Origin: Massilia aquatica
GTDB taxonomy: Bacteria; Pseudomonadota; Gammaproteobacteria; Burkholderiales; Burkholderiaceae_D
Assembly (NCBI RefSeq): GCF_011682045.1
Contig: NZ_VVIW01000003.1
Coordinates: 372,001-436,000 of the forward strand
Length of the DNA: 64,000 bases
Direction: 5' to 3'
Both the position numbers and the translations under genes were made by a program. A model generated the notes under the pieces. The model did not search any database. It was given only the letters and a program-made list of their open reading frames with translations, and was not told the origin of the DNA. This document shows positions 1-64,000 of this stretch, one piece after another; within the stretch, counting starts at the first letter, position 1, and each line of letters opens with the position of its first letter.

Positions 1-433
1 GGCCGTTGGGCAGCACTTCCTGCACGATCACGGTCAGCGCGCCCGACAGGGCGTTCTGCTGGGTGCTGGTGGCGTCGCCCTCGAAGCTGCGTTCGGCCGA
101 GAGGTCGATGCCGGCTTTCGGGAACGTCTTGCCGAGCAGCAGAGGCGGGGTCACGCCGATGCTCGACTCCTTGCTGATGCTGGTGCCGGCGCGCTTGCTG
201 GCCTGGGTGGTTTCTTGCAGGATCACGGTCACCACGTCGCCGGTGCGGAAGGCGCGGCTGTCGGAGGTCAGCGGCACCGCTTCGGCATTGAACACGCCGC
301 CCGACAGGCCGCCGCGCACCGCCGCGCGCGGCAGCGGGGCGGTGTCGTCGGCCATCGCGCGCGGTGGCGGCTGGACGGTGCTGGCGCAACCGCCCAGCAC
401 AGCCAGCGCAAACAAGGCGGCGACGGCTTTCAT
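1..433 (-). CDS. flgH: Flagellar L-ring protein FlgH (3' part missing)
   Basis: FlgH forms the outer-membrane L-ring through which the flagellar rod passes. Only the N-terminal 144 codons lie in the window. The protein begins with a lipoprotein signal whose lipobox reads LGGCAS, giving a lipidated Cys near residue 16. The downstream pattern (GGVFN, then SDSRAFRTGDVVTVILQE, then a Ser/Ala-rich stretch) is typical of FlgH. The ATG overlaps the flgG stop as ATGA, so the two are translationally coupled. It is the last visible gene of the flgBCDEFG operon, and flgI, flgJ, flgK and flgL would be expected beyond the left edge. Confidence 0.93.
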   Translation of the reverse strand, partial: MKAVAALFALAVLGGCASTVQPPPRAMADDTAPLPRAAVRGGLSGGVFNAEAVPLTSDSRAFRTGDVVTVILQETTQASKRAGTSISKESSIGVTPPLLLGKTFPKAGIDLSAERSFEGDATSTQQNALSGALTVIVQEVLPNG

Positions 434-1221
434 CAGCGGGCCGCCTGGGCCAGGTATTGCAGCATGTTGTCGGCGGCCGAGAGCACCTTGGTGTTCATCT
501 CGTAGGTGCGCTGGGCGGCGATCATGTCGACCATTTCTTCGACCACCTGCACGTTCGAGCCTTCCAGCGCGCCCTGCTTGAGCTTACCGAAAGCGCCGTC
601 GCCCGGACGGCCTTCGGCGGCGGCGCCGCTGGCCGGGGTTTCCGAGAACAGGTTTTCGCCGAGTGCCAAGAGGCCCGTCGGGTTGACGAAGTTCGACAGG
701 GTCAGTTGACCGAGTTCGGATGGCGTGGTGCTGCCGGCAATGGTCGCCGAGACCATGCCGTTTTCACCGATGGTGATCGCGGTGGCGTTGTTCGGCACGG
801 TAATCTGCGGCACCAGCGGCAAGCCCTGGGCGTTGACCAGAGTACCGGTGGCGTCGACCTGCAACTGGCCGGCGCGGGTGTAGGCCGGGTCGCCGTTGGG
901 GCGGCGCACTTGCAGGAAGCCGTTGCCGGAAATGGCCACGTCGAGCGGCTGGCTGGTCGTTTGCAGGCTGCCGTTGGTGAACACTTTCTGGGTGCCCAGC
1001 AGATGGGTACCGTTACCGAGCTGCACGCCCGATGGCGAGAGGGTATTGTCGGCGCGCTGCGCGCCCGGCTGCTGGTCGACCTGGTAGAACAGGTCTTCGA
1101 AGACCACGCGGTCGCGCTTGAAGCCGACGGTGTTGACGTTGGCCAGGTTGTTGGCGATCGCCTGCAGTTTGGCGTCCTGGGCTTGCACCCCGGTTTTGCT
1201 GATCCACATTGCTGGATTCAT
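433..1221 (-). CDS. flgG: Flagellar distal rod protein FlgG
   Basis: FlgG builds the distal rod between the MS-ring and the hook. The product is 262 residues, the usual FlgG length. It carries the N-terminal rod/hook signature ANNLANVNTVGFKR (about residues 23-36) and the C-terminal helix ending VEEMVDMIAAQRTYEMNTKVL shared by axial proteins. I chose the ATG of MNPAMWISKTG because AAAGGAAACC precedes it. A longer reading from further upstream adds 25 unrelated residues. It lies between flgF (43 bp upstream) and flgH (4-bp overlap). Confidence 0.96.
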   Translation of the reverse strand: MNPAMWISKTGVQAQDAKLQAIANNLANVNTVGFKRDRVVFEDLFYQVDQQPGAQRADNTLSPSGVQLGNGTHLLGTQKVFTNGSLQTTSQPLDVAISGNGFLQVRRPNGDPAYTRAGQLQVDATGTLVNAQGLPLVPQITVPNNATAITIGENGMVSATIAGSTTPSELGQLTLSNFVNPTGLLALGENLFSETPASGAAAEGRPGDGAFGKLKQGALEGSNVQVVEEMVDMIAAQRTYEMNTKVLSAADNMLQYLAQAAR

Positions 1222-1264
1222 GATGGTTTCCTTTAACTTTAACTTGTGTGGCGCGCGGGGAACT

Positions 1265-1990
1265 TCAGCTGCCCAGCAGGCGGTTGCCGACTTCATTCAT
1301 GTTGTCGCTGGCCTTGAGCAGCTTCATCTGCAACTCGAAGCTGCGGTTCAGGCTCATGGTGGCGACCATTTCTTCGACCGCCGACACATTGCTGCCTTCC
1401 AGGTGGCGTCCGCGCACGACCACGGTTTCATCGGCCGCCAGCGGCTGGCCGCTGCGCGAGACGATCAGGCCGCCTTCGTTCTTGGTCACTTCGCCGGCTT
1501 CGGCGTTGACCAGGCGCAGCTTGTCGATCACCTGCATCTCGGCCGTTCCCGGCGCCAGCACCGAAATCGAACCGTCCGAGCCGATCGTCACCGCGTTATG
1601 CGGCGGCAAAACCACCGGGCCGCCTTCGCCCATCAGCGGATGGCCGTTGACCGACAGCGCGCCATCGGCGTCGATGTTGATGGCGCCGGCGCGGGTGTAG
1701 GCTTCGCCACCCTGCCATTGCACCGTCAGGTAACCGTTGCCGGTAATCGCCACATCGAGGTCGCGCCCGGTTTCCTTGACCGGACCGGAGCGGGCCGACA
1801 CGGAATCGGACTGCATCCGCACATAGTGGCGGTCGTCGAAGCCCGAGCCGCCCAGCGCTTGCGTGGCCGACATTTCCAGGTTGGCGCGAAAGCCCGTCGT
1901 ATCCATGTTCGCCAGATTGTTGGCGTGGACCTGCTGGGCCTTCAGCGCGCGTTCGGCGCCGCTCAGTGCTGTAAAGATCAATTTATCCAT
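1265..1990 (-). CDS. flgF: Flagellar proximal rod protein FlgF
   Basis: FlgF is one of the proximal rod subunits. The 241-residue product starts MDKLIFTALSGAERALKAQQ and has the axial-protein motif HANNLANMDTTGFRA (about residues 22-36). It also has a central FlgE/F/G domain with the DVAITGNGYL box and the C-terminal SNVSAVEEMVATMSLNRSFE helix. Length and motif order match FlgF. It is expressed with flgE upstream and flgG downstream in the same minus-strand operon. Confidence 0.96.
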   Translation of the reverse strand: MDKLIFTALSGAERALKAQQVHANNLANMDTTGFRANLEMSATQALGGSGFDDRHYVRMQSDSVSARSGPVKETGRDLDVAITGNGYLTVQWQGGEAYTRAGAINIDADGALSVNGHPLMGEGGPVVLPPHNAVTIGSDGSISVLAPGTAEMQVIDKLRLVNAEAGEVTKNEGGLIVSRSGQPLAADETVVVRGRHLEGSNVSAVEEMVATMSLNRSFELQMKLLKASDNMNEVGNRLLGS

Positions 1991-2041
1991 GTTGCTCCCT
2001 CAATGACGCAGTTCCAGAAACTCGTATTTCCGTGCAGATAC

Positions 2042-3232
2042 TTATAGTGCCTGCATTAAGGACTGAATCATCTGATTTTCTGTTGAAATCACCTTGGAAT
2101 TTGCTTGATAGTTGCGCTGTGACGTCATCAGGCCCACAAGTTCTGACGTAATGTCAACATTTGAGCGTTCCAGCGCGCCGGTATTGAGCTTGCCGGCCAG
2201 GCCGCTGCCCGGATTGCCGTACAGGGGTGAACCGGACGAGGCGTTGGCGGTCCAGCTGGTGTCGCTCACCGCGGTCAGCGAACCTTCGTCGGCGAACGTG
2301 GCCACCGCCACGGTGGCGATCACCTGGGCTTGCTCGTTGCTGTACTTGGCCATGACCGAGCCGTCCACCGCCATTTCGACGCCGATGAAGGTGCCCGAGG
2401 TGTAGCCGTCGGCGCTGTTGGTGGTGGTGATGGCTTCACCGGCGTTGAGGGTGGTGCCGGCGTAGTTGATGTCGAGCACGACCGGGGCCGAGCCGTTGGT
2501 GGCGGTGAAGTTCAGGGTGGTGGCCGGCGGCACGGCCGGCAGCGCGCCCAGGTTGGAAAATGCCAGGGCGGTGGTGGTGCCCAGCGGGGTGCCACCGTCG
2601 ATCGCATAGCGCACCGAGACGTTGGTGCCGGTGCCCTTGATGAAGTACTGCGACAGAGTGTGCTGGCTGCCCAGCGAATCGTAGAACACCGATTGCTTGG
2701 CCATGTTGTAGCTGCCGGCGACGGCCGGATCGAAGGTGGGGACCGCTGGCACCGTCCAGTCGTTGGACAGGTTGCCGACGTAGTTGACCTTGGTGCTGGC
2801 GACGGCCGGGATCTGGCCGGTCGGTACGTTGATATTGCCCATCACGCCCATGGCGCTGCTGCCCTTGATGGCGGCGTAGCCTTGCACGGCGCGGCCGTTG
2901 CTGTCGACCAGCAAGCCATCCTTGTTGGCCGAGAAAATGCCGACCCGGCTGTAATTCATCACGCCCTGGCTGTCGCGGCTGACAAAAAAGCCGCGCCCGT
3001 CGATGGCGGCGTCCAGGCTGCGCCCGGTGGTGGTCACGCCGCCGTTCAGGCCGATACTCTGGGTCATCGAACCGACTTCCACGCCGGTGGCCTGGGAACC
3101 GGCGTACATGGCCGAAAAGTTGGCGCGGCTGCTCTTGAAGCCGTAGGTGCCGGCGTTGGCGATATTGTTACTGACTGCTTCGAGCTGGGTGTTGATCGAC
3201 TGGATGCCCGACAATGCGATTTCGAAACTCAT
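2042..3232 (-). CDS. flgE: Flagellar hook protein FlgE
   Basis: FlgE polymerises into the hook, the universal joint of the flagellum. The 396-residue product starts MSFEIALSGIQSINTQLEAVSNNIANAGTYGFK in pattern. It has the DAAIDGRGFFV box near residue 75, a Thr/Ala-rich exposed middle, and the C-terminal ERSNVDITSELVGLMTSQRNYQ helix. The length is close to that of other hook proteins. The gene lies in flgBCDEFGH after flgD, whose scaffold protein caps the growing hook. Confidence 0.96.
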   Translation of the reverse strand: MSFEIALSGIQSINTQLEAVSNNIANAGTYGFKSSRANFSAMYAGSQATGVEVGSMTQSIGLNGGVTTTGRSLDAAIDGRGFFVSRDSQGVMNYSRVGIFSANKDGLLVDSNGRAVQGYAAIKGSSAMGVMGNINVPTGQIPAVASTKVNYVGNLSNDWTVPAVPTFDPAVAGSYNMAKQSVFYDSLGSQHTLSQYFIKGTGTNVSVRYAIDGGTPLGTTTALAFSNLGALPAVPPATTLNFTATNGSAPVVLDINYAGTTLNAGEAITTTNSADGYTSGTFIGVEMAVDGSVMAKYSNEQAQVIATVAVATFADEGSLTAVSDTSWTANASSGSPLYGNPGSGLAGKLNTGALERSNVDITSELVGLMTSQRNYQANSKVISTENQMIQSLMQAL

Positions 3233-3244
3233 GATGGTATTCCT

Positions 3245-3943
3245 TTAATTTGCGGTGGAGGAGTTGGCGGCCGCCAGCGATGCGCCGGACTTGCCGTTGA
3301 AACCAGTGACGGACGACGGCGCAACATCGCCGATTCCTGCCACCTTGAGGACCACACCGCCACCGGCCGACATGCGCACGCTGTCTAAGCGGCCGATGAC
3401 TTCGATGGCGTCGAGCGCACCAGCACTCGTTTGTACTTTGATATCGTATTTCCCGGGCGCCAGACCAAGCGCGACCGGATCGATGGAAAACTGTTGCGGA
3501 CCCGCACCGCGCGAACCGAGCTGCACGTCGTGCTTGACGCCGTCGGCGCCGATCAGGGTCACCGTGTTGGTGGCGCTGGCGCCCTGCAGCGTGATGCTGG
3601 CTTTGAGCGCGCTGCCGTCCAGGCGCACGCTGTTGGTCTGGACCGTGATGTCGGAGCCGACCTGGGCGCCCAGGGCCAGGGTCTGGATGCTTTCCAGCAC
3701 GCTGGCGCTGGTGCTGTTGAGCTTGGCCAGGCTTTGCATCGCTTCGGTCTGGCTCAGCTGCGAGAGCTGGTTGACGAACTGCGACGGATCGCTTGGCTCG
3801 AGGGGATCCTGGTTGCGGATCTGCGCCACCAGCAGCTTGGTGAACATGTCTTGCGTTTCGCTGGCGGGAGCCTGGCCGATGACCGTGTTGGCGTTGCCGG
3901 CAAGGTTCTGGTTATTCGCGCCGTTGAGGTGATTGGTGAGCAT
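3245..3943 (-). CDS. flgD: Hook assembly scaffold FlgD
   Basis: FlgD caps the growing hook and promotes FlgE assembly. The product is 232 residues. The N-terminal part holds the FlgD signature MFTKLLVAQIRNQDPLEPSDPSQFVNQLSQLSQ (split by position, about residues 33-65). The C-terminal half is the FlgD Ig-like/tudor region with the GPQQFSIDP and GKYDIKV segments. I chose the ATG of MLTNHLNG, four bases after the flgC stop, because a longer reading would run into flgC in another frame. Confidence 0.95.
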   Translation of the reverse strand: MLTNHLNGANNQNLAGNANTVIGQAPASETQDMFTKLLVAQIRNQDPLEPSDPSQFVNQLSQLSQTEAMQSLAKLNSTSASVLESIQTLALGAQVGSDITVQTNSVRLDGSALKASITLQGASATNTVTLIGADGVKHDVQLGSRGAGPQQFSIDPVALGLAPGKYDIKVQTSAGALDAIEVIGRLDSVRMSAGGGVVLKVAGIGDVAPSSVTGFNGKSGASLAAANSSTAN

Positions 3944-3947
3944 GGGA

Positions 3948-4367
3948 TCAGCCTTCGCCGAGGCGCAGAAGACCGGCTTGCATCGACTTGATGCGTCCCA
4001 GCACTTCCACATTGGTTTCAAAGGCACGCGAGGCCGACATCATGTCGGTCATCTCGGCCACCTGGTTGACGTTCGGATAGAACACCATGCCGTCGGCGTT
4101 AGCCACGGGATTACCCGGCTCGTAGGCCTTGCGCAGCGGTTCGGATGACTGGACTACGTCGAGCACCTGCACGCGGCTGCCGGCGCCGAGCTTGCCGGAG
4201 CCGTTGTCGAGCATGGCGGCGAACACGGGTTTGCGGGCACGGTAGGTTTCGCCTTCCGAGCCGGACACCGAATCGGCGTTGGCCAGGTTGCTGGCGATGG
4301 TATTCAAGCGCACCGACTGCGCCGCCATGGCCGAACCTGCAATTTGGGAAATGTCTTTAAAGCTCAT
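3948..4367 (-). CDS. flgC: Flagellar proximal rod protein FlgC
   Basis: FlgC is a proximal rod subunit. The 139-residue product starts MSFKDISQIAGSAM and carries NTIASNLANADSVSG (about residues 22-36). It also has the FlgC-typical YRARKPVF and YPNVNQVAEMTDMMSASRAFE segments. It starts 2 bp after the flgB stop and ends 4 bp before flgD, a tight operon arrangement. Confidence 0.95.
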   Translation of the reverse strand: MSFKDISQIAGSAMAAQSVRLNTIASNLANADSVSGSEGETYRARKPVFAAMLDNGSGKLGAGSRVQVLDVVQSSEPLRKAYEPGNPVANADGMVFYPNVNQVAEMTDMMSASRAFETNVEVLGRIKSMQAGLLRLGEG

Positions 4368-4369
4368 GA

Positions 4370-4732
4370 TTATTGTCCTGCGATAGCTTTGGCCAAACCC
4401 TTGAGCCGCATGTTCACGAACGTCAGGCTGGTCTGGAAATCGGATGCGTTTTGCGAAAACGCGGCTTGTTCGACGCCGATTTCGACGGTATTGCCGTCGG
4501 CGCTGGGGTGGTACGGGACGCGGTACAAAGCGTCCTGATCGTCGGCGAGACCCGGCATGCTTGAGTCGGTCTCGATTCGCTGCTGCAGCATGGCGCCGAA
4601 GTCGACGTCGCGTGCCGTGAATCCCGGCGTGTTTTCGTTGGCGATATTGGCCGCCAGTACGCGCGTGCGGTCGGCGCGCAGATGGAGCGCGTCGGCGTGC
4701 ACGCCAAGTGCCTTTTGGAAATCAATCGACAT
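4370..4732 (-). CDS. flgB: Flagellar proximal rod protein FlgB
   Basis: FlgB starts the proximal rod. The product is 120 residues and contains RVLAANIANENTPGFTARDVDF (split: the ANIANENTPGF signature is at about residues 29-39), followed by the C-terminal FQTSLTFVNMRLKGL helix. The ATG of MSIDFQKALG is preceded by GGAGGAAGC, a strong ribosome-binding site. It is the first gene of the rod and hook operon and is divergent from flgA across a 98-bp control region. Confidence 0.95.
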   Translation of the reverse strand: MSIDFQKALGVHADALHLRADRTRVLAANIANENTPGFTARDVDFGAMLQQRIETDSSMPGLADDQDALYRVPYHPSADGNTVEIGVEQAAFSQNASDFQTSLTFVNMRLKGLAKAIAGQ

Positions 4733-4830
4733 GAAGCTTCCTCCGTGAATGAACTGCAGTGTGAATCTGGTTAGAATGACTCTGTGCGGCGTTCCTTGCG
4801 TCGCGCGCAACGATTGCCAAGGTGCTATTT

Positions 4831-5586
4831 ATGTCCGATGTTTGCCGCGCCACCAGCGCTTTGTTACTGCCATTAACGGCCGCTGTACTGATTTCATTAG
4901 CCGGGGGCAACACAAATGCGGCAGAAATGTCGATCACGGCCAGGCTGGAGCAGGCCGCGCGCGAGCAGCTGGCGCGCCAGGCCGAGACGGCCGGCTTGTC
5001 GGAACCACAATTTACTGTCAGCGTTGCAACGCCGCGCGCCGCGCCGCCGTGCGCCAAAGCGCTCAACATCGAAGCGGTCGACACGCGCACGCCGGCGCGC
5101 ATGCGCTTTGCGGTGCTGTGCCCGCAGGATGCCGGATCGAACAACGGCGGCTGGAAATATGAATACGTCTTGCGCGGATCGGTCAGCGCGCTGGTGGCGG
5201 TGACCGCCGTGCCGGTCGCTGCCGGGCAGGCGCTCACGGTGCAGGATGTGACGCTCGAGCGGCGCGATGTGACCACCATCGCCGACGCCATCGGTTCGGC
5301 CGAAGCGGCCACCGGGCAAGCCGCGCGCCGTTCGCTGCGGGCCGGCGAAGTGCTGCGCCAGGCGCAGTTGAGCGCGCCGTTATTGGTCAAGCGCGGCGAA
5401 GCGGTGATCATGCTGGCGCGCTTCGAAGCGCTCGAAATCAGCACGGCCGGCGAAGCGCTCGACGCCGGCGCCATCAATGCGCTGGTGCGGGTACGCAACC
5501 TGGCCAACGGCCGGGTGGTGCGCATGCGCGTGATCGCGCCCGGCACGGTCGAGCCGGCGGACATTCCGCGCTCGGCGCAGCCCTGA
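4831..5586 (+). CDS. flgA: P-ring assembly chaperone FlgA
   Basis: FlgA is the periplasmic chaperone for assembly of the FlgI P-ring. The 251-residue product has an N-terminal signal peptide (hydrophobic residues about 8-30, ending NTNAAE). The SAF-like C-terminal domain includes VAAGQALTVQDVTLERRDV, the AARRSLRAGEVL segment and the closing NGRVVRMRVIAPGTVE. I chose the ATG at 4831, with AAGG upstream; an in-frame GTG lies nine bases earlier. It is divergent from flgB and convergent with the GH73 gene, whose stop is 13 bp away. Confidence 0.94.
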   Translation: MSDVCRATSALLLPLTAAVLISLAGGNTNAAEMSITARLEQAAREQLARQAETAGLSEPQFTVSVATPRAAPPCAKALNIEAVDTRTPARMRFAVLCPQDAGSNNGGWKYEYVLRGSVSALVAVTAVPVAAGQALTVQDVTLERRDVTTIADAIGSAEAATGQAARRSLRAGEVLRQAQLSAPLLVKRGEAVIMLARFEALEISTAGEALDAGAINALVRVRNLANGRVVRMRVIAPGTVEPADIPRSAQP

Positions 5587-5599
5587 TGCGAAACCAGCA

Positions 5600-6337
5600 T
5601 CACTCGGATGCTCCCTGCAGGCGCGCGGCCAGGCGGGTGAGCTTGGCGGCGTAGGCCGGATCGGTGGCGTAGCCGCCCTTGGCCAGGCCCCGGGCAAAGG
5701 CGCCGGCATCGCTGCCGGTGCCGATGGCGGCGGCGTAGCGTGGGTTGTCCAGCAACATCTGGGCGTAGTCGCGGAAGGCGGCGGCCTGGTCCGGGTAGGC
5801 GCGGAAACGTTCGGTTTTCTTGACCGCCGTGCCGTGTTCGAATTCGGTGGTGGCGTTGTCCGAGACGTCGCCCTGCCAGCTCGAACCAGCCTTGATGCCG
5901 AACAGGTTATGGGTGCTGGCGCCTTCGGCCTGGCGCAGCGGACGCTGGCCCCAGCCCGATTCCAGCGCGGCATGGGCCGACACCAGTTGCGGGTCCACGC
6001 CCAGGCGTTCGCCGGCTTCGCGCGCCCATGGTGCTATCTGGTCCAGAAAGGCTTTTTGCCCGGAACCGTCGGCAAAGGCGGCGCCGAGCGTGCCGACGGT
6101 GCCACCCTGCGCGCCCTCACTTTCCTGCAGGCGCGCCTGCAGCATGCGGCCCTGCGGGCTCAGGCTGGCCATGCCGGAGTCGGCGCTGCCCTGGCTGATG
6201 AAATCGGTGATTTCGTTTTGCATCGACTGGTAGACGCCGCCGAAACCGGCGCCGCCGCCCACGGCCGCCATCGGGCGCGTCGACTGGGTCGGCGCGGTCG
6301 GGCTGACCGGGGCGGTATGGAATTCAGCGTGCTTCAT
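5600..6337 (-). CDS. FlgJ-type peptidoglycan hydrolase (GH73 muramidase domain)
   Basis: This is a predicted beta-N-acetylglucosaminidase that would open peptidoglycan for the rod. The 245-residue product has a low-complexity N-terminus and a glucosaminidase domain from about residue 95 to the end. Visible motifs are SAHAALESGWGQRPL (with the catalytic-type Glu), NLFGIKAG, TTEFEHG and FRAYPDQAAAFRDYAQML. These resemble the C-terminal half of FlgJ, but the FlgJ rod-cap domain is absent. The ATG of MKHAEFHTA follows GAGGAGACC and overlaps the end of flgN. A separate rod FlgJ may lie beyond the left edge. Confidence 0.85.
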   Translation of the reverse strand: MKHAEFHTAPVSPTAPTQSTRPMAAVGGGAGFGGVYQSMQNEITDFISQGSADSGMASLSPQGRMLQARLQESEGAQGGTVGTLGAAFADGSGQKAFLDQIAPWAREAGERLGVDPQLVSAHAALESGWGQRPLRQAEGASTHNLFGIKAGSSWQGDVSDNATTEFEHGTAVKKTERFRAYPDQAAAFRDYAQMLLDNPRYAAAIGTGSDAGAFARGLAKGGYATDPAYAAKLTRLAARLQGASE

Positions 6338-6752
6338 ACAGGGTCTCCTCGCCGTGCAGCACACGCTGCATGATGGAAAATTGTTCGGTCAGCAATGCGC
6401 TGTTGCGAACATTCAAACGTTTGCATTCAAGTACCAATTGCTCCAGCGCTTGCCAGTCGGCGCTGAGCGCATCGCGCTGCGGCGCGGCCAGGGTGGCGAT
6501 CAGGGCCGCCATGTCGGCCTTGGCGCCGCACAGGGCGCGCACCAGGGTCACGCGCTGCACGCGCCGCTGTTCCATGCTGTCCAGCAGCGGCGCCAGTTCG
6601 TCGGCCAGCGCGGTCAGTTCGGTGCTGCGGTGGCGCAGGGCGGCGTCGAACTGGCGGGCCAGCAGCGCGAGGATGGCCTTGCAGGCGTCCAGGTCGGCAG
6701 TCACGCCGGCCGTCAGCTTGCCGACGGCTTGCTCGCGCGTCATGCGGCTCAT
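6324..6752 (-). CDS. flgN: Flagellar export chaperone FlgN
   Basis: FlgN is the cytoplasmic export chaperone for the hook-filament junction proteins FlgK and FlgL. The 142-residue product is almost wholly helical. It shows the FlgN pattern LAALADELAPLLDSMEQRRVQRVTL-like in the middle and LVLECKRLNVRNSALLTEQ at about residues 105-123, the conserved N-x-x-N-x-x-L region. The start ATG overlaps the flgM stop as ATGA. Its position next to flgM is the usual flgMN pairing. Confidence 0.85.
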   Translation of the reverse strand: MSRMTREQAVGKLTAGVTADLDACKAILALLARQFDAALRHRSTELTALADELAPLLDSMEQRRVQRVTLVRALCGAKADMAALIATLAAPQRDALSADWQALEQLVLECKRLNVRNSALLTEQFSIMQRVLHGEETLYEAR

Positions 6753-7039
6753 CCCTGGCCTCCGTGGAAGCGGGTGATCAGGCCGGCCAGGCGGGCCGGG
6801 TCGAACGGCAGTTCGCCCTTGGCCAGCGCATCGCGCAGCTGCGCCACGCGCTCGTGGTCGACGTCGGGCATGGCGGCCAGGGCGGCCATGGCCGGTTGCA
6901 GCACTTCCGATTGCAGGGGGGCTGAGCTTGCCGCCACAGCGGCGCCGCCGGCAGTCGTTTTGACCTCGGAGACCACGGCGGCGCTGCTGCGCTGCACCGC
7001 CGCCGCATCGGCGGAGGCACCGCCAGAAGAGATTTTCAT
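6749..7039 (-). CDS. flgM: Anti-sigma-28 factor FlgM
   Basis: FlgM binds and holds FliA inactive until it is exported through the completed hook. The 96-residue product has the expected disordered, Ser/Ala-rich N-terminal half. A C-terminal helical part (VDHERVAQLRDALAKGELPFDPARLAGLI) matches the FlgM consensus, where R-V-x-x-L-R-x-A-L and G-x-Y/F-x-x-D-x-x-x-L-A recur. I chose the ATG of MKISSGG with GAGG upstream. An in-frame ATG 33 bases earlier (MTIQSK) is possible. It lies in the same operon as fliA. Confidence 0.85.
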   Translation of the reverse strand: MKISSGGASADAAAVQRSSAAVVSEVKTTAGGAAVAASSAPLQSEVLQPAMAALAAMPDVDHERVAQLRDALAKGELPFDPARLAGLITRFHGGQG

Positions 7040-7074
7040 GCGTGGACCTCGGCTTTTGGATTGGATCGTCATGA

Positions 7075-8031
7075 TTATTTGCCCTGGGCGTCGGCGCCCT
7101 TGACGTTCTTGAGTTTGTCACGCAGCGCGTCGACCGAGCCCTTGGCGCCGACCGCGGCTTCTTCGCCGATTTCGGTCGTGCCCGGCACGCCGAACATGGC
7201 GGCCACGGTATCGGCCTGGGTGCGGGTCAGGATCAGCATTTCGATGCGGCGGTTCACGGCCGCGCCGGTGTTGTTCGGGTCGAACGGGGCGCGGTCGGCC
7301 ATGCCCACCACTTGCAGCACGCTGTCGGCGTTCATCGAGCCTTGCAGCAGCTGGGAACGGGCGGCCATGGCGCGCGCGTTCGACAGGCTCCAGTTCGAAT
7401 TGCCATCCTGGTCGCCGGCATATTTGCGGGCGTCGGTGTGGCCGATGATCAGCATCTGGTTTTCCATTTTTGCAAAAACCGGGCCCATCTGGCGCAGCAG
7501 GCGCCCGAAGCGGTCGGTCGGCATCGCGCTGCCCAGCAGGAACATGCCCTGGCGCTCGGTGTCGTGCAGGGTCACGCGCAGGCCGTACGGGGTCACCACG
7601 CTTTCCAGGTTCTTGGTCAGGCCGGCTTCTTCGCTCATGATGCCCAGCTGGCGCGACAGCACCGCCAGTTCGGCCGGCGAGTCGTAGCGCACTTTCGGGC
7701 CTTCGCCGCCGTTTTCCTTGTGCGGGCTGGTGCCGCTGTGCGGCATGGCGAAACGCTCGATCAGGCTGCCGCGCGGGCCGCCGCCGATTTCGGGCTTGTT
7801 GCCCTGGCCGTCGGCGTAGCTGCCGTTTTGCTCGCGCACCATCGCTTTCATGGTTTGCTGGTCGCGTGCCGCCATCAGCCAGAGGACGAGGAACAGGGCC
7901 AGCAGCGCCAGGCAGAAGTCGGCGAAGGCGACTTTCCAGGCGCCGCCGTGGTCGTCCTCGTGCGCCTTGCCACGGCCGCGGACGATGATCGCCGCGTCGT
8001 GCTTGTCATGTTTATCATGCTGCTTTTGCAC
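7075..8031 (-). CDS. motB: Flagellar stator protein MotB (LafU-like)
   Basis: MotB anchors the stator to peptidoglycan and carries the ion-conducting aspartate. The 318-residue product has a charged, His-rich N-terminus (MQKQHDKHDKHD). One membrane helix follows, KVAFADFCLALLALFLVLWLM (about residues 33-53), with the conserved Asp at residue 38. The C-terminal OmpA-like domain includes IIGHTDARKY, LSNARAMAARSQLL and NRRIEMLIL. The order fliA-motA-motB in a flagellar operon corresponds to lafS-lafT-lafU of lateral systems. Use of protons is inferred from that family. Confidence 0.94.
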   Translation of the reverse strand: MQKQHDKHDKHDAAIIVRGRGKAHEDDHGGAWKVAFADFCLALLALFLVLWLMAARDQQTMKAMVREQNGSYADGQGNKPEIGGGPRGSLIERFAMPHSGTSPHKENGGEGPKVRYDSPAELAVLSRQLGIMSEEAGLTKNLESVVTPYGLRVTLHDTERQGMFLLGSAMPTDRFGRLLRQMGPVFAKMENQMLIIGHTDARKYAGDQDGNSNWSLSNARAMAARSQLLQGSMNADSVLQVVGMADRAPFDPNNTGAAVNRRIEMLILTRTQADTVAAMFGVPGTTEIGEEAAVGAKGSVDALRDKLKNVKGADAQGK

Positions 8032-8947
8032 GCTGCTCTCCTGCCTTGTCGGTGGCGCGGCGTTTCGGCGAGCCGCTGTCCTCGCCTTCGCCGCCCATGG
8101 CGTTGATCCAGCTTTCCAGCTGCGCGAAGCTCGGCTTGATGTTCAGCTGCACCAGGCGGCGCCCGGCATCGATGGCCAGCAGGGCCGGTTTGCCGGCCAC
8201 GTGGGTGACCAGGACGACTTTGACGCATTCCATGTTCGACGCTTCCTGGTTCACCAGCTGCTTCATCATGTTGCTGATCGGGTCGAGTACGCCGTAGCAG
8301 AAGAAAATGCCGAGGAAGGTGCCGACCATCGCGGCGCCCACCTTGGCCGAGATGGCGCCGGCATCGGCGCCCTCGGCCACCGAGTTCATCGCCAGCACGA
8401 TCCCGAGCACCGCCGCCAGGATGCCGAACCCGGGCATCGCTTCGGCAATCTTGTGCAGCGACTTGGACGGCTGCACCAGCTCTTCGTGAATGGCTTCCAA
8501 TTCCTGCTCCAGTACGCCTTCAAGCTCGTGGGCGTTGATTTTTCCCATCGCCATCAAACGGAAGTTATCGACAATAAACGCCAATAGTTTAGGTTCTTCG
8601 AGCACCAGCGGGTAACGCTGGAACAGGGGGCTCGATGCCGGGTCTTCCACGTGCGCATCGAGTGCTTTCAGGCCGCCCGCGGCGGTTTGCAGCAATTCAT
8701 ACATCAACAACAACAATTGGCGCTGGAACTCGGAACCCTGCTTCTTGCGCGTGACGATCTTGCGCATCTGGGTACTCAGTTCCTTGAGCACGTGGTTGGG
8801 GTTCCCCAACACCAGCGCCCCGGCGCCGCCGCCGGCAATGATCAGGATTTCGACCGGATGCCAGATGGCGTCGAAGGTGCCGCCCATGAGGACAAATCCG
8901 CCGAAGATACAGCCGAGAACAATGGCGATGCCGACTAATGGCTGCAT
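8015..8947 (-). CDS. motA: Flagellar stator protein MotA (LafT-like)
   Basis: MotA is the four-helix stator subunit that pushes on FliG. The 310-residue product starts MQPLVGIAIVLGCIFGGFVLMGG, followed by PVEILIIAGGGAGALV. A large cytoplasmic loop separates these from PGFGILAAVLGIVLAMNSV and AAMVGTFLGIFFCYGVLDPI, which contain the conserved pore-lining prolines. The C-terminal tail overlaps the motB start by 17 bp. The start has AAAGGAATTT upstream. Confidence 0.95.
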   Translation of the reverse strand: MQPLVGIAIVLGCIFGGFVLMGGTFDAIWHPVEILIIAGGGAGALVLGNPNHVLKELSTQMRKIVTRKKQGSEFQRQLLLLMYELLQTAAGGLKALDAHVEDPASSPLFQRYPLVLEEPKLLAFIVDNFRLMAMGKINAHELEGVLEQELEAIHEELVQPSKSLHKIAEAMPGFGILAAVLGIVLAMNSVAEGADAGAISAKVGAAMVGTFLGIFFCYGVLDPISNMMKQLVNQEASNMECVKVVLVTHVAGKPALLAIDAGRRLVQLNIKPSFAQLESWINAMGGEGEDSGSPKRRATDKAGEQRAKAA

Positions 8948-9004
8948 AGTAAATTCCTTTGGTAAGTCTTGTTGTGCTTAGGTAAGAGGGAAAACCGGGT
9001 CTGT

Positions 9005-9805
9005 TCAGCCTTTAAGAGCTGCTTTCATCTTGGCCAGCGCCGCTTTATTGAGCTGGCAGACGCGCGCGTCCGACAAATCGAGCACGGCGGCCACTTCCTT
9101 GTAGCTCAGTTCGAATTCGTAAATCATCTGGATCACGCGCTGTTCGCGCTCGTCCAGGGACCTCAAGGCCTGTTCCAGGCTGCGCTTGACCATGAACTGC
9201 TCTTCCGGGCCGGGCGCGCTGTGGGCCCGTTCGGCGGCTTCCTGCAGCACTTCGTCAAAGCTCAGCAGCAGTTCGGCGCCATCGTCCAGCTGGTACTGGG
9301 CATAGGCTTCGGGGCTCAGGCCCAGCGAGGCGGCCGCTTCGGTGTCGGTCGGTTCCCGTCCCAGCGAGCGGGTCAGGGCGCGCACCTGGTCGCGCATCTT
9401 GTGGCTGTCCTGGCGCACCGCGCGCGGACGCCAGTCCTGGCGCCGCAGTTCATCGAGGATGGCGCCACGGATGCGCAGCGAGGCAAAGCTGCCGAAACCG
9501 GCGTCGGGCGAGCCGTACCGGCGCAGTGCTTCGAGCAGGCCCATCAGGCCGATCTGTTCCATGTCGTCGCGTCCCATCAGGCCCGAGACCTGGGCGCCCA
9601 GCTGGCGCACGATGCGCTTGACCAGCGGCGCGTAAGCGACCAGCTGGCGCTGCTCTTCGCGGGCGTCGAGCACGGGCGCGTAGTCGGCAACCTGGCCGTA
9701 AGCGCTGCCGTAGTCGTTAGCGTGCTCGTCCCGAACGGGCACGTCCCGGACGGGCATGTAGCTGGCGGCGCTGCCGCTGTCGGTGTAATCGGCGTGATAG
9801 GCCAC
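9005..9805 (-). CDS. fliA: Flagellar sigma-28 factor FliA (LafS-like)
   Basis: FliA directs RNA polymerase to late flagellar promoters. The 266-residue product has region 2 (APLVKRIVRQLGAQ through FGSFASLRIRGAILDELRRQDW, about residues 59-125), region 3 with LGREPTDTEAAASLGLSP, and region 4 with ERVIQMIYEFELSYKEVAAVLDLSDARVCQL-like text (about 218-250). The start is GTG with AGGGG upstream. About 45 extra N-terminal residues containing a VRDVPVRDEH repeat are not usual in FliA. Its own anti-sigma gene, flgM, lies downstream. The likely targets are the flagellin promoters at 28049-33449. Confidence 0.93.
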   Translation of the reverse strand: MAYHADYTDSGSAASYMPVRDVPVRDEHANDYGSAYGQVADYAPVLDAREEQRQLVAYAPLVKRIVRQLGAQVSGLMGRDDMEQIGLMGLLEALRRYGSPDAGFGSFASLRIRGAILDELRRQDWRPRAVRQDSHKMRDQVRALTRSLGREPTDTEAAASLGLSPEAYAQYQLDDGAELLLSFDEVLQEAAERAHSAPGPEEQFMVKRSLEQALRSLDEREQRVIQMIYEFELSYKEVAAVLDLSDARVCQLNKAALAKMKAALKG

Positions 9806-9817
9806 GAGATCCCCTGG

Positions 9818-10279
9818 CTATTCGATGATCAGTTTGCCGATCATGACTTCGGAGAACGGCTTTTCGAGCTTGTCCTTGTCATAAGTGGCGGCGAAAGTGC
9901 TGTTGAGCTGCTCGGCGTACTTCTCGACCGTCAGGTCCTGCGCTTCGCTCATGCTGTGCGCCGAGAGCGCGCGCACGGCCACGCTGCGCAGCATCGGCAA
10001 GTCATCCTTGACCTTCTTTTCCTGCTCGGCCGTGGTCGAGAGCACCAGGTCGGTCGAAATGTAGTGGGCCTGGTTTTCGCCGGGGCTCTTGCGCAGCATG
10101 ACGATCACCTTGTCGAGCGAGACATATTTGGCCGGCTTTTTCTTCGGCGCTTCGGCGGCGACCGGTTTGCCATCCTTGCTCGGGATCGGCTGCTTGAAAT
10201 ACAAAAAGGCGCCCGCGCCCGCCGCGCCGAGCACGCCGAGGACCACGAACACGATGATCAGTTTGGTCGATTTTTTCAT
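9818..10279 (-). CDS. fliL: Flagellar basal body-associated protein FliL
   Basis: FliL surrounds the stator units and supports their function. The 153-residue product is a single-pass inner-membrane protein with helix KLIIVFVVLGVLGAAGAGAFLYF (about residues 6-28). A Lys/Pro-rich linker precedes the periplasmic FliL domain (YVSLDKVIVML, AHYISTDLVLST and the C-terminal GKLIIE). The ATG overlaps the fliK stop. The gene corresponds to lafF in lateral clusters. Confidence 0.92.
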   Translation of the reverse strand: MKKSTKLIIVFVVLGVLGAAGAGAFLYFKQPIPSKDGKPVAAEAPKKKPAKYVSLDKVIVMLRKSPGENQAHYISTDLVLSTTAEQEKKVKDDLPMLRSVAVRALSAHSMSEAQDLTVEKYAEQLNSTFAATYDKDKLEKPFSEVMIGKLIIE

Positions 10280-11646
10280 GCGGCGTACTCACGGCCGGAC
10301 AGGGAGAAGGTGGACGACGGCTGGCCCGCTTCGGAGAGTGCGCGGCCAGGATCGTTCTCCTGCGCTTCCTGTCCAGGCTGGCGGCCGCGGCCCTGGCCCT
10401 GCTGGTCGGCAAAGGCGGCGCCGCTGCGCGGGGTTGCCGTAATGGTCACGGCGACATCGCTGAACTGGCGCGAGGCCAGGTCGGAGCGCATGGCCTCGCT
10501 GACATTGCCCAGCTGGCGCCGCACTTCGCTGTTGCTGGCGCTGATGTTTACTTCCAGCGCGCCGCCGGCGGCGTGGCGGATCGCGATCTCGATGCGGCCC
10601 AGCTGCGGCGGGTCGAGGCGGATCACGGCCTGGTCGATATTGCGGCCCAGTTGCAGTTGCAGGCGCTCGCCCAGCGCTTCGCGCAGGGGCTGCTGCCAGT
10701 CGGCCGGATTGGCCGGCAGCTTGACGTCGGCCGGGGCGGCCATCGTGACGTTCTGGGCGGCCAGGGCGTTGGTGCCGGCCATGATGCTGGCGGCGCCGGT
10801 GACGGGCACGTCGCTGCGCAGCATGGTGTCGGGCGCGGCGGCGAACGGCTGGGCGGCGCTGGCGACCGTTGTTTTCTGGGCCAGCGGGACGCTGGCGGCG
10901 GTGCCGCTCTCGCCGCTGCGCAGCGGGGCGCGCGGCGCCGGGGCAGCCACGGCCACGGCGGGCGCTGGCACGGCCACGGGCGCAGCGGCAGGCGCGCGCG
11001 CATCGGCTGCCGCGGCGTCGGCAGGGGCGGCCGTGTCGCTGGCCGGCGCGGCCGGTGCCGGCGCGTTGAAGGTGAACGAGACGGTGCTGGCAGGAACCGC
11101 TGCCTGGACCGGGGCGAACGGCGCTGCGGGCAGTACCGGCGCCGGCGCCGGCGCAGCCGCGAGCGGAACAGAGAAACTGACTGGCGCAGTGGCGGTGGCG
11201 GTGGCGGTGGCGCCGGCGAGCGGCGCGGCAGCGTCGACCGGCGCTGCCGCGCCAGGCAGGGAGGCCGTCATCGGCATCGGCGCAGCTTGCGGCAGGACGA
11301 TGCCGAGCGGCAGGTTCATGCCGAACGCGGAGCTCATCGTCATGGCTGGCGTGCTGGCGGCGTCGAGATGCGCCACGGGCAGGGCGGGCGCGTCGGCCAG
11401 CGCCGGCAGTTCGGCCAGGCCGTCGGCCGGGGCTTCCTCGCCGCTGCTTTCGCCGTCGGCATTGAACTGGCCGGCGGGCGCGTCGAACACCAGCCAGCTG
11501 GCAAACGGGGTGGCCGGAGCGGCCGCGGCGGCGCCGGGTGCGGCCGCGAGCGCAGGGGCGGCGGCAGCCGTGGCCGGGGCCGGAGCAGGGGCGGTGCCGG
11601 GGGCCGCTGGCGCGGCCGGGGTAGGATTCAGGTTAGCGAGCATCAT
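10276..11646 (-). CDS. fliK: Flagellar hook-length control protein FliK (LafE-like)
   Basis: FliK measures hook length and switches export specificity. The 456-residue product has a very long Ala/Pro-rich N-terminal ruler region (about residues 5-320, with repeated PAPAPA and TATATA runs). The C-terminal FliK domain has WQQPLREALGERLQLQLGRNIDQAVIRLDPPQLGRIEI-type sequence, where the L-x-P-x-x-L-G motif is diagnostic, and MRSDLASRQFSDVAVTI. It sits between the fliT-like gene and fliL, as lafE does in lateral loci. Confidence 0.9.
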   Translation of the reverse strand: MMLANLNPTPAAPAAPGTAPAPAPATAAAAPALAAAPGAAAAAPATPFASWLVFDAPAGQFNADGESSGEEAPADGLAELPALADAPALPVAHLDAASTPAMTMSSAFGMNLPLGIVLPQAAPMPMTASLPGAAAPVDAAAPLAGATATATATAPVSFSVPLAAAPAPAPVLPAAPFAPVQAAVPASTVSFTFNAPAPAAPASDTAAPADAAAADARAPAAAPVAVPAPAVAVAAPAPRAPLRSGESGTAASVPLAQKTTVASAAQPFAAAPDTMLRSDVPVTGAASIMAGTNALAAQNVTMAAPADVKLPANPADWQQPLREALGERLQLQLGRNIDQAVIRLDPPQLGRIEIAIRHAAGGALEVNISASNSEVRRQLGNVSEAMRSDLASRQFSDVAVTITATPRSGAAFADQQGQGRGRQPGQEAQENDPGRALSEAGQPSSTFSLSGREYAA

Positions 11647-11648
11647 GG

Positions 11649-11966
11649 TTATGCCTGGTTACGTTCTGTGTCGTTTTCATTGTCGAGGGCGTAGGCGATA
11701 AACCCGGCTTTGTTCGTGTGCATGTGGTTCATTTGCGCTTCCAGCGCATCCAGCTCGGCGGCGCACAGCTCGGCTGCCTTGTCGTGCTGGGCGCGCAGCG
11801 CCTGCAGCGCGCGGGTCTCGGCAGCGCTCCAGGGGCCGCTGGCCGCCAGCACGCGCAGCTCGGTGCCAAGGGCGCCAACGGCGCGGTCCAGCGCGACCCA
11901 GTCGCGCGCGTCGCCGGCGGCGGCCAGGGCCGCCGTCAGCGCGTTCAGGGCGGCGCGCCTAGGCAT
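11649..11966 (-). CDS. FliT-like flagellar export chaperone (LafX/LafD position)
   Basis: The product is a small helical protein of 105 residues: MPRRAALNALTAALAAA, a middle of acidic/basic heptads, and a C-terminal LDALEAQMNHMHTNKAGFIAYALDNE region. FliT proteins are similar short helical chaperones for FliD and are encoded right after fliS. I chose the ATG at 11966, which overlaps the fliS stop by 8 bp; longer readings in this frame run through fliS out of register. The assignment rests mainly on position, size and helix content, since FliT sequences diverge strongly. Confidence 0.6.
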   Translation of the reverse strand: MPRRAALNALTAALAAAGDARDWVALDRAVGALGTELRVLAASGPWSAAETRALQALRAQHDKAAELCAAELDALEAQMNHMHTNKAGFIAYALDNENDTERNQA

Positions 11967-12348
11967 TGCGTGCCTGCACGCCAAGCCAGCCCTGGCGGAT
12001 CGTGCCGAGGATCTCGACCACTTCGTCCAGCATGGCCGGGTCCATCTTGATGCCGGCGCCATGCAGGCGCGCGGCGCAGAAGTCGTACAGCCGTGCCAGG
12101 TTTTCCACCACGTCGCCGCCTTGCTCGAAGTCCAGCGAGCTGGACAGTCCGTTGATGATTTCGACACATTTGTCGATGCTGATCGCCTTTTGCTCGTAGC
12201 GCTTGCCGACGATGTGGCCGCGCGCGCGGGCCAGCTCGTCGAGCAGGCCATCGGTCAGCAGCAGCACCAGCTCGACCGGTGATGCACGCGCCGTCTGAGC
12301 ATCAAGGTTAACCGAGTGGTAGTCGCTGTAAGCGTCGGAATAGGACAT
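11959..12348 (-). CDS. fliS: Flagellin export chaperone FliS (LafC-like)
   Basis: FliS binds the C-terminus of flagellin in the cytoplasm and prevents early polymerisation. The 129-residue product has SDAYSDYHSVNLDAQTARASPVELVLLLTDGLLDEL in pattern, where the L-x-x-x-D-G helix is diagnostic. It also has KRYEQKAISIDKCVEIINGLSSSLDFEQGG (segment about residues 49-78) and the LYDFCAARL helix. It lies directly after fliD, matching the lafB-lafC order. Confidence 0.92.
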   Translation of the reverse strand: MSYSDAYSDYHSVNLDAQTARASPVELVLLLTDGLLDELARARGHIVGKRYEQKAISIDKCVEIINGLSSSLDFEQGGDVVENLARLYDFCAARLHGAGIKMDPAMLDEVVEILGTIRQGWLGVQARNA

Positions 12349-12359
12349 CTTTTCCTCTC

Positions 12360-13742
12360 TTAATTGGATTTATCGCCGAACAGTGCGTCGAACATGGAGG
12401 TGTTGGACGCCATGCGGCTTTGCAGTGTCTGCAACTGTGTAAATTGCATCAGATAGCGCTTGTAGGCGCTGTCGTACTGCTTGTCGAGCTGGTCCTGGCG
12501 CTTGACCAGGCTGGTCTGCAATTTGGTGTTCTGTTCCAGCCGCTGCTTGAGCTGGCCGTCGGTGCTGCTGCTCCATTCCTTCAGGTAGCCGTCCAGGCTG
12601 CCCGCGATGCCGCTGCTGGCGCCGTTGACGCTGCTGCCGATCAGGGTGTCGAGCCCTTTCGGCGAGACCGCCAGCTGGCTGGTCAGGCGCGTCGCGTTGA
12701 GCGACAGGCTGCCGTCGCGCGTGGCCACGATGCCGTAGGCGGCCAGGCTGTCGGCGCCGTTTGCGCCGCGCAGCATGCTGACCATGCGCGCCTGCAGCAC
12801 GCGCACGCCGCCATCGTTGGCGAATACGCCCGGGTTGGCGCCCTTGGCCGGGTCGCCCGGTGCCACCATGGCGTCGATCACGGTCTTGAGCTTGTTGTAA
12901 TCGTCGACGAATTTCTGCACCTTGGCCACGGTGCCGGCATTGTCGCTGGCCACCGTCAGGGTCACCGGCGCGTCGCCCGGGGCCTGCGCCTTGGTGAAGG
13001 TCATGGTCACGCCGTCGACGTTGGTAAATACGTTCGAGGCCTGGTTGATCGCGGTGCCGCTGCCCTGCGCGCCGAGCCAGACCAGCGCGTCCTGGCCGGT
13101 GACGACCTGGGTCGGCGCGTTCGAGAGCGCGGTTTTCAGGCCGGCATTGCCCACCGCCGCCGTGTTCAGCGAAATATTGCCGGCCGCACCTGTTGCTTTC
13201 GAGGTCAGCATCAGCTGGGTGACGCCGTTGACGGTGACGATCGAGGCCGACACGCGTCCGTTGTTGGTCGGTTCGGCATTGATGGCGGCGGCGATTTCGC
13301 GCGGGGTCAGGGTGGCGTTGCCGTCGCTGTTGGCGCTGGCCAGGTTGATCGAAAAGCCGGGCGCGCCGCCCAGTTCGATGCCCAGGCTGCCGCCGTCGGC
13401 CGCGCTGTCGGCCAGGCCGTTGTACGAGACCTGGTTGGCGGTGGCGAGGCGTTCGACGAAAAAGCTGTAGTTGCCGGCAGTGGCGTTCACGCCGGCGCTG
13501 GCGCTGCCGATCGCGGTGTTGCTGAAGGTCGCGGCCTGGGTCAGCATGGTCTTGCCGGAGGTCAAGGACAGCAGCGAACTCTGGTAGCCCGAAATGGCCG
13601 AGCGCAGCGAGCTCAGGGCGGCGGCGGCGCTGCTGGCCTGCTTGGTCTGGGCGGTCAGGATGCTCTGGCGCGCCGAGGTGTAGTTGGTCGCCAGGCCGGT
13701 TGCGGTGGTAGCCGGATCGTAGGTGTTGCCAATGGTCGCCAT
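12360..13742 (-). CDS. fliD: Flagellar filament cap protein FliD (LafB-like)
   Basis: FliD caps the filament tip and folds incoming flagellin. The 460-residue product has an N-terminal helix rich in Ala/Gln/Ser (SARQSILTAQTKQASSAAAALSSLRSAIS, about residues 23-51), a FliD_N-type NTAIGSASAG segment, a middle VEFTKAQ-like variable region (VTMTFTKAQAPGD) and the C-terminal FliD helix ending LQTLQSRMASNTSMFDALFG. The N-terminus lacks the usual SxGxGSGLD start of polar FliD, consistent with a divergent, lateral-type cap. fliJ lies 96 bp upstream. Confidence 0.9.
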   Translation of the reverse strand: MATIGNTYDPATTATGLATNYTSARQSILTAQTKQASSAAAALSSLRSAISGYQSSLLSLTSGKTMLTQAATFSNTAIGSASAGVNATAGNYSFFVERLATANQVSYNGLADSAADGGSLGIELGGAPGFSINLASANSDGNATLTPREIAAAINAEPTNNGRVSASIVTVNGVTQLMLTSKATGAAGNISLNTAAVGNAGLKTALSNAPTQVVTGQDALVWLGAQGSGTAINQASNVFTNVDGVTMTFTKAQAPGDAPVTLTVASDNAGTVAKVQKFVDDYNKLKTVIDAMVAPGDPAKGANPGVFANDGGVRVLQARMVSMLRGANGADSLAAYGIVATRDGSLSLNATRLTSQLAVSPKGLDTLIGSSVNGASSGIAGSLDGYLKEWSSSTDGQLKQRLEQNTKLQTSLVKRQDQLDKQYDSAYKRYLMQFTQLQTLQSRMASNTSMFDALFGDKSN

Positions 13743-13838
13743 GGGGTTCTCCAGAATGTCTGACAGGTTTGCTTAGCTTGCGCGGTGTGCCGATTGCGCC
13801 GATTTATTTGTTTACGGCAATTTTTTCGATTTCTTCAA

Positions 13839-14273
13839 TTACTTTCGGCCGGCCAGCCACGATTGCGTGGCCAGGTCGTCTTCGCGCTTGCGTTCGGTGC
13901 GGTTGCGGGCCAGCTCGGCCACGCCTTTTTTCTGTTCCAGCACCTGGCCCAGCAGTTCGCGTTCGCTCCAGGCGTCGGTCAGGGCGCGCTGCGAGACGGC
14001 CATGGTCGCTTCGTGCAGGGACAGGTCGGTGCGGTGGTTGTCGGCCAGCGCGATCACGGCCAGCTTGTACTGGCCGCAGTTCAGGGCCAGCGCCAGCGGC
14101 AGCGCGCCGCTGGCGCCGCTGCCGCTCGCCAGGCTGTCGAGGCGGGCCAGGTTGGCCTGGTAACGGGCTTTGGTCGCGTGCTGGGCGGCCATGTCTGCCT
14201 GCAACTTTTCCACCTTGGTGCTGCGCAGGCGGACCAGGGTGTCGAGGCTGTCGATCGTGCTGTTGATGGTCAT
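13839..14273 (-). CDS. fliJ: Flagellar export protein FliJ
   Basis: FliJ is the central stalk of the FliI ATPase ring. The 144-residue product is a predicted two-helix coiled coil: IDSLDTLVRLRSTKVEKLQADMAAQHATKARYQANLARLD in pattern at the N-terminal half, then ALTDAWSERELLGQVLEQKKGVAEL near the C-terminus. Its start overlaps the fliI stop as ATGA. Size and position after fliI agree with FliJ. Confidence 0.85.
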   Translation of the reverse strand: MTINSTIDSLDTLVRLRSTKVEKLQADMAAQHATKARYQANLARLDSLASGSGASGALPLALALNCGQYKLAVIALADNHRTDLSLHEATMAVSQRALTDAWSERELLGQVLEQKKGVAELARNRTERKREDDLATQSWLAGRK

Positions 14274-15586
14274 GACATCATCGCTTCAAGTTGGGAAATG
14301 CATTCAGGCAAAGGTGCCGCTTCGCGCGTACCCTGGCACAGGTAGGCGTCGATATGGGGTTCCAGGCGCACCGCGTGGTCGGTGACCGGATCGGCGCCCG
14401 GCACGTAGGCGCCCAGCGGAATCAGGTCGCGCACCCGGGCGTGGCGCGCCAGCGCGGCTTTGAGCTTGCGGGCGGCCAGCGCGTGCGCGGCCGGGACCAC
14501 CTGGGCCATGCAGCGGCTGATCGACGCGGCCACGTCGATGGCCGGATAATGGCCGCGTTCGGCCAGTTCGCGCGTGAGCACGATGTGGCCGTCGAGGATC
14601 GCGCGGGCGGTGTCGACCACCGGGTCCTGCTGGTCGTCGCCTTCGGCCAGCACGGTGTAGATGGCGCTCATGCTGCCGTGTTCGTGCTCGCCGTTGCCGG
14701 CGCTTTCCACCAGTTGCGGCAGGGCCGAGAACACCGACGGCGGATAGCCCTTGGTGGCCGGCGGCTCGCCCAGCGCCAGCGCCACTTCGCGCAGCGCCAT
14801 GGCGTAGCGGGTGAGCGAGTCGACCAGCAGCAGCACGTTCAGGCCCTGGTCGCGGTAGTGCGCCGCGATCGCATGGCACAGTTCGGTGGCGCGGATGCGC
14901 ATCAGGGGCGATTCGTCGGCCGGGGCGATCACCAGCACGGCCTTTTTCAGGCCTTCCGGGCCGAGCGACATGTCGACGAATTCGCGCACCTCGCGCGAGC
15001 GTTCGCCGATCAGGCCGACCACGACCACGTCGGCCACGGTCTGGCGCGTGATCAAGCCCAGCAGCACGGACTTGCCGACCCCGCTGCCGGCCATCAGGCC
15101 GACGCGCTGGCCCTTGCCGATGGTCAGCATGGAATTGATGGCGCGCACGCCGACGTCGAGCGGCTCGACCACCGGTTGTTTTTTCAGGGGATTGATTTTC
15201 GGCGGCGTCATTTCCAGGCGGTGCTCGCCGCCCAGGCGCCCGAGGCCGTCGATCGGCTCGCCCAGGCCGTTGACCATGCGCCCCAGCCACGAGGGGCCGA
15301 TCTGCAAGGTTGCGGCGGTCGGACTCGGCAATACGCGGGCGCCGGTGGTCAGGCCAATGGCTTGCTTGAACGGCATCAGGAACGACAGGCGTTCGCGAAA
15401 ACCGACCACCTGCGCGTCCAGCCACTCGCCATCGACCGTTTCGATGCGGCAGCGCTGGCCCGTGTGCAGGCGGCAGCCGGCCGATTCCAGCAGCAAGCCC
15501 GAGGCGCCGACCAGGCGTCCGGTCGGGATCGCGACCGGGACGTCTTCGAGCTCGACGGTGCGCAGGGAATCGGCCAGCTTACTCAT
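14270..15586 (-). CDS. fliI: Flagellum-specific ATPase FliI
   Basis: FliI is the ATPase of the flagellar type III export apparatus. The 438-residue product has the P-loop AGSGVGKS (residues 166-173), the Walker B-type LNVLLLVDSLTRYAMALREVAL region and the F1-beta-like GYPPSVFSALPQLVESAGN segment. The N-terminus TGRLVGASGLLLE and the C-terminal ARHARVRDLIPLGAYVPGADP are also FliI-like. The gene overlaps fliH upstream and fliJ downstream by 4 bp each. Confidence 0.96.
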   Translation of the reverse strand: MSKLADSLRTVELEDVPVAIPTGRLVGASGLLLESAGCRLHTGQRCRIETVDGEWLDAQVVGFRERLSFLMPFKQAIGLTTGARVLPSPTAATLQIGPSWLGRMVNGLGEPIDGLGRLGGEHRLEMTPPKINPLKKQPVVEPLDVGVRAINSMLTIGKGQRVGLMAGSGVGKSVLLGLITRQTVADVVVVGLIGERSREVREFVDMSLGPEGLKKAVLVIAPADESPLMRIRATELCHAIAAHYRDQGLNVLLLVDSLTRYAMALREVALALGEPPATKGYPPSVFSALPQLVESAGNGEHEHGSMSAIYTVLAEGDDQQDPVVDTARAILDGHIVLTRELAERGHYPAIDVAASISRCMAQVVPAAHALAARKLKAALARHARVRDLIPLGAYVPGADPVTDHAVRLEPHIDAYLCQGTREAAPLPECISQLEAMMS

Positions 15587-16269
15587 GCTTCAACCTCGTC
15601 GGGCACGCGCTCGACGACGGGCGTCAGTTGCGCGCTGACCTGCGCCATGCAGTTGGCCAGGCGGCCCTGGCAGCCGGCGTCGACTTCATTGTCGCCGGCG
15701 CGCACGCGGCATTCGCCCGCTTCCAGCGCCGGGTCGGGCAGCAGGGTCCACTTGGCGGCGCGCACCGGATCGAGTTCGGTGATGCGCTTGAGCTCTTCCG
15801 GATTGAGGCACACTTCGATACGGTCTCGGGTGGGCGGCATGGCGGCCAGCGCTTCATCCACCAGTGCCAGCAACTGGACCGGCTGCAAGGCCAGTTCGGC
15901 GCGGATCACCTGGCGCGCCACCTTGCCGACCAGGTCGACGACTTCCTTGCGCTGGGCCGAGCGGAATTCTTCCACCATCTGGTTCAACTGGGTGAACATG
16001 CCGTCGAGCGGGCCGGCCAGCTGCTCGAAGCGCTCCTGCACCTGGGCCATGGCTTGCTGGCGGCCGGCCGCCAGCCCCTGGGCCAGGCCGGACGCGTAGC
16101 CTTCGGCGCTGCCGCGTTCCTGGCCGTTTTCGAAGCCCTCGCGCTGCCCCTGCTGGTAGCCTTCTTCGACCGCACTTTGCCATTGGCCGGCGGCCTCGGA
16201 GGAACGGGCGGCGCCGAGCACGTCGAGCTGCGACAGCGGCGGGAAATGGTAGGGGCGGAATTGTTTCAT
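15583..16269 (-). CDS. fliH: Flagellar assembly protein FliH
   Basis: FliH regulates FliI and tethers it to the C-ring. The 228-residue product begins MKQFRPYHFPPL and has the FliH region of Gly-x-x-x-Gly repeats, EEGYQQGQREGFENGQERGSAEGYASG in pattern (about residues 35-61). The C-terminal domain includes VVDLVGKVARQVIRAEL and RIEVCLNPEELKRI. The start overlaps the fliG stop as ATGA, so longer readings that run back through fliG in another frame are not used. Confidence 0.93.
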   Translation of the reverse strand: MKQFRPYHFPPLSQLDVLGAARSSEAAGQWQSAVEEGYQQGQREGFENGQERGSAEGYASGLAQGLAAGRQQAMAQVQERFEQLAGPLDGMFTQLNQMVEEFRSAQRKEVVDLVGKVARQVIRAELALQPVQLLALVDEALAAMPPTRDRIEVCLNPEELKRITELDPVRAAKWTLLPDPALEAGECRVRAGDNEVDAGCQGRLANCMAQVSAQLTPVVERVPDEVEA

Positions 16270-17294
16270 TCTACGACGGCCTCGGCGAACAGTTGGACTT
16301 CGATCTCGCCGTTGTCGGCCAGTTGTTTGACGGTTGCCATGATGTCCTTGCGGGTCTGTTCGATGCGCGACATCGGCACCGGGCCGGCGCGGCGCAGCAG
16401 GTCGTCGAAGTTCTGGGCCTGGCGGCGCGGCATGGTGGTCAGGATCGCATCGCGGATCGCCGGTTCCGCGCCCTTGAGCGCGATCGCCCACTGTTCCAGC
16501 GGCACGTCGTCGAGGATGCGGGTAATCGTGGCCTCGGTCTGGCGCGACAGGATCAGGAAGTCGTACATGCTCATTTCGATTTCGGTCACCACGTCCGGAT
16601 CGTGGGCGCGCAGCAGTTCGACCATGCCGGCGCGGTTGCCCGGCAAGCGGTTGAGGATTTCGGCAACCTGGCGGATCCCTTCCACGCTGGCGCTCTGGGT
16701 GTCGAGCGCGCCCAGGCAGCGGGTCACCAGCTCTTCCAGTTCGGTCAAGAGGTCGCGGTCGATTTCGTCCAGGCGCGCCAGGTTCAGCAGGACCAGGTCG
16801 CGGCCCTCCAGCGGCAGGGCGTCGAGGATCTGGCCGGCCAGCGCCGGCGGGACAAACGCCAGGAACACCGCTTGCATCTGCACGTGCTCGTTGGCGATGT
16901 AGTCGGCCAGCCATTTTGGCGAGGCCCACTGCAGGCGCGCCATCATCGGGCGGATGGCGTCGCCGTAAATGTTGTTGAGGACGCTGTTGGCGATGTCGCT
17001 GCCGAGCGCCAGGTCGAGCGAGCGCTTGAGGTAGCTGCGCGAGGCGCCGTGCACGCCCGACTGCTGGCGGTAATCGTCGAAGAAGGTCTGCATCGCGATG
17101 CGCACCGAGTCGACCTTGATGCCGCTCATGCGCGACATGACTTGCGTCACTTCGAGCAGTTCTTCGCGGTCGAGGCAGCGCAGCACGGCGGCGGCCGGCT
17201 CTTCGCCAATGCTGAGCAGGACGATGGCGGCCTGTTCGACAGGGGTCAGTCCAGGCGCCTCTTCGGCGTCCACATTATTGTCCAGTTCGGCCAT
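16266..17294 (-). CDS. fliG: Flagellar motor switch protein FliG
   Basis: FliG links the MS-ring to the C-ring and is the rotor surface that contacts MotA. The 342-residue product has TPVEQAAIVLLSIGEEPAAAVLRCLDREE in pattern at the N-terminus, the middle EHVQMQAVFLAFVPPALAG segment (the EHPQ-like motif reads EHVQ) and the C-terminal charged torque helix DFLILSRQTEATITRILDDVPLEQWAIALKGAEPAIRDAIL-type. The EHPQ-to-EHVQ change is a small departure from consensus. The start lies inside the end of fliF, overlapping by 20 bp. Confidence 0.95.
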   Translation of the reverse strand: MAELDNNVDAEEAPGLTPVEQAAIVLLSIGEEPAAAVLRCLDREELLEVTQVMSRMSGIKVDSVRIAMQTFFDDYRQQSGVHGASRSYLKRSLDLALGSDIANSVLNNIYGDAIRPMMARLQWASPKWLADYIANEHVQMQAVFLAFVPPALAGQILDALPLEGRDLVLLNLARLDEIDRDLLTELEELVTRCLGALDTQSASVEGIRQVAEILNRLPGNRAGMVELLRAHDPDVVTEIEMSMYDFLILSRQTEATITRILDDVPLEQWAIALKGAEPAIRDAILTTMPRRQAQNFDDLLRRAGPVPMSRIEQTRKDIMATVKQLADNGEIEVQLFAEAVVE

Positions 17295-18990
17295 TTTTCT
17301 GCATCCATTGTTTGACGACTTCGGCGACCCGCTCCGGTTCCTTGGCAGCGAGGACTTTCAGGTGATCGACCATCACATCGACTGCCGATCCGGCAGGGGG
17401 AAGATCATAGTTTTCCAGCAGCGGCACCATTTGCAGCGGGGCGCCCAGGGCCGGGACCGCGCCGGCGTCGCCGAGGCGGGCATCACCGACGCGCATGGCG
17501 GGACCGGCGACAGCGGTGGCCGCACCAGCCGAACCGGCCGGGCCGCCCAGCAACTGGGCCTCGCCAGCGACGGCCGCAGCCGGGGCCAGGCGCACCGTGA
17601 GCAGGCGCAGCAGAGGACGGATGATCAGCAGGAAGCCGAGCAGGATGCCCACCGCCCACGCCGCCCAGCTGCTCATGTCGACCACGTTGTCGCGTTCCTG
17701 CCACCATGGGGCGGCGGCCGGCTGGACCGGGAAGGTCATGGCGGACACCGTCAGCACATCGCCGCGTTCGGTGTTGATGCCCAGGCCGCTGCGCAGGGTT
17801 TTTTCGATATTCGCCAGTTCGGCCGGGGTCCAGCCGGTTTTCGCGGCGGCCACGTTATTGTTCAGCACCACAGCGACGCTGAGCTTACGCAAACGGCCGC
17901 GGCTGCGCTTGATCTGGGTGATGTTGCGGTCGTACGCAAACTGGCGCGTGCTGGCGTTCTTGCGCGCGCTGCCATCGTCCGCTGCGGCGCCGGCGGCGCC
18001 GGCGGCGGCCTGCGGATCGGGCAGGGCCGGCGGACGGTTCGACAGGGTGCCCGGCACGCCCATGGCCATGCGGTTCTTTTCCTGCTCTTCGCGGGTCGCT
18101 TCGCTGGTTACTTTCGGGGCGTCGCCGTATTTTTCGCTGGTTTCTTCGATCTTGTCGTTGTCGATATCGGCGGTAACGCTGAGCTTGAAGTTATTCGCGC
18201 CCAGCACCGGGCCGAGCAGTTCATTCACATTGCCGCGCACCTGGTCCTGGTATTTCTTGGCGTTGGCGTCGCTGCCCTGGGCCGCGCCGTCGAAGCCTTC
18301 CGACAGGTCGATGCGGGACGACAGGTAATTGCCGGCCTGGTCGACCAGGCTCACCCGCGCCGGGGACAGGCTGGCAACGCTGCCCGAAACCATGTTGATG
18401 ATCGCGGCGATCTGTTCCGGCGCCAGGGTACGGCCCGGTTTCACGGCCACCACCACCGAGGCCGACGATTTTTCGCCGTCGCTGGCCACGAACGAGGTCG
18501 AGCGGGCGATCGACAGGTGCACGCGTGCCGAGGCGATCGCGTCCATCGAAAGGATGCTTTGCGCCAGTTCGCCTTCCAGGCCGCGGCGGAAGCGCACGTC
18601 CTGCACGAACTGCGACACGCCCAGCGGATCGTTCTTGTCCATCAGTTCCAGGCCGGCCGGCAGCTGGGCGGTGACGCCCTTGGCGGCCAGCAGCATGCGC
18701 ACCTTGCCCAGTTCCGAGGACGGCACCAGCAGCTGGCCGGTGTCCGGATGCAGGCGGTAAGCAATCTTGTCGGCGTCGAGCACGGCCATCATGTCGCCCG
18801 AGGCCACCCGTTCGTTGGCGCCGAAGACCGGCTTGTAACCCGCCTGGTCGTTCCACATGTACATCATCACCGCTGCCGTGATGGCGATCGCCAGCACCAG
18901 CATCGGGGTCAGGTTGTTGCGCAGCGCCGGCGGCAGCGACGGCATGGCGCCCATGCGCCCGGCGAAGGTGGATTTAAGAGAGGCAATCAC
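17275..18990 (-). CDS. fliF: Flagellar MS-ring protein FliF
   Basis: FliF forms the MS-ring, the base on which the flagellum is built. The 571-residue product has a first membrane helix LTPMLVLAIAITAAVMMYMW (about residues 27-46), ring-building motifs with GKVRMLLAAKGV and SQFVQDVRFRRGLEGELAQSI-type text, and the YRIDLSEGF-like and NELLGPVLGANNFKLSV segments. The second helix SWAAWAVGILLGFLLIIRPLL comes before a C-terminal FliG-binding tail. I prefer the GTG at 18990 (GGGAA upstream). A TTG at 19032 would add 14 residues but has no ribosome-binding site. Confidence 0.94.
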   Translation of the reverse strand: MIASLKSTFAGRMGAMPSLPPALRNNLTPMLVLAIAITAAVMMYMWNDQAGYKPVFGANERVASGDMMAVLDADKIAYRLHPDTGQLLVPSSELGKVRMLLAAKGVTAQLPAGLELMDKNDPLGVSQFVQDVRFRRGLEGELAQSILSMDAIASARVHLSIARSTSFVASDGEKSSASVVVAVKPGRTLAPEQIAAIINMVSGSVASLSPARVSLVDQAGNYLSSRIDLSEGFDGAAQGSDANAKKYQDQVRGNVNELLGPVLGANNFKLSVTADIDNDKIEETSEKYGDAPKVTSEATREEQEKNRMAMGVPGTLSNRPPALPDPQAAAGAAGAAADDGSARKNASTRQFAYDRNITQIKRSRGRLRKLSVAVVLNNNVAAAKTGWTPAELANIEKTLRSGLGINTERGDVLTVSAMTFPVQPAAAPWWQERDNVVDMSSWAAWAVGILLGFLLIIRPLLRLLTVRLAPAAAVAGEAQLLGGPAGSAGAATAVAGPAMRVGDARLGDAGAVPALGAPLQMVPLLENYDLPPAGSAVDVMVDHLKVLAAKEPERVAEVVKQWMQKNGRTGQ

Positions 18991-19033
18991 GCTGGTGGGT
19001 TCCCGTGGTAAGGGTGGAGTCGCAAACGGCAAC

Positions 19034-19390
19034 TTAGACAGGGAGCTTGATCAGCTCGTCCATCGCGCCCATGACCTTGTTACGCACTTGCATGAGCATC
19101 GAGAAGGACAGGCTCGCTTCCTGGCTGGCCAGCATGGCGCCGACCAGGTCGTCGCTCTTGCCGCTGTCGACATCGTTCATTTTCTGGCCGGCCGCGGCGT
19201 CTTGCTGGTTTACGCTTTCCAGCGCATCCTTCATGCTCTGCGTGAAAGAAAACCCGGCCGCCAGCTGCTGGCCGCCGGCATGGCCGATGTGCGCGTGCGC
19301 GGCCAGTTGACCGGCATCGTTGGCCAGTACCTTCATCTCCGACTGGAGCTGGGTAGCGAGCGTATTGCCTGTTGTGTTTCCGACTTCCAT
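19034..19390 (-). CDS. fliE: Flagellar hook-basal body protein FliE
   Basis: FliE connects the MS-ring to the rod and is an early export substrate. The 118-residue product ends with the FliE signature: FTQSMKDALESVNQQDAAAGQKMNDV in pattern, SGKSDDLVGAMLASQEASLSFSMLMQVRNKVM, then MDELIKLPV. I chose the ATG of MEVGNTTGN; upstream sequence in this frame does not look coding. It is the first gene of the long minus-strand operon and has a -24/-12 promoter about 320 bp upstream. Confidence 0.93.
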   Translation of the reverse strand: MEVGNTTGNTLATQLQSEMKVLANDAGQLAAHAHIGHAGGQQLAAGFSFTQSMKDALESVNQQDAAAGQKMNDVDSGKSDDLVGAMLASQEASLSFSMLMQVRNKVMGAMDELIKLPV

Positions 19391-19822
19391 GTTGTCATCC
19401 CTGCATAATTTTTTGTTCATAATCAAACAGTTACGACTGATTTTCTGTCGTAGCCGGCCTGAACGGTGAAGCGCCCAGTGTGCGCGTTCCGTGCCGCGAT
19501 TCCAAACGAAAACATGCTCGACGGCAAAAAATTTTATTGCTGAGTCGGGTAAAACCAACAAATTTCCCTAAACCTCTTGGAGGAGAAGCAAAGGTGTCGA
19601 AATGCCTAACGATATCGCTTACTGTTGGTAACGGGCGCAAGTGTGGGAACTTGAGCCATTCCCTTGAAATAATTGCCATAAGGAACCAAATAACCACTTA
19701 CCGCTTGGCAATTATAGTGCCACTTGGAAATTAAATCCATCAAATAAAGGTGCTCTGATATACTGTTTTCCTCAAACAAAACAAAGAGTTGCCCTCTTTG
19801 CCACGCACTTGCCGAGTTACTT
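19391..19822 (+). promoter_or_regulatory. 432-bp divergent control region between fliE and fliM operons
   Basis: No gene is visible here. The region is AT-rich compared with its flanks. It holds the -24/-12 element described separately, followed at 19717-19734 by GTGCCACTTGGAAATTA, which resembles the sequence in front of the flagellin genes. It must carry the start signals for the fliE operon (minus) and the fliM operon (plus). Confidence 0.75.
19707..19723 (-). promoter_or_regulatory. Candidate sigma-54 (-24/-12) promoter for the fliE operon
   Basis: On the minus strand the sequence reads TGGCAC-N5-TTGC, with the GG and GC dinucleotides at the spacing required by sigma-54. The complementary strand reads TGGCAA-N5-GTGC, so the element is nearly palindromic and could weakly serve fliM as well. 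Lateral flagellar early genes in other bacteria depend on sigma-54 and LafK, but no such activator gene is in the window. Confidence 0.6.
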
Positions 19823-20701
19823 ATGACCATGATAAATAAGACAAACTTGCCAACATCACCGCAAGTGCTCGACCCCCGCCTGCTGGGCCGGCCGGTGCAT
19901 TTGCTGCCCCAGTTCGCCGCCCAGGTGGCCGAGGATGTGGCGGTGGCCCTGCGCCAGAGCGCCGTGCGTCGCTACTGGGAGGGTTTCCGCATCGAAGCGG
20001 CCGGTTTCGTCGGCGCCCCCGACAGCACCCGGAGCGGACGCTGGCTGGCCTTCGAAGGCCCCGCCGGGAATATCGCTTTCGCCCTCGAACGCTCGCTGCT
20101 GCTGGCGGTGCTGAACCAGCGCTATGGCCGCCGCGGCGCCGCGCCCGGACCGGCGGTCGACCCGTCCACAGTACGCGTGACGGCCACGGAAGAACGCCTC
20201 GCAGTTGTGTTAGGTCAACAATTAGCCTCGGTCCTTGCCAGACGGGTGGATGCAAACCTTGCGCGGGCGCATAATGAAGCCAGTGCGCCTGCCGGCGAGC
20301 TGGTGCCGGGCAGCGTGCCGCCGGCGCCGCCCGCGCCGGATGGCTGGACCCTGGGCATTACCTTGCGCCAGGGCCAGGGTGGCGAATGCGGACAGGTATG
20401 GCTGGCGCTGGACCAGGACATGGTGGCGCGCGTATTGCAGGGACTCACGCCGGAGCGCGCGCGCGAACGCGCGCCGCAGGCCAGCGTGGCGCTCGGCAGT
20501 GCGCTGCAGGTGACCCTGGACGGGCGCCTGGTGAGCAAGGAAATCACGCTCGAAGCGCTGTTTTCCCTCAAACTGGGCGATATCATCCCGGTGACGGTGG
20601 GCCGGGCCGATGTCTTGCTGGCCGAGTCGCGTTTGTTTACTGCCGCGGTAACCGAGCATAACGGTACGCTCTGTTTAACCTCTTTTGAAGATAGCGACTA
20701 A
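19823..20701 (+). CDS. fliM: Short FliM-type motor switch protein (LfiM-like)
   Basis: FliM is the middle part of the C-ring. The 292-residue product has a FliM-like core (AEDVAVALRQSAVRRYWEGFRIEAAGFVG in pattern, GPAGNIAFALERSLLLAVLNQRYG) and a C-terminal SPOA domain (ALGSALQVTLDGRLVSKEITLEALFSLKLGDIIPV in pattern). It is shorter than polar FliM (about 320-335), and the N-terminal LSQxEIDALL CheY-binding peptide is missing: the protein starts MTMINKTNLPTSPQVLDPRLLG. The ribosome-binding site is weak. Its stop overlaps the fliN start (TAATG). Confidence 0.85.
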   Translation: MTMINKTNLPTSPQVLDPRLLGRPVHLLPQFAAQVAEDVAVALRQSAVRRYWEGFRIEAAGFVGAPDSTRSGRWLAFEGPAGNIAFALERSLLLAVLNQRYGRRGAAPGPAVDPSTVRVTATEERLAVVLGQQLASVLARRVDANLARAHNEASAPAGELVPGSVPPAPPAPDGWTLGITLRQGQGGECGQVWLALDQDMVARVLQGLTPERARERAPQASVALGSALQVTLDGRLVSKEITLEALFSLKLGDIIPVTVGRADVLLAESRLFTAAVTEHNGTLCLTSFEDSD

Positions 20702-21093
20702 TGAATATCAACGAGAACGAACTCCAGGCGCCGGATATGGCCGCCGGAATCGACGAAGAATTGATCATCGATGAACCTGTCATGGGCGTGCCCGCAGGGG
20801 TCGACAACACGCGCGCGGCCGACAAGCGGCCGCAGCGCGACTTGCCGCAGATGATGCGCAAGATTCCCGTGACCCTGACCCTGGAAGTGGGCTCGGCCAG
20901 GATTTCGCTGCAGGAACTGATGGCGATCGGGCCATCGAGCGTGATCGCGCTCGACGTGCTGGCCGGCGAACCGCTGGTCATCAAGGTCAACGGCACCCCG
21001 ATCGGGCGCGCCGAAGTGGTGGTTGCCGGCGAACAGTACGGTCTGAAGGTCATCGACCTCGATGGCCTCGACCTCGACCTCCTGACCGCATGA
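20701..21093 (+). CDS. fliN: Flagellar motor switch protein FliN
   Basis: FliN forms the base of the C-ring and helps dock FliH-FliI. The 130-residue product has a disordered acidic N-terminus and a C-terminal SPOA domain with RKIPVTLTLEVGSARISLQELMAIGPSSVIALD in pattern and GTPIGRAEVVVAGEQYGLKV. It overlaps fliM by 1 bp and fliP by 4 bp, leaving no room for a fliO gene. Confidence 0.93.
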   Translation: MNINENELQAPDMAAGIDEELIIDEPVMGVPAGVDNTRAADKRPQRDLPQMMRKIPVTLTLEVGSARISLQELMAIGPSSVIALDVLAGEPLVIKVNGTPIGRAEVVVAGEQYGLKVIDLDGLDLDLLTA

Positions 21094-21848
21094 AAAGCGC
21101 GGCACGCGCAGGTACGCTGGCTGTGCTCGCTTGCGGCCTGCTGCTGATGCTGGCCGCGCCTGCCCCGGCCTCGGCCCAGGACTTGCTGGCCGGGGTGATT
21201 CCCGGCGCCAAGACCGACCTGACGGTCAAGTCGCAGGTGCTGGTCCTGATGACCCTGCTTGGGCTGTTGCCCATCATGGTCATGATGATGACCTGCTTCA
21301 CCCGCTTCGTGATCGTGCTCTCGCTGCTGCGCCAGGCGCTCGGCCTGCAGCAGGGCTTGCCGAACCGGATCATCACCGGAGTCGCCCTGATCCTCACCCT
21401 GCTGGTGATGCGTCCGATCGGCGACCAGATCTGGCGCGAAGCCTTCGTGCCCTACGACCAGGACAAGATCGGCATGCAGGATGCGCTGAAGGTGGCCGAA
21501 GCGCCGCTCTCGCGCTTCATGCTGGCCCAGACCAGCAAGGCCGCGCTGGCCCAGGTGGCGCGCCTGGCGGGCGAACCGGCCGAGCTGGCGCCGCAGCAGC
21601 GCGCCTTCACGGTCAAGCTGGCCGCGTTTGTCCTGAGCGAGCTGAAAACCGCGTTCCAGATCGGCGCCATGCTGTTCATTCCTTTCCTGATCATCGACCT
21701 GGTGGTGTCCTCGGTGCTGATGGCGATGGGCATGATGATGCTCTCGCCGCTGGTCATTTCCCTGCCCTTCAAGCTGCTGCTGTTCGTGCTGGTCGATGGC
21801 TGGACCCTGACCGTCAACACCCTGGTCGGCAGCATCCGGCCGTTCTGA
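21090..21848 (+). CDS. fliP: Flagellar export gate protein FliP
   Basis: FliP forms the core of the export gate together with FliQ and FliR. The 252-residue product has a cleavable signal peptide (about residues 1-29, ending ASAQ). It also has VLVLMTLLGLLPIMVMMMTCFTRFVIVLSLLRQALG in pattern, the LVMRPIGDQIW and LSELKTAFQIGAMLFIPFLIIDLVV-type segments and GMMMLSPLVISLPFKLLLFVLVDGW-type text. It keeps the FliP TCFTR and ELKTAFQIG motifs. Confidence 0.96.
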   Translation: MKSAARAGTLAVLACGLLLMLAAPAPASAQDLLAGVIPGAKTDLTVKSQVLVLMTLLGLLPIMVMMMTCFTRFVIVLSLLRQALGLQQGLPNRIITGVALILTLLVMRPIGDQIWREAFVPYDQDKIGMQDALKVAEAPLSRFMLAQTSKAALAQVARLAGEPAELAPQQRAFTVKLAAFVLSELKTAFQIGAMLFIPFLIIDLVVSSVLMAMGMMMLSPLVISLPFKLLLFVLVDGWTLTVNTLVGSIRPF

Positions 21849-21876
21849 CGATGGGAGACAGTATGGGAGAGAGGCG

Positions 21877-22146
21877 ATGACCCCCGACGTGGCGGTGGAC
21901 CTGATGGTCGGCGCCTTGCAAATCGTCATGCTGATGGTGCTGGTGCTGGTGGTGCCGGGCCTGATCATGGGCCTGCTGGTGGCGCTGGTGCAGGCCGCCA
22001 CCCAGATCAACGAGCAGACCCTGAGCTTCCTGCCGCGCCTGCTGGTGACCCTGCTGGCGGTGATCATGGCCGGGCACTGGATGACGTCCTACCTGATGGA
22101 TTACTGCGTCTCCGTGTTCCAGCGCGCCGCCGCCCTGGTCGGATAA
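21877..22146 (+). CDS. fliQ: Flagellar export gate protein FliQ
   Basis: FliQ is the small two-helix subunit of the export gate. The 89-residue product has VDLMVGALQIVMLMVLVLVVPGLIMGLLVALVQAATQINEQTLSFLP in pattern; the QAATQINEQTLSFLPR motif is near-invariant in FliQ. The start has GGGAGAGAGG upstream. Confidence 0.95.
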   Translation: MTPDVAVDLMVGALQIVMLMVLVLVVPGLIMGLLVALVQAATQINEQTLSFLPRLLVTLLAVIMAGHWMTSYLMDYCVSVFQRAAALVG

Positions 22147-22152
22147 CGCAGC

Positions 22153-22929
22153 ATGGAGCTGGCCGGCTACCTGTTGCCGTTCCTGAACGCCCTGTGGTGG
22201 CCGTTCGTGCGCAACCTGGCCTTGCTGAGCGCGGCGCCCGTGGTGGGCGACATCCTGGTGCCGCTGCCGGTGCGCGTGCTGCTGGCGCTGGTGCTGGCCT
22301 TCATCATGCTGCCGTTCAGCCCGGGCAACGCGGTGGTCGATCCGTTTTCGGTGATGGGCATCGCCACCACCCTCGAACAAGCCGTGATCGGCGGCGTGCT
22401 GGGGCTGGCGATGCATTTTTCGATGTCGATCATTAATGTGCTCGGTTACCTGGTGTCGAGCCAGATCGGTTTTTCGATGGCCCAGATGAACGATCCGGTC
22501 AACGGCACGGCCTCGGACGTGGTCTCGGGCATGCTGTCCTTGCTGGCGATCATCGTGTTTTTCGCCATCGACGGGCACCTGGTGCTGACCGGCGTGCTGG
22601 CGACGAGCTTCAAGGCCTGGCCGGTGGGCGCAAGCTACGCCCCGATGCTGCTGGGCACGGTGGCGCTGAAGGCGGCCTGGATTTTTTCGGCCGCCATGCT
22701 GCTGGCGCTGCCGATCGTGTTTTCCACCCTGGTGGTGCAGCTCGGCTTTGGCCTCTTGAACCGGGTGGCGCCGTCGCTGAACCTGTTTTCGCTGGGCTTT
22801 TCGCTGACCACCCTGTTCGGCCTGATGATGCTGATCCAGATCGTGCGCTTCATTCCCGAACACTATATTGCGATGAGCAACCAGATCCTTGAACTGATCG
22901 ACCAACAGATGAAGGCGGCCCATGGCTGA
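22153..22929 (+). CDS. fliR: Flagellar export gate protein FliR
   Basis: FliR completes the FliPQR export gate. The 258-residue membrane protein has five or six hydrophobic helices, the PVRVLLALVLAFIMLP segment, IGGVLGLAMHFSMSIINVLGYLVSSQIGFSMAQMNDP-type sequence and the C-terminal GFGLLNRVAPSLNLFSLGFSL motif typical of FliR. It starts 6 bp after fliQ and overlaps flhB by 8 bp. Confidence 0.95.
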   Translation: MELAGYLLPFLNALWWPFVRNLALLSAAPVVGDILVPLPVRVLLALVLAFIMLPFSPGNAVVDPFSVMGIATTLEQAVIGGVLGLAMHFSMSIINVLGYLVSSQIGFSMAQMNDPVNGTASDVVSGMLSLLAIIVFFAIDGHLVLTGVLATSFKAWPVGASYAPMLLGTVALKAAWIFSAAMLLALPIVFSTLVVQLGFGLLNRVAPSLNLFSLGFSLTTLFGLMMLIQIVRFIPEHYIAMSNQILELIDQQMKAAHG

Positions 22930-24064
22930 CGACGCGAGCGGTGGCGACAAGACCGAAAAGGCCTCGCAGCAAAAGCTGCGCAAGGCCCGTGAAGAAGGGC
23001 AGGTGGTGCGTTCGCGCGACCTGGCCACCGCGATCGGCATCCTGGTCAGCCTGAAAGTGTTTTCCATGATGCTGCCGAGCTACCTGGAGTCCTTCCGCAG
23101 CCTGTTCGCGCTGGTCTTCATTCCGCTCGGGGCCGACGGCGCCATCGAAAACCTGAGCTCGACCATTTTCACCAGTTCCATGTGGCTCTTGATCACCATG
23201 GTGCTGCCGCTCCTGGGCGTGCCGTTCGCGGTGGTGCTCTCGTCCCTGATTCCGGGCGGCTGGGTGATCAGCACCAAGAACATGGCGCCCAAGATGGACC
23301 GCCTCTCGCCCATGAAAAACCTGGGCAACCTGTTTACCGCCAAGCACGGCATCGGCGTGGCGACCTCGGTCGGCAAGGCCGTCGTGCTCGGCTGGGTGCT
23401 GGTGCACGTGAGCCGCTCGGGCATGAACGCCTTTGTCGAATTGCAAAAAATGCCGCTCAGCACAGCGCTGCCGGCCGGCGCCGGGATGATGCTCGACGCC
23501 CTGATGGCGATGTGCATGGTGTTCGTCATGTTCGCCGTGCTCGACGTGCCGGTGCAGGCTTTCCTGTTCGCGCGCAACCAGCGCATGAGCAAGCACGACC
23601 AGAAGGAAGAACACAAGAGCAGCGAAGGCAAGCCCGAAGTGCGCCAGCGCATCCGCCAGTTGCAGCAGCAGATGGCACGGCGCAGCGTGAGCAAGACCGT
23701 GCCCACGGCCGACGTCGTCATTGTCAATCCGGAACACTATGCGGTCGCGCTCAAGTACGAGGCCAGCCGCGCCGAAGCGCCCTTCGTGGTGGCCAAGGGA
23801 GTCGACGAGATGGCCCTGTTCATCCGCCAGATTGCAAAACAGCACAATATCGAGACCCTGGAGCTGCCGCCGCTGGCGCGCGCGATCTACAATACCAGCC
23901 AGGTCCAGCAGCAAATTCCGGCCCAGCTGTACCAGGCCGTGTCGCAGGTGCTCAACTATGTGCTGCAACTGAACGCTTTTCGTGCCGGCCGGCGCACTGC
24001 GCCGCCACGTTTCCCCAACGAGGTGGTCGTGCCATCTCATCTGAGTGAGGTTCCCGCCACATGA
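22922..24064 (+). CDS. flhB: Flagellar export switch protein FlhB
   Basis: FlhB controls the switch of export from rod and hook to filament substrates. The 380-residue product starts with the FlhB cytosolic DKTEKASQQKLRKAREEGQVVRSRDL-type motif, has four membrane helices, and carries the autocleavage site as NPEH at residues 269-272 where NPTH is usual. The Asn-Pro pair needed for cleavage is intact. The C-terminal domain continues HYAVALKYEASRAEAPFVVAKG. It overlaps fliR by 8 bp and flhA by 4 bp. Confidence 0.95.
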   Translation: MADDASGGDKTEKASQQKLRKAREEGQVVRSRDLATAIGILVSLKVFSMMLPSYLESFRSLFALVFIPLGADGAIENLSSTIFTSSMWLLITMVLPLLGVPFAVVLSSLIPGGWVISTKNMAPKMDRLSPMKNLGNLFTAKHGIGVATSVGKAVVLGWVLVHVSRSGMNAFVELQKMPLSTALPAGAGMMLDALMAMCMVFVMFAVLDVPVQAFLFARNQRMSKHDQKEEHKSSEGKPEVRQRIRQLQQQMARRSVSKTVPTADVVIVNPEHYAVALKYEASRAEAPFVVAKGVDEMALFIRQIAKQHNIETLELPPLARAIYNTSQVQQQIPAQLYQAVSQVLNYVLQLNAFRAGRRTAPPRFPNEVVVPSHLSEVPAT

Positions 24065-26148
24065 GTTTTTTGAACAGCCTGCTGACCGAGTTAAAGCGGC
24101 ATAAATTCGCCACCCCGGTGTTCTTGCTGGTCATCTTGTCGATGATCATCCTGCCGCTGCCGCCGGTCTTGCTCGACGTACTGTTTACCTTCAACATCGT
24201 GCTGGCCATGATCGTCATCCTGGTGTCGGTCTCGGCCAAGCGGCCGCTCGACTTCTCGGTGTTCCCGAGCGTGATTCTCGGCACCACCATGCTCAGGCTG
24301 ACCCTGAACGTGGCCTCGACCCGGGTGGTGCTGCTGCACGGCCACACGGGCAGCGACGCGGCCGGTAAAGTGATCGAAGCCTTCGCCAATGTGGTTATCG
24401 GCGGCAATTTCGTGGTCGGCTTCGTGGTCTTCATCATTTTGATGATCATTAACTTCGCGGTGGTGACCAAGGGCGCGGAACGCATTTCCGAAGTGTCGGC
24501 GCGGTTTACCCTGGACGCGCTGCCGGGCAAGCAGATGGCGATCGACGCCGACCTCAATGCCGGCCTGATCAACCAGGAAAAAGCCCAGGTGCGGCGCCGC
24601 GACGTGGCCGCCGAAGCCGACTTCTACGGCGCCATGGACGGCGCCTCGAAGTTCGTGCGCGGCGACGCGGTCGCCAGTATTCTGATTTTGATCATCAACA
24701 TGGTGGGCGGCGTGGCGATTGGCGCGCTGATGCACGACCTGTCCTTCGGCGACGCCTTCCGCCTGTACGCGCTGCTGACCATCGGCGACGGCCTGGTGGC
24801 GCAGATCCCGGCGCTGCTGCTGTCGGCCGCGGCCGCCATTCTGGTGACCCGGATCAGCGATGCGGGCGACTTCGAACAACAGGTCGGCGGGCAGCTGCTG
24901 GCGTCCCCGGCGGTGCTCTACAGCGCCTCGGGCATGATGCTGGTGCTGGCCATGGTGCCGGGCATGCCATGGCTGATGTTCGGTATCTTTGCGGTGGTGC
25001 TCGGCTACGTGGGCTGGCGCCTGGCGCGCATGGTCAAGGCGCCCGACCAGGCCGGGGTGGCGGCAATCGAAGCGGCCCTGCGCGACGAGCGCGCCCCCGA
25101 GCTCGAATGGCAGCACCTGCCGGCGGTGCAGGCGCTGACGGTGGCGGTCGGCTACAAACTGGTCGGACTGGTCGATGCCGCCCAGGGCGAACCGCTGACC
25201 AAGCGCATCAAGGGCGTGCGCCAGAGCCTGTCGGAAGCGATGGGCTTGCTGCTGCCGCCAATCAATGTGCGCGACGACCTGTCGCTGCGCCCGACCCAGT
25301 ACTCGATCATGCTCAGCGGCACCGTGGTGGCCGAGGCCGAAGTGGTGCCGGAATGCCTGATGGCGATTGCCTCGCCCTCGGTGTACGGCCAGCTCGACGG
25401 CATTCCGGGGATCGAACCGGCCTACGGCATGGCGATTACCTGGATCGCCCCGAGCGAGAAGGCCCATGCGCTCGGGCTCGGCTACCAGGTGGTCGAGGTG
25501 CCGAGCGCGATCGCCACCCATTGCTCCAAGGTGGTGCGCGATTACCTGCCGGACCTGTTCCGCCATGAAGATGTGGCGGCGATCCTGGAACGGATGACGG
25601 CGCTCTCGCCCAAGCTGGCCTCGGCGCTGGACAAGGCGATGACGCACACCCAGCTGCTGCGCGTGTTCCGCGTGTTGCTGGCCGAAAATGTCTCGCTCAA
25701 GGATATCGTGGTGATCGGCACCACCTTGCTCGACAGTTCGGAAACCACCAAGGACCCGATCCTGCTGGCGGCCGAAGTGCGCTGCGCGCTGCGGCGCCAG
25801 ATCGTGACGGCCTTGTTCGGCAAGAAGAAGGAAATGCCGGCGTTCAATCTGTCGGGCGAGCTGGAGAATATGTTGCTGGGGTCGCTGAACCAGGCGCGCC
25901 AGGGCGGCAAGGTGGCGCTGGATAATTTCCCGATCGATCCGCAGTTGCTCTCGCAATTACAGTTGAACATGCCGGTGGCGCGCGAGCAGATGAAGCAGCA
26001 GCAAAGTGCGCCGCTGCTGCTGGTGCTGCCGCAGATCAGGCCGCTGCTGGCCAGGTACGCGCGCCTGTTCGCACCGGGGCTGCACGTGCTTTCTTACAAC
26101 GAGATTCCCGAGAACCGCGATGTGAGCATCGTCGGCACCGTGGGATAA
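24061..26148 (+). CDS. flhA: Flagellar export protein FlhA
   Basis: FlhA is the nine-subunit export platform and ion-conducting part of the type III export gate. The 695-residue product has about eight membrane helices. Conserved stretches include SAKRPLDFSVFPSVILGTTMLRLTLNVASTRVVL-type, the cytoplasmic FHIPEP loop (AERISEVSARFTLDALPGKQMAIDADLNAG in pattern, about residues 140-170) and EADFYGAMDGASKFVRGDA. The C-terminal cytosolic half is complete. It ends the plus-strand export operon and is convergent with the next gene, 6 bp apart. Confidence 0.96.
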   Translation: MSFLNSLLTELKRHKFATPVFLLVILSMIILPLPPVLLDVLFTFNIVLAMIVILVSVSAKRPLDFSVFPSVILGTTMLRLTLNVASTRVVLLHGHTGSDAAGKVIEAFANVVIGGNFVVGFVVFIILMIINFAVVTKGAERISEVSARFTLDALPGKQMAIDADLNAGLINQEKAQVRRRDVAAEADFYGAMDGASKFVRGDAVASILILIINMVGGVAIGALMHDLSFGDAFRLYALLTIGDGLVAQIPALLLSAAAAILVTRISDAGDFEQQVGGQLLASPAVLYSASGMMLVLAMVPGMPWLMFGIFAVVLGYVGWRLARMVKAPDQAGVAAIEAALRDERAPELEWQHLPAVQALTVAVGYKLVGLVDAAQGEPLTKRIKGVRQSLSEAMGLLLPPINVRDDLSLRPTQYSIMLSGTVVAEAEVVPECLMAIASPSVYGQLDGIPGIEPAYGMAITWIAPSEKAHALGLGYQVVEVPSAIATHCSKVVRDYLPDLFRHEDVAAILERMTALSPKLASALDKAMTHTQLLRVFRVLLAENVSLKDIVVIGTTLLDSSETTKDPILLAAEVRCALRRQIVTALFGKKKEMPAFNLSGELENMLLGSLNQARQGGKVALDNFPIDPQLLSQLQLNMPVAREQMKQQQSAPLLLVLPQIRPLLARYARLFAPGLHVLSYNEIPENRDVSIVGTVG

Positions 26149-26154
26149 GCCGCG

Positions 26155-27057
26155 CTAGGGCTCGCCATACGGCATCATCCCCGGCAACGGCCTTTCGGTA
26201 TACCGCACCGTGGTCGCCGCTTCCGTCCTGGTGGTCTTGGCCAGCAGCAGCGCCACTTCGGCCATGGCCCGGAACAGGGACGGGGGCAGGGCGGCGCTGA
26301 CCTGGGACGAATACTGCTGCAAGGGTTTGCCCGGCCAGATGCCGTGCCTGACGCTGGCGCGCGCCAGGCGCAAACCGGCCGTTTCGATCGCCTGCTTGAG
26401 CGCCGGCAAGGAATGGCGCAGCAGCGCCACCGCGCGCGGATGCTCGGCCGCCAGTTCCATCATCACCCCATCGAGCAATTCCAGCTGCACCGTGGCATGG
26501 CTGCCGTCGGACAGCACCACGTCCAGCCGCAGCGCCGCCTTGGCGCGCTGGCGCCGGCTGGGCGGCGGATCGGGCAGCCCGGTCAGCAGGCGCAGCGCCA
26601 GTTGCTGGCCGCCCGCGCCCGGCAGCACGAAACGCCACGCTTCCGGATGCCACAACAAGGTCGCTTGCTGCTGCACCGTGCTGGCCTGCATGGCTTGCTG
26701 CACGCCCGACATCAACAGATTGCCCGGCATGAACTGGGCGCGTCCCTGCTCCTGCAAGGTGGCCAGCTGGGCCGCGTAGGTGCGCACCATGCCGCGCCAG
26801 GCGCTGGCCAGGGCGGCGCCGTCGAGCACCGGCCAGGCCAGCTGGCGCGCCATGAATACCTGGTCGCTGCGCATGGAGGCGCTTTCGCTCAGGTTGGCGG
26901 GCAGGCCGCCGCCTGAGGCGGGCGAGGGCGTCACCGTCTGCGCCTCCGGCAGCGGCAGGGCCGCCACGGCCACGGCCGAGGCCGGCGCCGGCAACAGCGA
27001 CAGCGGTGCCAGCGGGGCAATCGGCGCGCCGAGCGGCTGCGAAGGAATGGTAGACAT
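26155..27057 (-). CDS. Second FliK-like protein of the flagellar locus
   Basis: The 300-residue product has an Ala/Pro/Leu-rich N-terminal third. The C-terminal half has the layout of the FliK export-switch domain: LRLDVVLSDGSHATVQLELLDGVMMELAAEHPRAVALLRHSLPALKQAIETAGLRLARASV in pattern (about residues 177-237). Here L-R-x-S-L-x-x-L-x-x-x-I-x-x-A-G-L is the FliK-type helix. The canonical fliK is at 10276-11646, so the role here is uncertain; it could be a secreted or export-control partner for the flagellins next door. The start may also be the GTG three codons earlier. Confidence 0.55.
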   Translation of the reverse strand: MSTIPSQPLGAPIAPLAPLSLLPAPASAVAVAALPLPEAQTVTPSPASGGGLPANLSESASMRSDQVFMARQLAWPVLDGAALASAWRGMVRTYAAQLATLQEQGRAQFMPGNLLMSGVQQAMQASTVQQQATLLWHPEAWRFVLPGAGGQQLALRLLTGLPDPPPSRRQRAKAALRLDVVLSDGSHATVQLELLDGVMMELAAEHPRAVALLRHSLPALKQAIETAGLRLARASVRHGIWPGKPLQQYSSQVSAALPPSLFRAMAEVALLLAKTTRTEAATTVRYTERPLPGMMPYGEP

Positions 27058-27079
27058 GGCGTTCACGCAGGTTCAGGAT

Positions 27080-27112
27080 AAAAAAAGAGCCAGCCGGTGG
27101 GCCGGCTGGCTC
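27080..27112 (-). terminator. Terminator of flagellin gene 1
   Basis: A perfect 11-bp stem (27087-27097 with 27102-27112, GAGCCAGCCGG) with a 4-base loop is followed on the minus strand by a run of T. It ends the 27153-28013 flagellin transcript. Confidence 0.9.
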
Positions 27113-27152
27113 GGTCGGTGCCGGCGCGGCGCGCCGCTGGCCCAGCCGGTGA

Positions 27153-28013
27153 TTATTGCAGCAGCGACATGACCATCGAGGACATGCTGTTGCTCTGTTT
27201 TAGCATGGCGGTGCCGGCTTGCAGCAGCATCTGGCTGGTGGTCATTTTCGAGCTTTCGCTGGCGAAGTCGACGTCCATGATGCGGCCGGTGGCGGCCTTG
27301 CTGTTGGTGCTGATGTTCGACAGGTTGTTGTAGACGTGTTCGAGGCGGTTGGCCGAGGCGCCCAGGGCCGAACGCACGGTGCCGATCGAGGCGATTGCGG
27401 TCGAGAGCTTGTCGATCGAGGTCGAGGCGGTGCCGGCGGCGGTCAGTTCGGTGCCGGTGACGGCCACGGCGGCGTAATTGGCGGTGGTGGCGAGCACGTC
27501 GGTGCCCAGGGTGGTCATGCTGGCCGACATGTCGACGACCATTTTTTCGCTGGTGCTCGAACCGATCTGGAACGTCATGGACGAGGCGATGGTGCCGCCG
27601 GCGAGCAGCTTGGCGCCGCCGAAGGTGGTGTTGTTCATCACGTTGTACAGTTCGGTGCCGAGGGCGTCGTATTCCGACTGCATCGCGGTCTTGTCGGCCG
27701 CGGTGGAGGAGGCATCGGCCGCTTGCGTGGCCAGGTCCTTCATGCGCACCAGCATGTTGCTCACTTCATCGAGCGCGCCTTCAGCCGTTTGCAGCATCGA
27801 GGTCGAGTTCTGGGTGTTGCGCATGGCCACGGCCATGCCGCTGGTCTGGGCTTTCAGGCGGGTGGCGATCTGCAGGCCGGCGGCGTCGTCCATCGACGAA
27901 TTGATGCGGTAGCCGGTCGACAGGCGGGTCATCGAGGTCGACAGCGAGCCCTGGGTGCGGTTGATCGAATTTTGTGCGGACAGTGCGGCGTTGTTCGTGT
28001 GCAGACTCAACAT
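27153..28013 (-). CDS. Flagellin, copy 1 of 6 (LafA-like)
   Basis: This is a flagellar filament subunit of 286 residues. The N-terminal D0/D1 region has INRTQGSLSTSMTRLSTGYRINS in pattern (about residues 18-40) and AAGLQIATRLKAQTSGM. The C-terminal D1/D0 region has RSALGASANRLEHVYNNLSNI and ends SNSMSSMVMSLLQ. The outer D2/D3 domains are absent; the short middle (about residues 140-215) is the only part that differs notably between copies, here with LGTDVLATTANYAAVAVTG. The start ATG at 28013 follows AGGAGTTTTGACC. The gene has its own promoter, leader and terminator. Confidence 0.95.
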   Translation of the reverse strand: MLSLHTNNAALSAQNSINRTQGSLSTSMTRLSTGYRINSSMDDAAGLQIATRLKAQTSGMAVAMRNTQNSTSMLQTAEGALDEVSNMLVRMKDLATQAADASSTAADKTAMQSEYDALGTELYNVMNNTTFGGAKLLAGGTIASSMTFQIGSSTSEKMVVDMSASMTTLGTDVLATTANYAAVAVTGTELTAAGTASTSIDKLSTAIASIGTVRSALGASANRLEHVYNNLSNISTNSKAATGRIMDVDFASESSKMTTSQMLLQAGTAMLKQSNSMSSMVMSLLQ

Positions 28014-28048
28014 GGTCAAAACTCCTGGGGTAGGGGGAGGGACTTTCG

Positions 28049-28112
28049 GAGCCGCAGTGTCTCGCGCTCTTACCATGACAAGACGACCGTTTTACCGGCC
28101 GCGTTAAGTGCC
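28049..28112 (-). promoter_or_regulatory. Promoter and leader hairpin of flagellin 1
   Basis: On the minus strand GGCACTTAA (28104-28112) is followed 16 bases later by GTCGTCTTG. The leader hairpin lies at 28049-28069 (GAGCGC pairing with GCGGCTC, one bulge). All parts recur in front of the other five flagellin genes. The sequence only loosely resembles the sigma-28 consensus. Confidence 0.6.
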
Positions 28113-28158
28113 ATATGGAAATTAAGCGAACTATTTTCCGAGCATAAATTCCGGGCAT

Positions 28159-28185
28159 AAAAAAAGCCAGCCGGTGAGGGCTGGC
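28159..28185 (-). terminator. Terminator of flagellin gene 2
   Basis: The stem GCCAGCC (28166-28172) pairs with GGCTGGC (28179-28185) and is followed on the minus strand by seven T. It separates copies 1 and 2. Confidence 0.88.
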
Positions 28186-28231
28186 TGGAACGGCGCCCGG
28201 CGCAAGCGGCCGGGCATCCTTGCTGACAGGA

Positions 28232-29086
28232 TTATTGCAGCAGCGACATGACCATCGAGGACATGCTGTTGCTCTGCTTGAGCATGGCGGTGCCGGCTTG
28301 CAGCAGCATCTGGTTGGTGGTCATCTTCGAGCTTTCGCTGGCGAAGTCGACGTCCATGATGCGGCCGGTGGCGGCCTTGCTGTTGGTGCTGATGTTCGAC
28401 AGGTTGTTGTAGACGTGTTCCAGGCGGTTGGCCGAGGCGCCCAGGGCCGAACGCACGGTGCCGATCGAGGCCAGTGCGGTCGAGAGCAGGTCGATGCTGG
28501 CGTTGGCGGTGGCGGTCAGTTCGGTGCCCGGGGTGCCCGGCACGGTGTAGGTGCCGCTGGTGGCGCCGATGGCGGTGTTCAGGGCGGTCATGTCGGTGCC
28601 CAGGTTGACCGTCATTTTTTCGCTGGTGCTCGAACCGATCTGGAACGTCATGGACGAGGCGATGGTGCCGCCGACCAGCAGCTTGGCGCCGCCGAAGGTG
28701 GTGTTGGTCATCACGTTGCTCAGTTCTTTACCGAGCGCGTCGTATTCCGACTGCATGGCGGTCTTGTCGGCCGTGGTCGAGGACGCATCGGCTGCCTGGG
28801 TGGCCAGGTCTTTCATGCGCACCACCATGTTGCTCACTTCGTCGAGCGCGCCTTCGGCCGTTTGCAGCATCGAGGTCGAATTCTGGGTGTTGCGCATCGC
28901 CACGGCCATGCCGCTGGTCTGGGCTTTCAGGCGGGTGGCGATCTGCAGGCCGGCGGCGTCGTCCATCGACGAATTGATGCGGTAGCCGGTCGACAGGCGG
29001 GTCATCGAAGTCGACAGCGAACCTTGGGTGCGGTTGATCGAGTTTTGCGCGGACAGGGCGGCGTTGTTGGTGTGAAGGCTCAGCAT
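28232..29086 (-). CDS. Flagellin, copy 2 of 6 (LafA-like)
   Basis: This is a filament subunit of 284 residues, near-identical to copy 1 over about the first 120 and last 75 residues. The middle differs: VNLGTDMTALNTAIGATSGTYTVPG and a shortened TATANASIDLLSTALASIG stretch shared with copy 3. Copies 2 and 3 therefore form a subgroup (IDLLSTALASIG against IDKLSTAIASIG in copies 1, 4, 5 and 6). The start ATG is preceded by AGGAGTTTGACC. Confidence 0.95.
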   Translation of the reverse strand: MLSLHTNNAALSAQNSINRTQGSLSTSMTRLSTGYRINSSMDDAAGLQIATRLKAQTSGMAVAMRNTQNSTSMLQTAEGALDEVSNMVVRMKDLATQAADASSTTADKTAMQSEYDALGKELSNVMTNTTFGGAKLLVGGTIASSMTFQIGSSTSEKMTVNLGTDMTALNTAIGATSGTYTVPGTPGTELTATANASIDLLSTALASIGTVRSALGASANRLEHVYNNLSNISTNSKAATGRIMDVDFASESSKMTTNQMLLQAGTAMLKQSNSMSSMVMSLLQ

Positions 29087-29123
29087 GGTCAAACTCCTGG
29101 TGTTTAGTGGTGGGTGCTTCTCG

Positions 29124-29190
29124 GAGCCGCGCTGGTTTCGCGCTCTCATGAATACAAGGCGACACTTTGATCCAGATCATTAAGTGCCAC
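29124..29190 (-). promoter_or_regulatory. Promoter and leader hairpin of flagellin 2
   Basis: On the minus strand TGGCACTTAA is followed 16 bases after TTAA by GTCGCCTTGTA (to 29153). The leader hairpin at 29124-29145 pairs GAGCGCG with CGCGGCTC across a 7-base loop, with one bulged base. The promoter core is the same as that of copy 4. Confidence 0.62.
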
Positions 29191-29214
29191 ATGGAAATAA
29201 ATTTTATTTAGGCG

Positions 29215-29244
29215 AAAAAAAAGCCAGCCGGATGATCGGCTGGC
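29215..29244 (-). terminator. Terminator of flagellin gene 3
   Basis: The 8-bp stem GCCAGCCG (29223-29230) pairs with CGGCTGGC (29237-29244) and is followed on the minus strand by eight T. Confidence 0.9.
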
Positions 29245-29280
29245 CTGCGGCGACCCGGCTGGCAGCCGGGATGCTGATGA

Positions 29281-30135
29281 TTATTGCAACAGCGACATGA
29301 CCATCGAGGACATGCTGTTGCTCTGTTTCAGCATGGCGGTGCCGGCTTGCAGCAGCATCTGGCTGGTGGTCATCTTCGAGCTTTCGGCGGCGAAGTCGAC
29401 ATCCATGATGCGGCCGGTGGCGGCCTTGCTGTTGGTGCTGATGTTCGACAGGTTGTTGTAGACGTGTTCGAGGCGGTTGGCCGAGGCGCCCAGGGCCGAG
29501 CGCACGGTGCCGATCGACGCCAGTGCGGTCGAGAGCAGGTCGATGCTGGCGTTGGCGGTGAGGGTCAGTTCGGTGCCCGTGGCGCCTGGGGCGGTGTAGG
29601 TGGCGGTGGTGTCGTCGATGGCGTCGTTCAGGGCGGTCATGTCGGCGTTCAGATTGACCGTCATTTTTTCGCTGGTGCTTGAACCGATCTGGAAGGTCAT
29701 CGGGCCGGCGATGGTGCCGCCGACGAGCAGCTTGGCGCCGCCGAAAGTGGTGTTGTTCATCACATTGCTCAGTTCCTTGCCGAGCGCGTCGTATTCCGAC
29801 TGCATGGCGGTCTTGTCGGCGGCGGTGGAGGACGCATCGGCGGCCTGGGTGGCCAGGTCTTTCATGCGCACCACCATGTTGCTCACTTCGTCGAGCGCGC
29901 CTTCGGCCGTTTGCAGCATCGAGGTCGAATTCTGGGTGTTGCGCATGGCCACGGCCATGCCGCTGGTCTGGGCTTTCAGACGGGTGGCGATCTGCAGGCC
30001 GGCGGCGTCGTCCATCGACGAATTGATGCGGTAGCCGGTCGACAGGCGGGTCATCGAGGTCGACAGCGAACCCTGGGTGCGGTTGATCGAGTTTTGTGCG
30101 GACAGGGCGGCGTTGTTGGTGTGAAGGCTCAGCAT
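29281..30135 (-). CDS. Flagellin, copy 3 of 6 (LafA-like)
   Basis: This is a filament subunit of 284 residues. The conserved ends are as in copy 1. The variable middle reads GPMTFQIG, VNLNADMTALNDAIDDTTATYTAPG and TLTANASIDLLSTAL. It is the only copy with AAESSK rather than ASESSK in the C-terminal DVDF-ESSKM segment. The start ATG at 30135 has CAGGACC upstream, a poorer ribosome-binding site than AGGAG in its sisters, so it may be translated less. Confidence 0.95.
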   Translation of the reverse strand: MLSLHTNNAALSAQNSINRTQGSLSTSMTRLSTGYRINSSMDDAAGLQIATRLKAQTSGMAVAMRNTQNSTSMLQTAEGALDEVSNMVVRMKDLATQAADASSTAADKTAMQSEYDALGKELSNVMNNTTFGGAKLLVGGTIAGPMTFQIGSSTSEKMTVNLNADMTALNDAIDDTTATYTAPGATGTELTLTANASIDLLSTALASIGTVRSALGASANRLEHVYNNLSNISTNSKAATGRIMDVDFAAESSKMTTSQMLLQAGTAMLKQSNSMSSMVMSLLQ

Positions 30136-30171
30136 GGTCAAGGTCCTGGTAACTGTGGTGGGTGGGGAGTC

Positions 30172-30237
30172 GGAGTCGCGCTGTTGTCGCGTCCTTATCC
30201 ATGCAAGGCGACACCTCGATCCGGACCATTAAGTGCC
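30172..30237 (-). promoter_or_regulatory. Promoter and leader hairpin of flagellin 3
   Basis: On the minus strand GGCACTTAA is followed 16 bases later by GTCGCCTTG. The leader hairpin at 30172-30194 keeps the CGCG/CGCG core, while its outer pairs change to GGA with TCC. The pairing is thus kept although the bases differ from the other copies. The upstream GGAAAT block of the sister genes is altered to GGCAAA. Confidence 0.55.
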
Positions 30238-30282
30238 TTACGGCAAACCTTGAGCATTGTCAAACCCGTGGCGGGCACGACG

Positions 30283-30312
30283 AAAAAAAAGCCAGCCGGG
30301 TGGACGGCTGGC
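30283..30312 (-). terminator. Terminator of flagellin gene 4
   Basis: The stem GCCAGCCG (30291-30298) pairs with CGGCTGGC (30305-30312) and is followed on the minus strand by eight T. Confidence 0.9.
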
Positions 30313-30350
30313 CTTTCGGGGACCCGGCTTGCAGCCGGGCATGCTGCTGA

Positions 30351-31211
30351 TTACTGCAGCAGCGACATGACCATCGAGGACATGCTGTTGCTCTGCTTGA
30401 GCATGGCGGTGCCGGCTTGCAGCAGCATCTGGTTGGTGGTCATCTTCGAGCTTTCGCTGGCGAAGTCGACGTCCATGATGCGGCCGGTGGCGGCCTTGCT
30501 GTTGGTGCTGATGTTCGACAGGTTGTTGTAGACGTGTTCCAGGCGGTTGGCCGAGGCGCCCAGCGACGAACGCACGGTGCCGATCGAGGCGATCGCGGTC
30601 GAGAGCTTGTCGATCGTGGTCGAGGCGGTGCCGGCGGCGGTCAGTTCGGTGCCGACCGTGTTCGGGGCGGCGTAGTTGGCGGTGGTGGCGGTCACGTCGG
30701 TGACCAGGGTGCCCATGCTGGTCGACATATCGACCGTCATTTTTTCGCTGGTGCTCGAACCGATCTGGAACGTCATGGCCGAGGCGATGGTGCCGCCGAC
30801 GAGCAGCTTGGCGCCGCCGAAGGACGTATTGGTCAGAACATTGTTCAGCTCGGTACCGAGTGCGTCGTATTCGGACTGCATGGCGGTTTTGTCGGCGGCG
30901 GTCGAGGAGGCATCGGCTGCTTGCGTGGCCAGATCTTTCATGCGTACCAGCATGTTGCTCACTTCGTCGAGCGCGCCTTCAGCGGTTTGCAGCATCGAGG
31001 TCGAGTTCTGGGTGTTGCGCATGGCAACGGCCATGCCGCTGGTCTGGGCTTTCAGGCGGGTCGCGATCTGCAGGCCGGCGGCGTCGTCCATCGACGAATT
31101 GATGCGGTAGCCGGTCGACAGGCGGGTCATCGAGGTCGACAGCGAACCTTGTGTGCGGTTGATCGAATTCTGTGCGGACAGGGCGGCGTTGTTGGTGTGA
31201 AGGCTCAGCAT
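30351..31211 (-). CDS. Flagellin, copy 4 of 6 (LafA-like)
   Basis: This is a filament subunit of 286 residues. It belongs with copy 5: both have VDMSTSMGTLVTDVTATTANYAAPNT in pattern in the middle and SFGGAKLLVGG instead of TFGGAKLL. Termini are as in the other copies. The start ATG has AGGAGTTTGACC upstream, and the stop is TAA after MSLLQ. Confidence 0.95.
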   Translation of the reverse strand: MLSLHTNNAALSAQNSINRTQGSLSTSMTRLSTGYRINSSMDDAAGLQIATRLKAQTSGMAVAMRNTQNSTSMLQTAEGALDEVSNMLVRMKDLATQAADASSTAADKTAMQSEYDALGTELNNVLTNTSFGGAKLLVGGTIASAMTFQIGSSTSEKMTVDMSTSMGTLVTDVTATTANYAAPNTVGTELTAAGTASTTIDKLSTAIASIGTVRSSLGASANRLEHVYNNLSNISTNSKAATGRIMDVDFASESSKMTTNQMLLQAGTAMLKQSNSMSSMVMSLLQ

Positions 31212-31248
31212 GGTCAAACTCCTGGGTGTTGGGGGTGGAAACTTTTCG

Positions 31249-31313
31249 GAACCGCGCTGGTTTCGCGCTCTCACCACTACAAGGCGACACTTTGATCCAG
31301 ATCATTAAGTGCC
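31249..31313 (-). promoter_or_regulatory. Promoter and leader hairpin of flagellin 4
   Basis: On the minus strand TGGCACTTAA is followed 16 bases later by GTCGCCTTGTA (to 31278). The leader hairpin at 31249-31270 pairs GAGCGCG with CGCGGTTC, with a G-U wobble at the base and one bulge. Confidence 0.62.
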
Positions 31314-31339
31314 ACATGGAAATATATTAGGTGTAGGCG

Positions 31340-31370
31340 AAAAAAAAAGCCAGCCGGGTAGACGGCTGGC
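31340..31370 (-). terminator. Terminator of flagellin gene 5
   Basis: The stem GCCAGCCG (31349-31356) pairs with CGGCTGGC (31363-31370) and is followed on the minus strand by nine T. Confidence 0.9.
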
Positions 31371-31406
31371 CTTGTAGGACCCGGCTGGCGGCCGGGATGC
31401 TGGTGA

Positions 31407-32264
31407 TTATTGCAACAGCGACATGACCATCGAGGACATGCTATTGCTCTGTTTCAGCATGGCGGTACCGGCTTGCAGCAGCATCTGGTTGGTGGTCATT
31501 TTCGAGCTTTCGCTGGCGAAGTCGACGTCCATGATGCGGCCGGTGGCGGCCTTGCTGTTGGTGCTGATATTCGACAGGTTGTTGTAGACGTGTTCCAGGC
31601 GGTTGGCCGAGGCGCCCAGCGACGAACGGACCGCGCCGATCGACGCGATCGCGGTCGACAGCTTGTCGATGGTGGCCGATGCGCCGCCGCCGGTCAGTTC
31701 GGTGCCGAGCGTGTTCGGGGCCGCGTAGTTGGCGGTGGTGGCGGTCACGTCGGTGACCAGGGTGCCCATGCTGGTCGACATATCGACCGTCATTTTTTCG
31801 CTGGTGCTCGAACCGATCTGGAACGTCATGGACGAGGCGATGGTGCCGCCGACGAGCAGCTTGGCGCCGCCGAAGGAGGTGTTGTTGAGCACGTTGTTCA
31901 TTTCGGTGCCGAGGGCGTCGTATTCCGACTGCATGGCGGTCTTGTCGGCGCCGGTCGAGGAGGCATCGGCCGCCTGGGTGGCCAGGTCCTTCATGCGTAC
32001 CAGCATGTTGCTTACTTCATCGAGCGCGCCTTCAGCCGTTTGCAGCATCGAGGTCGAGTTCTGGGTGTTGCGCATGGCAACGGCCATGCCGCTGGTCTGG
32101 GCTTTCAGGCGGGTGGCGATTTGCAGGCCGGCGGCATCGTCCATCGATGAATTGATGCGGTAGCCGGTCGACAGGCGGGTCATCGAGGTCGACAGCGAAC
32201 CCTGGGTGCGGTTGATCGAATTCTGTGCGGACAGAGCGGCGTTGTTGGTGTGAAGGCTCAGCAT
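31407..32264 (-). CDS. Flagellin, copy 5 of 6 (LafA-like)
   Basis: This is a filament subunit of 285 residues, closest to copy 4. It differs in the middle at GTEMNNVLNNTSFGG and in the short GGGASATIDKLSTAI stretch, one residue shorter than in copy 4. N- and C-terminal D0/D1 regions are unchanged. The ribosome-binding site is AGGAGTTTGACC. Confidence 0.95.
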   Translation of the reverse strand: MLSLHTNNAALSAQNSINRTQGSLSTSMTRLSTGYRINSSMDDAAGLQIATRLKAQTSGMAVAMRNTQNSTSMLQTAEGALDEVSNMLVRMKDLATQAADASSTGADKTAMQSEYDALGTEMNNVLNNTSFGGAKLLVGGTIASSMTFQIGSSTSEKMTVDMSTSMGTLVTDVTATTANYAAPNTLGTELTGGGASATIDKLSTAIASIGAVRSSLGASANRLEHVYNNLSNISTNSKAATGRIMDVDFASESSKMTTNQMLLQAGTAMLKQSNSMSSMVMSLLQ

Positions 32265-32299
32265 GGTCAAACTCCTGGGTGTTTAGTTTGTGGTTGTCG

Positions 32300-32362
32300 G
32301 AGTCGCTGGTTTCGCGCTCTCATCAATACAAGGCGACACTTTGATTCATATCATTAAATGCC
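32300..32362 (-). promoter_or_regulatory. Promoter and leader hairpin of flagellin 5
   Basis: On the minus strand GGCATTTAA (one change from the sister GGCACTTAA) is followed 16 bases later by GTCGCCTTGTA. The leader hairpin at 32300-32319 pairs GAGCGC with GCGACTC, one bulge. Confidence 0.58.
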
Positions 32363-32418
32363 TTGTGGAAATATTTTTTATGATTGACAAACCGATCACG
32401 GCACGGCGCGTACGGACG

Positions 32419-32446
32419 AAAAAAAACCAGCCGGGTGGACGGCTGG
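32419..32446 (-). terminator. Terminator of flagellin gene 6
   Basis: The stem CCAGCCG (32427-32433) pairs with CGGCTGG (32440-32446) and is followed on the minus strand by eight T. Confidence 0.88.
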
Positions 32447-32492
32447 CTTTCGCAGGACCCGGCTTGCGGCCGGGTTCAGTACTGATTGCAGT

Positions 32493-33353
32493 TTACTGCA
32501 GCAGCGACATGACCATCGAGGACATGCTGTTGCTCTGCTTGAGCATGGCGGTGCCGGCTTGCAGCAGCATCTGGCTGGTGGTCATTTTCGAGCTTTCGCT
32601 GGCGAAGTCGACGTCCATGATGCGGCCGGTGGCGGCCTTGCTGTTGGTGCTGATGTTCGACAAGTTGTTATAGACGTGTTCCAGGCGGTTGGCCGAGGCG
32701 CCCAGGGCCGAACGCACGGTGCCGATCGACGCGATCGCGGTCGAGAGCTTGTCGATCGAGGTCGAGGCGGTGCCGACGCCGGTCAGTTCGGTGCCGCCCG
32801 CAGGCACGGCGACGTAGTTGGCGGTGGTGGCGAGGACGTCGGCATTCAGGGTGGTCATGCTGGCCGACATGTCGACGGTCATTTTTTCGCTGGTGCTCGA
32901 ACCGATCTGGAACGTCATGGACGCGGCGATGGTGCCGCCGGTCAGCAGCTTGGCGCCGCCGAAGGTGGTGTTGTTCATCACGTTGTACAGTTCGGTACCC
33001 AGGGCATCGTATTCCGACTGCATGGCGGTCTTGTCGGCGCCGGTCGAGGAAGCATCGGCCGCTTGCGTGGCCAGGTCCTTCATGCGCACCAGCATGTTGC
33101 TTACTTCGTCGAGCGCGCCTTCAGCGGTTTGCAGCATCGAGGTCGAGTTCTGGGTGTTGCGCATGGCAACGGCCATGCCGCTGGTCTGGGCTTTCAGGCG
33201 GGTGGCGATCTGCAGGCCGGCGGCGTCGTCCATCGACGAATTGATGCGGTAGCCGGTCGACAGGCGGGTCATCGAGGTCGACAGCGAACCCTGGGTGCGG
33301 TTGATTGAATTTTGTGCGGACAGGGCAGCGTTGTTAGTGTGAAGGCTCAGCAT
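32493..33353 (-). CDS. Flagellin, copy 6 of 6 (LafA-like)
   Basis: This is a filament subunit of 286 residues, closest to copy 1 (TELYNVMNNTTFGGAKLL and DVLATTANY in the middle) but with AASMTFQIG and VPAGGTELTGVG. It is the outermost copy, first in the direction of transcription. The region just before the ATG has drifted slightly (GGAGTTCGATC). Its own promoter and leader lie upstream. Confidence 0.95.
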   Translation of the reverse strand: MLSLHTNNAALSAQNSINRTQGSLSTSMTRLSTGYRINSSMDDAAGLQIATRLKAQTSGMAVAMRNTQNSTSMLQTAEGALDEVSNMLVRMKDLATQAADASSTGADKTAMQSEYDALGTELYNVMNNTTFGGAKLLTGGTIAASMTFQIGSSTSEKMTVDMSASMTTLNADVLATTANYVAVPAGGTELTGVGTASTSIDKLSTAIASIGTVRSALGASANRLEHVYNNLSNISTNSKAATGRIMDVDFASESSKMTTSQMLLQAGTAMLKQSNSMSSMVMSLLQ

Positions 33354-33386
33354 GATCGAACTCCAGTGTAGGGGGTGGGAACGTCG

Positions 33387-33449
33387 GAGTCGCGTGCTTC
33401 GCGCTCTCCCAAGTACAAGACGACTGTTTCGCCAAAGTCGTTAAGTGCC
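33387..33449 (-). promoter_or_regulatory. Promoter and leader hairpin of flagellin 6
   Basis: On the minus strand CGGCACTTAA is followed 16 bases later by GTCGTCTTGTA (to 33414). The leader hairpin at 33387-33406 pairs GAGCGCG with CGCGACTC across a 5-base loop, with one bulged A. Confidence 0.6.
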
Positions 33450-34033
33450 GTACGGAAATAAATTGGATTATTTTTGTGTGGCCAAAAAAAATAATCGCAA
33501 AATACATTATTTTCGTTTTTAATCAATCACTTAGCCATTGCAGGCTACGCTCAAGGGCCGATAAATCCGCGCTGCCGGGCACGCGCAAGATGGTTGTTTT
33601 TTCATCAGCCGGGACCCACCATGCACCGCACCTGCCCCGATTAGCCGTTTTACTTGCCAGTCTGCCATGCACGATCGCGTGTGCCATCGCCCAGCCGCTT
33701 CCGCCCATGCCCAAGGCCGTCGCGGCCTGGCACGCATGACTTCCATATATGGATGGCGAGCGGGACCATGTCGGCTTGGGAGGGCGGGGCGGTCTCCTTG
33801 CCCGACTGCGAAACGGTAGCGCAGGCAAGCTTCAAGGCACGCCCGGCGCAGCCGACGATGCGCCGGTCCCGGGAAGCGCAGGCGGGCATTGCCTGACGCT
33901 GCCGCCGCCGCAGTGAAGGCCCGCTTCGACGCCGGTACGCCGTGTCTTTTTCCCCATCCAGGGCGGCCTCATGTACGATCTCGCTGGAGCGCCCACAGCG
34001 CCCCGCCCGATCAAGCTCATCCCCACCGAACAC
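33450..34033. other. Intergenic stretch without a supported gene
   Basis: The first 90 bases are AT-rich and contain runs of A. The rest is GC-rich and open in several frames, but none has a ribosome-binding site or recognisable product. It separates the flagellar locus from the acyltransferase gene. I see no repeat or RNA here. Confidence 0.4.
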
Positions 34034-35158
34034 ATGACCCAAAAAAACGACCCGATCCGTGCCAGCGGCCTCGACACCTTGCGCGCTGCCGCCATCATCC
34101 TTGTCTTGATGTCGCATTATTGCGGTTTTGTCAGCGGGGCAGCGACGTTCGGCGAGCTGGGGAAGGTCGGCTGGGCCGGCGTGGACCTGTTTTTTGTGCT
34201 CAGCGGCTATCTGATCGGGAACCAGATCCTGTCCGCGCTGGCGCGCAAGGAAGATTTTTCCCTGAAGACCTTCTTCGCCAAGCGCCTGCTGCGCACCTTG
34301 CCGAACTATTACGTGGTGCTGGCCGTGTATTTCCTGTTGCCGGATTTGCTGGGCGGCTCCAGCACCGCGCCGCTCTGGCGCTTTCTGACCTTCACGCAAA
34401 ATAGTGGACTGGGCTACGGCCAGACCTTCACGCACTCGTGGTCGCTGTGTATCGAAGAACAATTTTATCTGGCGCTGCCGTTGGTGGTGCTGGCGCTGCG
34501 GCGCTTGCCGCGTCCTTTGACGCTGGCCTGGTGCGTCATTGTTGCTGCCATCGCCGGCGGCATGGCCGCGCGCGCCAGCGGCTTTCTGCTGCACGAGTAC
34601 GATTCGTTTTCGGAGCAACTGTATTACGCGACCCTGTGCCGCTTCGATGCGCTGCTGCCGGGCGTGGCGATTGCCTTGCTGCGCAATTTCCACGGCGCGC
34701 TGTACCAGCGCATCCTGCGGCACGGCAATCTGCTGCTGGCGGCGGGACTGGCCGCGGTCACTGCCACGTTATATGGCGTGCAGCATGACTTGCCCGGTCC
34801 GATGCTGGCCACCACCTTCGGCTTTTCGCTGGTCGCGATGAGCTATGCGCTGCTGGTGCTGGCCGCGCTCAGCCCGGATTCGCTGCTGGGCCGCCTGCGG
34901 ATCCCGGGTGCGACCTCGCTGGCGCTGTGGTCGTACGCGATTTACCTGGTCCACAAGCCGCTGTTCATGGTGGCCGCGCCGCACCTGCGCCGCCTGAAGA
35001 TCGACACCGGCGCGCCGCTGACCGTGCTGCTGATGTTCGCCGCCGGGATCGGCGCCGGCTGGCTGCTGTTCCGCGTGGTCGAGACGCCGTTCATGCAGCT
35101 GCGGGCGAGATGGTATCCATCGCAACACGCCAGAGCGGGGCTGGCGCCGGCGTTGTAA
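34034..35158 (+). CDS. Membrane acyltransferase, acyltransferase-3 (OafA/YrhL) family
   Basis: The 374-residue product is a polytopic membrane protein of about ten helices. It starts GLDTLRAAAIILVLMSHY (the family's catalytic His is in MSHY) and has GWAGVDLFFVLSGYLIG, FAKRLLRTLPNYYVVL and HSWSLCIEEQFYL, all hallmarks of acyltransferase-3. Such proteins O-acylate sugars or other cell-surface molecules; the substrate here is unknown. I chose the ATG of MTQKNDPIRASGLD because the alignment to family members starts there. It reads away from the flagellins. Confidence 0.85.
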   Translation: MTQKNDPIRASGLDTLRAAAIILVLMSHYCGFVSGAATFGELGKVGWAGVDLFFVLSGYLIGNQILSALARKEDFSLKTFFAKRLLRTLPNYYVVLAVYFLLPDLLGGSSTAPLWRFLTFTQNSGLGYGQTFTHSWSLCIEEQFYLALPLVVLALRRLPRPLTLAWCVIVAAIAGGMAARASGFLLHEYDSFSEQLYYATLCRFDALLPGVAIALLRNFHGALYQRILRHGNLLLAAGLAAVTATLYGVQHDLPGPMLATTFGFSLVAMSYALLVLAALSPDSLLGRLRIPGATSLALWSYAIYLVHKPLFMVAAPHLRRLKIDTGAPLTVLLMFAAGIGAGWLLFRVVETPFMQLRARWYPSQHARAGLAPAL

Positions 35159-35287
35159 AGGCGGTGCCAAAAGCGGCGGCGCCGGGATCGCCCGGCGCCA
35201 TCTTTGATATGATGCGTCTTTCCGGTGCGATCATGCGGACCTTGCGCGTCCGCATTCCGGCGCGCACGCGCCCATCCCGCCGCTGGC

Positions 35288-36352
35288 ATGACCGACATCA
35301 TTGACATTTCCGCAGCCGCGCCACAGCACGGCCGACATCACAGGTACACGCACTTGAAATCAACGAATTACCGGGGCAGGAAGCTTTCTGTCGCCCCCAT
35401 GATGGACTGGACCGACCGCCATTGCCGCAAGTTCCATCGCGAAATCACCCGCCACACCTGGCTCTACACCGAGATGGTGACCACCGGCGCGCTGGTGTAC
35501 GGCGACGTCGAACGGCACCTGCGCTTTAACGATGAAGAGCATCCGGTGGCCCTGCAACTGGGCGGCAGCGATCCGGCCGACCTGGCCACCAGCGCCAGGC
35601 TGGGCCAGCAATGGGGCTACGACGAAATCAACCTGAACTGCGGCTGCCCGTCGGAGCGGGTGCAGAAGGGCGCGTTCGGCGCTTGCCTCATGGCCGAACC
35701 GCAACTGGTGGCCGATTGCGTGAAAGCCATGCGCGACGCCGTCACCATCGACGTCACCGTCAAGCACCGCATCGGCATCGACCGCAACGAGGAATACGGC
35801 TTCGTGCGCGATTTCGTCGGCACGATTGCCGATGCCGGCTGTAACACCTTTATCGTGCATGCGCGCAACGCGATCCTCAAGGGACTCTCGCCCAAGGAAA
35901 ACCGCGAGATTCCGCCGCTTAAGTATGAGGTGGCGTACCAGCTCAAGCGCGAGTTTCCTGACCTGGAAATCATCATCAACGGCGGCATCAAGACGTCCGA
36001 CGAGATCGCGCTGCACTTGCAACACGTCGATGGCGTGATGCTGGGACGCGAGGCGTATCACAATCCCTACGTCATGGCCGAGTACGACGCGCGCTTTTAC
36101 GGCGACCATGCGCAGGTCAAGACGCGCGAGCAAGTGCTGGCGGCGATGATCCCGTATATCCAGGCGCAGCTGGACCTGCACGCCGCACGCGGCTTGAAGC
36201 TCAACAGCATCACGCGCCACATGCTGGGCCTGATGGCCGGACTGGGCGGGGCGCGCAGTTTCCGCCAGGTGATGTCGGACCCGAAACGGCTGGCCGCGGC
36301 CGATCCGCATCTGCTGCTCGAAGCGGCGGCCGGCATGCGCCGCGCAGCCTAG
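35288..36352 (+). CDS. dusA: tRNA-dihydrouridine synthase A
   Basis: DusA reduces uridines 20/20a in the tRNA D-loop with FMN. The 354-residue product has the start of the TIM barrel SVAPMMDWTDRHCRKFHR, the EMVTTGALVYGD segment, and the catalytic NLNCGCPSERVQKGAFGACLM (split; catalytic-type Cys at residue 120). It also has VKHRIGIDRNEEYGFV, HARNAILKGLSPKENREIPPL in pattern and NGGIKTSDE. The HARNA-KGLSPKENR-IPPL signature separates DusA from DusB and DusC. The first ~28 residues are not conserved, and an internal start is possible. Confidence 0.95.
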   Translation: MTDIIDISAAAPQHGRHHRYTHLKSTNYRGRKLSVAPMMDWTDRHCRKFHREITRHTWLYTEMVTTGALVYGDVERHLRFNDEEHPVALQLGGSDPADLATSARLGQQWGYDEINLNCGCPSERVQKGAFGACLMAEPQLVADCVKAMRDAVTIDVTVKHRIGIDRNEEYGFVRDFVGTIADAGCNTFIVHARNAILKGLSPKENREIPPLKYEVAYQLKREFPDLEIIINGGIKTSDEIALHLQHVDGVMLGREAYHNPYVMAEYDARFYGDHAQVKTREQVLAAMIPYIQAQLDLHAARGLKLNSITRHMLGLMAGLGGARSFRQVMSDPKRLAAADPHLLLEAAAGMRRAA

Positions 36353-36387
36353 GAGCCTGCGCGGCCTAGCCGCAAGTCGGCATCGCA

Positions 36388-36416
36388 GCATCGTTCCGTC
36401 CCGCACGGAACGATGC
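36388..36416. repeat. Perfect 12-bp inverted repeat after dusA
   Basis: GCATCGTTCCGT (36388-36399) pairs with ACGGAACGATGC (36405-36416) across a 5-base loop. No T-run follows directly, so it is a strong hairpin but not a classical intrinsic terminator. It lies 36 bp after the dusA stop and may mark its 3' end. Confidence 0.5.
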
Positions 36417-36563
36417 GCATGCGGGCGCCGTGCGCGCGCCCTGTTTTCCTCCTTTCTTCGGTCCCCGCATGACTCGCCTTGACTTGGCATGCGCTCGTCT
36501 CTTTCCCCGCGCAGCATAGTTCCAAAAAGAAACTATATTTCAATTGCGCAAACGCATTTTTGC

Positions 36564-36593
36564 TTGCTCTAGAGCAAAATATACCTCTATAAT
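36564..36593 (+). promoter_or_regulatory. Candidate sigma-70 promoter with 14-bp palindrome upstream of the chemoreceptor
   Basis: The perfect palindrome TTGCTCTAGAGCAA (36564-36577) contains a -35-like TTGCTC. A consensus TATAAT follows at 36588-36593 after an 18-base spacer. The palindrome covers the -35 box, as a repressor operator would. The next gene starts 221 bp downstream. Confidence 0.45.
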
Positions 36594-36814
36594 CGGTGCA
36601 TCTCTTGCCTGTTTTCCAATCAGCGCCAGCGCTACTCAAACTGTTGTTGTGTTGAAACAATTCGTTCTCAAATCAACTTTTTTGCATGCGCAGTCACTGT
36701 TTTGATTTATCCTAAATGAAGCGCACATAGCCACGCGTTTCTTCAGAGGCAGCGCCACAGTACCCGCGGTTACCCTAGCTAATTCGATCAATAGTTCCAT
36801 AGAAAAGACGCGAA

Positions 36815-38563
36815 ATGAATTTATCCAACATGAAGGTCGGCACCCGTTTAGGTCTCGGATTTGTCCTGGTCCTGTCTTTTCTGGTCGCAGTCACGATCGT
36901 CGGCATCATCAGCATGGCCCAGATCCAGACGCGCCTGGATAACGTGGTTGGCGTCAACAACGTGGTCACCCGTCTGGTGATCGACATGCGCACCAATGTC
37001 AGCGAGCGCATCGTGTCCTTGCGCATCCTGACCCTGATGACCGATTCGGCCGACATGGAACCGGAAATGAAGCGCATCAAGGAACAGACCGCGCGCTACG
37101 ACGAAGCCCAGAAGAAGCTGAGCGACAAGTTTGCCAGGTCGGCCTCGCCCGAGGAAAAGAGCCTGCTGGCCCAGATCAAGGAACATGAAGCGCTGGCGAT
37201 GCCGGCCGTGGCCAAGGCGTCCGAACTGTGGATGGCCGACAAGGCCGAAGACGCCACCCGCGTCATGATCAAGGAAATCCGCCCGGTCCAGAAAAAATGG
37301 ATGGATGCGCTCGAACAACTCGCCGCCCTCGAAGACAAGCTCAATAGCGCAGCCCAGAAAGACGCCGAAAGCGGCTTCGAAGCGGCCCGCCTGACCATGC
37401 TGATCCTCGGCGGCGTGGCGATCCTGCTGGGCGGCATCGCTGCCGTCTTCATCACCCGCGGCCTGCTCAAGCAGCTCGGCGGCGAACCCGACTACACCGC
37501 CAAGATCGCCAGCAGCATCGCCCATGGCGACCTGTCGGTGCATATCGATACCAGCCACGCCGACAAGGGCAGCCTGCTGATGGAAGTGCGCGAAATGCGC
37601 AACAGCCTGAAAGACATCGTCGGCCAGGTGCGCGGCGGCACGGAAACCATCGGTACCGCCTCGCGTGAAATTGCGGCCGGAAATATCGACCTGTCCTCGC
37701 GTACCGAAATGCAAGCAAGCGCTCTGGAAAAAACCGCCTCTGCCATGGAAGAACTGACCTCGACCGTGAAACAGAACGCCGACAACGCCCGTGAAGCCAA
37801 CCAGCTCGCGGCCAGCGCCTCGGACGTGGCACGCAAGGGTGGCGAAGTGGTTTCGCAAGTGGTCGACACCATGGGCTCGATCAACGCCTCGGCCAACAAG
37901 ATTGTCGACATCATCGGCGTGATCGATGGCATTGCCTTCCAGACCAATATTTTGGCGTTGAACGCGGCGGTGGAAGCTGCCCGTGCCGGCGAACAGGGCC
38001 GCGGTTTCGCGGTCGTGGCCTCCGAAGTGCGCAACCTGGCGCAGCGTTCGGCGGCGGCGGCGAAAGAAATCAAGACCCTGATCGGCGATTCGGTCGAGAA
38101 GGTCGAGCGCGGCAGCAAGCTGGTCGGCCAGGCCGGCGTGACGATGGATGAAGTCGTTGCCAGCGTCAAGCGCGTCACCGACATCATGGGCGAGATCGCC
38201 AACGCCAGCCAGGAACAGAGCGCCGGCATCGAGCAAGTGAACATGTCGATCATCGAGATGGACAGCATGACCCAGCAGAACGCCGCGCTGGTCGAACAAG
38301 CCGCCGCCGCCGCGCAGAGCCTGCAAGACCAGGCCAGCGAACTGGCGCACGTGGTCAGCATCTTCAAGTTGATCGAAGGCGAAGAGGCGCATGTTGCCGC
38401 GTCGCCGGCCATGGTGGTGGCGGCGCCGGCGCGTCCGGTCAAGGCAGCGCCGCTGCGCGTGGCCAAGCCGGCCGCAAAGCGTCCGGCGCCCGCCGCTAGC
38501 GCCGCCGCCAAGCCGAAGAAGGCTGCCGCGACCACCAGCAACGACGAATGGGAAGAATTCTGA
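36815..38563 (+). CDS. Methyl-accepting chemotaxis protein
   Basis: This is an inner-membrane chemoreceptor of 582 residues. It has helix TM1 (about residues 10-33), a four-helix-bundle periplasmic sensor (about 34-190) with [19 protein letters not shown], and TM2 [26 protein letters not shown] domain then precedes the signalling domain, whose hairpin tip reads [42 protein letters not shown] in pattern. The C-terminus ends EWEEF after an Ala/Lys/Pro linker, resembling the NWETF-type CheR/CheB tether. The ligand is not predictable. No che genes are near it. Confidence 0.94.
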
Positions 38564-38671
38564 TCCGCATTCCGGGCCGGTAAGGACGGGGCGGGCAGTG
38601 CGGTAAACAGCCGCAGCGTTAGCGTCGACGTAACACAGACGCGCGATTGAACGTTACATTAGGGAAATTGT

Positions 38672-39013
38672 ATGTTGACCTCTACGCGTTTTAGCAGTGT
38701 GTTTGCCGGCTTGCTGGTGTGTGGCGCCGCTGCGGCGGCCGAAGTGCCGGCCAGTTTCGACGCCGGCAAGTGCAAGGCCGAGTATCCCAAGGCCTCGCTG
38801 ATGAACGAGGAGCAAGGTACGGTGTCGATGTCCTTCCTGGTCAGCCCGGACGGCTCGGTGGTCGAATCGAAGCTGGAAAAGACCAGCGGCTTCAAGAATC
38901 TCGACAAGGCCGCCATCAAATCGATCAGCGCCTGCAAGTTCAAGCCCGGCACCAAGGATGGCGCCCCGGCCCAGACCTGGACCAAGGTCGACTACGCCTG
39001 GAAGCTCGACTAA
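38672..39013 (+). CDS. Secreted TonB C-terminal domain protein
   Basis: The 113-residue product has a signal peptide (about residues 1-22, AAAAA-EV) and then only a TonB_C fold: CKAEYPKASLMNEEQGTVSMSFLVSPDGSVVESKLEKTSGFKNLDKAAIKSISACKFKPG in pattern. There is no membrane anchor or Pro-rich spacer as in true TonB, so it is a stand-alone periplasmic domain of unknown partner. The ATG has AGGGA upstream. Confidence 0.8.
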   Translation: MLTSTRFSSVFAGLLVCGAAAAAEVPASFDAGKCKAEYPKASLMNEEQGTVSMSFLVSPDGSVVESKLEKTSGFKNLDKAAIKSISACKFKPGTKDGAPAQTWTKVDYAWKLD

Positions 39014-39096
39014 GCGGATCCACCTTCACGCCCCGCCGGTGTCCCCGGCGGTGTCAGACCTGACACCAGTGGTTGACCTATTGCTAGTGCGCATGT

Positions 39097-40332
39097 ATGT
39101 TCCCGCGCATGCACATCAAACTCCTCATTGCCGCCGCTTGCCTGCTGGGCCTGTTTTCGACTATCGGCGCCTCGCTGCCGTATCCGATCCTGCCGCCGCT
39201 GTTCGCCTCGGGCGCGGCCAACGGTCTCAATTCCTTTCTCGGACTGCCGCCCAAAATGCTGTTCGGCCTGGCGCTGATGATCAATCCGCTTGGCTTGTTG
39301 ATCGGTAATACCCTGCTCGGCCCGCTGTCGGACCGCTACGGCCGCCGCCCGCTGCTGATGCTGACCACCATCGGCGCCGCCCTCGGCCACATGCTCACGG
39401 CGGCCGCGCTGCTGCTCGAATCGTATCCGCTGTTTATCGTGGCGCGTTTCGGTACCGGTTTGTTGGAAGGCAACGGCGCGGTGGTGCGCGCGATGCTGGC
39501 CGACCGCCTCGAGGGCGACTTGCGCGTGCGCGCCATGTCCTGGCTGAACGGGGCCTTTTACCTGGGCTGGCTGGCCGGGCCGCTGCTGGCCGGCGCCACC
39601 GTGGCGTGGGGCATCACGGTGCCGTTCTGGATCGCCGCCGGCGCCCTGGTCATGACCAGCTTGCTGGTGGCGCTGGTGCTGCCGCGCGAGACGCCGTCGC
39701 TGGCCACTACCTCATGGTGGTACGTGGCGCGCCACCAGCATGCCTTCCACTTGCTGCGCCACGCCGACCTGCGCAAACTGTTCATCGTCCAGTTCGCCTA
39801 TACCTGCGGCGTGACCGCCTTCTACGAATTCTATCCCTTGTGGCTGGTGGAGTTTCCCGGCTACGGCACACCCGGCATCGCCTGGGTCACGGCCGGCCTG
39901 TGCGCGGTGATGACCCTGACCGCCGTGTTCGCCGGCGGGCCGAGCCGTTTCGCGCCGCTGCAACGGGCTGCCTGGAGCGCATTCGCCTGCGCCACGGCGA
40001 TCGCGGCGGTGGCGCTCGGGCATGTCTGGCTGGGACTGGCGGCGATCGTGCTGTTCGGGATTCCGAATGCGTTCTACAACGCCATCGTGCCGGGCTGGTG
40101 CGCGGAGCGCTTCGGCGCGCTGGGGCAGGGCGCCGTCATGGGCTTGCTGTCGACCACGTTCTGCCTGGCTAATATCGTCATGGCGCTGGCCGGATCGGTG
40201 CTGACCCTGTTCGATACGCGCCTGATCCTGCTGCTGGGCGCGCTCTTGTCGGCCTGGGCCGCCTGGCGCCTGATGGGCTGGCGCGTGCAGATGGCGGGCC
40301 CGGCCGTGGCGAGCGCGCCGCTCAAGGAGTAA
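39097..40332 (+). CDS. Major facilitator superfamily transporter
   Basis: The 411-residue inner-membrane permease has about 12 helices. The MFS loop 2-3 signature reads GPLSDRYGRRPLLM (about residues 72-85), and the N-terminal pattern GASLPYPILPPLF recalls multidrug-type MFS. The substrate is unknown. Three in-frame starts lie within 16 bases (39097 and 39109 are the likeliest), none with a clear ribosome-binding site. It is convergent with the next gene. Confidence 0.85.
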   Translation: MFPRMHIKLLIAAACLLGLFSTIGASLPYPILPPLFASGAANGLNSFLGLPPKMLFGLALMINPLGLLIGNTLLGPLSDRYGRRPLLMLTTIGAALGHMLTAAALLLESYPLFIVARFGTGLLEGNGAVVRAMLADRLEGDLRVRAMSWLNGAFYLGWLAGPLLAGATVAWGITVPFWIAAGALVMTSLLVALVLPRETPSLATTSWWYVARHQHAFHLLRHADLRKLFIVQFAYTCGVTAFYEFYPLWLVEFPGYGTPGIAWVTAGLCAVMTLTAVFAGGPSRFAPLQRAAWSAFACATAIAAVALGHVWLGLAAIVLFGIPNAFYNAIVPGWCAERFGALGQGAVMGLLSTTFCLANIVMALAGSVLTLFDTRLILLLGALLSAWAAWRLMGWRVQMAGPAVASAPLKE

Positions 40333-40336
40333 ACCA

Positions 40337-40356
40337 GGGCGCAGCCTACTGCGCCC
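40337..40356. terminator. Hairpin between convergent genes
   Basis: GGGCGCAG (40337-40344) pairs with CTGCGCCC (40349-40356) across a 4-base loop, between the convergent MFS and acyltransferase stops. There is no long T-run on either side, so it is only a possible bidirectional terminator. Confidence 0.4.
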
Positions 40357-40362
40357 TTGCCG

Positions 40363-42435
40363 TCACAGCGCTGGTCGCTTGACCAGTGCCGCCGACTGCG
40401 CACCGGCGTCCGCCGACCCGTTCAGCATGGTCTGATCGAGGAAGCTGGCGGCGCGCCGGCTGTAGTCCGGACGCATGTGGATGCTGTCGGTGTAGAGTGG
40501 CGCGCCGTGTTCGTCGAGCACCGGGCACAGCTGGTCCTTGCACATGGACTGGGCCGGTTCGATGACGATCGCCCCGGTCTCGGCGGCAATCGCGGTCAGG
40601 CGCGCCAGCGGCGCCGCGTTGCGCTTGCGAAAATCGGCCAGGTCGAAGCCGGGCACCTTCGGCAGCGGGGCGATCGAGGCGAAACGCGAGCCGGTGTACA
40701 TCGATTGTGGATCGTAGGCGGCGCCGGCCGGCGGCTGCAGCACCAGGAACACGCGCTTGCCGTTCTTGCGCAAGGTGGCCAGGCTCTCGCGCAGCGATGC
40801 ATAGGCCAGCTCTTGCGCGTCGGCGGCGGGAAAGGCCTTCTGCACGCCGTTTTTGTCGACCAGCAGCTCGTGCTGGCCGGCATTGAAGTAGCCGTACCAG
40901 GCCGCGCCCACCACCACCGTATCGACCGCGCCGCTGTTGGCCAGCGCGTAGGCCGCCTTGACCGTCTTGGGACACAGCGGAAAGCGGATCTGCGGCAGGC
41001 GCACCGTGTGTTCGATCGGCGGGCAGCCGCCGGCGGTGGCGAAAATAACCGTGCTGAAGCGCGCCGGATCGCTCGCCACCGCGTGCTCGATGCGCGGGCC
41101 GTACTGCTGCATCACGGAGTCGCCCAGGAACACGGTCAGGCCGGGTCCGCGGCTGGCCGCTTTCTGGAACACCACGCCCTCGTAGCGCAGCGGCGCCAGG
41201 GTCGGGCCGGGGTACTGGCTGTCGTTCAGGGCCGCCAGGTAGGGCTCGGCGCCATGGGTGTCGATCCGTTCGCGCAGTACGCTGGTGCCGATCGCCAGGC
41301 CGAACACGGCGATGGCGACCATGCCCAGACCGAGCGCCCAGGTCACGCGCGTGCGGTCGCGCCGTTCGCGCAGCGGGATTTCGACCAGGCGATAGGTGAG
41401 GTAAGCGAGCACGAAGCCGGCCACGATCAGCGCCACCTTGACCAGCATCGGCGGCTTCTGGCCATAGATAATATGGCCGTAGGACAGCAGCGGCCAGTGC
41501 CACAGATACAGGGGATAGCTGATCAGTCCGATCGCCACGGGCAGGCGCCGTCCCAGTACCAGGCGGTTGAGCACGGCATCCTTGCCGGCCAGGATCAGCA
41601 GGCAGGCGCCGCCGACCGGCAGCATGGCCCACCAGCCGGGAAACAGCGACTGCTCGTTGGTCAGCCAGAATGCCAGCCCCAGCAGCACCGCGCCGCCCAG
41701 CGACAGCGCCGTGCCATGCCGCGTGAAGCGCTGCGCGTGGTGTAGCTGCAGATACGCGACCACGCCGCCGGCCATCAGTTCCCAGAAGCGCGTGAGCGGC
41801 GAAAAGAAGGCGGCCACCGGATGGTCGGTCACCAGCACCAGGTTGGCGCTCATCGAGATCAGGAAGATCACACAAGCGACCCATAAAAAGCGCAGCTTGC
41901 GCGAGAAGACCAGCCACAGGATCAGCGGCCACAGGATATAGAACTGTTCTTCGACCCCGAGCGACCACAGGTGCAGGAAGGGCTTGGTGATGCCGTCGTT
42001 ATCAAAGTAGCCGGCCTCGTTCCACAGCACCAGGTTCGACACGAACGTGGTGCCGGCCACGGCGTGCTTGCCGATCTGCTGGAACTCGCCTTGCAGCAGG
42101 GTCATCCAGCCGAAGGCGAGGGTGGCGAGCATGACGACCGTCAGGGCAGGGAAAATGCGGCGGATGCGGCGCACGTAGAAATCGGCGATGCTGAATGTGC
42201 CTTTTTCCAGCTGCGACAGGAGGATCGAGGTGATCAGGAAACCCGAGATGACGAAGAAGATATCGACGCCCACAAAGCCGCCGGCAAACCAGGTCGGCCA
42301 CGCATGGAAGGCGATCACGGCGATCACCGCCAGTGCGCGCATGCCATCGATGTCTGGGCGGTAGGCGAGCGCGCCCGCGTGCGCGCTAGGATTATTGGGT
42401 GGAATGACAGCCTCCGGGTGCGAATGATTGGACAA
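40363..42435 (-). CDS. Acyltransferase-3 membrane protein fused to SGNH domain (OafA type)
   Basis: The 690-residue product has an N-terminal acyltransferase-3 domain (about residues 25-370). It shows YRPDIDGMRALAVIAVIAFHAWP, GGFVGVDIFFVISGFLITSILL, RRIRRIFPALTVV and HLWSLGVEEQFYILWPL. A periplasmic SGNH-like domain follows, with VFLGDSVMQQYGPRIEHAV (GDS block, about residue 440) and a closing DSIHMRPDYSRRAA, the Asp-x-x-His pair. This architecture is that of O-antigen/peptidoglycan-type acetyltransferases such as OafA. The exact glycan is unknown. Confidence 0.9.
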   Translation of the reverse strand: MSNHSHPEAVIPPNNPSAHAGALAYRPDIDGMRALAVIAVIAFHAWPTWFAGGFVGVDIFFVISGFLITSILLSQLEKGTFSIADFYVRRIRRIFPALTVVMLATLAFGWMTLLQGEFQQIGKHAVAGTTFVSNLVLWNEAGYFDNDGITKPFLHLWSLGVEEQFYILWPLILWLVFSRKLRFLWVACVIFLISMSANLVLVTDHPVAAFFSPLTRFWELMAGGVVAYLQLHHAQRFTRHGTALSLGGAVLLGLAFWLTNEQSLFPGWWAMLPVGGACLLILAGKDAVLNRLVLGRRLPVAIGLISYPLYLWHWPLLSYGHIIYGQKPPMLVKVALIVAGFVLAYLTYRLVEIPLRERRDRTRVTWALGLGMVAIAVFGLAIGTSVLRERIDTHGAEPYLAALNDSQYPGPTLAPLRYEGVVFQKAASRGPGLTVFLGDSVMQQYGPRIEHAVASDPARFSTVIFATAGGCPPIEHTVRLPQIRFPLCPKTVKAAYALANSGAVDTVVVGAAWYGYFNAGQHELLVDKNGVQKAFPAADAQELAYASLRESLATLRKNGKRVFLVLQPPAGAAYDPQSMYTGSRFASIAPLPKVPGFDLADFRKRNAAPLARLTAIAAETGAIVIEPAQSMCKDQLCPVLDEHGAPLYTDSIHMRPDYSRRAASFLDQTMLNGSADAGAQSAALVKRPAL

Positions 42436-42625
42436 AAAACAATGTCAACAACACACGCATTATAGTGGATGCGCTTTCAGTGGTTGTAATTTGTTTAATG
42501 CCATGGGCATACAAATGTTGTAACAAATGTCACTGCACACCCATTCGACCATGCGCGGGCCGCATGGTTCCACGTCGTTCGGGGCAAGCTGTCCGGCCTC
42601 AACGCTTCGCTGTGTTGCGGTCCGC

Positions 42626-43117
42626 TTATGGGGCGTCATCCTCCTCGCGCGCCGGCCGGCCGATCCAGAGCCGATGCGGCCCCGGTCCCTTGGTGGCCAG
42701 CTTGTCCGCTGGATTGCGCAACCAGCAGCGCTCCAGCGACAGGCAGCCGCAGCCGATGCAATCGTCGAGCGTGTCGCGCAGTTTTTTCAGCTGCGCCATG
42801 CGCTGGTCGAGATCGTGACGCCAGGCGGCCGACAGGCGCATCCAGTCGTCGCGGCTGGGCGCGCCGCTGCCGAGGGTGGCCAGGGCGGCTTCGATCTCGG
42901 CCAGGCTCACGCCCACGCGCTGCGCCACGCGGATAAAAGCGATGCGGCGCAGCACGTCGCGCGCGTAGCGGCGCTGGTTGCCGCCGCTGCGGGTGCTGGT
43001 GATCAGCCCGCGCTTTTCGTAGAAATGCAGGGTCGACACGGCCACCCCGCTGCGCCGCGCGACTTCGCCCACCGTCAATGCCGGATGGGCTTCGCGTACC
43101 GGATGCTGATCTGCCAC
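42626..43117 (-). CDS. soxR: Redox-sensitive transcriptional activator SoxR
   Basis: SoxR is a MerR-family regulator whose [2Fe-2S] cluster senses redox-cycling compounds. The 163-residue product has the MerR helix-turn-helix (TVGEVARRSGVAVSTLHFYEKRGLI, about residues 15-39) and a dimer helix. The cluster motif C-x2-C-x-C-x5-C has Cys 120, 123, 125 and 131, within CIGCGCLSLERCWLRNP. It is divergent from the monooxygenase-like gene, and a SoxR box lies in the 83-bp gap. Confidence 0.95.
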   Translation of the reverse strand: MADQHPVREAHPALTVGEVARRSGVAVSTLHFYEKRGLITSTRSGGNQRRYARDVLRRIAFIRVAQRVGVSLAEIEAALATLGSGAPSRDDWMRLSAAWRHDLDQRMAQLKKLRDTLDDCIGCGCLSLERCWLRNPADKLATKGPGPHRLWIGRPAREEDDAP

Positions 43118-43127
43118 TGAAGACTCC

Positions 43128-43158
43128 TTGACCTCAACTTAACTTGATGTTTTAGACT
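43128..43158 (+). promoter_or_regulatory. SoxR box in a 19-bp-spacer promoter
   Basis: The 18-bp dyad CCTCAACTTAACTTGATG (43132-43149) closely matches the E. coli soxS operator. It lies between a -35 TTGACC (43128-43133) and a -10 TAGACT (43153-43158) spaced by 19 bp, the overlong spacing that MerR-family activators correct. The promoter reads into the gene at 43201. Confidence 0.85.
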
Positions 43159-43200
43159 GGCTTTCGCTGCCCAGGCAACTATTCTAAAGGAGAATTTCAG

Positions 43201-43539
43201 ATGGCAAGGAACACGCCCAGGAACCCGTCGGACGGGGTATTTCGCGTCGATAAATTCGTGGTGCCGGCGGCCTCGCTGCCGGCCTTCGTGGAGCAGATGC
43301 GCGAGATTCAGGCCATGTTCGAGCGCCTGCCCGGCTGGCGCCAGAAGCATTTATTGACGCAATTTGGCGGCACCGGGGAATTTAATGTGGTGACCATGGT
43401 CGAATGGAAGACGGCCGGCGCGATGGCGGTGGCCCAGGAAATCGTGCAGCGGCGTTTTGCCGAACAGGGCATTGCGCCGGCCCAGGTGCTCGAGCGCCTC
43501 GGGGTGCGCTCGGACCGTGGGTTTTATATTGCCGCTTGA
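43201..43539 (+). CDS. Antibiotic biosynthesis monooxygenase (ABM) fold protein, likely SoxR target
   Basis: The 112-residue product has a dimeric alpha-beta barrel pattern: GVFRVDKFVVPAASLPAFVEQMREIQAMFERLPGWRQKHLL in pattern, then GEFNVVTMVEWKTAGAMAVAQEIVQRRF. Such proteins oxidise or bind small aromatic compounds; the substrate is unknown. The ribosome-binding site is strong (AAAGGAGA). The SoxR box directly upstream implies induction by redox-cycling agents. The 3' end overlaps the convergent lipoprotein gene by 16 bp. Confidence 0.75.
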   Translation: MARNTPRNPSDGVFRVDKFVVPAASLPAFVEQMREIQAMFERLPGWRQKHLLTQFGGTGEFNVVTMVEWKTAGAMAVAQEIVQRRFAEQGIAPAQVLERLGVRSDRGFYIAA

Positions 43540-44372
43540 GCGCGGCGGGCCTTGCGTGCGCGATACAGTTTGCGCAGCCACAGGAACAGGGGGATCACGA
43601 TCAGCAACCACGGCAACAAGGCAACGACCACGGTGATCATCACGCCCAGGCTCGACATGAGCACATGTCCGGATTTTGTCGCCGCCTGCGCTACCGGGGC
43701 CAGCCAGCTTTCTTCGGCGTGCAGCGATTCGGTGACCAGGTGCAGTTCGACCCGCGTCATGTCGGTCTGGCTGGCGAGTGCCTTGCGCTGGCCCAGGATG
43801 CTGTCGAGGTCGGCCTGGGTCTTGGACAGCTGGGCTTCGGCGGCCAGCACTTCCTCCATGTTGCCGGTCTTTTTGGCCAGCAGGTCGAGGATGCGGGTTT
43901 TGAGGGCGGTCAGGTTGGCGATCTTGGCGTCGACGTCGATGACCTCGGCGGTCAGGTCTTCGCTGTCGCGCTTGTGCTGCAGCAGTTTGCCGTGCTCGAG
44001 CATGGTTTTCAGAAAGGCGTCGAAGGCTTGCGGCGGAATGCGCGCGGTCAGGGTGGCGCTGGCGTCCTGGTTCGGACGCGCCTGCGACTGGTCGGCGTCC
44101 AGCACGATGCAGCCGAGCTTGATGCAGGCGGCCTGGATGGCCTCGAAGTGCTTGTGCAGCTCGGCTCCGGGCGCTTCCAACTTCAGGCTGTGACGCATGG
44201 CAATGTAGCGCCGCAGTGGCACTGGCTTGGCTTCTTGCTCCAACACCACGTCTGCAACAGGCGCGCTGGCTGCGGAATAGGAGCGGCCAGTCATGCCGAT
44301 GCCTTCGCCGGAGTCATTGTCGGAACAGGCGGTCAGAAGGAGGGCGAGGGCGATACCGGGCAGGATTTTCAT
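43524..44372 (-). CDS. DUF4349-type lipoprotein
   Basis: The 282-residue product has a lipoprotein signal (ALALLLTACSDND, lipid Cys at residue 16) and a DUF4349-like domain. That domain has a beta-rich part (ATLTARIPPQAFDAFLKTM), a long coiled coil (EVIDVDAKIANLTALKTRILDLLAKKTGNMEEVLAAEAQLSKTQADLDSI in pattern, about residues 135-190), and a C-terminal membrane helix VMITVVVALLPWLLIVIPLFLWL followed by an Arg/Lys tail. The function is unknown; related proteins sit in the cell envelope. Confidence 0.75.
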   Translation of the reverse strand: MKILPGIALALLLTACSDNDSGEGIGMTGRSYSAASAPVADVVLEQEAKPVPLRRYIAMRHSLKLEAPGAELHKHFEAIQAACIKLGCIVLDADQSQARPNQDASATLTARIPPQAFDAFLKTMLEHGKLLQHKRDSEDLTAEVIDVDAKIANLTALKTRILDLLAKKTGNMEEVLAAEAQLSKTQADLDSILGQRKALASQTDMTRVELHLVTESLHAEESWLAPVAQAATKSGHVLMSSLGVMITVVVALLPWLLIVIPLFLWLRKLYRARKARRAQAAI

Positions 44373-44556
44373 GGGAGGCCGTGAATGGATGTTGAGGGAA
44401 TAATAACATCATGCACGTGCCAGATGGCAACCGGTGCAGGCTTGCGCGGCCGTGTTGGCCGTGCGGGGCCAGGACTGGCTGGCCCGCCTCCGGTCAGGCG
44501 CTTCCCGGCGTGCTGGCACCAGCAGCCGGGCGGGGGACTTGCGGGTAGCGGGTGGG

Positions 44557-44778
44557 CTAGCTGACGGCCGCTGCGCGCAGGCGGCGTGCCGCCTGGCGGC
44601 GGTCGTAGCTGTCGATCAGTGCATTTTGCGAAATTTCATCGCCAATGCCGCGCAGTTTGAGAAAGCGCTGGGCGGCGTCGCTGCCGAAAGCGCGCTGCAA
44701 GGCAATCGCTTCGTGCAATTGCGCTGCGGTTTCTACGTCCTGGCGACGTTCTTCGTGACGGCGGTCTGCATCGTCCAT
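44557..44778 (-). CDS. Small hypothetical charged helical protein
   Basis: The 73-residue product starts MDDADRRHEERRQDVETAAQLHEAIALQR and has a second helix DAAQRFLKLRGIGDEI and a basic C-terminus DRRQAARRLRAAAVS. The ATG has CAGGAG upstream. I do not recognise a family. Confidence 0.55.
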   Translation of the reverse strand: MDDADRRHEERRQDVETAAQLHEAIALQRAFGSDAAQRFLKLRGIGDEISQNALIDSYDRRQAARRLRAAAVS

Positions 44779-44859
44779 GTTGTTCTCCTGGTTACTGTAT
44801 TGCATTTATAACACGCAAAGAAAATGCATGCTGAATATGCGCGTACCGAACGCGGGTAT

Positions 44860-45636
44860 TTACATTATCGTCAGAAGGCCATCGAACTTGATACACAGTG
44901 CATGGATAGGTGAGGAAATCATGGGCGCCGGGCTGTGGGTGCTGTCGGTGCCGCAGTTGCCGCAGTAGTGGCGCCGGTGCGGCGTGTGCGCAAAGCTGCC
45001 CAGGTCCAGGTGCGGATGGCCGCAGCGCGCACAGCCAACGCAGCCGAGCGCCTGGCCGGCTGCCCGCGCGCTGGTGTACGCCAGCAGGGCGGGCGGGGTG
45101 ATATTGACCTGCACGATATCGGTGCCGGGGAACAGCGCGCCGGTGGCGCTGGTGCGCAATGCGACTGCCGCGCAGCGCGCCGTAGCGGGCACCGTAGCGG
45201 ACGCCGTAGCGGGCGCCGTAGCGGACGCGCTGGCGCCGATGGGCTCGGTGGCGAACTCGGTGGCGCCGTCGGGCGCGTGCCTGATGGTCACGCTGGCGCA
45301 GGCGGCCAGGTCGATCACGGGTGGATTGAGCGCGTAGCCCATCTTTTCCAGATGGTGCGCGCAGCGTTGCTGGCCGCTCTCGGCCAGCGCGGCCAGGTCG
45401 GCCTTCACGCCCCAGTAGGCCTGGTGCGTGCGGCACCACTGGCGCGCGGCGCCGTTGCGGTACTTGCCGGCGGCGACCAGCACGCAGCCGGCCACGGCGT
45501 CGCCGCCCTGCTGGGCCGGAAAATAGCCGGAGATGAGGCCGCTGGCGACCGCGATGTGGCCGACCGTGGCCTGATGCGGCCAGCAGATGCCGGCCGCGTG
45601 CCGCAAGGTCAGTGGCGTTGCAACATCAGTCGGCAT
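44860..45636 (-). CDS. Hypothetical protein with C-terminal zinc ribbon and in-frame repeat
   Basis: The 258-residue product has an N-terminal segment rich in His/Cys/Trp (LRHAAGICWPHQATVGHIA), a middle linker ASATAPATASATVPATA encoded by a tandem repeat, and a C-terminal zinc-binding pattern C-x2-C-x2-C then C-x2-C (CVGCARCGHPHLD, then YCGNCG). I chose the ATG at 45636, which overlaps the stop of the upstream gene by 11 bp, so the two are probably co-translated. I do not recognise a function. Confidence 0.6.
   Translation of the reverse strand: MPTDVATPLTLRHAAGICWPHQATVGHIAVASGLISGYFPAQQGGDAVAGCVLVAAGKYRNGAARQWCRTHQAYWGVKADLAALAESGQQRCAHHLEKMGYALNPPVIDLAACASVTIRHAPDGATEFATEPIGASASATAPATASATVPATARCAAVALRTSATGALFPGTDIVQVNITPPALLAYTSARAAGQALGCVGCARCGHPHLDLGSFAHTPHRRHYCGNCGTDSTHSPAPMISSPIHALCIKFDGLLTIM
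45181..45228. repeat. Four tandem 12-bp repeats inside a coding region
   Basis: The unit CGTAGCGGRCRC occurs four times with changes only at the two purine positions. As 12 is a multiple of three, each copy adds four residues (A-T-A-P or A-S-A-T type) to the linker of the zinc-ribbon protein, so copy-number change would keep the frame. Confidence 0.85.
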
Positions 45637-46057
45637 GGGCGAGGTAGAGGCTGCCTTTGCCGTCCGGCAGCCAGGTTTCGGCGATATCGGAGCTGACATC
45701 GAAAAAGCCCACGCCATGCTGGCCGGCGAGGCGGGTCACGGTGGCGTGCGCATCGTCGATCCGGGTCCACGGAAAACTCATGTAGATGAAGGCCTTGCCG
45801 ATGGTGTAGTCGGTGTCGGTCATGTCTTCGTCTTCTTCCTCGTCGCCCTCGTCCTCGTCCGCGCGCTCGTCGAGCGGCATGGCCGGGAAGGTCTGGACGA
45901 TGTCGGCGTAGAACGCTTGCAAGGCGGGGCTGGTGACGGCGGGGTCGGCGTAGGAATGGTCTTCGTCCAGCTCGGTTTGTTCTTCATGCCAGGCGAGGAA
46001 GGCCTCGCGTTTCTTGGGGGCGGCTTCCGCTGCGAAAACCATCAGGTCGTAACTCAT
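45626..46057 (-). CDS. Hypothetical protein with acidic centre
   Basis: The 143-residue product starts MSYDLMVFAAEAAPKKREAFLAWHEEQTEL and has an extremely acidic central loop (DERADEDEGDEEEDEDMTD, about residues 63-81). It ends with VGFFDVSSDIAETWLPDGKG. Proteins with the MSYDL-V-F start and this size are widespread conserved hypotheticals with no assigned role that I know. It precedes the zinc-ribbon gene with overlapping stop and start. Confidence 0.6.
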   Translation of the reverse strand: MSYDLMVFAAEAAPKKREAFLAWHEEQTELDEDHSYADPAVTSPALQAFYADIVQTFPAMPLDERADEDEGDEEEDEDMTDTDYTIGKAFIYMSFPWTRIDDAHATVTRLAGQHGVGFFDVSSDIAETWLPDGKGSLYLAHAD

Positions 46058-46205
46058 GCTTGTGTGCCTTTATCGGGTGAAGTGCGCTGGCGCTATTTTA
46101 GAGCAAGGATCAGAATCCGAGATTTTTACCTCTTGCCATTCTGGTAAGATGTTCACTCCTTAGCAACCCGGTTCTTGCGGACCTACCGTGCCGCAGGACG
46201 CGACA

Positions 46206-47447
46206 ATGACATCCACACCAGCTCAGCCATCCCGCGCGCGGCGCGTTCTGTTCGTTCATCAAAATTTCCCGGGCCAGTTCAAGCGGATTGCCGCGCACCT
46301 GGCACGCGACCCGGCCTACGAGGTGCTGGCGATCGGCAAGGAAGGCTGCCCCGGCCTGCCGGACGTGCGCACACTGAGCTACAAGCTGCACCGGACCCAG
46401 GCCAAGGAAACCCACCACTACGCGCGCCCGTTCGAGTCGGGCATCCTGCATGGCCAGGCCAGCCTGCGCGTGCTGCTGGCCCTGAAGGAGAAGGGGTTTG
46501 TGCCCGATGTCATCATCGCCCACCCTGGCTGGGGCGACACCATGTTCGTGCGCGAAGCCTTTCCCGATGCGCGGCTGGTGCATTTTTCCGAGTTCTACTA
46601 TCACACCGACAATGCGGACGTCGGCTTCGACCCGGAGTTTCCCAGCACCATCGATGACCGGGCCCGGGTGCGCGCCAAGAATGCACTGCAACTGCTCAAC
46701 CTGGAAGCATGCGACGTTGCGGTCGCGCCCACCCACTGGCAAAAGCGCCTGCACCCCAAGCCCTACCAGGACAAGATCGCGCTGATTCACGAAGGCATCG
46801 ACACCGCCTGGCTGTGTCCGAATCCCGCCGCCTCCTTCACCCTGCCGAATGGCAAAGTGCTGCGTCCGGGTGACCCGGTGGTGACGTATGTGTCGCGCAA
46901 CCTGGAACCGTACCGCGGCTTTCATACCTTCATGCGCGCGCTGCCGGCCATTCTGGCCGACAATTCCGGCTGCGACATTGTGCTCGCCGGCGGCGACGCG
47001 GTGAGCTACGGCGCGCGTCCGGCCGGCGGCAAGAACTGGCGCGAGACCATGCTGGCCGAAGTCGCCATCGATGCCAGCCGGGTGCACTTCCTCGACCGGA
47101 TTCCATACGCGCGCTACCGCGACCTGCTGCAAGTGTCGGCCGCGCATGTGTACCTGACTTATCCGTTCGTGCTGTCGTGGTCGATGCTCGAAGCGATGGC
47201 CTGTGGCTGCCTGCTGATCGGCTCGGACACGGCCCCGGTGACGGAAGTGATCCGCGACGGCGAGAACGGCTTGCTGGTCGATTTTTTCGATACGCGGGCG
47301 ATTGCCGCCACCGTCACGCGCGCCTTGCGCGAAGGCGAGCGCTTCGCGCCCATGCGGGCACGGGCGGTGGCATCGATCAAGGCGGGCTATGCGGTGGAGG
47401 AGGGGCTGGCCGGCTACCGCCGCCTGATCGACGCTGTGGCGCTGTAG
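46206..47447 (+). CDS. Glycosyltransferase family 4 (GT-B fold)
   Basis: The 413-residue product has an N-terminal domain starting RRVLFVHQNFPGQFKRIAAHLA. The C-terminal GT4 domain includes VVTYVSRNLEPYRGFHTFMRALPAIL-type and the SWSMLEAMACGCLLIGSDTAPVTEVIRDGENGLLVDFFD-type donor site, with the E-x7-E arrangement. It transfers a sugar from a nucleotide donor; the acceptor is unknown. The ATG at 46206 has AGGA upstream; a GTG 18 bases earlier is possible. No other polysaccharide genes adjoin it. Confidence 0.88.
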   Translation: MTSTPAQPSRARRVLFVHQNFPGQFKRIAAHLARDPAYEVLAIGKEGCPGLPDVRTLSYKLHRTQAKETHHYARPFESGILHGQASLRVLLALKEKGFVPDVIIAHPGWGDTMFVREAFPDARLVHFSEFYYHTDNADVGFDPEFPSTIDDRARVRAKNALQLLNLEACDVAVAPTHWQKRLHPKPYQDKIALIHEGIDTAWLCPNPAASFTLPNGKVLRPGDPVVTYVSRNLEPYRGFHTFMRALPAILADNSGCDIVLAGGDAVSYGARPAGGKNWRETMLAEVAIDASRVHFLDRIPYARYRDLLQVSAAHVYLTYPFVLSWSMLEAMACGCLLIGSDTAPVTEVIRDGENGLLVDFFDTRAIAATVTRALREGERFAPMRARAVASIKAGYAVEEGLAGYRRLIDAVAL

Positions 47448-47504
47448 CGCCCGGCGGGCCGCGGCGTCGTTCCCGTGTGCGTGGAAACGGCGCTGGCGGC
47501 CATA

Positions 47505-47915
47505 TTACGCTTGAGCCAGCACCCGGCCGCTGAAGTTGGTCTCGGCGCACCACAAGGTACTGGCGCGCGCCAGCAGCACCGCTTCGGCATCGGCCAGCCA
47601 GCCATCGGCATCGGCGATGCGCCACATGGCCTGCATCAACTGGCGGCGCAGGTCTGGGTGGCGGATTTCGTCGAGCAAGCCGTCGAGCATGGCGCCGTCG
47701 ATCCGCACTTCGCCGTGGAATGCCGAGGTCAGCATGTCCTGGCAGAGCTCTTGCAGCAAGAGCTGGAAGGCGTCCTGGTCGAGCTCGATATATTGCAGGA
47801 TCTTGCTGCTGTCGAGGGCGGCAAGTTCGCTTTGCGCCAGATTGCCATCGACCACCATTGCCAAGGCAAGGACACGGCCTGCTGCTTGAGGGCTATCTGT
47901 TTCGTAACGACGCAT
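47505..47915 (-). CDS. TerB-like helical protein
   Basis: The 136-residue, wholly helical product has AGRVLALAMVVDGNLAQSELAAL near the start and WRIADADGWLADAEAVLLARAS near the end, that is two copies of the D-G-x-L-x-x-x-E-x-x-x-L pattern seen in tellurite-resistance TerB and related acidic proteins. This is a fold-level suggestion only. It stands alone, transcribed opposite to nhaR. Confidence 0.5.
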   Translation of the reverse strand: MRRYETDSPQAAGRVLALAMVVDGNLAQSELAALDSSKILQYIELDQDAFQLLLQELCQDMLTSAFHGEVRIDGAMLDGLLDEIRHPDLRRQLMQAMWRIADADGWLADAEAVLLARASTLWCAETNFSGRVLAQA

Positions 47916-48166
47916 GGTGCTACTCCATTTGTAAGGCGTGGAAAAATGTCCACCCGAAAATTATATGGGCGCACGATATAAAGAAAAACTCGATTAATAC
48001 TAATTGAAACATCGATTTTTTCGATGTACTAGCCCGTGTGGCGTCCGTTGCCGTTTCGGATGCGATTTTCCGAAGCGATGAACGGTCCCGCGTGATACAT
48101 CGCGCAAACCGAATATACTTGGATGATCAATCGACTAAATCGAGCAATCGCCAGGAGGCCGCGCGC
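47916..48166. other. Divergent gap with hairpin between TerB-like gene and nhaR
   Basis: The 251-bp stretch has no supported gene. It contains a hairpin ACATCGA (48009-48015) with TCGATGT (48021-48027) around five T. A binding site for the LysR regulator encoded next to it is likely here but not identifiable from one copy. Confidence 0.4.
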
Positions 48167-49066
48167 ATGTCCAATCTCAACTTCAAGCACTTGCGCTATT
48201 TCTGGATGGTCGGCAAGACCGGCAGCATCGCCCGCGCAGCCGAACAGCTGCACCTGACGCCGCAGTCGATTTCCGGACAACTGAGCGAGTTTGCCGAGAC
48301 GCTCGGCGTGGAACTGTTCCGCCGCGCCGGACGCAACCTGGAACTGACCGATACCGGCCGCCGCATCCTCAGTTACGCCGAAACCATCTTCAACACCGGC
48401 GACGAACTGCTCGACATCGTGCGCGACCAGTCGCTCAAGACTGCGGTGGCGTTTCGGGTGGGGTGCGCCGATTCGGTGTCCAAGCTGATCGCCTGCCGGC
48501 TGGTCGAGCCCGCGCTCAGCCTGGCCGAGCCCTTGCGCCTGATCTGCCGCGAAGGCCGCCTGGCCAGCCTGCTGGCCGACCTTGCGGTGCACCGCCTCGA
48601 CCTGATCATCGCCGACCGTCCGATGCCGCCGCATCTGAGCGTCAAAGGCTACAACCACTTGCTGGGCGAAAGCGGCCTGAGCGTGTTCGCCACGGCGGCG
48701 CTGGCGGCCACCCTGAAAGGGACCTTCCCGGCCTGCCTGGACCGCGCCCCCTTGCTGCTGCCGGGGGAAGATTTTGCGATCCACCACAAGCTGCTGCAAT
48801 GGCTGGCCAACCAGCAGGTGCGCCCGCGCGTGGTTGGCGAGTTCGACGACAGCGCGATGATGAAAGCCTTCGGCCAGTCCGGCGCCGGCGCGTTTTTCGC
48901 GCCGACCGTGATCGCGCGCCAGGTCTGCCAGCAGTATGCGGTGGTGGAACTGGGCACGGTGCCGGGACTGGTCGAGCAGGTGTATGCGATCACCACGGAG
49001 CGCCGCATGAGCCACCCGGCGACCCTGGCGATCAGCCAGATGGCGCGGCGCGAATTGTTTGTGTGA
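48167..49066 (+). CDS. nhaR: LysR-family transcriptional activator NhaR
   Basis: The 299-residue product has the N-terminal NhaR-type helix-turn-helix: NFKHLRYFWMVGKTGSIARAAEQLHLTPQSISGQL in pattern (about residues 4-38). The F-W-x-V-x-x-x-G-S-I-A-x-A pattern is diagnostic. The substrate-binding domain follows. NhaR activates sodium/proton antiporter and stress genes in E. coli; no nhaA is adjacent here. The ATG follows AGGAGG. Confidence 0.88.
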   Translation: MSNLNFKHLRYFWMVGKTGSIARAAEQLHLTPQSISGQLSEFAETLGVELFRRAGRNLELTDTGRRILSYAETIFNTGDELLDIVRDQSLKTAVAFRVGCADSVSKLIACRLVEPALSLAEPLRLICREGRLASLLADLAVHRLDLIIADRPMPPHLSVKGYNHLLGESGLSVFATAALAATLKGTFPACLDRAPLLLPGEDFAIHHKLLQWLANQQVRPRVVGEFDDSAMMKAFGQSGAGAFFAPTVIARQVCQQYAVVELGTVPGLVEQVYAITTERRMSHPATLAISQMARRELFV

Positions 49067-49072
49067 CGGCGC

Positions 49073-50143
49073 TTATGCGGCAGGCGTATCCGGCCTGACG
49101 GCGGGACGCGCGCGCCGCCTGGCCCACTTGCGGTTCAGGTACAGGCGCACGGGATTTTCGAACAGATAGAACGAGAGCGCGCCCAGGCCGATCGCGCCCA
49201 GCAAGCCGGCAAGGTGCGGGATGCGGCCCGCGCCCACGGCGTAGTAAAACGGTTGCTGCCACAGGTACAGCGAAAACGAGCACACGCCGAACCACTGCAG
49301 CACCCGTGCCGCCAGCAGTTTTTGGATGATCGGTGCGGTGCGCTCCAGATGATTGATCGAATAGGCCAGGCACAGCGGCGCGAGCGTGTATTGCAGTTCC
49401 TTGTGGGCGTAGGTCGAGTAGCACGCGATCGCCACCACCAGGGTCAGGACCGGGAGCCAGGGCGAGGTCTGGCGCAGCCATGGCGCCTGCGTGCCGGCCG
49501 CCATCACGCGATAGGCGGCCGCCGCGACCAGGCCAATGGCGGCCGACTCGCTGCGCAGGAACCAGGGGGTTGCGCCCGCTGGCGGATGTCCGGGGTAGTA
49601 CATGTTCATCGCCAATATCGCGCCTGTGCCGGCGAGCAGCAGGGCGGCGCCGGCAAGGCGGTGGCGCAGGGCGCCGGCCAGCACGGCGAGCACCGCCAGG
49701 AACATATAGCTATGCTCCTCCACGCTGAGCGACCACAGATGCCCGATCGGCCAGGTCCGTGCCCAGATGCTGATATCGGCGGGGAAATAATTGCGCAAGA
49801 ACGCGAGGGTCGCAATCAATTCGCCTTGCGGAACCACGAAGCGCACCGGCTGCACAAAGGCCGCATAGACCGCCATTGCAATGACGAACAGCCAGAAGGT
49901 CGGAAACACCCGGCTCACTCTGCGCACGAAAAAATCTTTCAGCGGCACCTTTTTGATGAACAACAGGTTGCCCATCAAAAAGCCCGACAGCACGAAGAAA
50001 AGTTGCACGCCGAACTCGCCGAGCCAGGAAAGTTCTTGCGTCGATTTGAAGTGCGAAATCAGTACGGCGATGATTGCCAGCCCGCGCCACCCGTCAAGGT
50101 AAGGGATATGCCTGGTGGGGCTGCTCATGATGGTTACCGCCAT
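49073..50143 (-). CDS. Membrane acyltransferase, acyltransferase-3 family
   Basis: The 356-residue product has about ten membrane helices and the family motifs YLDGWRGLAIIAVLISHF (catalytic-type His), GEFGVQLFFVLSGFLMGN, FFVRRVSRVFPTFWLFV and GHLWSLSVEEHSYMFL. It is a third acyltransferase-3 protein in the window, without an SGNH domain. The start may be the ATG at 50143 or at 50128. It is convergent with nhaR, 6 bp apart. Confidence 0.85.
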   Translation of the reverse strand: MAVTIMSSPTRHIPYLDGWRGLAIIAVLISHFKSTQELSWLGEFGVQLFFVLSGFLMGNLLFIKKVPLKDFFVRRVSRVFPTFWLFVIAMAVYAAFVQPVRFVVPQGELIATLAFLRNYFPADISIWARTWPIGHLWSLSVEEHSYMFLAVLAVLAGALRHRLAGAALLLAGTGAILAMNMYYPGHPPAGATPWFLRSESAAIGLVAAAAYRVMAAGTQAPWLRQTSPWLPVLTLVVAIACYSTYAHKELQYTLAPLCLAYSINHLERTAPIIQKLLAARVLQWFGVCSFSLYLWQQPFYYAVGAGRIPHLAGLLGAIGLGALSFYLFENPVRLYLNRKWARRRARPAVRPDTPAA

Positions 50144-50305
50144 GTTGTTGTCGATCAATCAATCAAGTTACCACATGGCCATTGATACGACAAATGATTC
50201 GTCGTGCGCGTTGCGGTTCGCAATCTGGAAAAACCATGCGGACAATTTTCTCCGTCACCGCTGACCCCATTGTGCGAGAATGCCCCTCTCCCCTGGATGG
50301 TGCGC

Positions 50306-51448
50306 ATGATGACCAGACCCGCCGTAATCATCACCGGACTGACGCTCGTGCTGGCAGCTTGCAAGCCCGCAGTCACAGCGCCCGCGCAAGACCTTCCTGC
50401 GGCAATGAGCAAGAGCGCGACCACCCTGCTGCAGTCACCACTTTTGCACGCGGCCTCAATTGCTGTCGTTTATCGCGGCAGGGAATTCATTCTGCATCAA
50501 GGCGAGCTGGAGACCGGCAAAGCCAATCGGCCGGATGATACAACGCTGTATGAAATCGGCTCAGTCAGCAAGACTTTTGCTGGCCTGCTGCTGGCGAACG
50601 CTGTGCTTGATGGAAAGGCGGCGCTTGACGATCCCATACAACAGTACCTGGCGGCCGCCTACCCGAACCTGCAGTCGCAGGGGCAGCCAATTCGCTTGCG
50701 CCATTTGATTACGCACACCAGCAATATGCCGGGCATGCTGCCACTGCAGGTGAACGCCGCATTGAAGGATTTCGCTGCACACGCCACGCCGGCAAAGCTC
50801 AATGCAGCCTACGCCAACTACGGACAAGAGCAATTCTGGCAGGAGTTGCACACGGTCCGTATCCAGGGGCCGCTTGGCAAGGACTACGCCTATTCCAGCG
50901 CCGCTACCGAACTCATTGCGCACACGCTCGAAAAAATCTACGGCATGCCGTATGACGTCCTGCTCGCGCGATTCGTCGCGCGCGAAGCCGGCATGCAAGA
51001 TACCAAACTGAAAATCACACCCACGGAGAGCGTCCGGCTGGCGCCCGGCTACCACAGCGACAACCCCGTGATAACGACCCCGATGCCACAGCTGCCTTGG
51101 GGGGCGGCCGGCAATCTGAAGTCGACCATGCCGGATATGGCGAAGTACCTGCGCCTGCAATTGAGTGCCAATCCTGCGGTGGTCGAATCGCACAAGCCGC
51201 TGGTGCGCTTTCAGGACGACTTCAGCATTGGCTATTTCTGGAACATCGGCACCAATCGCCAGTTGGGCATGCATTATGTCCACCATGGCGGCGTGCCACG
51301 CGCGCAAAGCTACGCCTACGTTGTTCCTAAATATCAGCTTGGGGTCTTCATCATCACCAACCAGAGCGGCGACGCGACCGCCGGCGCCATGGAAAGCGCG
51401 CTGGCGCATCTTTTCGACACAGTCGAATCGTTGGAGAGCGCAAAGTAG
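50306..51448 (+). CDS. Class C beta-lactamase-family serine hydrolase, lipoprotein
   Basis: The 380-residue product has a lipoprotein signal (GLTLVLAACK, lipid Cys at residue 19). It has the penicillin-binding fold with S-x-x-K as EIGSVSKTFAG (Ser 86, Lys 89), Y-x-N replaced by YSS in KDYAYSSAATEL, and H-x-G as HHGGVP. Family members include AmpC, EstB-type esterases and D-aminopeptidases. The YSS variant favours an esterase- or peptidase-like role, which is inference. Several starts exist upstream, but MMTRPAV gives the intact lipoprotein signal. Confidence 0.8.
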   Translation: MMTRPAVIITGLTLVLAACKPAVTAPAQDLPAAMSKSATTLLQSPLLHAASIAVVYRGREFILHQGELETGKANRPDDTTLYEIGSVSKTFAGLLLANAVLDGKAALDDPIQQYLAAAYPNLQSQGQPIRLRHLITHTSNMPGMLPLQVNAALKDFAAHATPAKLNAAYANYGQEQFWQELHTVRIQGPLGKDYAYSSAATELIAHTLEKIYGMPYDVLLARFVAREAGMQDTKLKITPTESVRLAPGYHSDNPVITTPMPQLPWGAAGNLKSTMPDMAKYLRLQLSANPAVVESHKPLVRFQDDFSIGYFWNIGTNRQLGMHYVHHGGVPRAQSYAYVVPKYQLGVFIITNQSGDATAGAMESALAHLFDTVESLESAK

Positions 51449-51687
51449 GCCGGCCCTTGTCGTGCGCCTCGGCCCCCAGGAACCTGCCTGAAGCAAGGCC
51501 AGCCATCGGCGCTTGGCCTCGGTGATGATGGATGTCGTTGTCCTCGGCTCCGGTCTGTTTCCGGCCGGGAGCGGCGGCTTGCACCTCGCCTGGATGGACC
51601 GACCGGGATCTGGCGAACCGGTGAGCGCCGTCTTGACCGTACGTGCTCCACGGCGGATGGATGGCGCGAGAATGTGAAGCGGAAAAC
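51449..51687. other. Short intergenic stretch without a supported gene
   Basis: Nothing recognisable is found between the serine hydrolase stop and the tRNA-His terminator. Open frames here lack start signals. Confidence 0.4.
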
Positions 51688-51713
51688 AAAAAGCCCAACA
51701 CGATGGTTGGGCT
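51688..51713 (-). terminator. Terminator after tRNA-His
   Basis: AGCCCAAC (51692-51699) pairs with GTTGGGCT (51706-51713) across a 6-base loop and is followed on the minus strand by TTTTTG. Confidence 0.85.
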
Positions 51714-51739
51714 ATATGCTTGACTTGCAATGCAAACGA

Positions 51740-51816
51740 TGGGGTGGCTGATGGGGCTCGAACCCACGACAACAGGAATCACAATCCTGGACTCTACCAA
51801 CTGAGCTACAGCCACC
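51740..51816 (-). tRNA. tRNA-His (GUG)
   Basis: The cloverleaf is complete. The acceptor stem GTGGCTG pairs with CAGCCAC, a D arm carries AGCTCAGTTGGTAGAG, and the anticodon loop TTGTGAT has GTG. The T arm has GGTTCGAGCC, and the 3' CCA is encoded. The extra G at position -1 (51816), unique to tRNA-His, faces discriminator C. Confidence 0.97.
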
Positions 51817-51859
51817 ATCGAATCTGCATTTTGTTCAGATGCTTCCTGAACAGAAAAAG

Positions 51860-51888
51860 ATTATACAAACATCTGAGCGAACTGGCAA
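51860..51888 (-). promoter_or_regulatory. Sigma-70 promoter of tRNA-His
   Basis: On the minus strand a -35 TTGCCA (51883-51888) and a consensus -10 TATAAT (51860-51865) are separated by 17 bases, about 40 bp upstream of the tRNA. Confidence 0.75.
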
Positions 51889-51916
51889 ATCAAAATGCGT
51901 GGAATGCTAAATATTT

Positions 51917-52906
51917 TCAAATCAGCACTTCACGCACGGGCGGCGCGATGCCCAGCAGGTTGGCAAATGCCCGCGACAGCGCTGGCGCCCCGGCGCTGGT
52001 AAAACCCTGCAACGTGGCGGACGATGGCGCCAACCCCGCAGTTCCGGACTCGCCTGTCGCCGGCAGCATGGCACTGGCCACGTTGCCATGCGCGGCCAAA
52101 CCGGATGCTTCCACGCCGGACTGTTTGACGCCGGACGTCTCCACGCCCGGATTAAGTAATCCCGCAGTCCCCAGCAAACGCGCCAGGTGGCGCGCCACCG
52201 CGTCGCCCGTGTCGATCAGCACGATCTCGCGCGAGGTTGCCTGCGCAATCACCTCGCCCAGCATGGGCAGCACGAAGGGGTAGTGCGTGCAGCCGAGCAC
52301 CAGCGTATCGGCGCCCTGATCGAGCAGCGGCGTCGCATAGCGCTCCAGCAGCGCGCGGATGGCGGGCGAACCCAGGTCGCCCAGCTCGATCTGGTCGACC
52401 AGCCCCGGACAGCCTTGCAGCAAAAACTGCGCATGGCTGGCCGCGCTGACCTGATCGCGCAGCAGCAGGAACTTGGCGCCGGCGACGGTCACGCTGGTGG
52501 CCAGCACGCCCACCTTGCCGTTGCGCGAGGCCGCCGCCGCCGGCTTGAGCCCCGGCTCCACCCCGACGATGGGCATGTCGGGATAGTGCGCGCGCAATAC
52601 CTTGATGGCGGCCACCGTCGCCGTATTGCACGCCACCACCAGCGCCTTGGCGCCGTTGGCGATCAGGAAACCGGACACTGCCAGCGAACGCTCGACCAGC
52701 ACGCTTTCGGGCTTGTCGCCATATGGCGCAAAACCGGAATCGGCGAAGTACAGCAAATGCTCATGCGGCAGCTGCGCGCGAATATGGCGCAGGACCGACA
52801 AGCCGCCCACGCCGGAATCGAACACGCCGATCGGCGCGCTAGCGGACGCGGTAACCGCTGCGCTGGCCGGCGTGTTAGCCACCATGGGGACGCTCGCGTT
52901 GCTCAC
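51917..52906 (-). CDS. murI: Glutamate racemase MurI with repeat insertion
   Basis: MurI makes D-glutamate for peptidoglycan. The 329-residue product has IGVFDSGVGGLSVLRHI, the two catalytic cysteines in ACNTATVAAI (Cys 93) and GCTHYPF (Cys 206), and VGVEPGLKPA. It is longer than usual (about 265-290). The C-terminus has a Gly/Ser/Ala-rich insertion after residue 250 that begins with three tandem pentapeptides GV-x-x-S. The start is GTG with GAGG upstream, 12 bp after the fumarase stop, suggesting co-transcription. Confidence 0.93.
   Translation of the reverse strand: MSNASVPMVANTPASAAVTASASAPIGVFDSGVGGLSVLRHIRAQLPHEHLLYFADSGFAPYGDKPESVLVERSLAVSGFLIANGAKALVVACNTATVAAIKVLRAHYPDMPIVGVEPGLKPAAAASRNGKVGVLATSVTVAGAKFLLLRDQVSAASHAQFLLQGCPGLVDQIELGDLGSPAIRALLERYATPLLDQGADTLVLGCTHYPFVLPMLGEVIAQATSREIVLIDTGDAVARHLARLLGTAGLLNPGVETSGVKQSGVEASGLAAHGNVASAMLPATGESGTAGLAPSSATLQGFTSAGAPALSRAFANLLGIAPPVREVLI
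52103..52147. repeat. Three tandem 15-bp repeats inside murI
   Basis: On the coding strand the units encode G-V-E-T-S, G-V-K-Q-S and G-V-E-A-S (residues 254-268). Each begins GGCGT and ends TCC. They fall in a C-terminal region outside the conserved racemase fold. Confidence 0.75.
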
Positions 52907-52918
52907 TCGTTCGTCGCC

Positions 52919-54460
52919 TCAGACCACGGTCACCGGAATCTTGCCGACGCTCGACAAGGATTCGATTTTCGCTGCCCACTCCTTTGGACCGGTGTTGTGC
53001 ACCGAAGTTCCGTTGGAATCGACGGCCACCGTGACCGGCATGTCGATCACGTCGAACTCGTAGATCGCTTCCATGCCCATGTCGTGGAAACCGAGCACCT
53101 TGGCGCTCTTGATCGCTTTCGAGACCAGGTACGCCGCGCCGCCGACCGCCATCAGGTAGGCCGACTTGTGTTTCTGGATCGACTCGATCGCCGCCGGACC
53201 GCGCTCGGCCTTGCCGATCATGGCGATCAGGCCGGTCTTTTCCAGCATCATGTCGGTGAACTTGTCCATACGGGTGGCGGTGGTCGGGCCGGCCGGGCCG
53301 ACCGCTTCGTCGCGCACCGGATCGACCGGGCCGACGTAGTAGATCACGCGGTTCTTGAAGTCCACCGGCAATTCTTCGCCCTTGGCCAGCATGTCCTGGA
53401 TGCGCTTGTGCGCGGCGTCGCGCCCGGTCAGCATCTTGCCGTTCAAGAGCAAGGTCTGGCCCGGCGTCCACGAAGCGACTTCTTCTTTCGTCAAGGTATT
53501 GAGGTCGACACGGCGCGATTTTTCGGTGTCCGGGGTCCAGTGCACGTCAGGCCAGGTCGACAGCGCCGGCGGCTCGATGTAGCTCGCGCCCGAGCCATCG
53601 AGCACGAAGTGCGCGTGGCGGGTGGCGGCGCAGTTCGGGATCATGGCGACCGGCTTCGATGCCGCGTGGGTCGGATGCATCATGATCTTCACGTCCAGCA
53701 CGGTCGTCAGGCCGCCCAGGCCCTGCGCGCCGATGCCGAGCGCATTGATCTTGTCGCACAACTCGATGCGCAATTCCTCGGTCTTGTTCTGCGGGCCGCG
53801 CAGTTTCAGCTCGTACATGTCGATGTCGTCCATCAGCACTTCCTTGGCCATCAGCATGGCTTTTTCGGCCGTGCCGCCGATGCCGATCCCGAGCATGCCC
53901 GGCGGACACCAGCCCGCGCCCATGGTCGGCACGGTTTTCATGACCCAGTCGACCAGCGAGTCGGACGGGTTGAGCATGACGAACTTGGACTTGTTCTCGG
54001 AGCCGCCGCCCTTGGCCGCGACCTTCACGTCGACGGTGTTGCCTTCGACCAGTTCCATGTGGACCACGGCCGGCGTATTGTCCTTGGTGTTCTTGCGTTC
54101 GAACTGCGGGTCGGCCACGATCGAGGCGCGCAACTTGTTGTCGTCGAAGTTATACGCGCGCCGCACGCCTTCGTTGACGGCGTCGGTCACGGTGCCCGCA
54201 AAGCCTTCGAAGCGCACGCCCATGCCGATCTTGAGGAAGACATTGACGATGCCGGTGTCCTGGCAGATCGGGCGCTTGCCCTCGGCGCACATGCGCGAGT
54301 TGGTCAGGATCTGGGCGATCGCATCCTTGGCGGCGTCGCTCTGTTCCGACTCGTAGGCGCGCGCCAGGTGGGCGATGTAATCGGCCGGGTGGTAGTAGCT
54401 GATGTACTGGAGGGCGGCGGCAACCGATTCGATCAGGTCTTCCTGCTTGATGATAGTCAT
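52919..54460 (-). CDS. fumA: Class I fumarate hydratase
   Basis: This iron-sulfur fumarase interconverts fumarate and malate in the TCA cycle. The 513-residue product joins the alpha domain (CQDTGIVNVFLKIGMGVRF, cluster-type Cys; WCPPGMLGIGIGGTAEKAM) to the beta domain (LLNGKMLTGRDAAHKRI; GPAGPTTATRMDKFTD). The whole follows the single-chain FumA/FumB layout. The symbol is by class, since FumA and FumB cannot be told apart. It is followed closely by murI. Confidence 0.93.
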   Translation of the reverse strand: MTIIKQEDLIESVAAALQYISYYHPADYIAHLARAYESEQSDAAKDAIAQILTNSRMCAEGKRPICQDTGIVNVFLKIGMGVRFEGFAGTVTDAVNEGVRRAYNFDDNKLRASIVADPQFERKNTKDNTPAVVHMELVEGNTVDVKVAAKGGGSENKSKFVMLNPSDSLVDWVMKTVPTMGAGWCPPGMLGIGIGGTAEKAMLMAKEVLMDDIDMYELKLRGPQNKTEELRIELCDKINALGIGAQGLGGLTTVLDVKIMMHPTHAASKPVAMIPNCAATRHAHFVLDGSGASYIEPPALSTWPDVHWTPDTEKSRRVDLNTLTKEEVASWTPGQTLLLNGKMLTGRDAAHKRIQDMLAKGEELPVDFKNRVIYYVGPVDPVRDEAVGPAGPTTATRMDKFTDMMLEKTGLIAMIGKAERGPAAIESIQKHKSAYLMAVGGAAYLVSKAIKSAKVLGFHDMGMEAIYEFDVIDMPVTVAVDSNGTSVHNTGPKEWAAKIESLSSVGKIPVTVV

Positions 54461-54479
54461 GGCTATGGTTCTCGTTGGC

Positions 54480-55094
54480 TTAGTGGGGAGTCTTGGACTG
54501 GTTCTGGGTGCCGATCATGATGCGGTCGGTGTAGGCGATTGCCAGTGCCGAGAGCAGGAACACGATGTGGATGACGGTCTGCGCAATCAGCGTTTGCGGC
54601 GTGTACGCGTGGGCGTTGATGAAGGTCTTGAGCAGATGAATCGACGAAATGCCGATGATCGCCATCGCCAGCTTGGTCTTGAGCACCGAGGCGTTGACGT
54701 GCGAGAGCCACTCCGGCTGGTCCGGATGGCCTTCCAGGTGCATGCGCGAGACAAAGGTTTCGTAGCCGCCGACGATGACCATGATCAGCAGGTTGGAAAT
54801 CATCACAACGTCGATCAGGCCCAGCACCACCAGCATGATGGTCGCTTCGTTGAGCTTGGTGGCGGGCGCCATGCCGGGCACGGTGACGGCGGTGAGGATG
54901 TGTTGCAGCGATGATGCATCGCCGAGGACGGCGCCGATCAGGTCTTTCAGTTCAACCCAAAAATGGAAGACATAGACGCATTGTGCCAGGATCAGCCCCA
55001 GATACAGCGGCAACTGCAGCCAGCGGCTCATGAAAATGACGTTGTTTAACGGGGTCAGCTTGCGCTGCTCGGTCGGGATGATCGGTTCAGACAT
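54480..55094 (-). CDS. UPF0114 (YqhA-type) membrane protein
   Basis: The 204-residue product has about four membrane helices: RWLQLPLYLGLILAQCVYVFHF, NEATIMLVVLGLIDVVMISNLLIMVIVGGYETFVSR in pattern, KTKLAMAIIGISSIHLLKTFI and the C-terminal VIHIVFLLSALAIAYTDRIM. The ISNLLIMVIVGGYETFVSR block is characteristic of UPF0114/YqhA. The function is unknown. The ATG of MSEPIIPTE is preferred. It lies 19 bp upstream of the fumarase and is likely co-transcribed. Confidence 0.87.
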   Translation of the reverse strand: MSEPIIPTEQRKLTPLNNVIFMSRWLQLPLYLGLILAQCVYVFHFWVELKDLIGAVLGDASSLQHILTAVTVPGMAPATKLNEATIMLVVLGLIDVVMISNLLIMVIVGGYETFVSRMHLEGHPDQPEWLSHVNASVLKTKLAMAIIGISSIHLLKTFINAHAYTPQTLIAQTVIHIVFLLSALAIAYTDRIMIGTQNQSKTPH

Positions 55095-55377
55095 GAAAGG
55101 CTTGGCTCCAGAGTAAGGCAAAAATTTTCGCTGCGTCATTTTACCAGCGCTTGGGCTTGCCGCAGATAGCCTGCCCCGTCTGTCAGCGTATTGATCTGAC
55201 GCAAACCACAGCTGCGCCGGGGTTGATATTGTCGTTAATGCAAGTGACCATACCGCTTAGGTGAGTGATCCATGCTTTAATGTCTTGTTGACCTTCTTCG
55301 CTGTCTGGCAACGTAAGGGCGCAGTAAGCGAGCGGGACTAAGGTTTTAGCAAACAACACCACTAATGGAGACTCAGC

Positions 55378-57378
55378 ATGGCAGCAACAGATTCCCCCCA
55401 GCAGGAAAATCAGGGCTTGCAAGAAAGCCGCGTGTTTGCGCCGCCGGCCGCCTTTGTGGCCAACGCCGCCATTTCCGGCATGGATGCCTACAACGCGCTG
55501 TGCGCCGAAGCGGCCAGCGATTACGAAGGCTTCTGGGCCCGCCTGGCGCGCGAGAATCTCGACTGGCACAAGCCGTTCACCTCGACCCTGGACGAGACCG
55601 ACGCGCCGTTCTACAAATGGTTCGATGACGGCCAGCTGAACGTCTCGTACAACTGCCTCGACCGCAACCTCAAGAACGGCAACGCGAATAAAACCGCCAT
55701 CATCTTCGAAGCCGACGACGGCACCGTCACGCGCGCCACCTACCAGGACCTGTACGAACGCGTCTGCAAGTTCGCCAACGGCCTCAAGGCGCGCGGCATC
55801 AAGAAGGGCGACCGCGTCATTATTTACATGTCGATGTCGATCGAAGGCGTGGCCGCGATGCAGGCGTGCGCCCGCATCGGCGCCACCCACTCGGTGGTAT
55901 TCGGCGGCTTTTCGGCCAAATCGCTGCAGGAACGCATCATCGACGCCGGCGCGGTGGCGGTCATCACTGCAGATGAACAACTGCGCGGCGGCAAGCACCT
56001 GCCATTGAAAAGCATTGTCGACGAAGCGCTGGCGCTGGGCGGCTGCGACAGCATCAAGAACGTGATCGTTTACAAGCGCACCGGCGGCAACGTTGCCTTC
56101 ACCGAAGGGCGCGACCTGTGGCTGCACGAGCTGGTGGCCGGCCAGGCTGCCGAGTGCGAGCCGGAATGGGTGGGCGCCGAGCATCCTCTGTTCATCCTGT
56201 ACACCTCCGGTTCGACCGGCACCCCGAAAGGCGTGCAGCATTCGAGTGGCGGATACTTGCTGTGGGCCGCGCTGACCATGAAGTGGAGCTTCGACATCAA
56301 GCCGCAAGACGTGTTCTGGTGCACCGCCGATATCGGCTGGGTGACCGGCCACAGCTACATCGCCTACGGCCCGCTGGCGGTTGGCGCGACCCAGGTCGTG
56401 TTCGAAGGCATTCCAACCTACCCGAACGCCGGGCGTTTCTGGGACAACATCGCCAAGCACAAGGTCAGCATTTTCTACACGGCGCCGACCGCGATCCGTT
56501 CGCTGATCAAGGCGGCCGATGTCGACCCGGCCGTGCATCCGTCCAAGTACGACCTGAGCAGCCTGCGCCTGCTCGGTTCGGTGGGCGAGCCGATCAATCC
56601 GGAAGCCTGGATGTGGTACTACAAGAACGTTGGCGGCGAGCGCTGCCCGGTGGTCGATACCTTCTGGCAGACCGAAACGGGTGGCCACATGATCACGCCG
56701 CTGCCGGGCGCCACGCCCATGGTGCCCGGTTCGTGCACCTTGCCGCTCCCGGGCATCATGACCGCGATTGTGGACGAAGCCGGCGCGGACGTGCCGAACG
56801 GGCAGGGCGGCATCTTGGTGGTCAAGCGGCCGTGGCCATCCATGATCCGCACCATCTGGGGTAATCCGGAACGCTTCAAGACCAGCTACTTCCCGGATGA
56901 GCTGGGCGGCAAGATGTACCTGGCGGGCGATGGCGCGATCCGCAACAAGGAGACTGGCTACTTTACGATTACCGGGCGCATCGACGACGTGCTGAATGTG
57001 TCGGGGCACCGCATGGGCACCATGGAAATCGAATCGGCGCTGGTAGCCAATCCGATGGTGGCCGAGGCGGCCGTGGTGGGCAAGCCGGACGATACCACTG
57101 GCGAATCGATCTGCGCATTCGTGGTCCTCAAGCAGGCGCGGCCGACCGGAGAAGAAGCCAAGAAGCTGGCGCTGGAGCTGCGCAACTGGGTCGCCAAGGA
57201 GATTGGGCCGATCGCCAAGCCGAAGGAAATTCGTTTTGGCGACAACCTGCCCAAGACGCGTTCGGGCAAGATCATGCGGCGCTTGCTGAGGGTGTTGGCC
57301 AAGGGCGAGACCATTACGCAGGATGTATCGACCCTGGAAAATCCGGCGATTCTGGAGCAGCTGAAGGAAGCCTCGTAA
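55378..57378 (+). CDS. acs: Acetyl-CoA synthetase
   Basis: Acs activates acetate to acetyl-CoA through acetyl-AMP. The 666-residue product has the Acs N-terminal domain ([19 protein letters not shown]), the AMP-binding core with [11 protein letters not shown] (residues 275-285), [33 protein letters not shown] and the mobile C-terminal domain with [21 protein letters not shown]-type text. The regulatory lysine lies in [14 protein letters not shown] (Lys 631), the site of inhibitory acetylation. A 283-bp gap with no gene precedes it. Confidence 0.96.
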
Positions 57379-57395
57379 GGGCGGGTGCAAATTTC

Positions 57396-57424
57396 TTCAT
57401 ACTTCGCGGAATCTTTGCTATAAT
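57396..57424 (+). promoter_or_regulatory. Sigma-70 promoter of tRNA-Ser
   Basis: A -35 TTCATA (57396-57401) and a consensus -10 TATAAT (57419-57424) have a 17-base spacer, 33 bp upstream of the tRNA. Confidence 0.75.
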
Positions 57425-57456
57425 CTGCGGCTTCGCGAAGGCGGAGATGTAAAGCA

Positions 57457-57547
57457 GGAGAGATGGATGAGTGGTTGAAGTCGCACGCCTGGAAAGCGTG
57501 TATAGGTTCATAGCCTATCCGGGGTTCGAATCCCCGTCTCTCCGCCA
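57457..57547 (+). tRNA. tRNA-Ser (GGA)
   Basis: This is a class II tRNA of 91 bases. The acceptor stem GGAGAGA pairs with TCTCTCC, the anticodon loop CTGGAAA has GGA, and there is a long variable arm (TATAGGTTCATAGCCTATC region). The T arm has GGTTCGAATCC, and CCA is encoded. Phage-like genes begin directly after it, so its 3' end is a likely integration site. Confidence 0.97.
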
Positions 57548-57555
57548 AAAACAGT

Positions 57556-57583
57556 AAAAAGCCCCTATGACAGGGGCTTTTTC
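57556..57583 (+). terminator. Terminator after tRNA-Ser
   Basis: GCCCCT (57561-57566) pairs with AGGGGC (57572-57577), flanked by A-run and T-run, so it can work on both strands and would also stop the leftward island transcript. Confidence 0.85.
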
Positions 57584-57603
57584 AATTTTACCTACCCACC
57601 TTT

Positions 57604-57834
57604 CTACCCACCATGCACCAAAGGGCTTTTGATTGCGGATTGCGGCCGCGACGCTGCGATGCAAGCGGCCTGCCAGCACTCAATTTCGGCGGAATCCCAG
57701 GCCACTGCCTTTTCGCCAATGTGGATGGGCGCCGGGAAAGTGCCAGCCTTGATCCTCTTGTAGATCGTGGTGCGGCCTAAGCCGACCAGCATGGATACAT
57801 CATTGAAACGTAGAAACTTTTTAGGGTGGGTCAT
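57604..57834 (-). CDS. AlpA-family excisionase/regulator
   Basis: The 76-residue product has the AlpA/MerR-like winged helix: FLRFNDVSMLVGLGRTTIYKRIKAGTFPAPIHIGEKAVAWDSAEIECW in pattern (about residues 7-54). AlpA proteins control or assist excision of integrated elements. The start MTHPKKF is chosen by family length. It is the gene nearest the tRNA-Ser end of the island. Two CTACCCACC repeats (57592-57600 and 57604-57612) flank its stop. Confidence 0.85.
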   Translation of the reverse strand: MTHPKKFLRFNDVSMLVGLGRTTIYKRIKAGTFPAPIHIGEKAVAWDSAEIECWQAACIAASRPQSAIKSPLVHGG

Positions 57835-57911
57835 CGGGTAAATCCTTGTTCTGTTGATCGTCGGCCACTGGGCACGCCCTTGGGCTGTCGGCGTTATGTG
57901 GGCGCGGTGGG

Positions 57912-58097
57912 TCATGGCGCCGTCCGTGTCATGTCGTACAGCTCGTCGGCCACGTCGGCCGCCATGCTGGCGCAGGTTTGCAGCGCATCCGCCCGGCTCT
58001 CCGGCCGCAAGATCGGGATCGCAGCCAGGAGCGCGCTGATCACGTTGGCCAGGCCGGCCAGGCGCTTGACGTCTACTTCGCTGATAGCGGTGCTCAT
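57912..58097 (-). CDS. Small phage-island protein, paralogue of 61941-62183
   Basis: The 61-residue helical product starts MSTAISEVDVKRLAGLANVISAL and has ESRADALQTCASMAADVADELYDM. The latter resembles ERRAILETCVSLAADATRDLAAF in the island gene at 61941-62183, so both belong to one small family. The function is unknown. The start overlaps a tiny reading frame through a GGTGCAGCATGA junction. Confidence 0.6.
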   Translation of the reverse strand: MSTAISEVDVKRLAGLANVISALLAAIPILRPESRADALQTCASMAADVADELYDMTRTAP

Positions 58098-58156
58098 GCT
58101 GCACCCAGTTGGCGGTGGGCTACGCGCTGCGATGTGGTATCTTTCTGGTCGTTCAT
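58094..58156 (-). CDS. Possible 20-codon leader peptide in the phage island
   Basis: This is a short frame, MNDQKDTTSQRVAHRQLGAA, ending in GGT-GCA-GCA-TGA exactly as the larger genes of this island do, with the next gene starting inside the stop (ATGA). The ribosome-binding site is weak. The shared junction is the main support. Confidence 0.35.
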   Translation of the reverse strand: MNDQKDTTSQRVAHRQLGAA

Positions 58157-58248
58157 AGCATGCTTTCAAAAATTTTGGCTGTGACAGGCCATCCGGCGTC
58201 TGCGCGTCGGGTGGCCTTCTTTTTTGTGCTGCCGGTGGCCGGCGCTGG

Positions 58249-58968
58249 TTACTTGATATCGCCGGCTGGCGGATCGTGCAGGTCGAGTGCAAGCTGCGAC
58301 GGCTCGCCGTAGATTTCGATCATTCCTTTGTTTACCCTCGCATAATCCGACGGCGTGCCCGTACCTGTGCCGAGTCGCTGGGCTGGCGGAATCGTGGCGT
58401 CCAACTTACCAAGGGTAATTTCATCAAAATGTTTCGTGCCGGCGACGGCGTTGACGATCCGGTATGCATGGCCGTAGAGCATTCCTGTGCCGCGCACGAT
58501 GCCAACCACCGAGTGATAAAGTGGATCTCGGTCGTGGCGATTGCTGAGCTGCTCGTTAAGCTGAGGCAGCTCGATTTCGCCACGCAATATTCTGTCGATT
58601 TGCAGATCACACCATACGGCGAATCGGACGCTAAGCCAGCGTGCGAACGGCGTTACTAACTTCGGGTGCATCCAGGTCCCGCCTTCGCGCCGGCCACGTT
58701 TTGTTTCTAAAAGGGACTCAGGATCACAATTAGAAATCTGCTCCGCAAGGGCGGCCATGTATTCCTTTGTTTCCTCCTGCTTGAGCCAATCGCCAGGCCG
58801 CTTAGCGAACTTCTTCGCCGCTGCTGTGGCATTGAACCAGCCGTCCGCACGAAACGAGTAGCCCTTGCCTTCGTATTCGGCCGTAATGATTGTGACGGCG
58901 CCAGCAGAGTGCGCTGGATGCTGGCCAGCGGCACCAGCCAGCAGCTCGTGCGGTTGACGGCCGCTCAT
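58249..58968 (-). CDS. KilA-N domain protein
   Basis: The 239-residue product has an N-terminal segment MSGRQPHELLAG followed by a KilA-N DNA-binding domain: YSFRADGWFNATAAAKKFAKRPGDWLK, then TKRGRREGGTWMHPKLVTPFARWLSVRFAVWCDLQIDRIL in pattern (about residues 37-130). KilA-N proteins are phage regulators or antirepressors. The C-terminal part is unassigned. The start overlaps the upstream stop (ATGA). Confidence 0.85.
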   Translation of the reverse strand: MSGRQPHELLAGAAGQHPAHSAGAVTIITAEYEGKGYSFRADGWFNATAAAKKFAKRPGDWLKQEETKEYMAALAEQISNCDPESLLETKRGRREGGTWMHPKLVTPFARWLSVRFAVWCDLQIDRILRGEIELPQLNEQLSNRHDRDPLYHSVVGIVRGTGMLYGHAYRIVNAVAGTKHFDEITLGKLDATIPPAQRLGTGTGTPSDYARVNKGMIEIYGEPSQLALDLHDPPAGDIK

Positions 58969-59288
58969 CGCACGCCTCCTTTCTTCGGCTTAAAATCTTG
59001 GATCATGGCGATCATTGCTCGATCGCCGCCGACACTGTAGGTCACGTCGCAGGCTATCTGCATCGTACGGGCAGACTGTTCCCCTTTGCTGAGCATGGTG
59101 ACGAGAATGTCGGCCTGACCAAAGCCAGCCCGTGTAGCGCGCGCCAAGATAATGTCCACGTGCTCGCGCAGACCCGGTGCAGCCGGCTCCGATGGATCGT
59201 AGGCGTAGATTGCGACCATCAGGAATGATGCAGCTGCGCTGAGGTTGTAGTGGTCGCCTTCTTTGACGAAGTGGTGGGACTCGCTCAT
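58965..59288 (-). CDS. Hypothetical phage-island protein
   Basis: The 107-residue product starts MSESHHFVKEGDHYNLSAAASFLMVAIYAYD and ends FKPKKGGVR. It is mixed alpha/beta, with no motif I recognise. Both ends overlap neighbours by 4 bp (ATGA), so it is part of one translationally coupled block. Confidence 0.65.
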   Translation of the reverse strand: MSESHHFVKEGDHYNLSAAASFLMVAIYAYDPSEPAAPGLREHVDIILARATRAGFGQADILVTMLSKGEQSARTMQIACDVTYSVGGDRAMIAMIQDFKPKKGGVR

Positions 59289-59710
59289 GCTGCACCTTCG
59301 CTTCCCGCTGGGGCTGCTTTTGCGTCAGCTTTCTGGAACAGCGACGAGTGCACGGCACGCAAACCATCACGGTCAATGTCCTCCTGCATCTCTTCGCGCT
59401 GTTCCTGAAGAAACTGCGCTTCAACCGCAATATGCTTGATCAACCCACCGAGATGTTCCAGAACGGTCGCTGATGGAGGGAAATCGCTGCTGTTTGCAGC
59501 ACTGAACAACAGATGCCCAATCGCTTCGATGCCACTCATCAGCATGTAGTTGGCGTTGAACGCGTGCTTGATGGCTGCGGTCACCATTTGACGCTCGTCG
59601 CTGGACATGACGTGATCAGCTGGAAAACTGCTGGGCAGCTGCCTGAGGAGGCTGCCGAACTCGTAAGGCGCGCGTTCCCTATTTTCGAAGTGCGGGTTGG
59701 TGGCGGTCAT
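59285..59710 (-). CDS. Hypothetical phage-island protein
   Basis: The 141-residue helical product starts MTATNPHFENRERAPYEFGSLLRQLP. It has a central helix IKHAFNANYMLMSGIEAIGHLL and a Gln/Glu-rich QFLQEQREEMQEDIDRDG. It ends EGAA with the repeated GGTGCAGCATGA junction. No function is recognised. Confidence 0.65.
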   Translation of the reverse strand: MTATNPHFENRERAPYEFGSLLRQLPSSFPADHVMSSDERQMVTAAIKHAFNANYMLMSGIEAIGHLLFSAANSSDFPPSATVLEHLGGLIKHIAVEAQFLQEQREEMQEDIDRDGLRAVHSSLFQKADAKAAPAGSEGAA

Positions 59711-59979
59711 GCTGCACCTCCGCATGCAGGGGTAGCTTTTGCGAAAACGAGCTCTTCAATCTTCTCGTGCCCATCCTTGATTTTTTCAAGCGACGAGCCC
59801 AGCAGGCGTGTAAACGCGTACAGGGTGTCAATAGTTTCGTGGTCACGCTCGCGATATTCGAAATGCTCCAGTAGACTCGTGATCGCCGAGTTGAGCGCGC
59901 GCATGTCCATTTGCGCAGTATTGATTTCGCTGGCGGCTTTCTTTGCCGAATCAAACGGATTTCCACTCGTCGCGGTCAT
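59707..59979 (-). CDS. Hypothetical phage-island protein
   Basis: The 90-residue product starts MTATSGNPFDSAKKAASEINTAQMDMRALNSAI and is largely helical. It shares the MTAT start with the next gene and ends CGGAA through the GGAGGTGCAGCATGA junction. No function is recognised. Confidence 0.65.
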   Translation of the reverse strand: MTATSGNPFDSAKKAASEINTAQMDMRALNSAITSLLEHFEYRERDHETIDTLYAFTRLLGSSLEKIKDGHEKIEELVFAKATPACGGAA

Positions 59980-60332
59980 GCTGCACCTCCGCGCACCATC
60001 ACTGCAATGGCGTCGACGCCTTCTTGAGCTACAACGCAGTTGCGGGAAATCGCTTTCAACAGCGCGTCCAGGCGGAGCATCGTACGGCCTACGTCGGGAA
60101 CGATGCTGTCGCCATAGCTGTCGATCTCCTCGAAACACATTTCGCAAAGGGTTTGCGCTGCTAAGGTATGCCCCTCAATATCGGTAGCATGTATGTCAAT
60201 GCAGCGGAGCAGGGCTTGCGCACCGGCATTTGACTCGCCGCCGTGTGCCTGTGCCGTATGATCCGACGCAAGCATGAGTGGTTTCTTTACAAGATTATCT
60301 TGCGATCCAATTTTTGTGGTGTTAACATTCAT
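59976..60332 (-). CDS. Hypothetical phage-island protein
   Basis: The 118-residue product starts MNVNTTKIGSQDNLVKKPLMLASDHTAQAHGG. Its C-terminal half is helical (ALLRCIDIHATDIEGHTLAAQTLCEMCFEEIDSYGDSI in pattern) and ends RGGAA. It has a GGAG ribosome-binding site. It is first in the block of overlapping small genes that runs to 58249. Confidence 0.65.
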   Translation of the reverse strand: MNVNTTKIGSQDNLVKKPLMLASDHTAQAHGGESNAGAQALLRCIDIHATDIEGHTLAAQTLCEMCFEEIDSYGDSIVPDVGRTMLRLDALLKAISRNCVVAQEGVDAIAVMVRGGAA

Positions 60333-60419
60333 TTGTTGGCTCCATTTGCGTAGGTGTCAAGAGTCCGGAATCGATCTGCTCCCCAGCTTTCTCGATTTCG
60401 GGCTTTGTTTTTTGTAGTG

Positions 60420-60581
60420 CTACTTCTTCTTGTTCAGCGCCTCCCTCTCCCTTGCTTCATCCAAGATTCTGTTGATAATCCAGTTCACCGATCGGTCCTG
60501 GTCCATTGCCATCCCCTTAAGCCAGTCACGGTTTTCTTCCGATGTACGAACCAGAATCTGCACTACGGGCTGCTTAATCAT
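60420..60581 (-). CDS. Arc-type ribbon-helix-helix protein (small)
   Basis: The 53-residue product has beta-strand VVQILVRTSEENRDWLKGMAMDQDRSVNWIINRILDEARERE in pattern, the ribbon-helix-helix fold of Arc-like DNA-binding proteins. It is divergent from a second such protein at 60709, across twin operator sites. It probably represses its own promoter, in the manner of phage Arc/Mnt. Confidence 0.75.
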   Translation of the reverse strand: MIKQPVVQILVRTSEENRDWLKGMAMDQDRSVNWIINRILDEAREREALNKKK

Positions 60582-60598
60582 CACTGCTATCTCCTTGA

Positions 60599-60669
60599 TG
60601 TCACGGTGACACACGCTGATAGTAAACGTCCACCTCGTTAACTACAAGCTATATTTATGTCACGGTGAC
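60599..60669. promoter_or_regulatory. Divergent promoter region with two GTCAC-N-GTGAC operators
   Basis: GTCACGGTGAC occurs at 60600-60610 and again at 60659-60669, each placed near the start of one of the two divergent genes. For the minus gene a -35 TTGTAG and -10 TACTAT with a 17-base spacer end just before the first operator. The second operator follows an AT-rich TATATTTAT on the plus side. Confidence 0.75.
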
Positions 60670-60708
60670 TCCATTTAAATTGGGACGGTATGCTTGTATC
60701 CTGCGCGT

Positions 60709-61083
60709 ATGACCCAAGACCCAAAGAAAATCGTGTCGCGCGAATCCGACAAATTTATGCTCCGATTTCCAGAGGGAATGCGCGAACACGTCGCCGATGC
60801 AGCCGCTCGAAATCGACGTTCGATGAATGCAGAAATCTTGGCGCGACTGGAGCAAACTTTCCGCTGGGACGCCGTGGGCCACCAACACCCAGGCGAACTG
60901 ACTGCTGAGATCGAAACATCAGCGGCGCGGCTTCAGGAGCTCGTTCGCGAGTTCCGGATGCAGCAGGTTGTCATAAGCCCATCGCACTCTCCGCTGCCCT
61001 ACATCGACGAAGAGGATGATGTTGATATCCCTGATATGCCAGCCGTACCCCGCCACACTCGCACACGTCGGACGCCAAAATAA
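60709..61083 (+). CDS. Arc-family ribbon-helix-helix DNA-binding protein
   Basis: The 124-residue product has an N-terminal ribbon-helix-helix (ESDKFMLRFPEGMREHVADAAARNRRSMNAEILARLEQTF in pattern, about residues 11-50), with the R-S-M-N-A-E-I helix typical of Arc-like proteins. A helical middle and an acidic/basic tail ending RTRRTPK follow. It is the plus-strand partner of the divergent pair, and the twin operators upstream suggest mutual control. Confidence 0.8.
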   Translation: MTQDPKKIVSRESDKFMLRFPEGMREHVADAAARNRRSMNAEILARLEQTFRWDAVGHQHPGELTAEIETSAARLQELVREFRMQQVVISPSHSPLPYIDEEDDVDIPDMPAVPRHTRTRRTPK

Positions 61084-61100
61084 TTAATTAATGCACGGGC

Positions 61101-61119
61101 GGCTTTTGCTGCAAAAGCC
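61101..61119. terminator. Inverted repeat between convergent island genes
   Basis: GGCTTTTGC and GCAAAAGCC form a perfect inverted repeat around a single base. In RNA the loop would be GCTGC. It lies between the convergent stops at 61083 and 61132. T-runs lie within the stem rather than after it. Confidence 0.35.
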
Positions 61120-61131
61120 GGCGCCCGAGGC

Positions 61132-61944
61132 TTAGCCCGGCGGATCGTCGCCGGGCAGCGGCAGGTGTTGCTGGTGCTGGCCAGGGGCAGCCGCCATCCG
61201 CTTGGTCACCGCGTCTTGGGTGATCATCGCTGCCAGTTTCGTCAGGCCCTTATTCGTGATGCGGACTTGGCGCCGTGTCTTCGGCTCACCAGTGGTTTTG
61301 CTCTCATACGGGAAGCTGTTGTATCGCAGGTCAAGCGCCTGCAATCGATCGCCGTAGGCCTTGTAACCTTCCGAGCCGATGCGCTCGTAGATCCATTTTT
61401 TGCTAACGAGATAGTCCATGAGGTCGCACTGGCGCATCTTCAGATTGGCGGCCGCATCGCGGAAGCACATCGAGCCGCTCGCATCCGCTATCAGGTTGAA
61501 CCCAGCCACCGCCGGCGCTTGGTCGGCGACTTGGTGCTTCAGCTGATGTACTTTGCCCTCGGCTGTGCGCTTCGCCTCTACCTCGTCGGCCCAGGCGCGG
61601 GCTGCGGCCGCTGGATCTGCAAAGTTCGGCAAGGATGGCGGGGCAGCGTCTTTTTCAAGTTGATGCCACCGCGCAATCACCTTCCGGCGCAACACCGCAC
61701 TGTAGCCAGTCAGTAGGGTGTCGGTCAGCTCGCGGTCGAGTAAATACTCGGTTTGTTGGCGGTTCAGGCTATCCAAATAGATCCCCTCAAATTTGAGGGG
61801 ATCTAAGCCGAGCTCTATGAGCATTGCTTTCGTGTCACGCTTGACGTTGTCATGGCGCTTCTCGGTAAGCTCGGCGATTTCCCGAGTCGGCATCACTATG
61901 GGGGCCGACGCGGCCAGCAGATCGCTGGGTGGGCGGCCGCTCAT
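61132..61944 (-). CDS. Phage Rha/antirepressor (KilAC-type) protein
   Basis: The 270-residue product starts MSGRPPSDLLAASAP. It has a Rha-type regulatory domain (MPTREIAELTEKRHDNVKRDTKAMLIELGLD in pattern, DSLNRQQTEYLLDRELTDTLLTGYSAVLRRKVIARWHQLE) and a C-terminal antirepressor domain (GSMCFRDAAANLKMRQCDLMDYLVSKKWIYERIG in pattern, about residues 155-190). Phage antirepressors relieve CI repression. It overlaps the small gene upstream by ATGA, and the promoter in front of both carries CI-like operator half-sites. Confidence 0.88.
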   Translation of the reverse strand: MSGRPPSDLLAASAPIVMPTREIAELTEKRHDNVKRDTKAMLIELGLDPLKFEGIYLDSLNRQQTEYLLDRELTDTLLTGYSAVLRRKVIARWHQLEKDAAPPSLPNFADPAAAARAWADEVEAKRTAEGKVHQLKHQVADQAPAVAGFNLIADASGSMCFRDAAANLKMRQCDLMDYLVSKKWIYERIGSEGYKAYGDRLQALDLRYNSFPYESKTTGEPKTRRQVRITNKGLTKLAAMITQDAVTKRMAAAPGQHQQHLPLPGDDPPG

Positions 61945-62183
61945 GCTGCACTCCCGACAAAGGCGGCGAGGTCGCGTGTCGCGTCAGCGGCCAGGCTAAC
62001 GCAGGTTTCCAGGATCGCACGGCGCTCGACGGCGGGAAGGATATCAATAACGCTGAGAAGGGCAACAGCTGCGCCAAGACGGCCACCAGCGGCTTTGATC
62101 TGCTCGGCAAAGCCGCCGGAGATTGATGCAGGGCGTGCGGTTGCGGGTATTTCGCTGGTGCTGGTCGTGCTGTTGATGGTCAT
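61941..62183 (-). CDS. Small phage-island protein, paralogue of 57912-58097
   Basis: The 80-residue product starts MTINSTTSTSEIPATARPASISGGFAEQIKAAGG and has ERRAILETCVSLAADATRDLAAFVGSAA, matching the C-terminal helix of the 57912-58097 product. It has a TGAGGCGAAC ribosome-binding site and a GCAGCATGA junction into the antirepressor gene. The function is unknown. Confidence 0.65.
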   Translation of the reverse strand: MTINSTTSTSEIPATARPASISGGFAEQIKAAGGRLGAAVALLSVIDILPAVERRAILETCVSLAADATRDLAAFVGSAA

Positions 62184-62213
62184 GTTCGCCTCAGGTCGGT
62201 TGGACTGAGACTA

Positions 62214-62242
62214 ACTATACGCAAGAAAAACTAGCTAAACAA
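62214..62242 (-). promoter_or_regulatory. Promoter of the antirepressor operon with operator in the spacer
   Basis: On the minus strand a -35 TTGTTT (62237-62242) and -10 TATAGT (62214-62219) are 17 bases apart. The spacer contains TAGCTAGTT, a half-site also seen in front of the repressor and Cro-like genes. A second inverted copy lies at 62261-62267. Confidence 0.6.
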
Positions 62243-62261
62243 GAGTTTTTGGTATTTTTCG

Positions 62262-62690
62262 CTAGTTTTTTTTATTTTCGTCTTCGTCCATCCATCCGCC
62301 AAACGCTCTCAGGGCGGCTATAACAAGATCTCTGTGGGCTTTGCTTTCGATACGATCAAACGCCGCTCCGACTTTGACCGCTTCATCCGAGAGCCCGGCT
62401 CGCGCTGGTGCTTGGCTATTCTTAGCGGCATTCTCTAGCTCCGTTAGAAGTCCTTTCATTGAAAGGGAGAAGTCTAGTTGGTGACCAGGGCCATAAGTTA
62501 GAAATTCAGGGAATGTTTGCAGTGCATCGGCAACCGCTTGCAGCCGTGACCGCTTAGGAGCAGTGCCGCCTTCTTTCTCCCACTGTTGAACGGTCTGCCA
62601 CGCTGAGACGCCGACCTTTTCCGCCAACTCTTTCATTGACATACCGAGTTCTTCACGGCGCTGCTTTATTCGAGTGTGTATTGTATCCAT
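62262..62690 (-). CDS. Phage CI-type repressor (helix-turn-helix, XRE family)
   Basis: The 142-residue product has an N-terminal XRE helix-turn-helix (RIKQRREELGMSMKELAEKVGVSAWQTVQQWEKEGGTAPKRSRLQAVADAL in pattern, about residues 7-57). A short helical C-terminus follows. There is no S24 autocleavage domain, so release from repression probably needs the antirepressor at 61132. It is divergent from the Cro-like gene, and the 79-bp gap holds operator-like sites. Confidence 0.88.
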   Translation of the reverse strand: MDTIHTRIKQRREELGMSMKELAEKVGVSAWQTVQQWEKEGGTAPKRSRLQAVADALQTFPEFLTYGPGHQLDFSLSMKGLLTELENAAKNSQAPARAGLSDEAVKVGAAFDRIESKAHRDLVIAALRAFGGWMDEDENKKN

Positions 62691-62701
62691 GTCGTGATCC
62701 T

Positions 62702-62760
62702 ACACTAGATTAATAGGTGGTGCACGCAAAATACTAGCCGATGCTGGAAATTCTAGTATA
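62702..62760. promoter_or_regulatory. CI/Cro divergent operator region
   Basis: The 79-bp gap holds ACACTAG (62702-62708), AATACTAG (62729-62736) and the inverted CTAGTATA (62753-62760). The last two form an inverted repeat around 16 bases. The last site overlaps a -10-like TAGTAT for the rightward gene. Confidence 0.65.
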
Positions 62761-62769
62761 GAATGGGGC

Positions 62770-63000
62770 ATGAACGGAATCGACAAAACTATCGCGTACT
62801 TCGGCGGCCTTGCATCCGCTGCTCGGGCCCTCGGAGTTGGGCGTTACCAAGTTGTTCAGTCGTGGCGAGCTGTCAACCGTGTTCCGGCTGAGCACTGCAC
62901 GCGAATCGAAGAACTGACTGGCGGGGAAATCCGCTGCGAAGAACTCAACGATCGGGTTGACTGGGCAGTAGTTAGAAACTCGCACTCGCGCCCCACCTAA
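62770..63000 (+). CDS. Cro/YdaS-like phage regulator
   Basis: The 76-residue product has a helix-turn-helix of the YdaS/Cro type: IDKTIAYFGGLASAARALGVGRYQVVQSWRAVNRVPAEHCTRIEELTGG in pattern (about residues 4-52). The V-P-A-E-H-C-x-x-I-E-x-x-T-G motif is diagnostic. It starts rightward early transcription opposite the CI-type repressor. Confidence 0.88.
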   Translation: MNGIDKTIAYFGGLASAARALGVGRYQVVQSWRAVNRVPAEHCTRIEELTGGEIRCEELNDRVDWAVVRNSHSRPT

Positions 63001-63081
63001 TCCCACTGCGAAAAATATAGCCAACGCCACCGCTCATACGGCGGCGCGAGGCCCCTTTACGCCTAAATTTTGGAGATCAGC

Positions 63082-63189
63082 ATGAAAACCCTCATCAAAC
63101 GCACCGTCATCCAACTGTACTGCCGCGAGCTGATCAAGGGCTCGACGGTCATCCGCGCGTTCAATCGCCTCAACCTGTGGGGCGTGTAA
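63082..63189 (+). CDS. Short phage protein of 35 residues
   Basis: A small frame begins MKTLIKRTVIQLYCRELIKG and ends LNLWGV. TTTTGGAGATC lies upstream of its ATG, a good ribosome-binding site. It is 3 bp before the next gene in the same direction. Short proteins of this kind are common in early phage operons; the function is unknown. Confidence 0.6.
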   Translation: MKTLIKRTVIQLYCRELIKGSTVIRAFNRLNLWGV

Positions 63190-63192
63190 AAA

Positions 63193-63417
63193 ATGGAAGA
63201 CATCAAAATTGGAAATGATGTCTCTGTCGGCGTAGCCGACTATGACACCGTGGCGCTCGACATTCTTGATGCGATTGGTGGTGATGGTGAGCAGATCGAA
63301 GGGGGCGTGTATCTCTTCCTCTCCACTGCCCATGCGACCAAGCTTGCCAATGCCATTTTGACGATGGTGAAAGTCGCAAATGATGCGGACAGCAAGGTGG
63401 AGATTCCAGGTGACTGA
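63193..63417 (+). CDS. Hypothetical early phage protein
   Basis: The 74-residue product starts MEDIKIGNDVSVGVADYDTVALDILDAIGG and continues with YLFLSTAHATKLANAILTMVKVAND. I do not recognise a family. It overlaps the ParB-like gene by 8 bp. Confidence 0.6.
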   Translation: MEDIKIGNDVSVGVADYDTVALDILDAIGGDGEQIEGGVYLFLSTAHATKLANAILTMVKVANDADSKVEIPGD

Positions 63418-64000
63418 GCTGCAAATTGACGACGAACTCAAGGCATGGATTGACCCCCTGTCGGCCGACGAATATTCGATGCTTGAGGCCTCGATTCTGC
63501 AAGAGGGATGCCGCGACCCGCTGGTCGTGTGGGGTAACTATTTGCTGGATGGGCACAACCGCTATGCAATCTGCCAGCAGCATGGCATCTCCTTCCAGAC
63601 CTACGAGAAGACTGGTCTTCTAACCAAGGCCGACGTCAAGATCTGGATGATCGAGAACCAGCTCGGCAAGCGCAACGCCACCGACTACGTGCGGGCAGCA
63701 CTTGCGCTGAAATTGAAGCCGCTACTGGAGCAGCGCGCGAAAGATCGCATGATGGCCGGCAGGCCAGACCCTGTGCAGAATTCTGCACAGGGTGTCGGCA
63801 AGACGCGTGACGTGATAGCCAAAGCGGCTGGCGTCTCCCACGATACCGTGCGAAAAGTGGAGCAGATAGAAGCCAGCGCCACGCCTGAAGTGAAGGCTGC
63901 GGTACGGGCCGGCGAGATATCGATCAATGCAGCGGCCAAGACGCTGCCGCCGTCGAATAAGACCGCGCCACCTGGCGCTGCTGAGCGTGCAAACAGTTCC
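63410..64000 (+). CDS. ParB-like nuclease/partition-type phage protein (cut by window edge)
   Basis: It starts at GTG 63410 and is open to the last base (197 codons). The N-terminal ParB/sulfiredoxin-type domain has LEASILQEGCRDPLVVWGNYLLDGHNRYAICQQHGI in pattern, the P-L-V-V-W-x-x-x-x-L-D-G-H-N-R motif. A helix-turn-helix part follows with TRDVIAKAAGVSHDTVRKVEQI (about residues 140-161). Phage-borne proteins of this family act as DNA-binding or methylation-linked regulators, so the role is not certain. Confidence 0.8.
   Translation, partial: MTELQIDDELKAWIDPLSADEYSMLEASILQEGCRDPLVVWGNYLLDGHNRYAICQQHGISFQTYEKTGLLTKADVKIWMIENQLGKRNATDYVRAALALKLKPLLEQRAKDRMMAGRPDPVQNSAQGVGKTRDVIAKAAGVSHDTVRKVEQIEASATPEVKAAVRAGEISINAAAKTLPPSNKTAPPGAAERANSS

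Follow-up and report, generated by a model that had tools for sequence, protein, structure and literature searches.

A stretch of 64,000 nucleotides (the window) carries six flagellin genes in a row, and the question raised by this locus is why one genome should keep six copies that agree at their ends and differ in their middles.

The flagellin array and its cluster

The preliminary description had listed six tandem flagellin genes encoding proteins of 284-286 residues, and this was borne out: the array occupied 27153-33353 on the minus strand, and all six open reading frames were intact. The array was transcribed from right to left. The first slot was held by f6 (32493..33353, 286 residues, middle class A), the internal slots by f5 (31407..32264, 285 residues, class C), f4 (30351..31211, 286 residues, class C) and f3 (29281..30135, 284 residues, class B), the penultimate slot by f2 (28232..29086, 284 residues, class B) and the last slot by f1 (27153..28013, 286 residues, class A), all on the minus strand. 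Near-identical ends and variable middles were confirmed in the alignment, in which residues 1-80 were the same in all six copies. Of the 47 variable amino-acid columns, 42 were located at 121-220, and positions 161-200 alone accounted for 29. The proposed pairing of copies 2 with 3, 4 with 5 and 1 with 6 held for the middles (amino-acid identity over columns 131-205 of 0.82, 0.93 and 0.85, respectively, with f1/f4 also at 0.84), but only partially for the ends. At the N-terminal end f5 resembled f6 more than it did f4, at the C-terminal end f4 was closest to f2, and f2 and f4, which have unlike middle classes, shared a run of 209 identical nucleotides reaching the second-last coding base. Pairing of the copies appeared to be mainly a property of the middles.

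Both Flagellin_N and Flagellin_C (PF00669 and PF00700) exceeded their gathering scores in the two of the six copies that were scanned, f2 (entered with one additional codon) and f6, and the PF00669 cut-off was exceeded at all six gene positions in the genome search. A structure model of f1 built from 30 sequences was of modest confidence (mean pLDDT 79.7, pTM 0.58). In a fold search with this model, the best-matching solved structures were filament flagellins from P. aeruginosa and from Shewanella (TM about 0.65), and model and search together predict a filament-core flagellin. In the model, the variable residues 161-200 were located between two long arms, where they covered a short helix (163-180), a loop (181-194) and the beginning of the final helix. 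In flagellin filaments, the region between the long helical arms forms the outer portion of D1, and the variable residues of f1 would be placed there.

The array adjoined the flhA gene of a flagellar cluster (24061..26148, plus strand) with one unassigned frame between them, and was not next to fliD, the gene of the filament cap (12360..13742, minus strand). The cluster contained FliD, FliK, FliL, a FliA-type sigma factor, MotA, MotB, a FliI-type ATPase and FlhA, and from the translations we also take fliE, F, G, M, N, P, Q, R, flhB and flg genes to be present; at 1e-5, no Pfam family was matched by the FliM-like frame. The sigma factor of the FliA/WhiG family (9005..9805), MotA (8015-8947) and MotB (7075-8031), all on the minus strand, gave the cluster its own FliA, MotA and MotB, as is looked for in a secondary system. 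Four FHIPEP proteins were found in the genome. The window FlhA scored 755.9 bits against an FlhA cut-off of 772.1, and its SctV score was lower (547.6); a separate FlhA on contig C7 was over the FlhA cut-off. Two larger flagellins (frames of 485 and 504 residues) were located elsewhere, on contig C26. Because of this other FlhA and these larger flagellins, which suggest a second, separate gene set, the window cluster was taken as a secondary flagellar system. The flagellins were named LafA-like since LafA_2 (NF038071) was the best NCBIfam match of f2, the one copy searched, yet remained below the curated cut-off (342.6 bits against 365). No Sigma54_activat match, the domain of LafK, was found in the window (C33:372001-436000), and the sole one on the contig was at 275183. 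The lateral-type identity of this secondary system and the tie between promoters and array slots were both absent from the preliminary description.

LafA-like flagellins (E <= 1e-70) were found in 68 of 294 sampled genomes of the family, this one included. Matches per genome ranged from one to six, with six in one genome (that of the window), five in one, four in seven, three in 18, two in 10 and one in 31, counted from at most eight candidates scored per genome, with matches that were not always tandem, with pieces included in G211 and with counts lowered by broken contigs in G008 and G015. Six copies was the maximum among the 294 genomes. The nearest relatives of the window genome were M. 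rubra, M. mucilaginosa, M. frigida and M. atriviolacea, which place it in Massilia.

Promoters, terminators and leaders

A sigma28-like pattern, TTAA-N16-GTCGYCTTG, was found at a fixed position 5' of each of the six copies, and all six promoter-like sites were intact. In the order of transcription on the minus strand, they were located at 33414..33449 for f6 (first-slot type), 32327..32362 for f5 (containing a TGATATGAATCA dyad), 31278..31313 for f4 (containing a TGATCTGGATCA dyad), 30202..30237 for f3 (with a degenerate dyad, TGGTCCGGATCG), 29153..29188 for f2 (with the TGATCTGGATCA dyad in the spacer) and 28077..28112 for f1 (last-slot type, TTAA-N16-GTCGTCTTG). Of 136 regions upstream of LafA-like flagellins from many genera, 126 had the same pattern, a count that excluded frames whose start went unrecognised by the search pattern, and the spacer was 16 bases long in 125 of the 126. 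At least one of the 10 regions that did not match (L057 10138) was a false start within a gene. At the score used, a matrix derived from the matching regions matched only the six flagellin sites in the window, and in C33:360001-375000 it matched one further site just outside the window, 5' of a FlgK-like gene that we take to be flgK. No matches were found in one stretch of C26 and one stretch of C7. Such a pattern would be expected of a late flagellar promoter recognised by the FliA of the cluster, and this sigma factor is the likely reader of all six sites. Sigma70-type promoters were also sought, and the promoter scan gave none on the coding strand of the array and one on the opposite strand; a sigma54 reading of TGGCAC was set aside on visual inspection.

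Terminator-like hairpins were found by the hairpin scan 3' of four of the six copies, f1 (27087..27112), f2 (28165..28186), f3 (29221..29246) and f5 (31346..31373). The other two, f4 (30283..30315) and f6 (32418..32450), were followed by the same terminator-like repeat (family D11), which the hairpin scan did not list at these two places; all six elements were on the minus strand. Because a conserved promoter stood before each copy and a hairpin after it, each copy looks like a separate transcription unit, and the earlier view of independent units, each with its own promoter, leader and terminator, is supported from the sequence alone. With the six reading frames and promoter-like sites intact, the sequence gave no sign of silent copies.

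The leaders, thinned by similarity from 121 to 81, had folding energies slightly below those of mononucleotide shuffles (mean z -1.1), and no structure emerged from the consensus fold of the 81 leaders in a gappy alignment. When stems were sought close to the 5' end, 78 of the 81 leaders scored above the mean of their own 50 shuffles (mean 16.5 versus 11.6), and the transcript therefore probably has a stem in this region. Known RNA families gave two matches in the leaders and terminators, both below the gathering score (best E 0.0023, 28 bits against 49.5).

Layers of the array and their explanation

The upstream regions (125 bases), the middles and the ends (codons 1-85 and 223-286) of 27 full copies from seven genomes were compared. 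The C-terminal fragments at contig ends, atriv_2 and rubra_5, were left out of the segment trees and tests; the N-terminal fragments on separate contigs, L121 and L130, were placed in a 29-row upstream tree only, and L115-L117 and L120, which by their equal lengths are the same contigs as L040, L042, L039 and L041, were left out. Grouped by slot (first, internal or last), the upstream regions required 2 changes, which was the minimum in both the 27-row and the 29-row trees, and none of 500 shuffles was as low; grouped by genome, they required 19 changes against a shuffled mean of 18.3, with 424 of 500 as low. The middles required 2 changes by class, again the minimum and not reached in any of 500 shuffles, with classes that were named post hoc from the alignment by a motif in the middle; the result was unchanged when columns 136-215 only were used. 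Some genome signal was retained in the middles (15 changes; 10 of 500 as low). The ends sorted by genome, with 10 changes (minimum 6) against a mean of 18.3 in the shuffles, none of which, of 500, was as low, and scarcely by class (8 changes; 35 of 500) or slot (9 changes; 47 of 500).

The AU test was run on nine groupings. Six were rejected and one was not; the remaining two were groups that the tree itself contained. For the upstream regions, class A (4e-6), class B (6e-44) and the window six (3.7e-7) were rejected as groups, and the last-slot copies already formed one (97/95); the first-slot group was unstarred (85/85). For the middle, the last-slot copies were rejected (3.9e-6), as were the window six. 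For the ends, a class B clade was rejected (p 1.8e-7) and a single class A clade was not rejected (p 0.069). Genome clustering in the ends tree was imperfect: 4 of 24 inner branches were starred, and the four G013 copies grouped on an unstarred branch (81/80). Mean synonymous divergence at the N-terminal end was 0.16-0.17 within genomes versus 0.24-0.25 between them, and the contrast was smaller at the C-terminal end (0.122 and 0.162 within versus 0.166 and 0.176 between). The nearest copy by dS included one of the same genome for 17 of 27 copies at the N end and 14 of 27 at the C end, and one of the same class for 12 of 27 at either end.

Two copies of M. rubra showed how the layers part. Its last copy had the last-slot promoter, as in f1, yet a class B middle where f1 has class A, and its third copy from the last-slot end had an f3-type promoter, yet a class A middle where f3 has class B. 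Class A and B middles were recognisable across several species while the ends tracked the genome. These comparisons support a split in which the upstream region follows slot, the middle follows class and the ends, imperfectly, follow genome. The repeated duplication and recombination that had been proposed gained support from the incongruence of the upstream, middle and end trees. The layer pattern of the 27 copies points to recurrent gene conversion moving middles between fixed promoters, and gene conversion between copies is its simplest account.

The six genes probably encode LafA-like flagellins of a secondary system in which promoters are bound to their slots, middles are converted and ends are kept alike, serving a mixed lateral filament as well as dosage. 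The near-identical ends would anchor gene conversion between copies, which would shift middles between slots and keep the residues of the filament core alike. All six genes would be transcribed by the cluster's own FliA, and their products, exchangeable in the core, would assemble together in a single lateral filament, with the three middle classes mixed on its outer surface. The additional copies may also supply dosage.

Dosage alone, in which equal copies were amplified for the rapid supply of subunits to many lateral flagella and the middles, lying outside the filament core, drift neutrally, appears possible, if somewhat doubtful. It is consistent with the invariance of residues 1-80, with six promoters that are alike and with relatives that vary from one to six copies. 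Against it stand the persistence of class A and B middles across several species whose ends track the genome, and a promoter dyad whose presence differs between slots.

This dyad, TGAT-N4-ATCA, opened the 16-base spacer in 9 of 15 internal promoters, with variable inner bases, and was present in the penultimate copy of all six genomes with a readable promoter there (that of the seventh, M. atriviolacea, was unreadable). None of the 12 first or last promoters contained it, nor did any of the 102 upstream regions from elsewhere, and it was absent from the other species examined. We take the dyad to resemble FNR/CRP sites. There were 16 HTH_Crp_2 matches in the genome, of which 14 were over the cut-off, and a CRP/FNR-type regulator acting at the dyad is possible. 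The distribution of the dyad suggests that the slots are differently regulated, which is a lead and not a result. It would fit slot-specific regulation, in which the first, internal and last promoters answer different signals (CRP/FNR-type at the internal dyad) and the filament changes its composition by condition or along its length, as would the sorting of the upstream regions by slot at the minimum of changes. We nevertheless regard this explanation as doubtful: the dyad stretch is inherited with the internal promoter type, so that shared descent or conversion could account for it, the other species examined do without it, and any regulator is putative. A parallel is Shewanella, where two flagellins, each with its own promoter, are shown to be used one after the other (PMC6299084).

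A slot-and-cassette system, in which fixed and differently regulated promoters (first, internal with a CRP/FNR-type dyad, and last) receive surface cassettes of a few old classes by conversion between slots, anchored in the homogenised ends, seems rather unlikely. If it were true, a lineage could reassign filament surfaces to conditions and leave the core unaltered.

Antigenic or phage-escape diversification, in which conversion yields new variants of the surface and phages or protists exert the selection, is quite improbable. The variation lies outside the two long helical arms with the core fixed, and middles move between slots, both of which would suit it; however, escape would favour single expression and all six copies carry a promoter-like site, and no switch was seen, since a repeat search of 26500-34500 (repeats of at least 30 nt) gave no inverted repeats. 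An assembly artefact or chance repeat, named earlier as a possible refutation, can hardly be the explanation even though the genome is in 99 contigs and the relatives' arrays L039 and L041 break at contig ends, because the array is interior to a contig of 525,650 bases, no two copies are identical and four-copy arrays occur in the well-assembled relatives G010 (two contigs) and G013 (one contig).

The family offers a natural series of one to six copies with apparently slot-bound promoters and exchangeable middles, and such a series would allow dosage, mixing and slot-specific use to be separated experimentally.

Relation to known systems

Multi-copy LafA is already known, and the array itself is therefore no new kind. 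Among 592 strains with Enterobacterales Flag-2 in view, 156 had more than one copy of LafA, and the largest number, five, was that of a Yersinia (PMC6993521). The array of the window is of this known kind and has one copy more than these five, the largest reported LafA number found. In the same portion of that report, the Flag-2 flagellin is shared with the window as a secondary-system flagellin with FliA, MotA and MotB counterparts of its own (PMC6993521). The window differs in showing no match to a LafK-type sigma54 activator, in its six copies and in belonging to another bacterial order; moreover, the Flag-2 block lafWZABCDEFSTU is given there with lafA next to lafB (fliD) (PMC6993521), whereas the array of the window lies beyond flhA. 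In Aeromonas hydrophila AH-1, which has two LafA copies against the six of the window, LafA1 and LafA2 are about 30 kDa each, and both were detected by mass spectrometry in purified lateral flagellin, as stated in an extract of that study (PMC4691044). A betaproteobacterial lateral flagellin LafA is reported from Burkholderia dolosa, in a genome also carrying polar FliC, and the paper points to homologues in Duganella and Janthinobacterium, which are related to the genus of the window; the sections of the paper drawn on here speak of a lafA gene and not of an array (PMC5773237). From excerpts of the respective papers, Bdellovibrio has six similar flagellins in a multi-flagellin filament (PMC2791853), and Shewanella FlaA and FlaB are an example of several flagellins in one filament that are individually regulated (PMC6299084). 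Conversion of middles between fixed promoters is not described in these excerpts (PMC2791853, PMC6299084).

No literature joining flagellin, Massilia and lateral flagella was found, and the slot, class and genome pattern did not appear among the best-matching titles and abstract openings of a search that covered few subscription papers. As far as this search reaches, what is new is the split into slot-bound promoters, class-bound middles and genome-following ends, which the trees support; the novelty lies in this three-layer pattern, drawn from 27 copies in seven genomes, and not in the array itself.

Flagellin genes in the relatives

In five genomes of Massilia or Telluria, there was no array, and single LafA-like genes were located at two separate loci (the pairs L043/L046, L044/L063, L045/L053, L049/L052, and L050/L061). 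The larger flagellin of the other flagellar system was also repeated, both in the Massilia aquatica genome and in the relatives G010 and G013, with four consecutive 488-aa frames at L131 of G010, three at L132 of G013, and two frames, of 485 and 504 aa, at L127 on contig C26 of M. aquatica.

Sequences beside and within the array

A frame of 303 aa (window 26155-27066) was located between flhA and the flagellin array, and no match to it was found in the Pfam scan at 1e-5 or the NCBIfam scan at 1e-3. The Burkholderia anti-hemB RNA family matched across the terminator region of f2 (window 28157-28234), but below its threshold, at 28 bits against a gathering score of 49.5.

Additional FHIPEP proteins

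Two additional FHIPEP proteins were encoded in the M. aquatica genome. The protein at C88:47707-49674 exceeded the SctV cut-off, and the profile match of the protein at C4:115773-117737 was nearer to FlhA (765.7 bits against a cut-off of 772.1). These scores indicate that a type III secretion system is present, possibly together with a third flagellar-type export gene.
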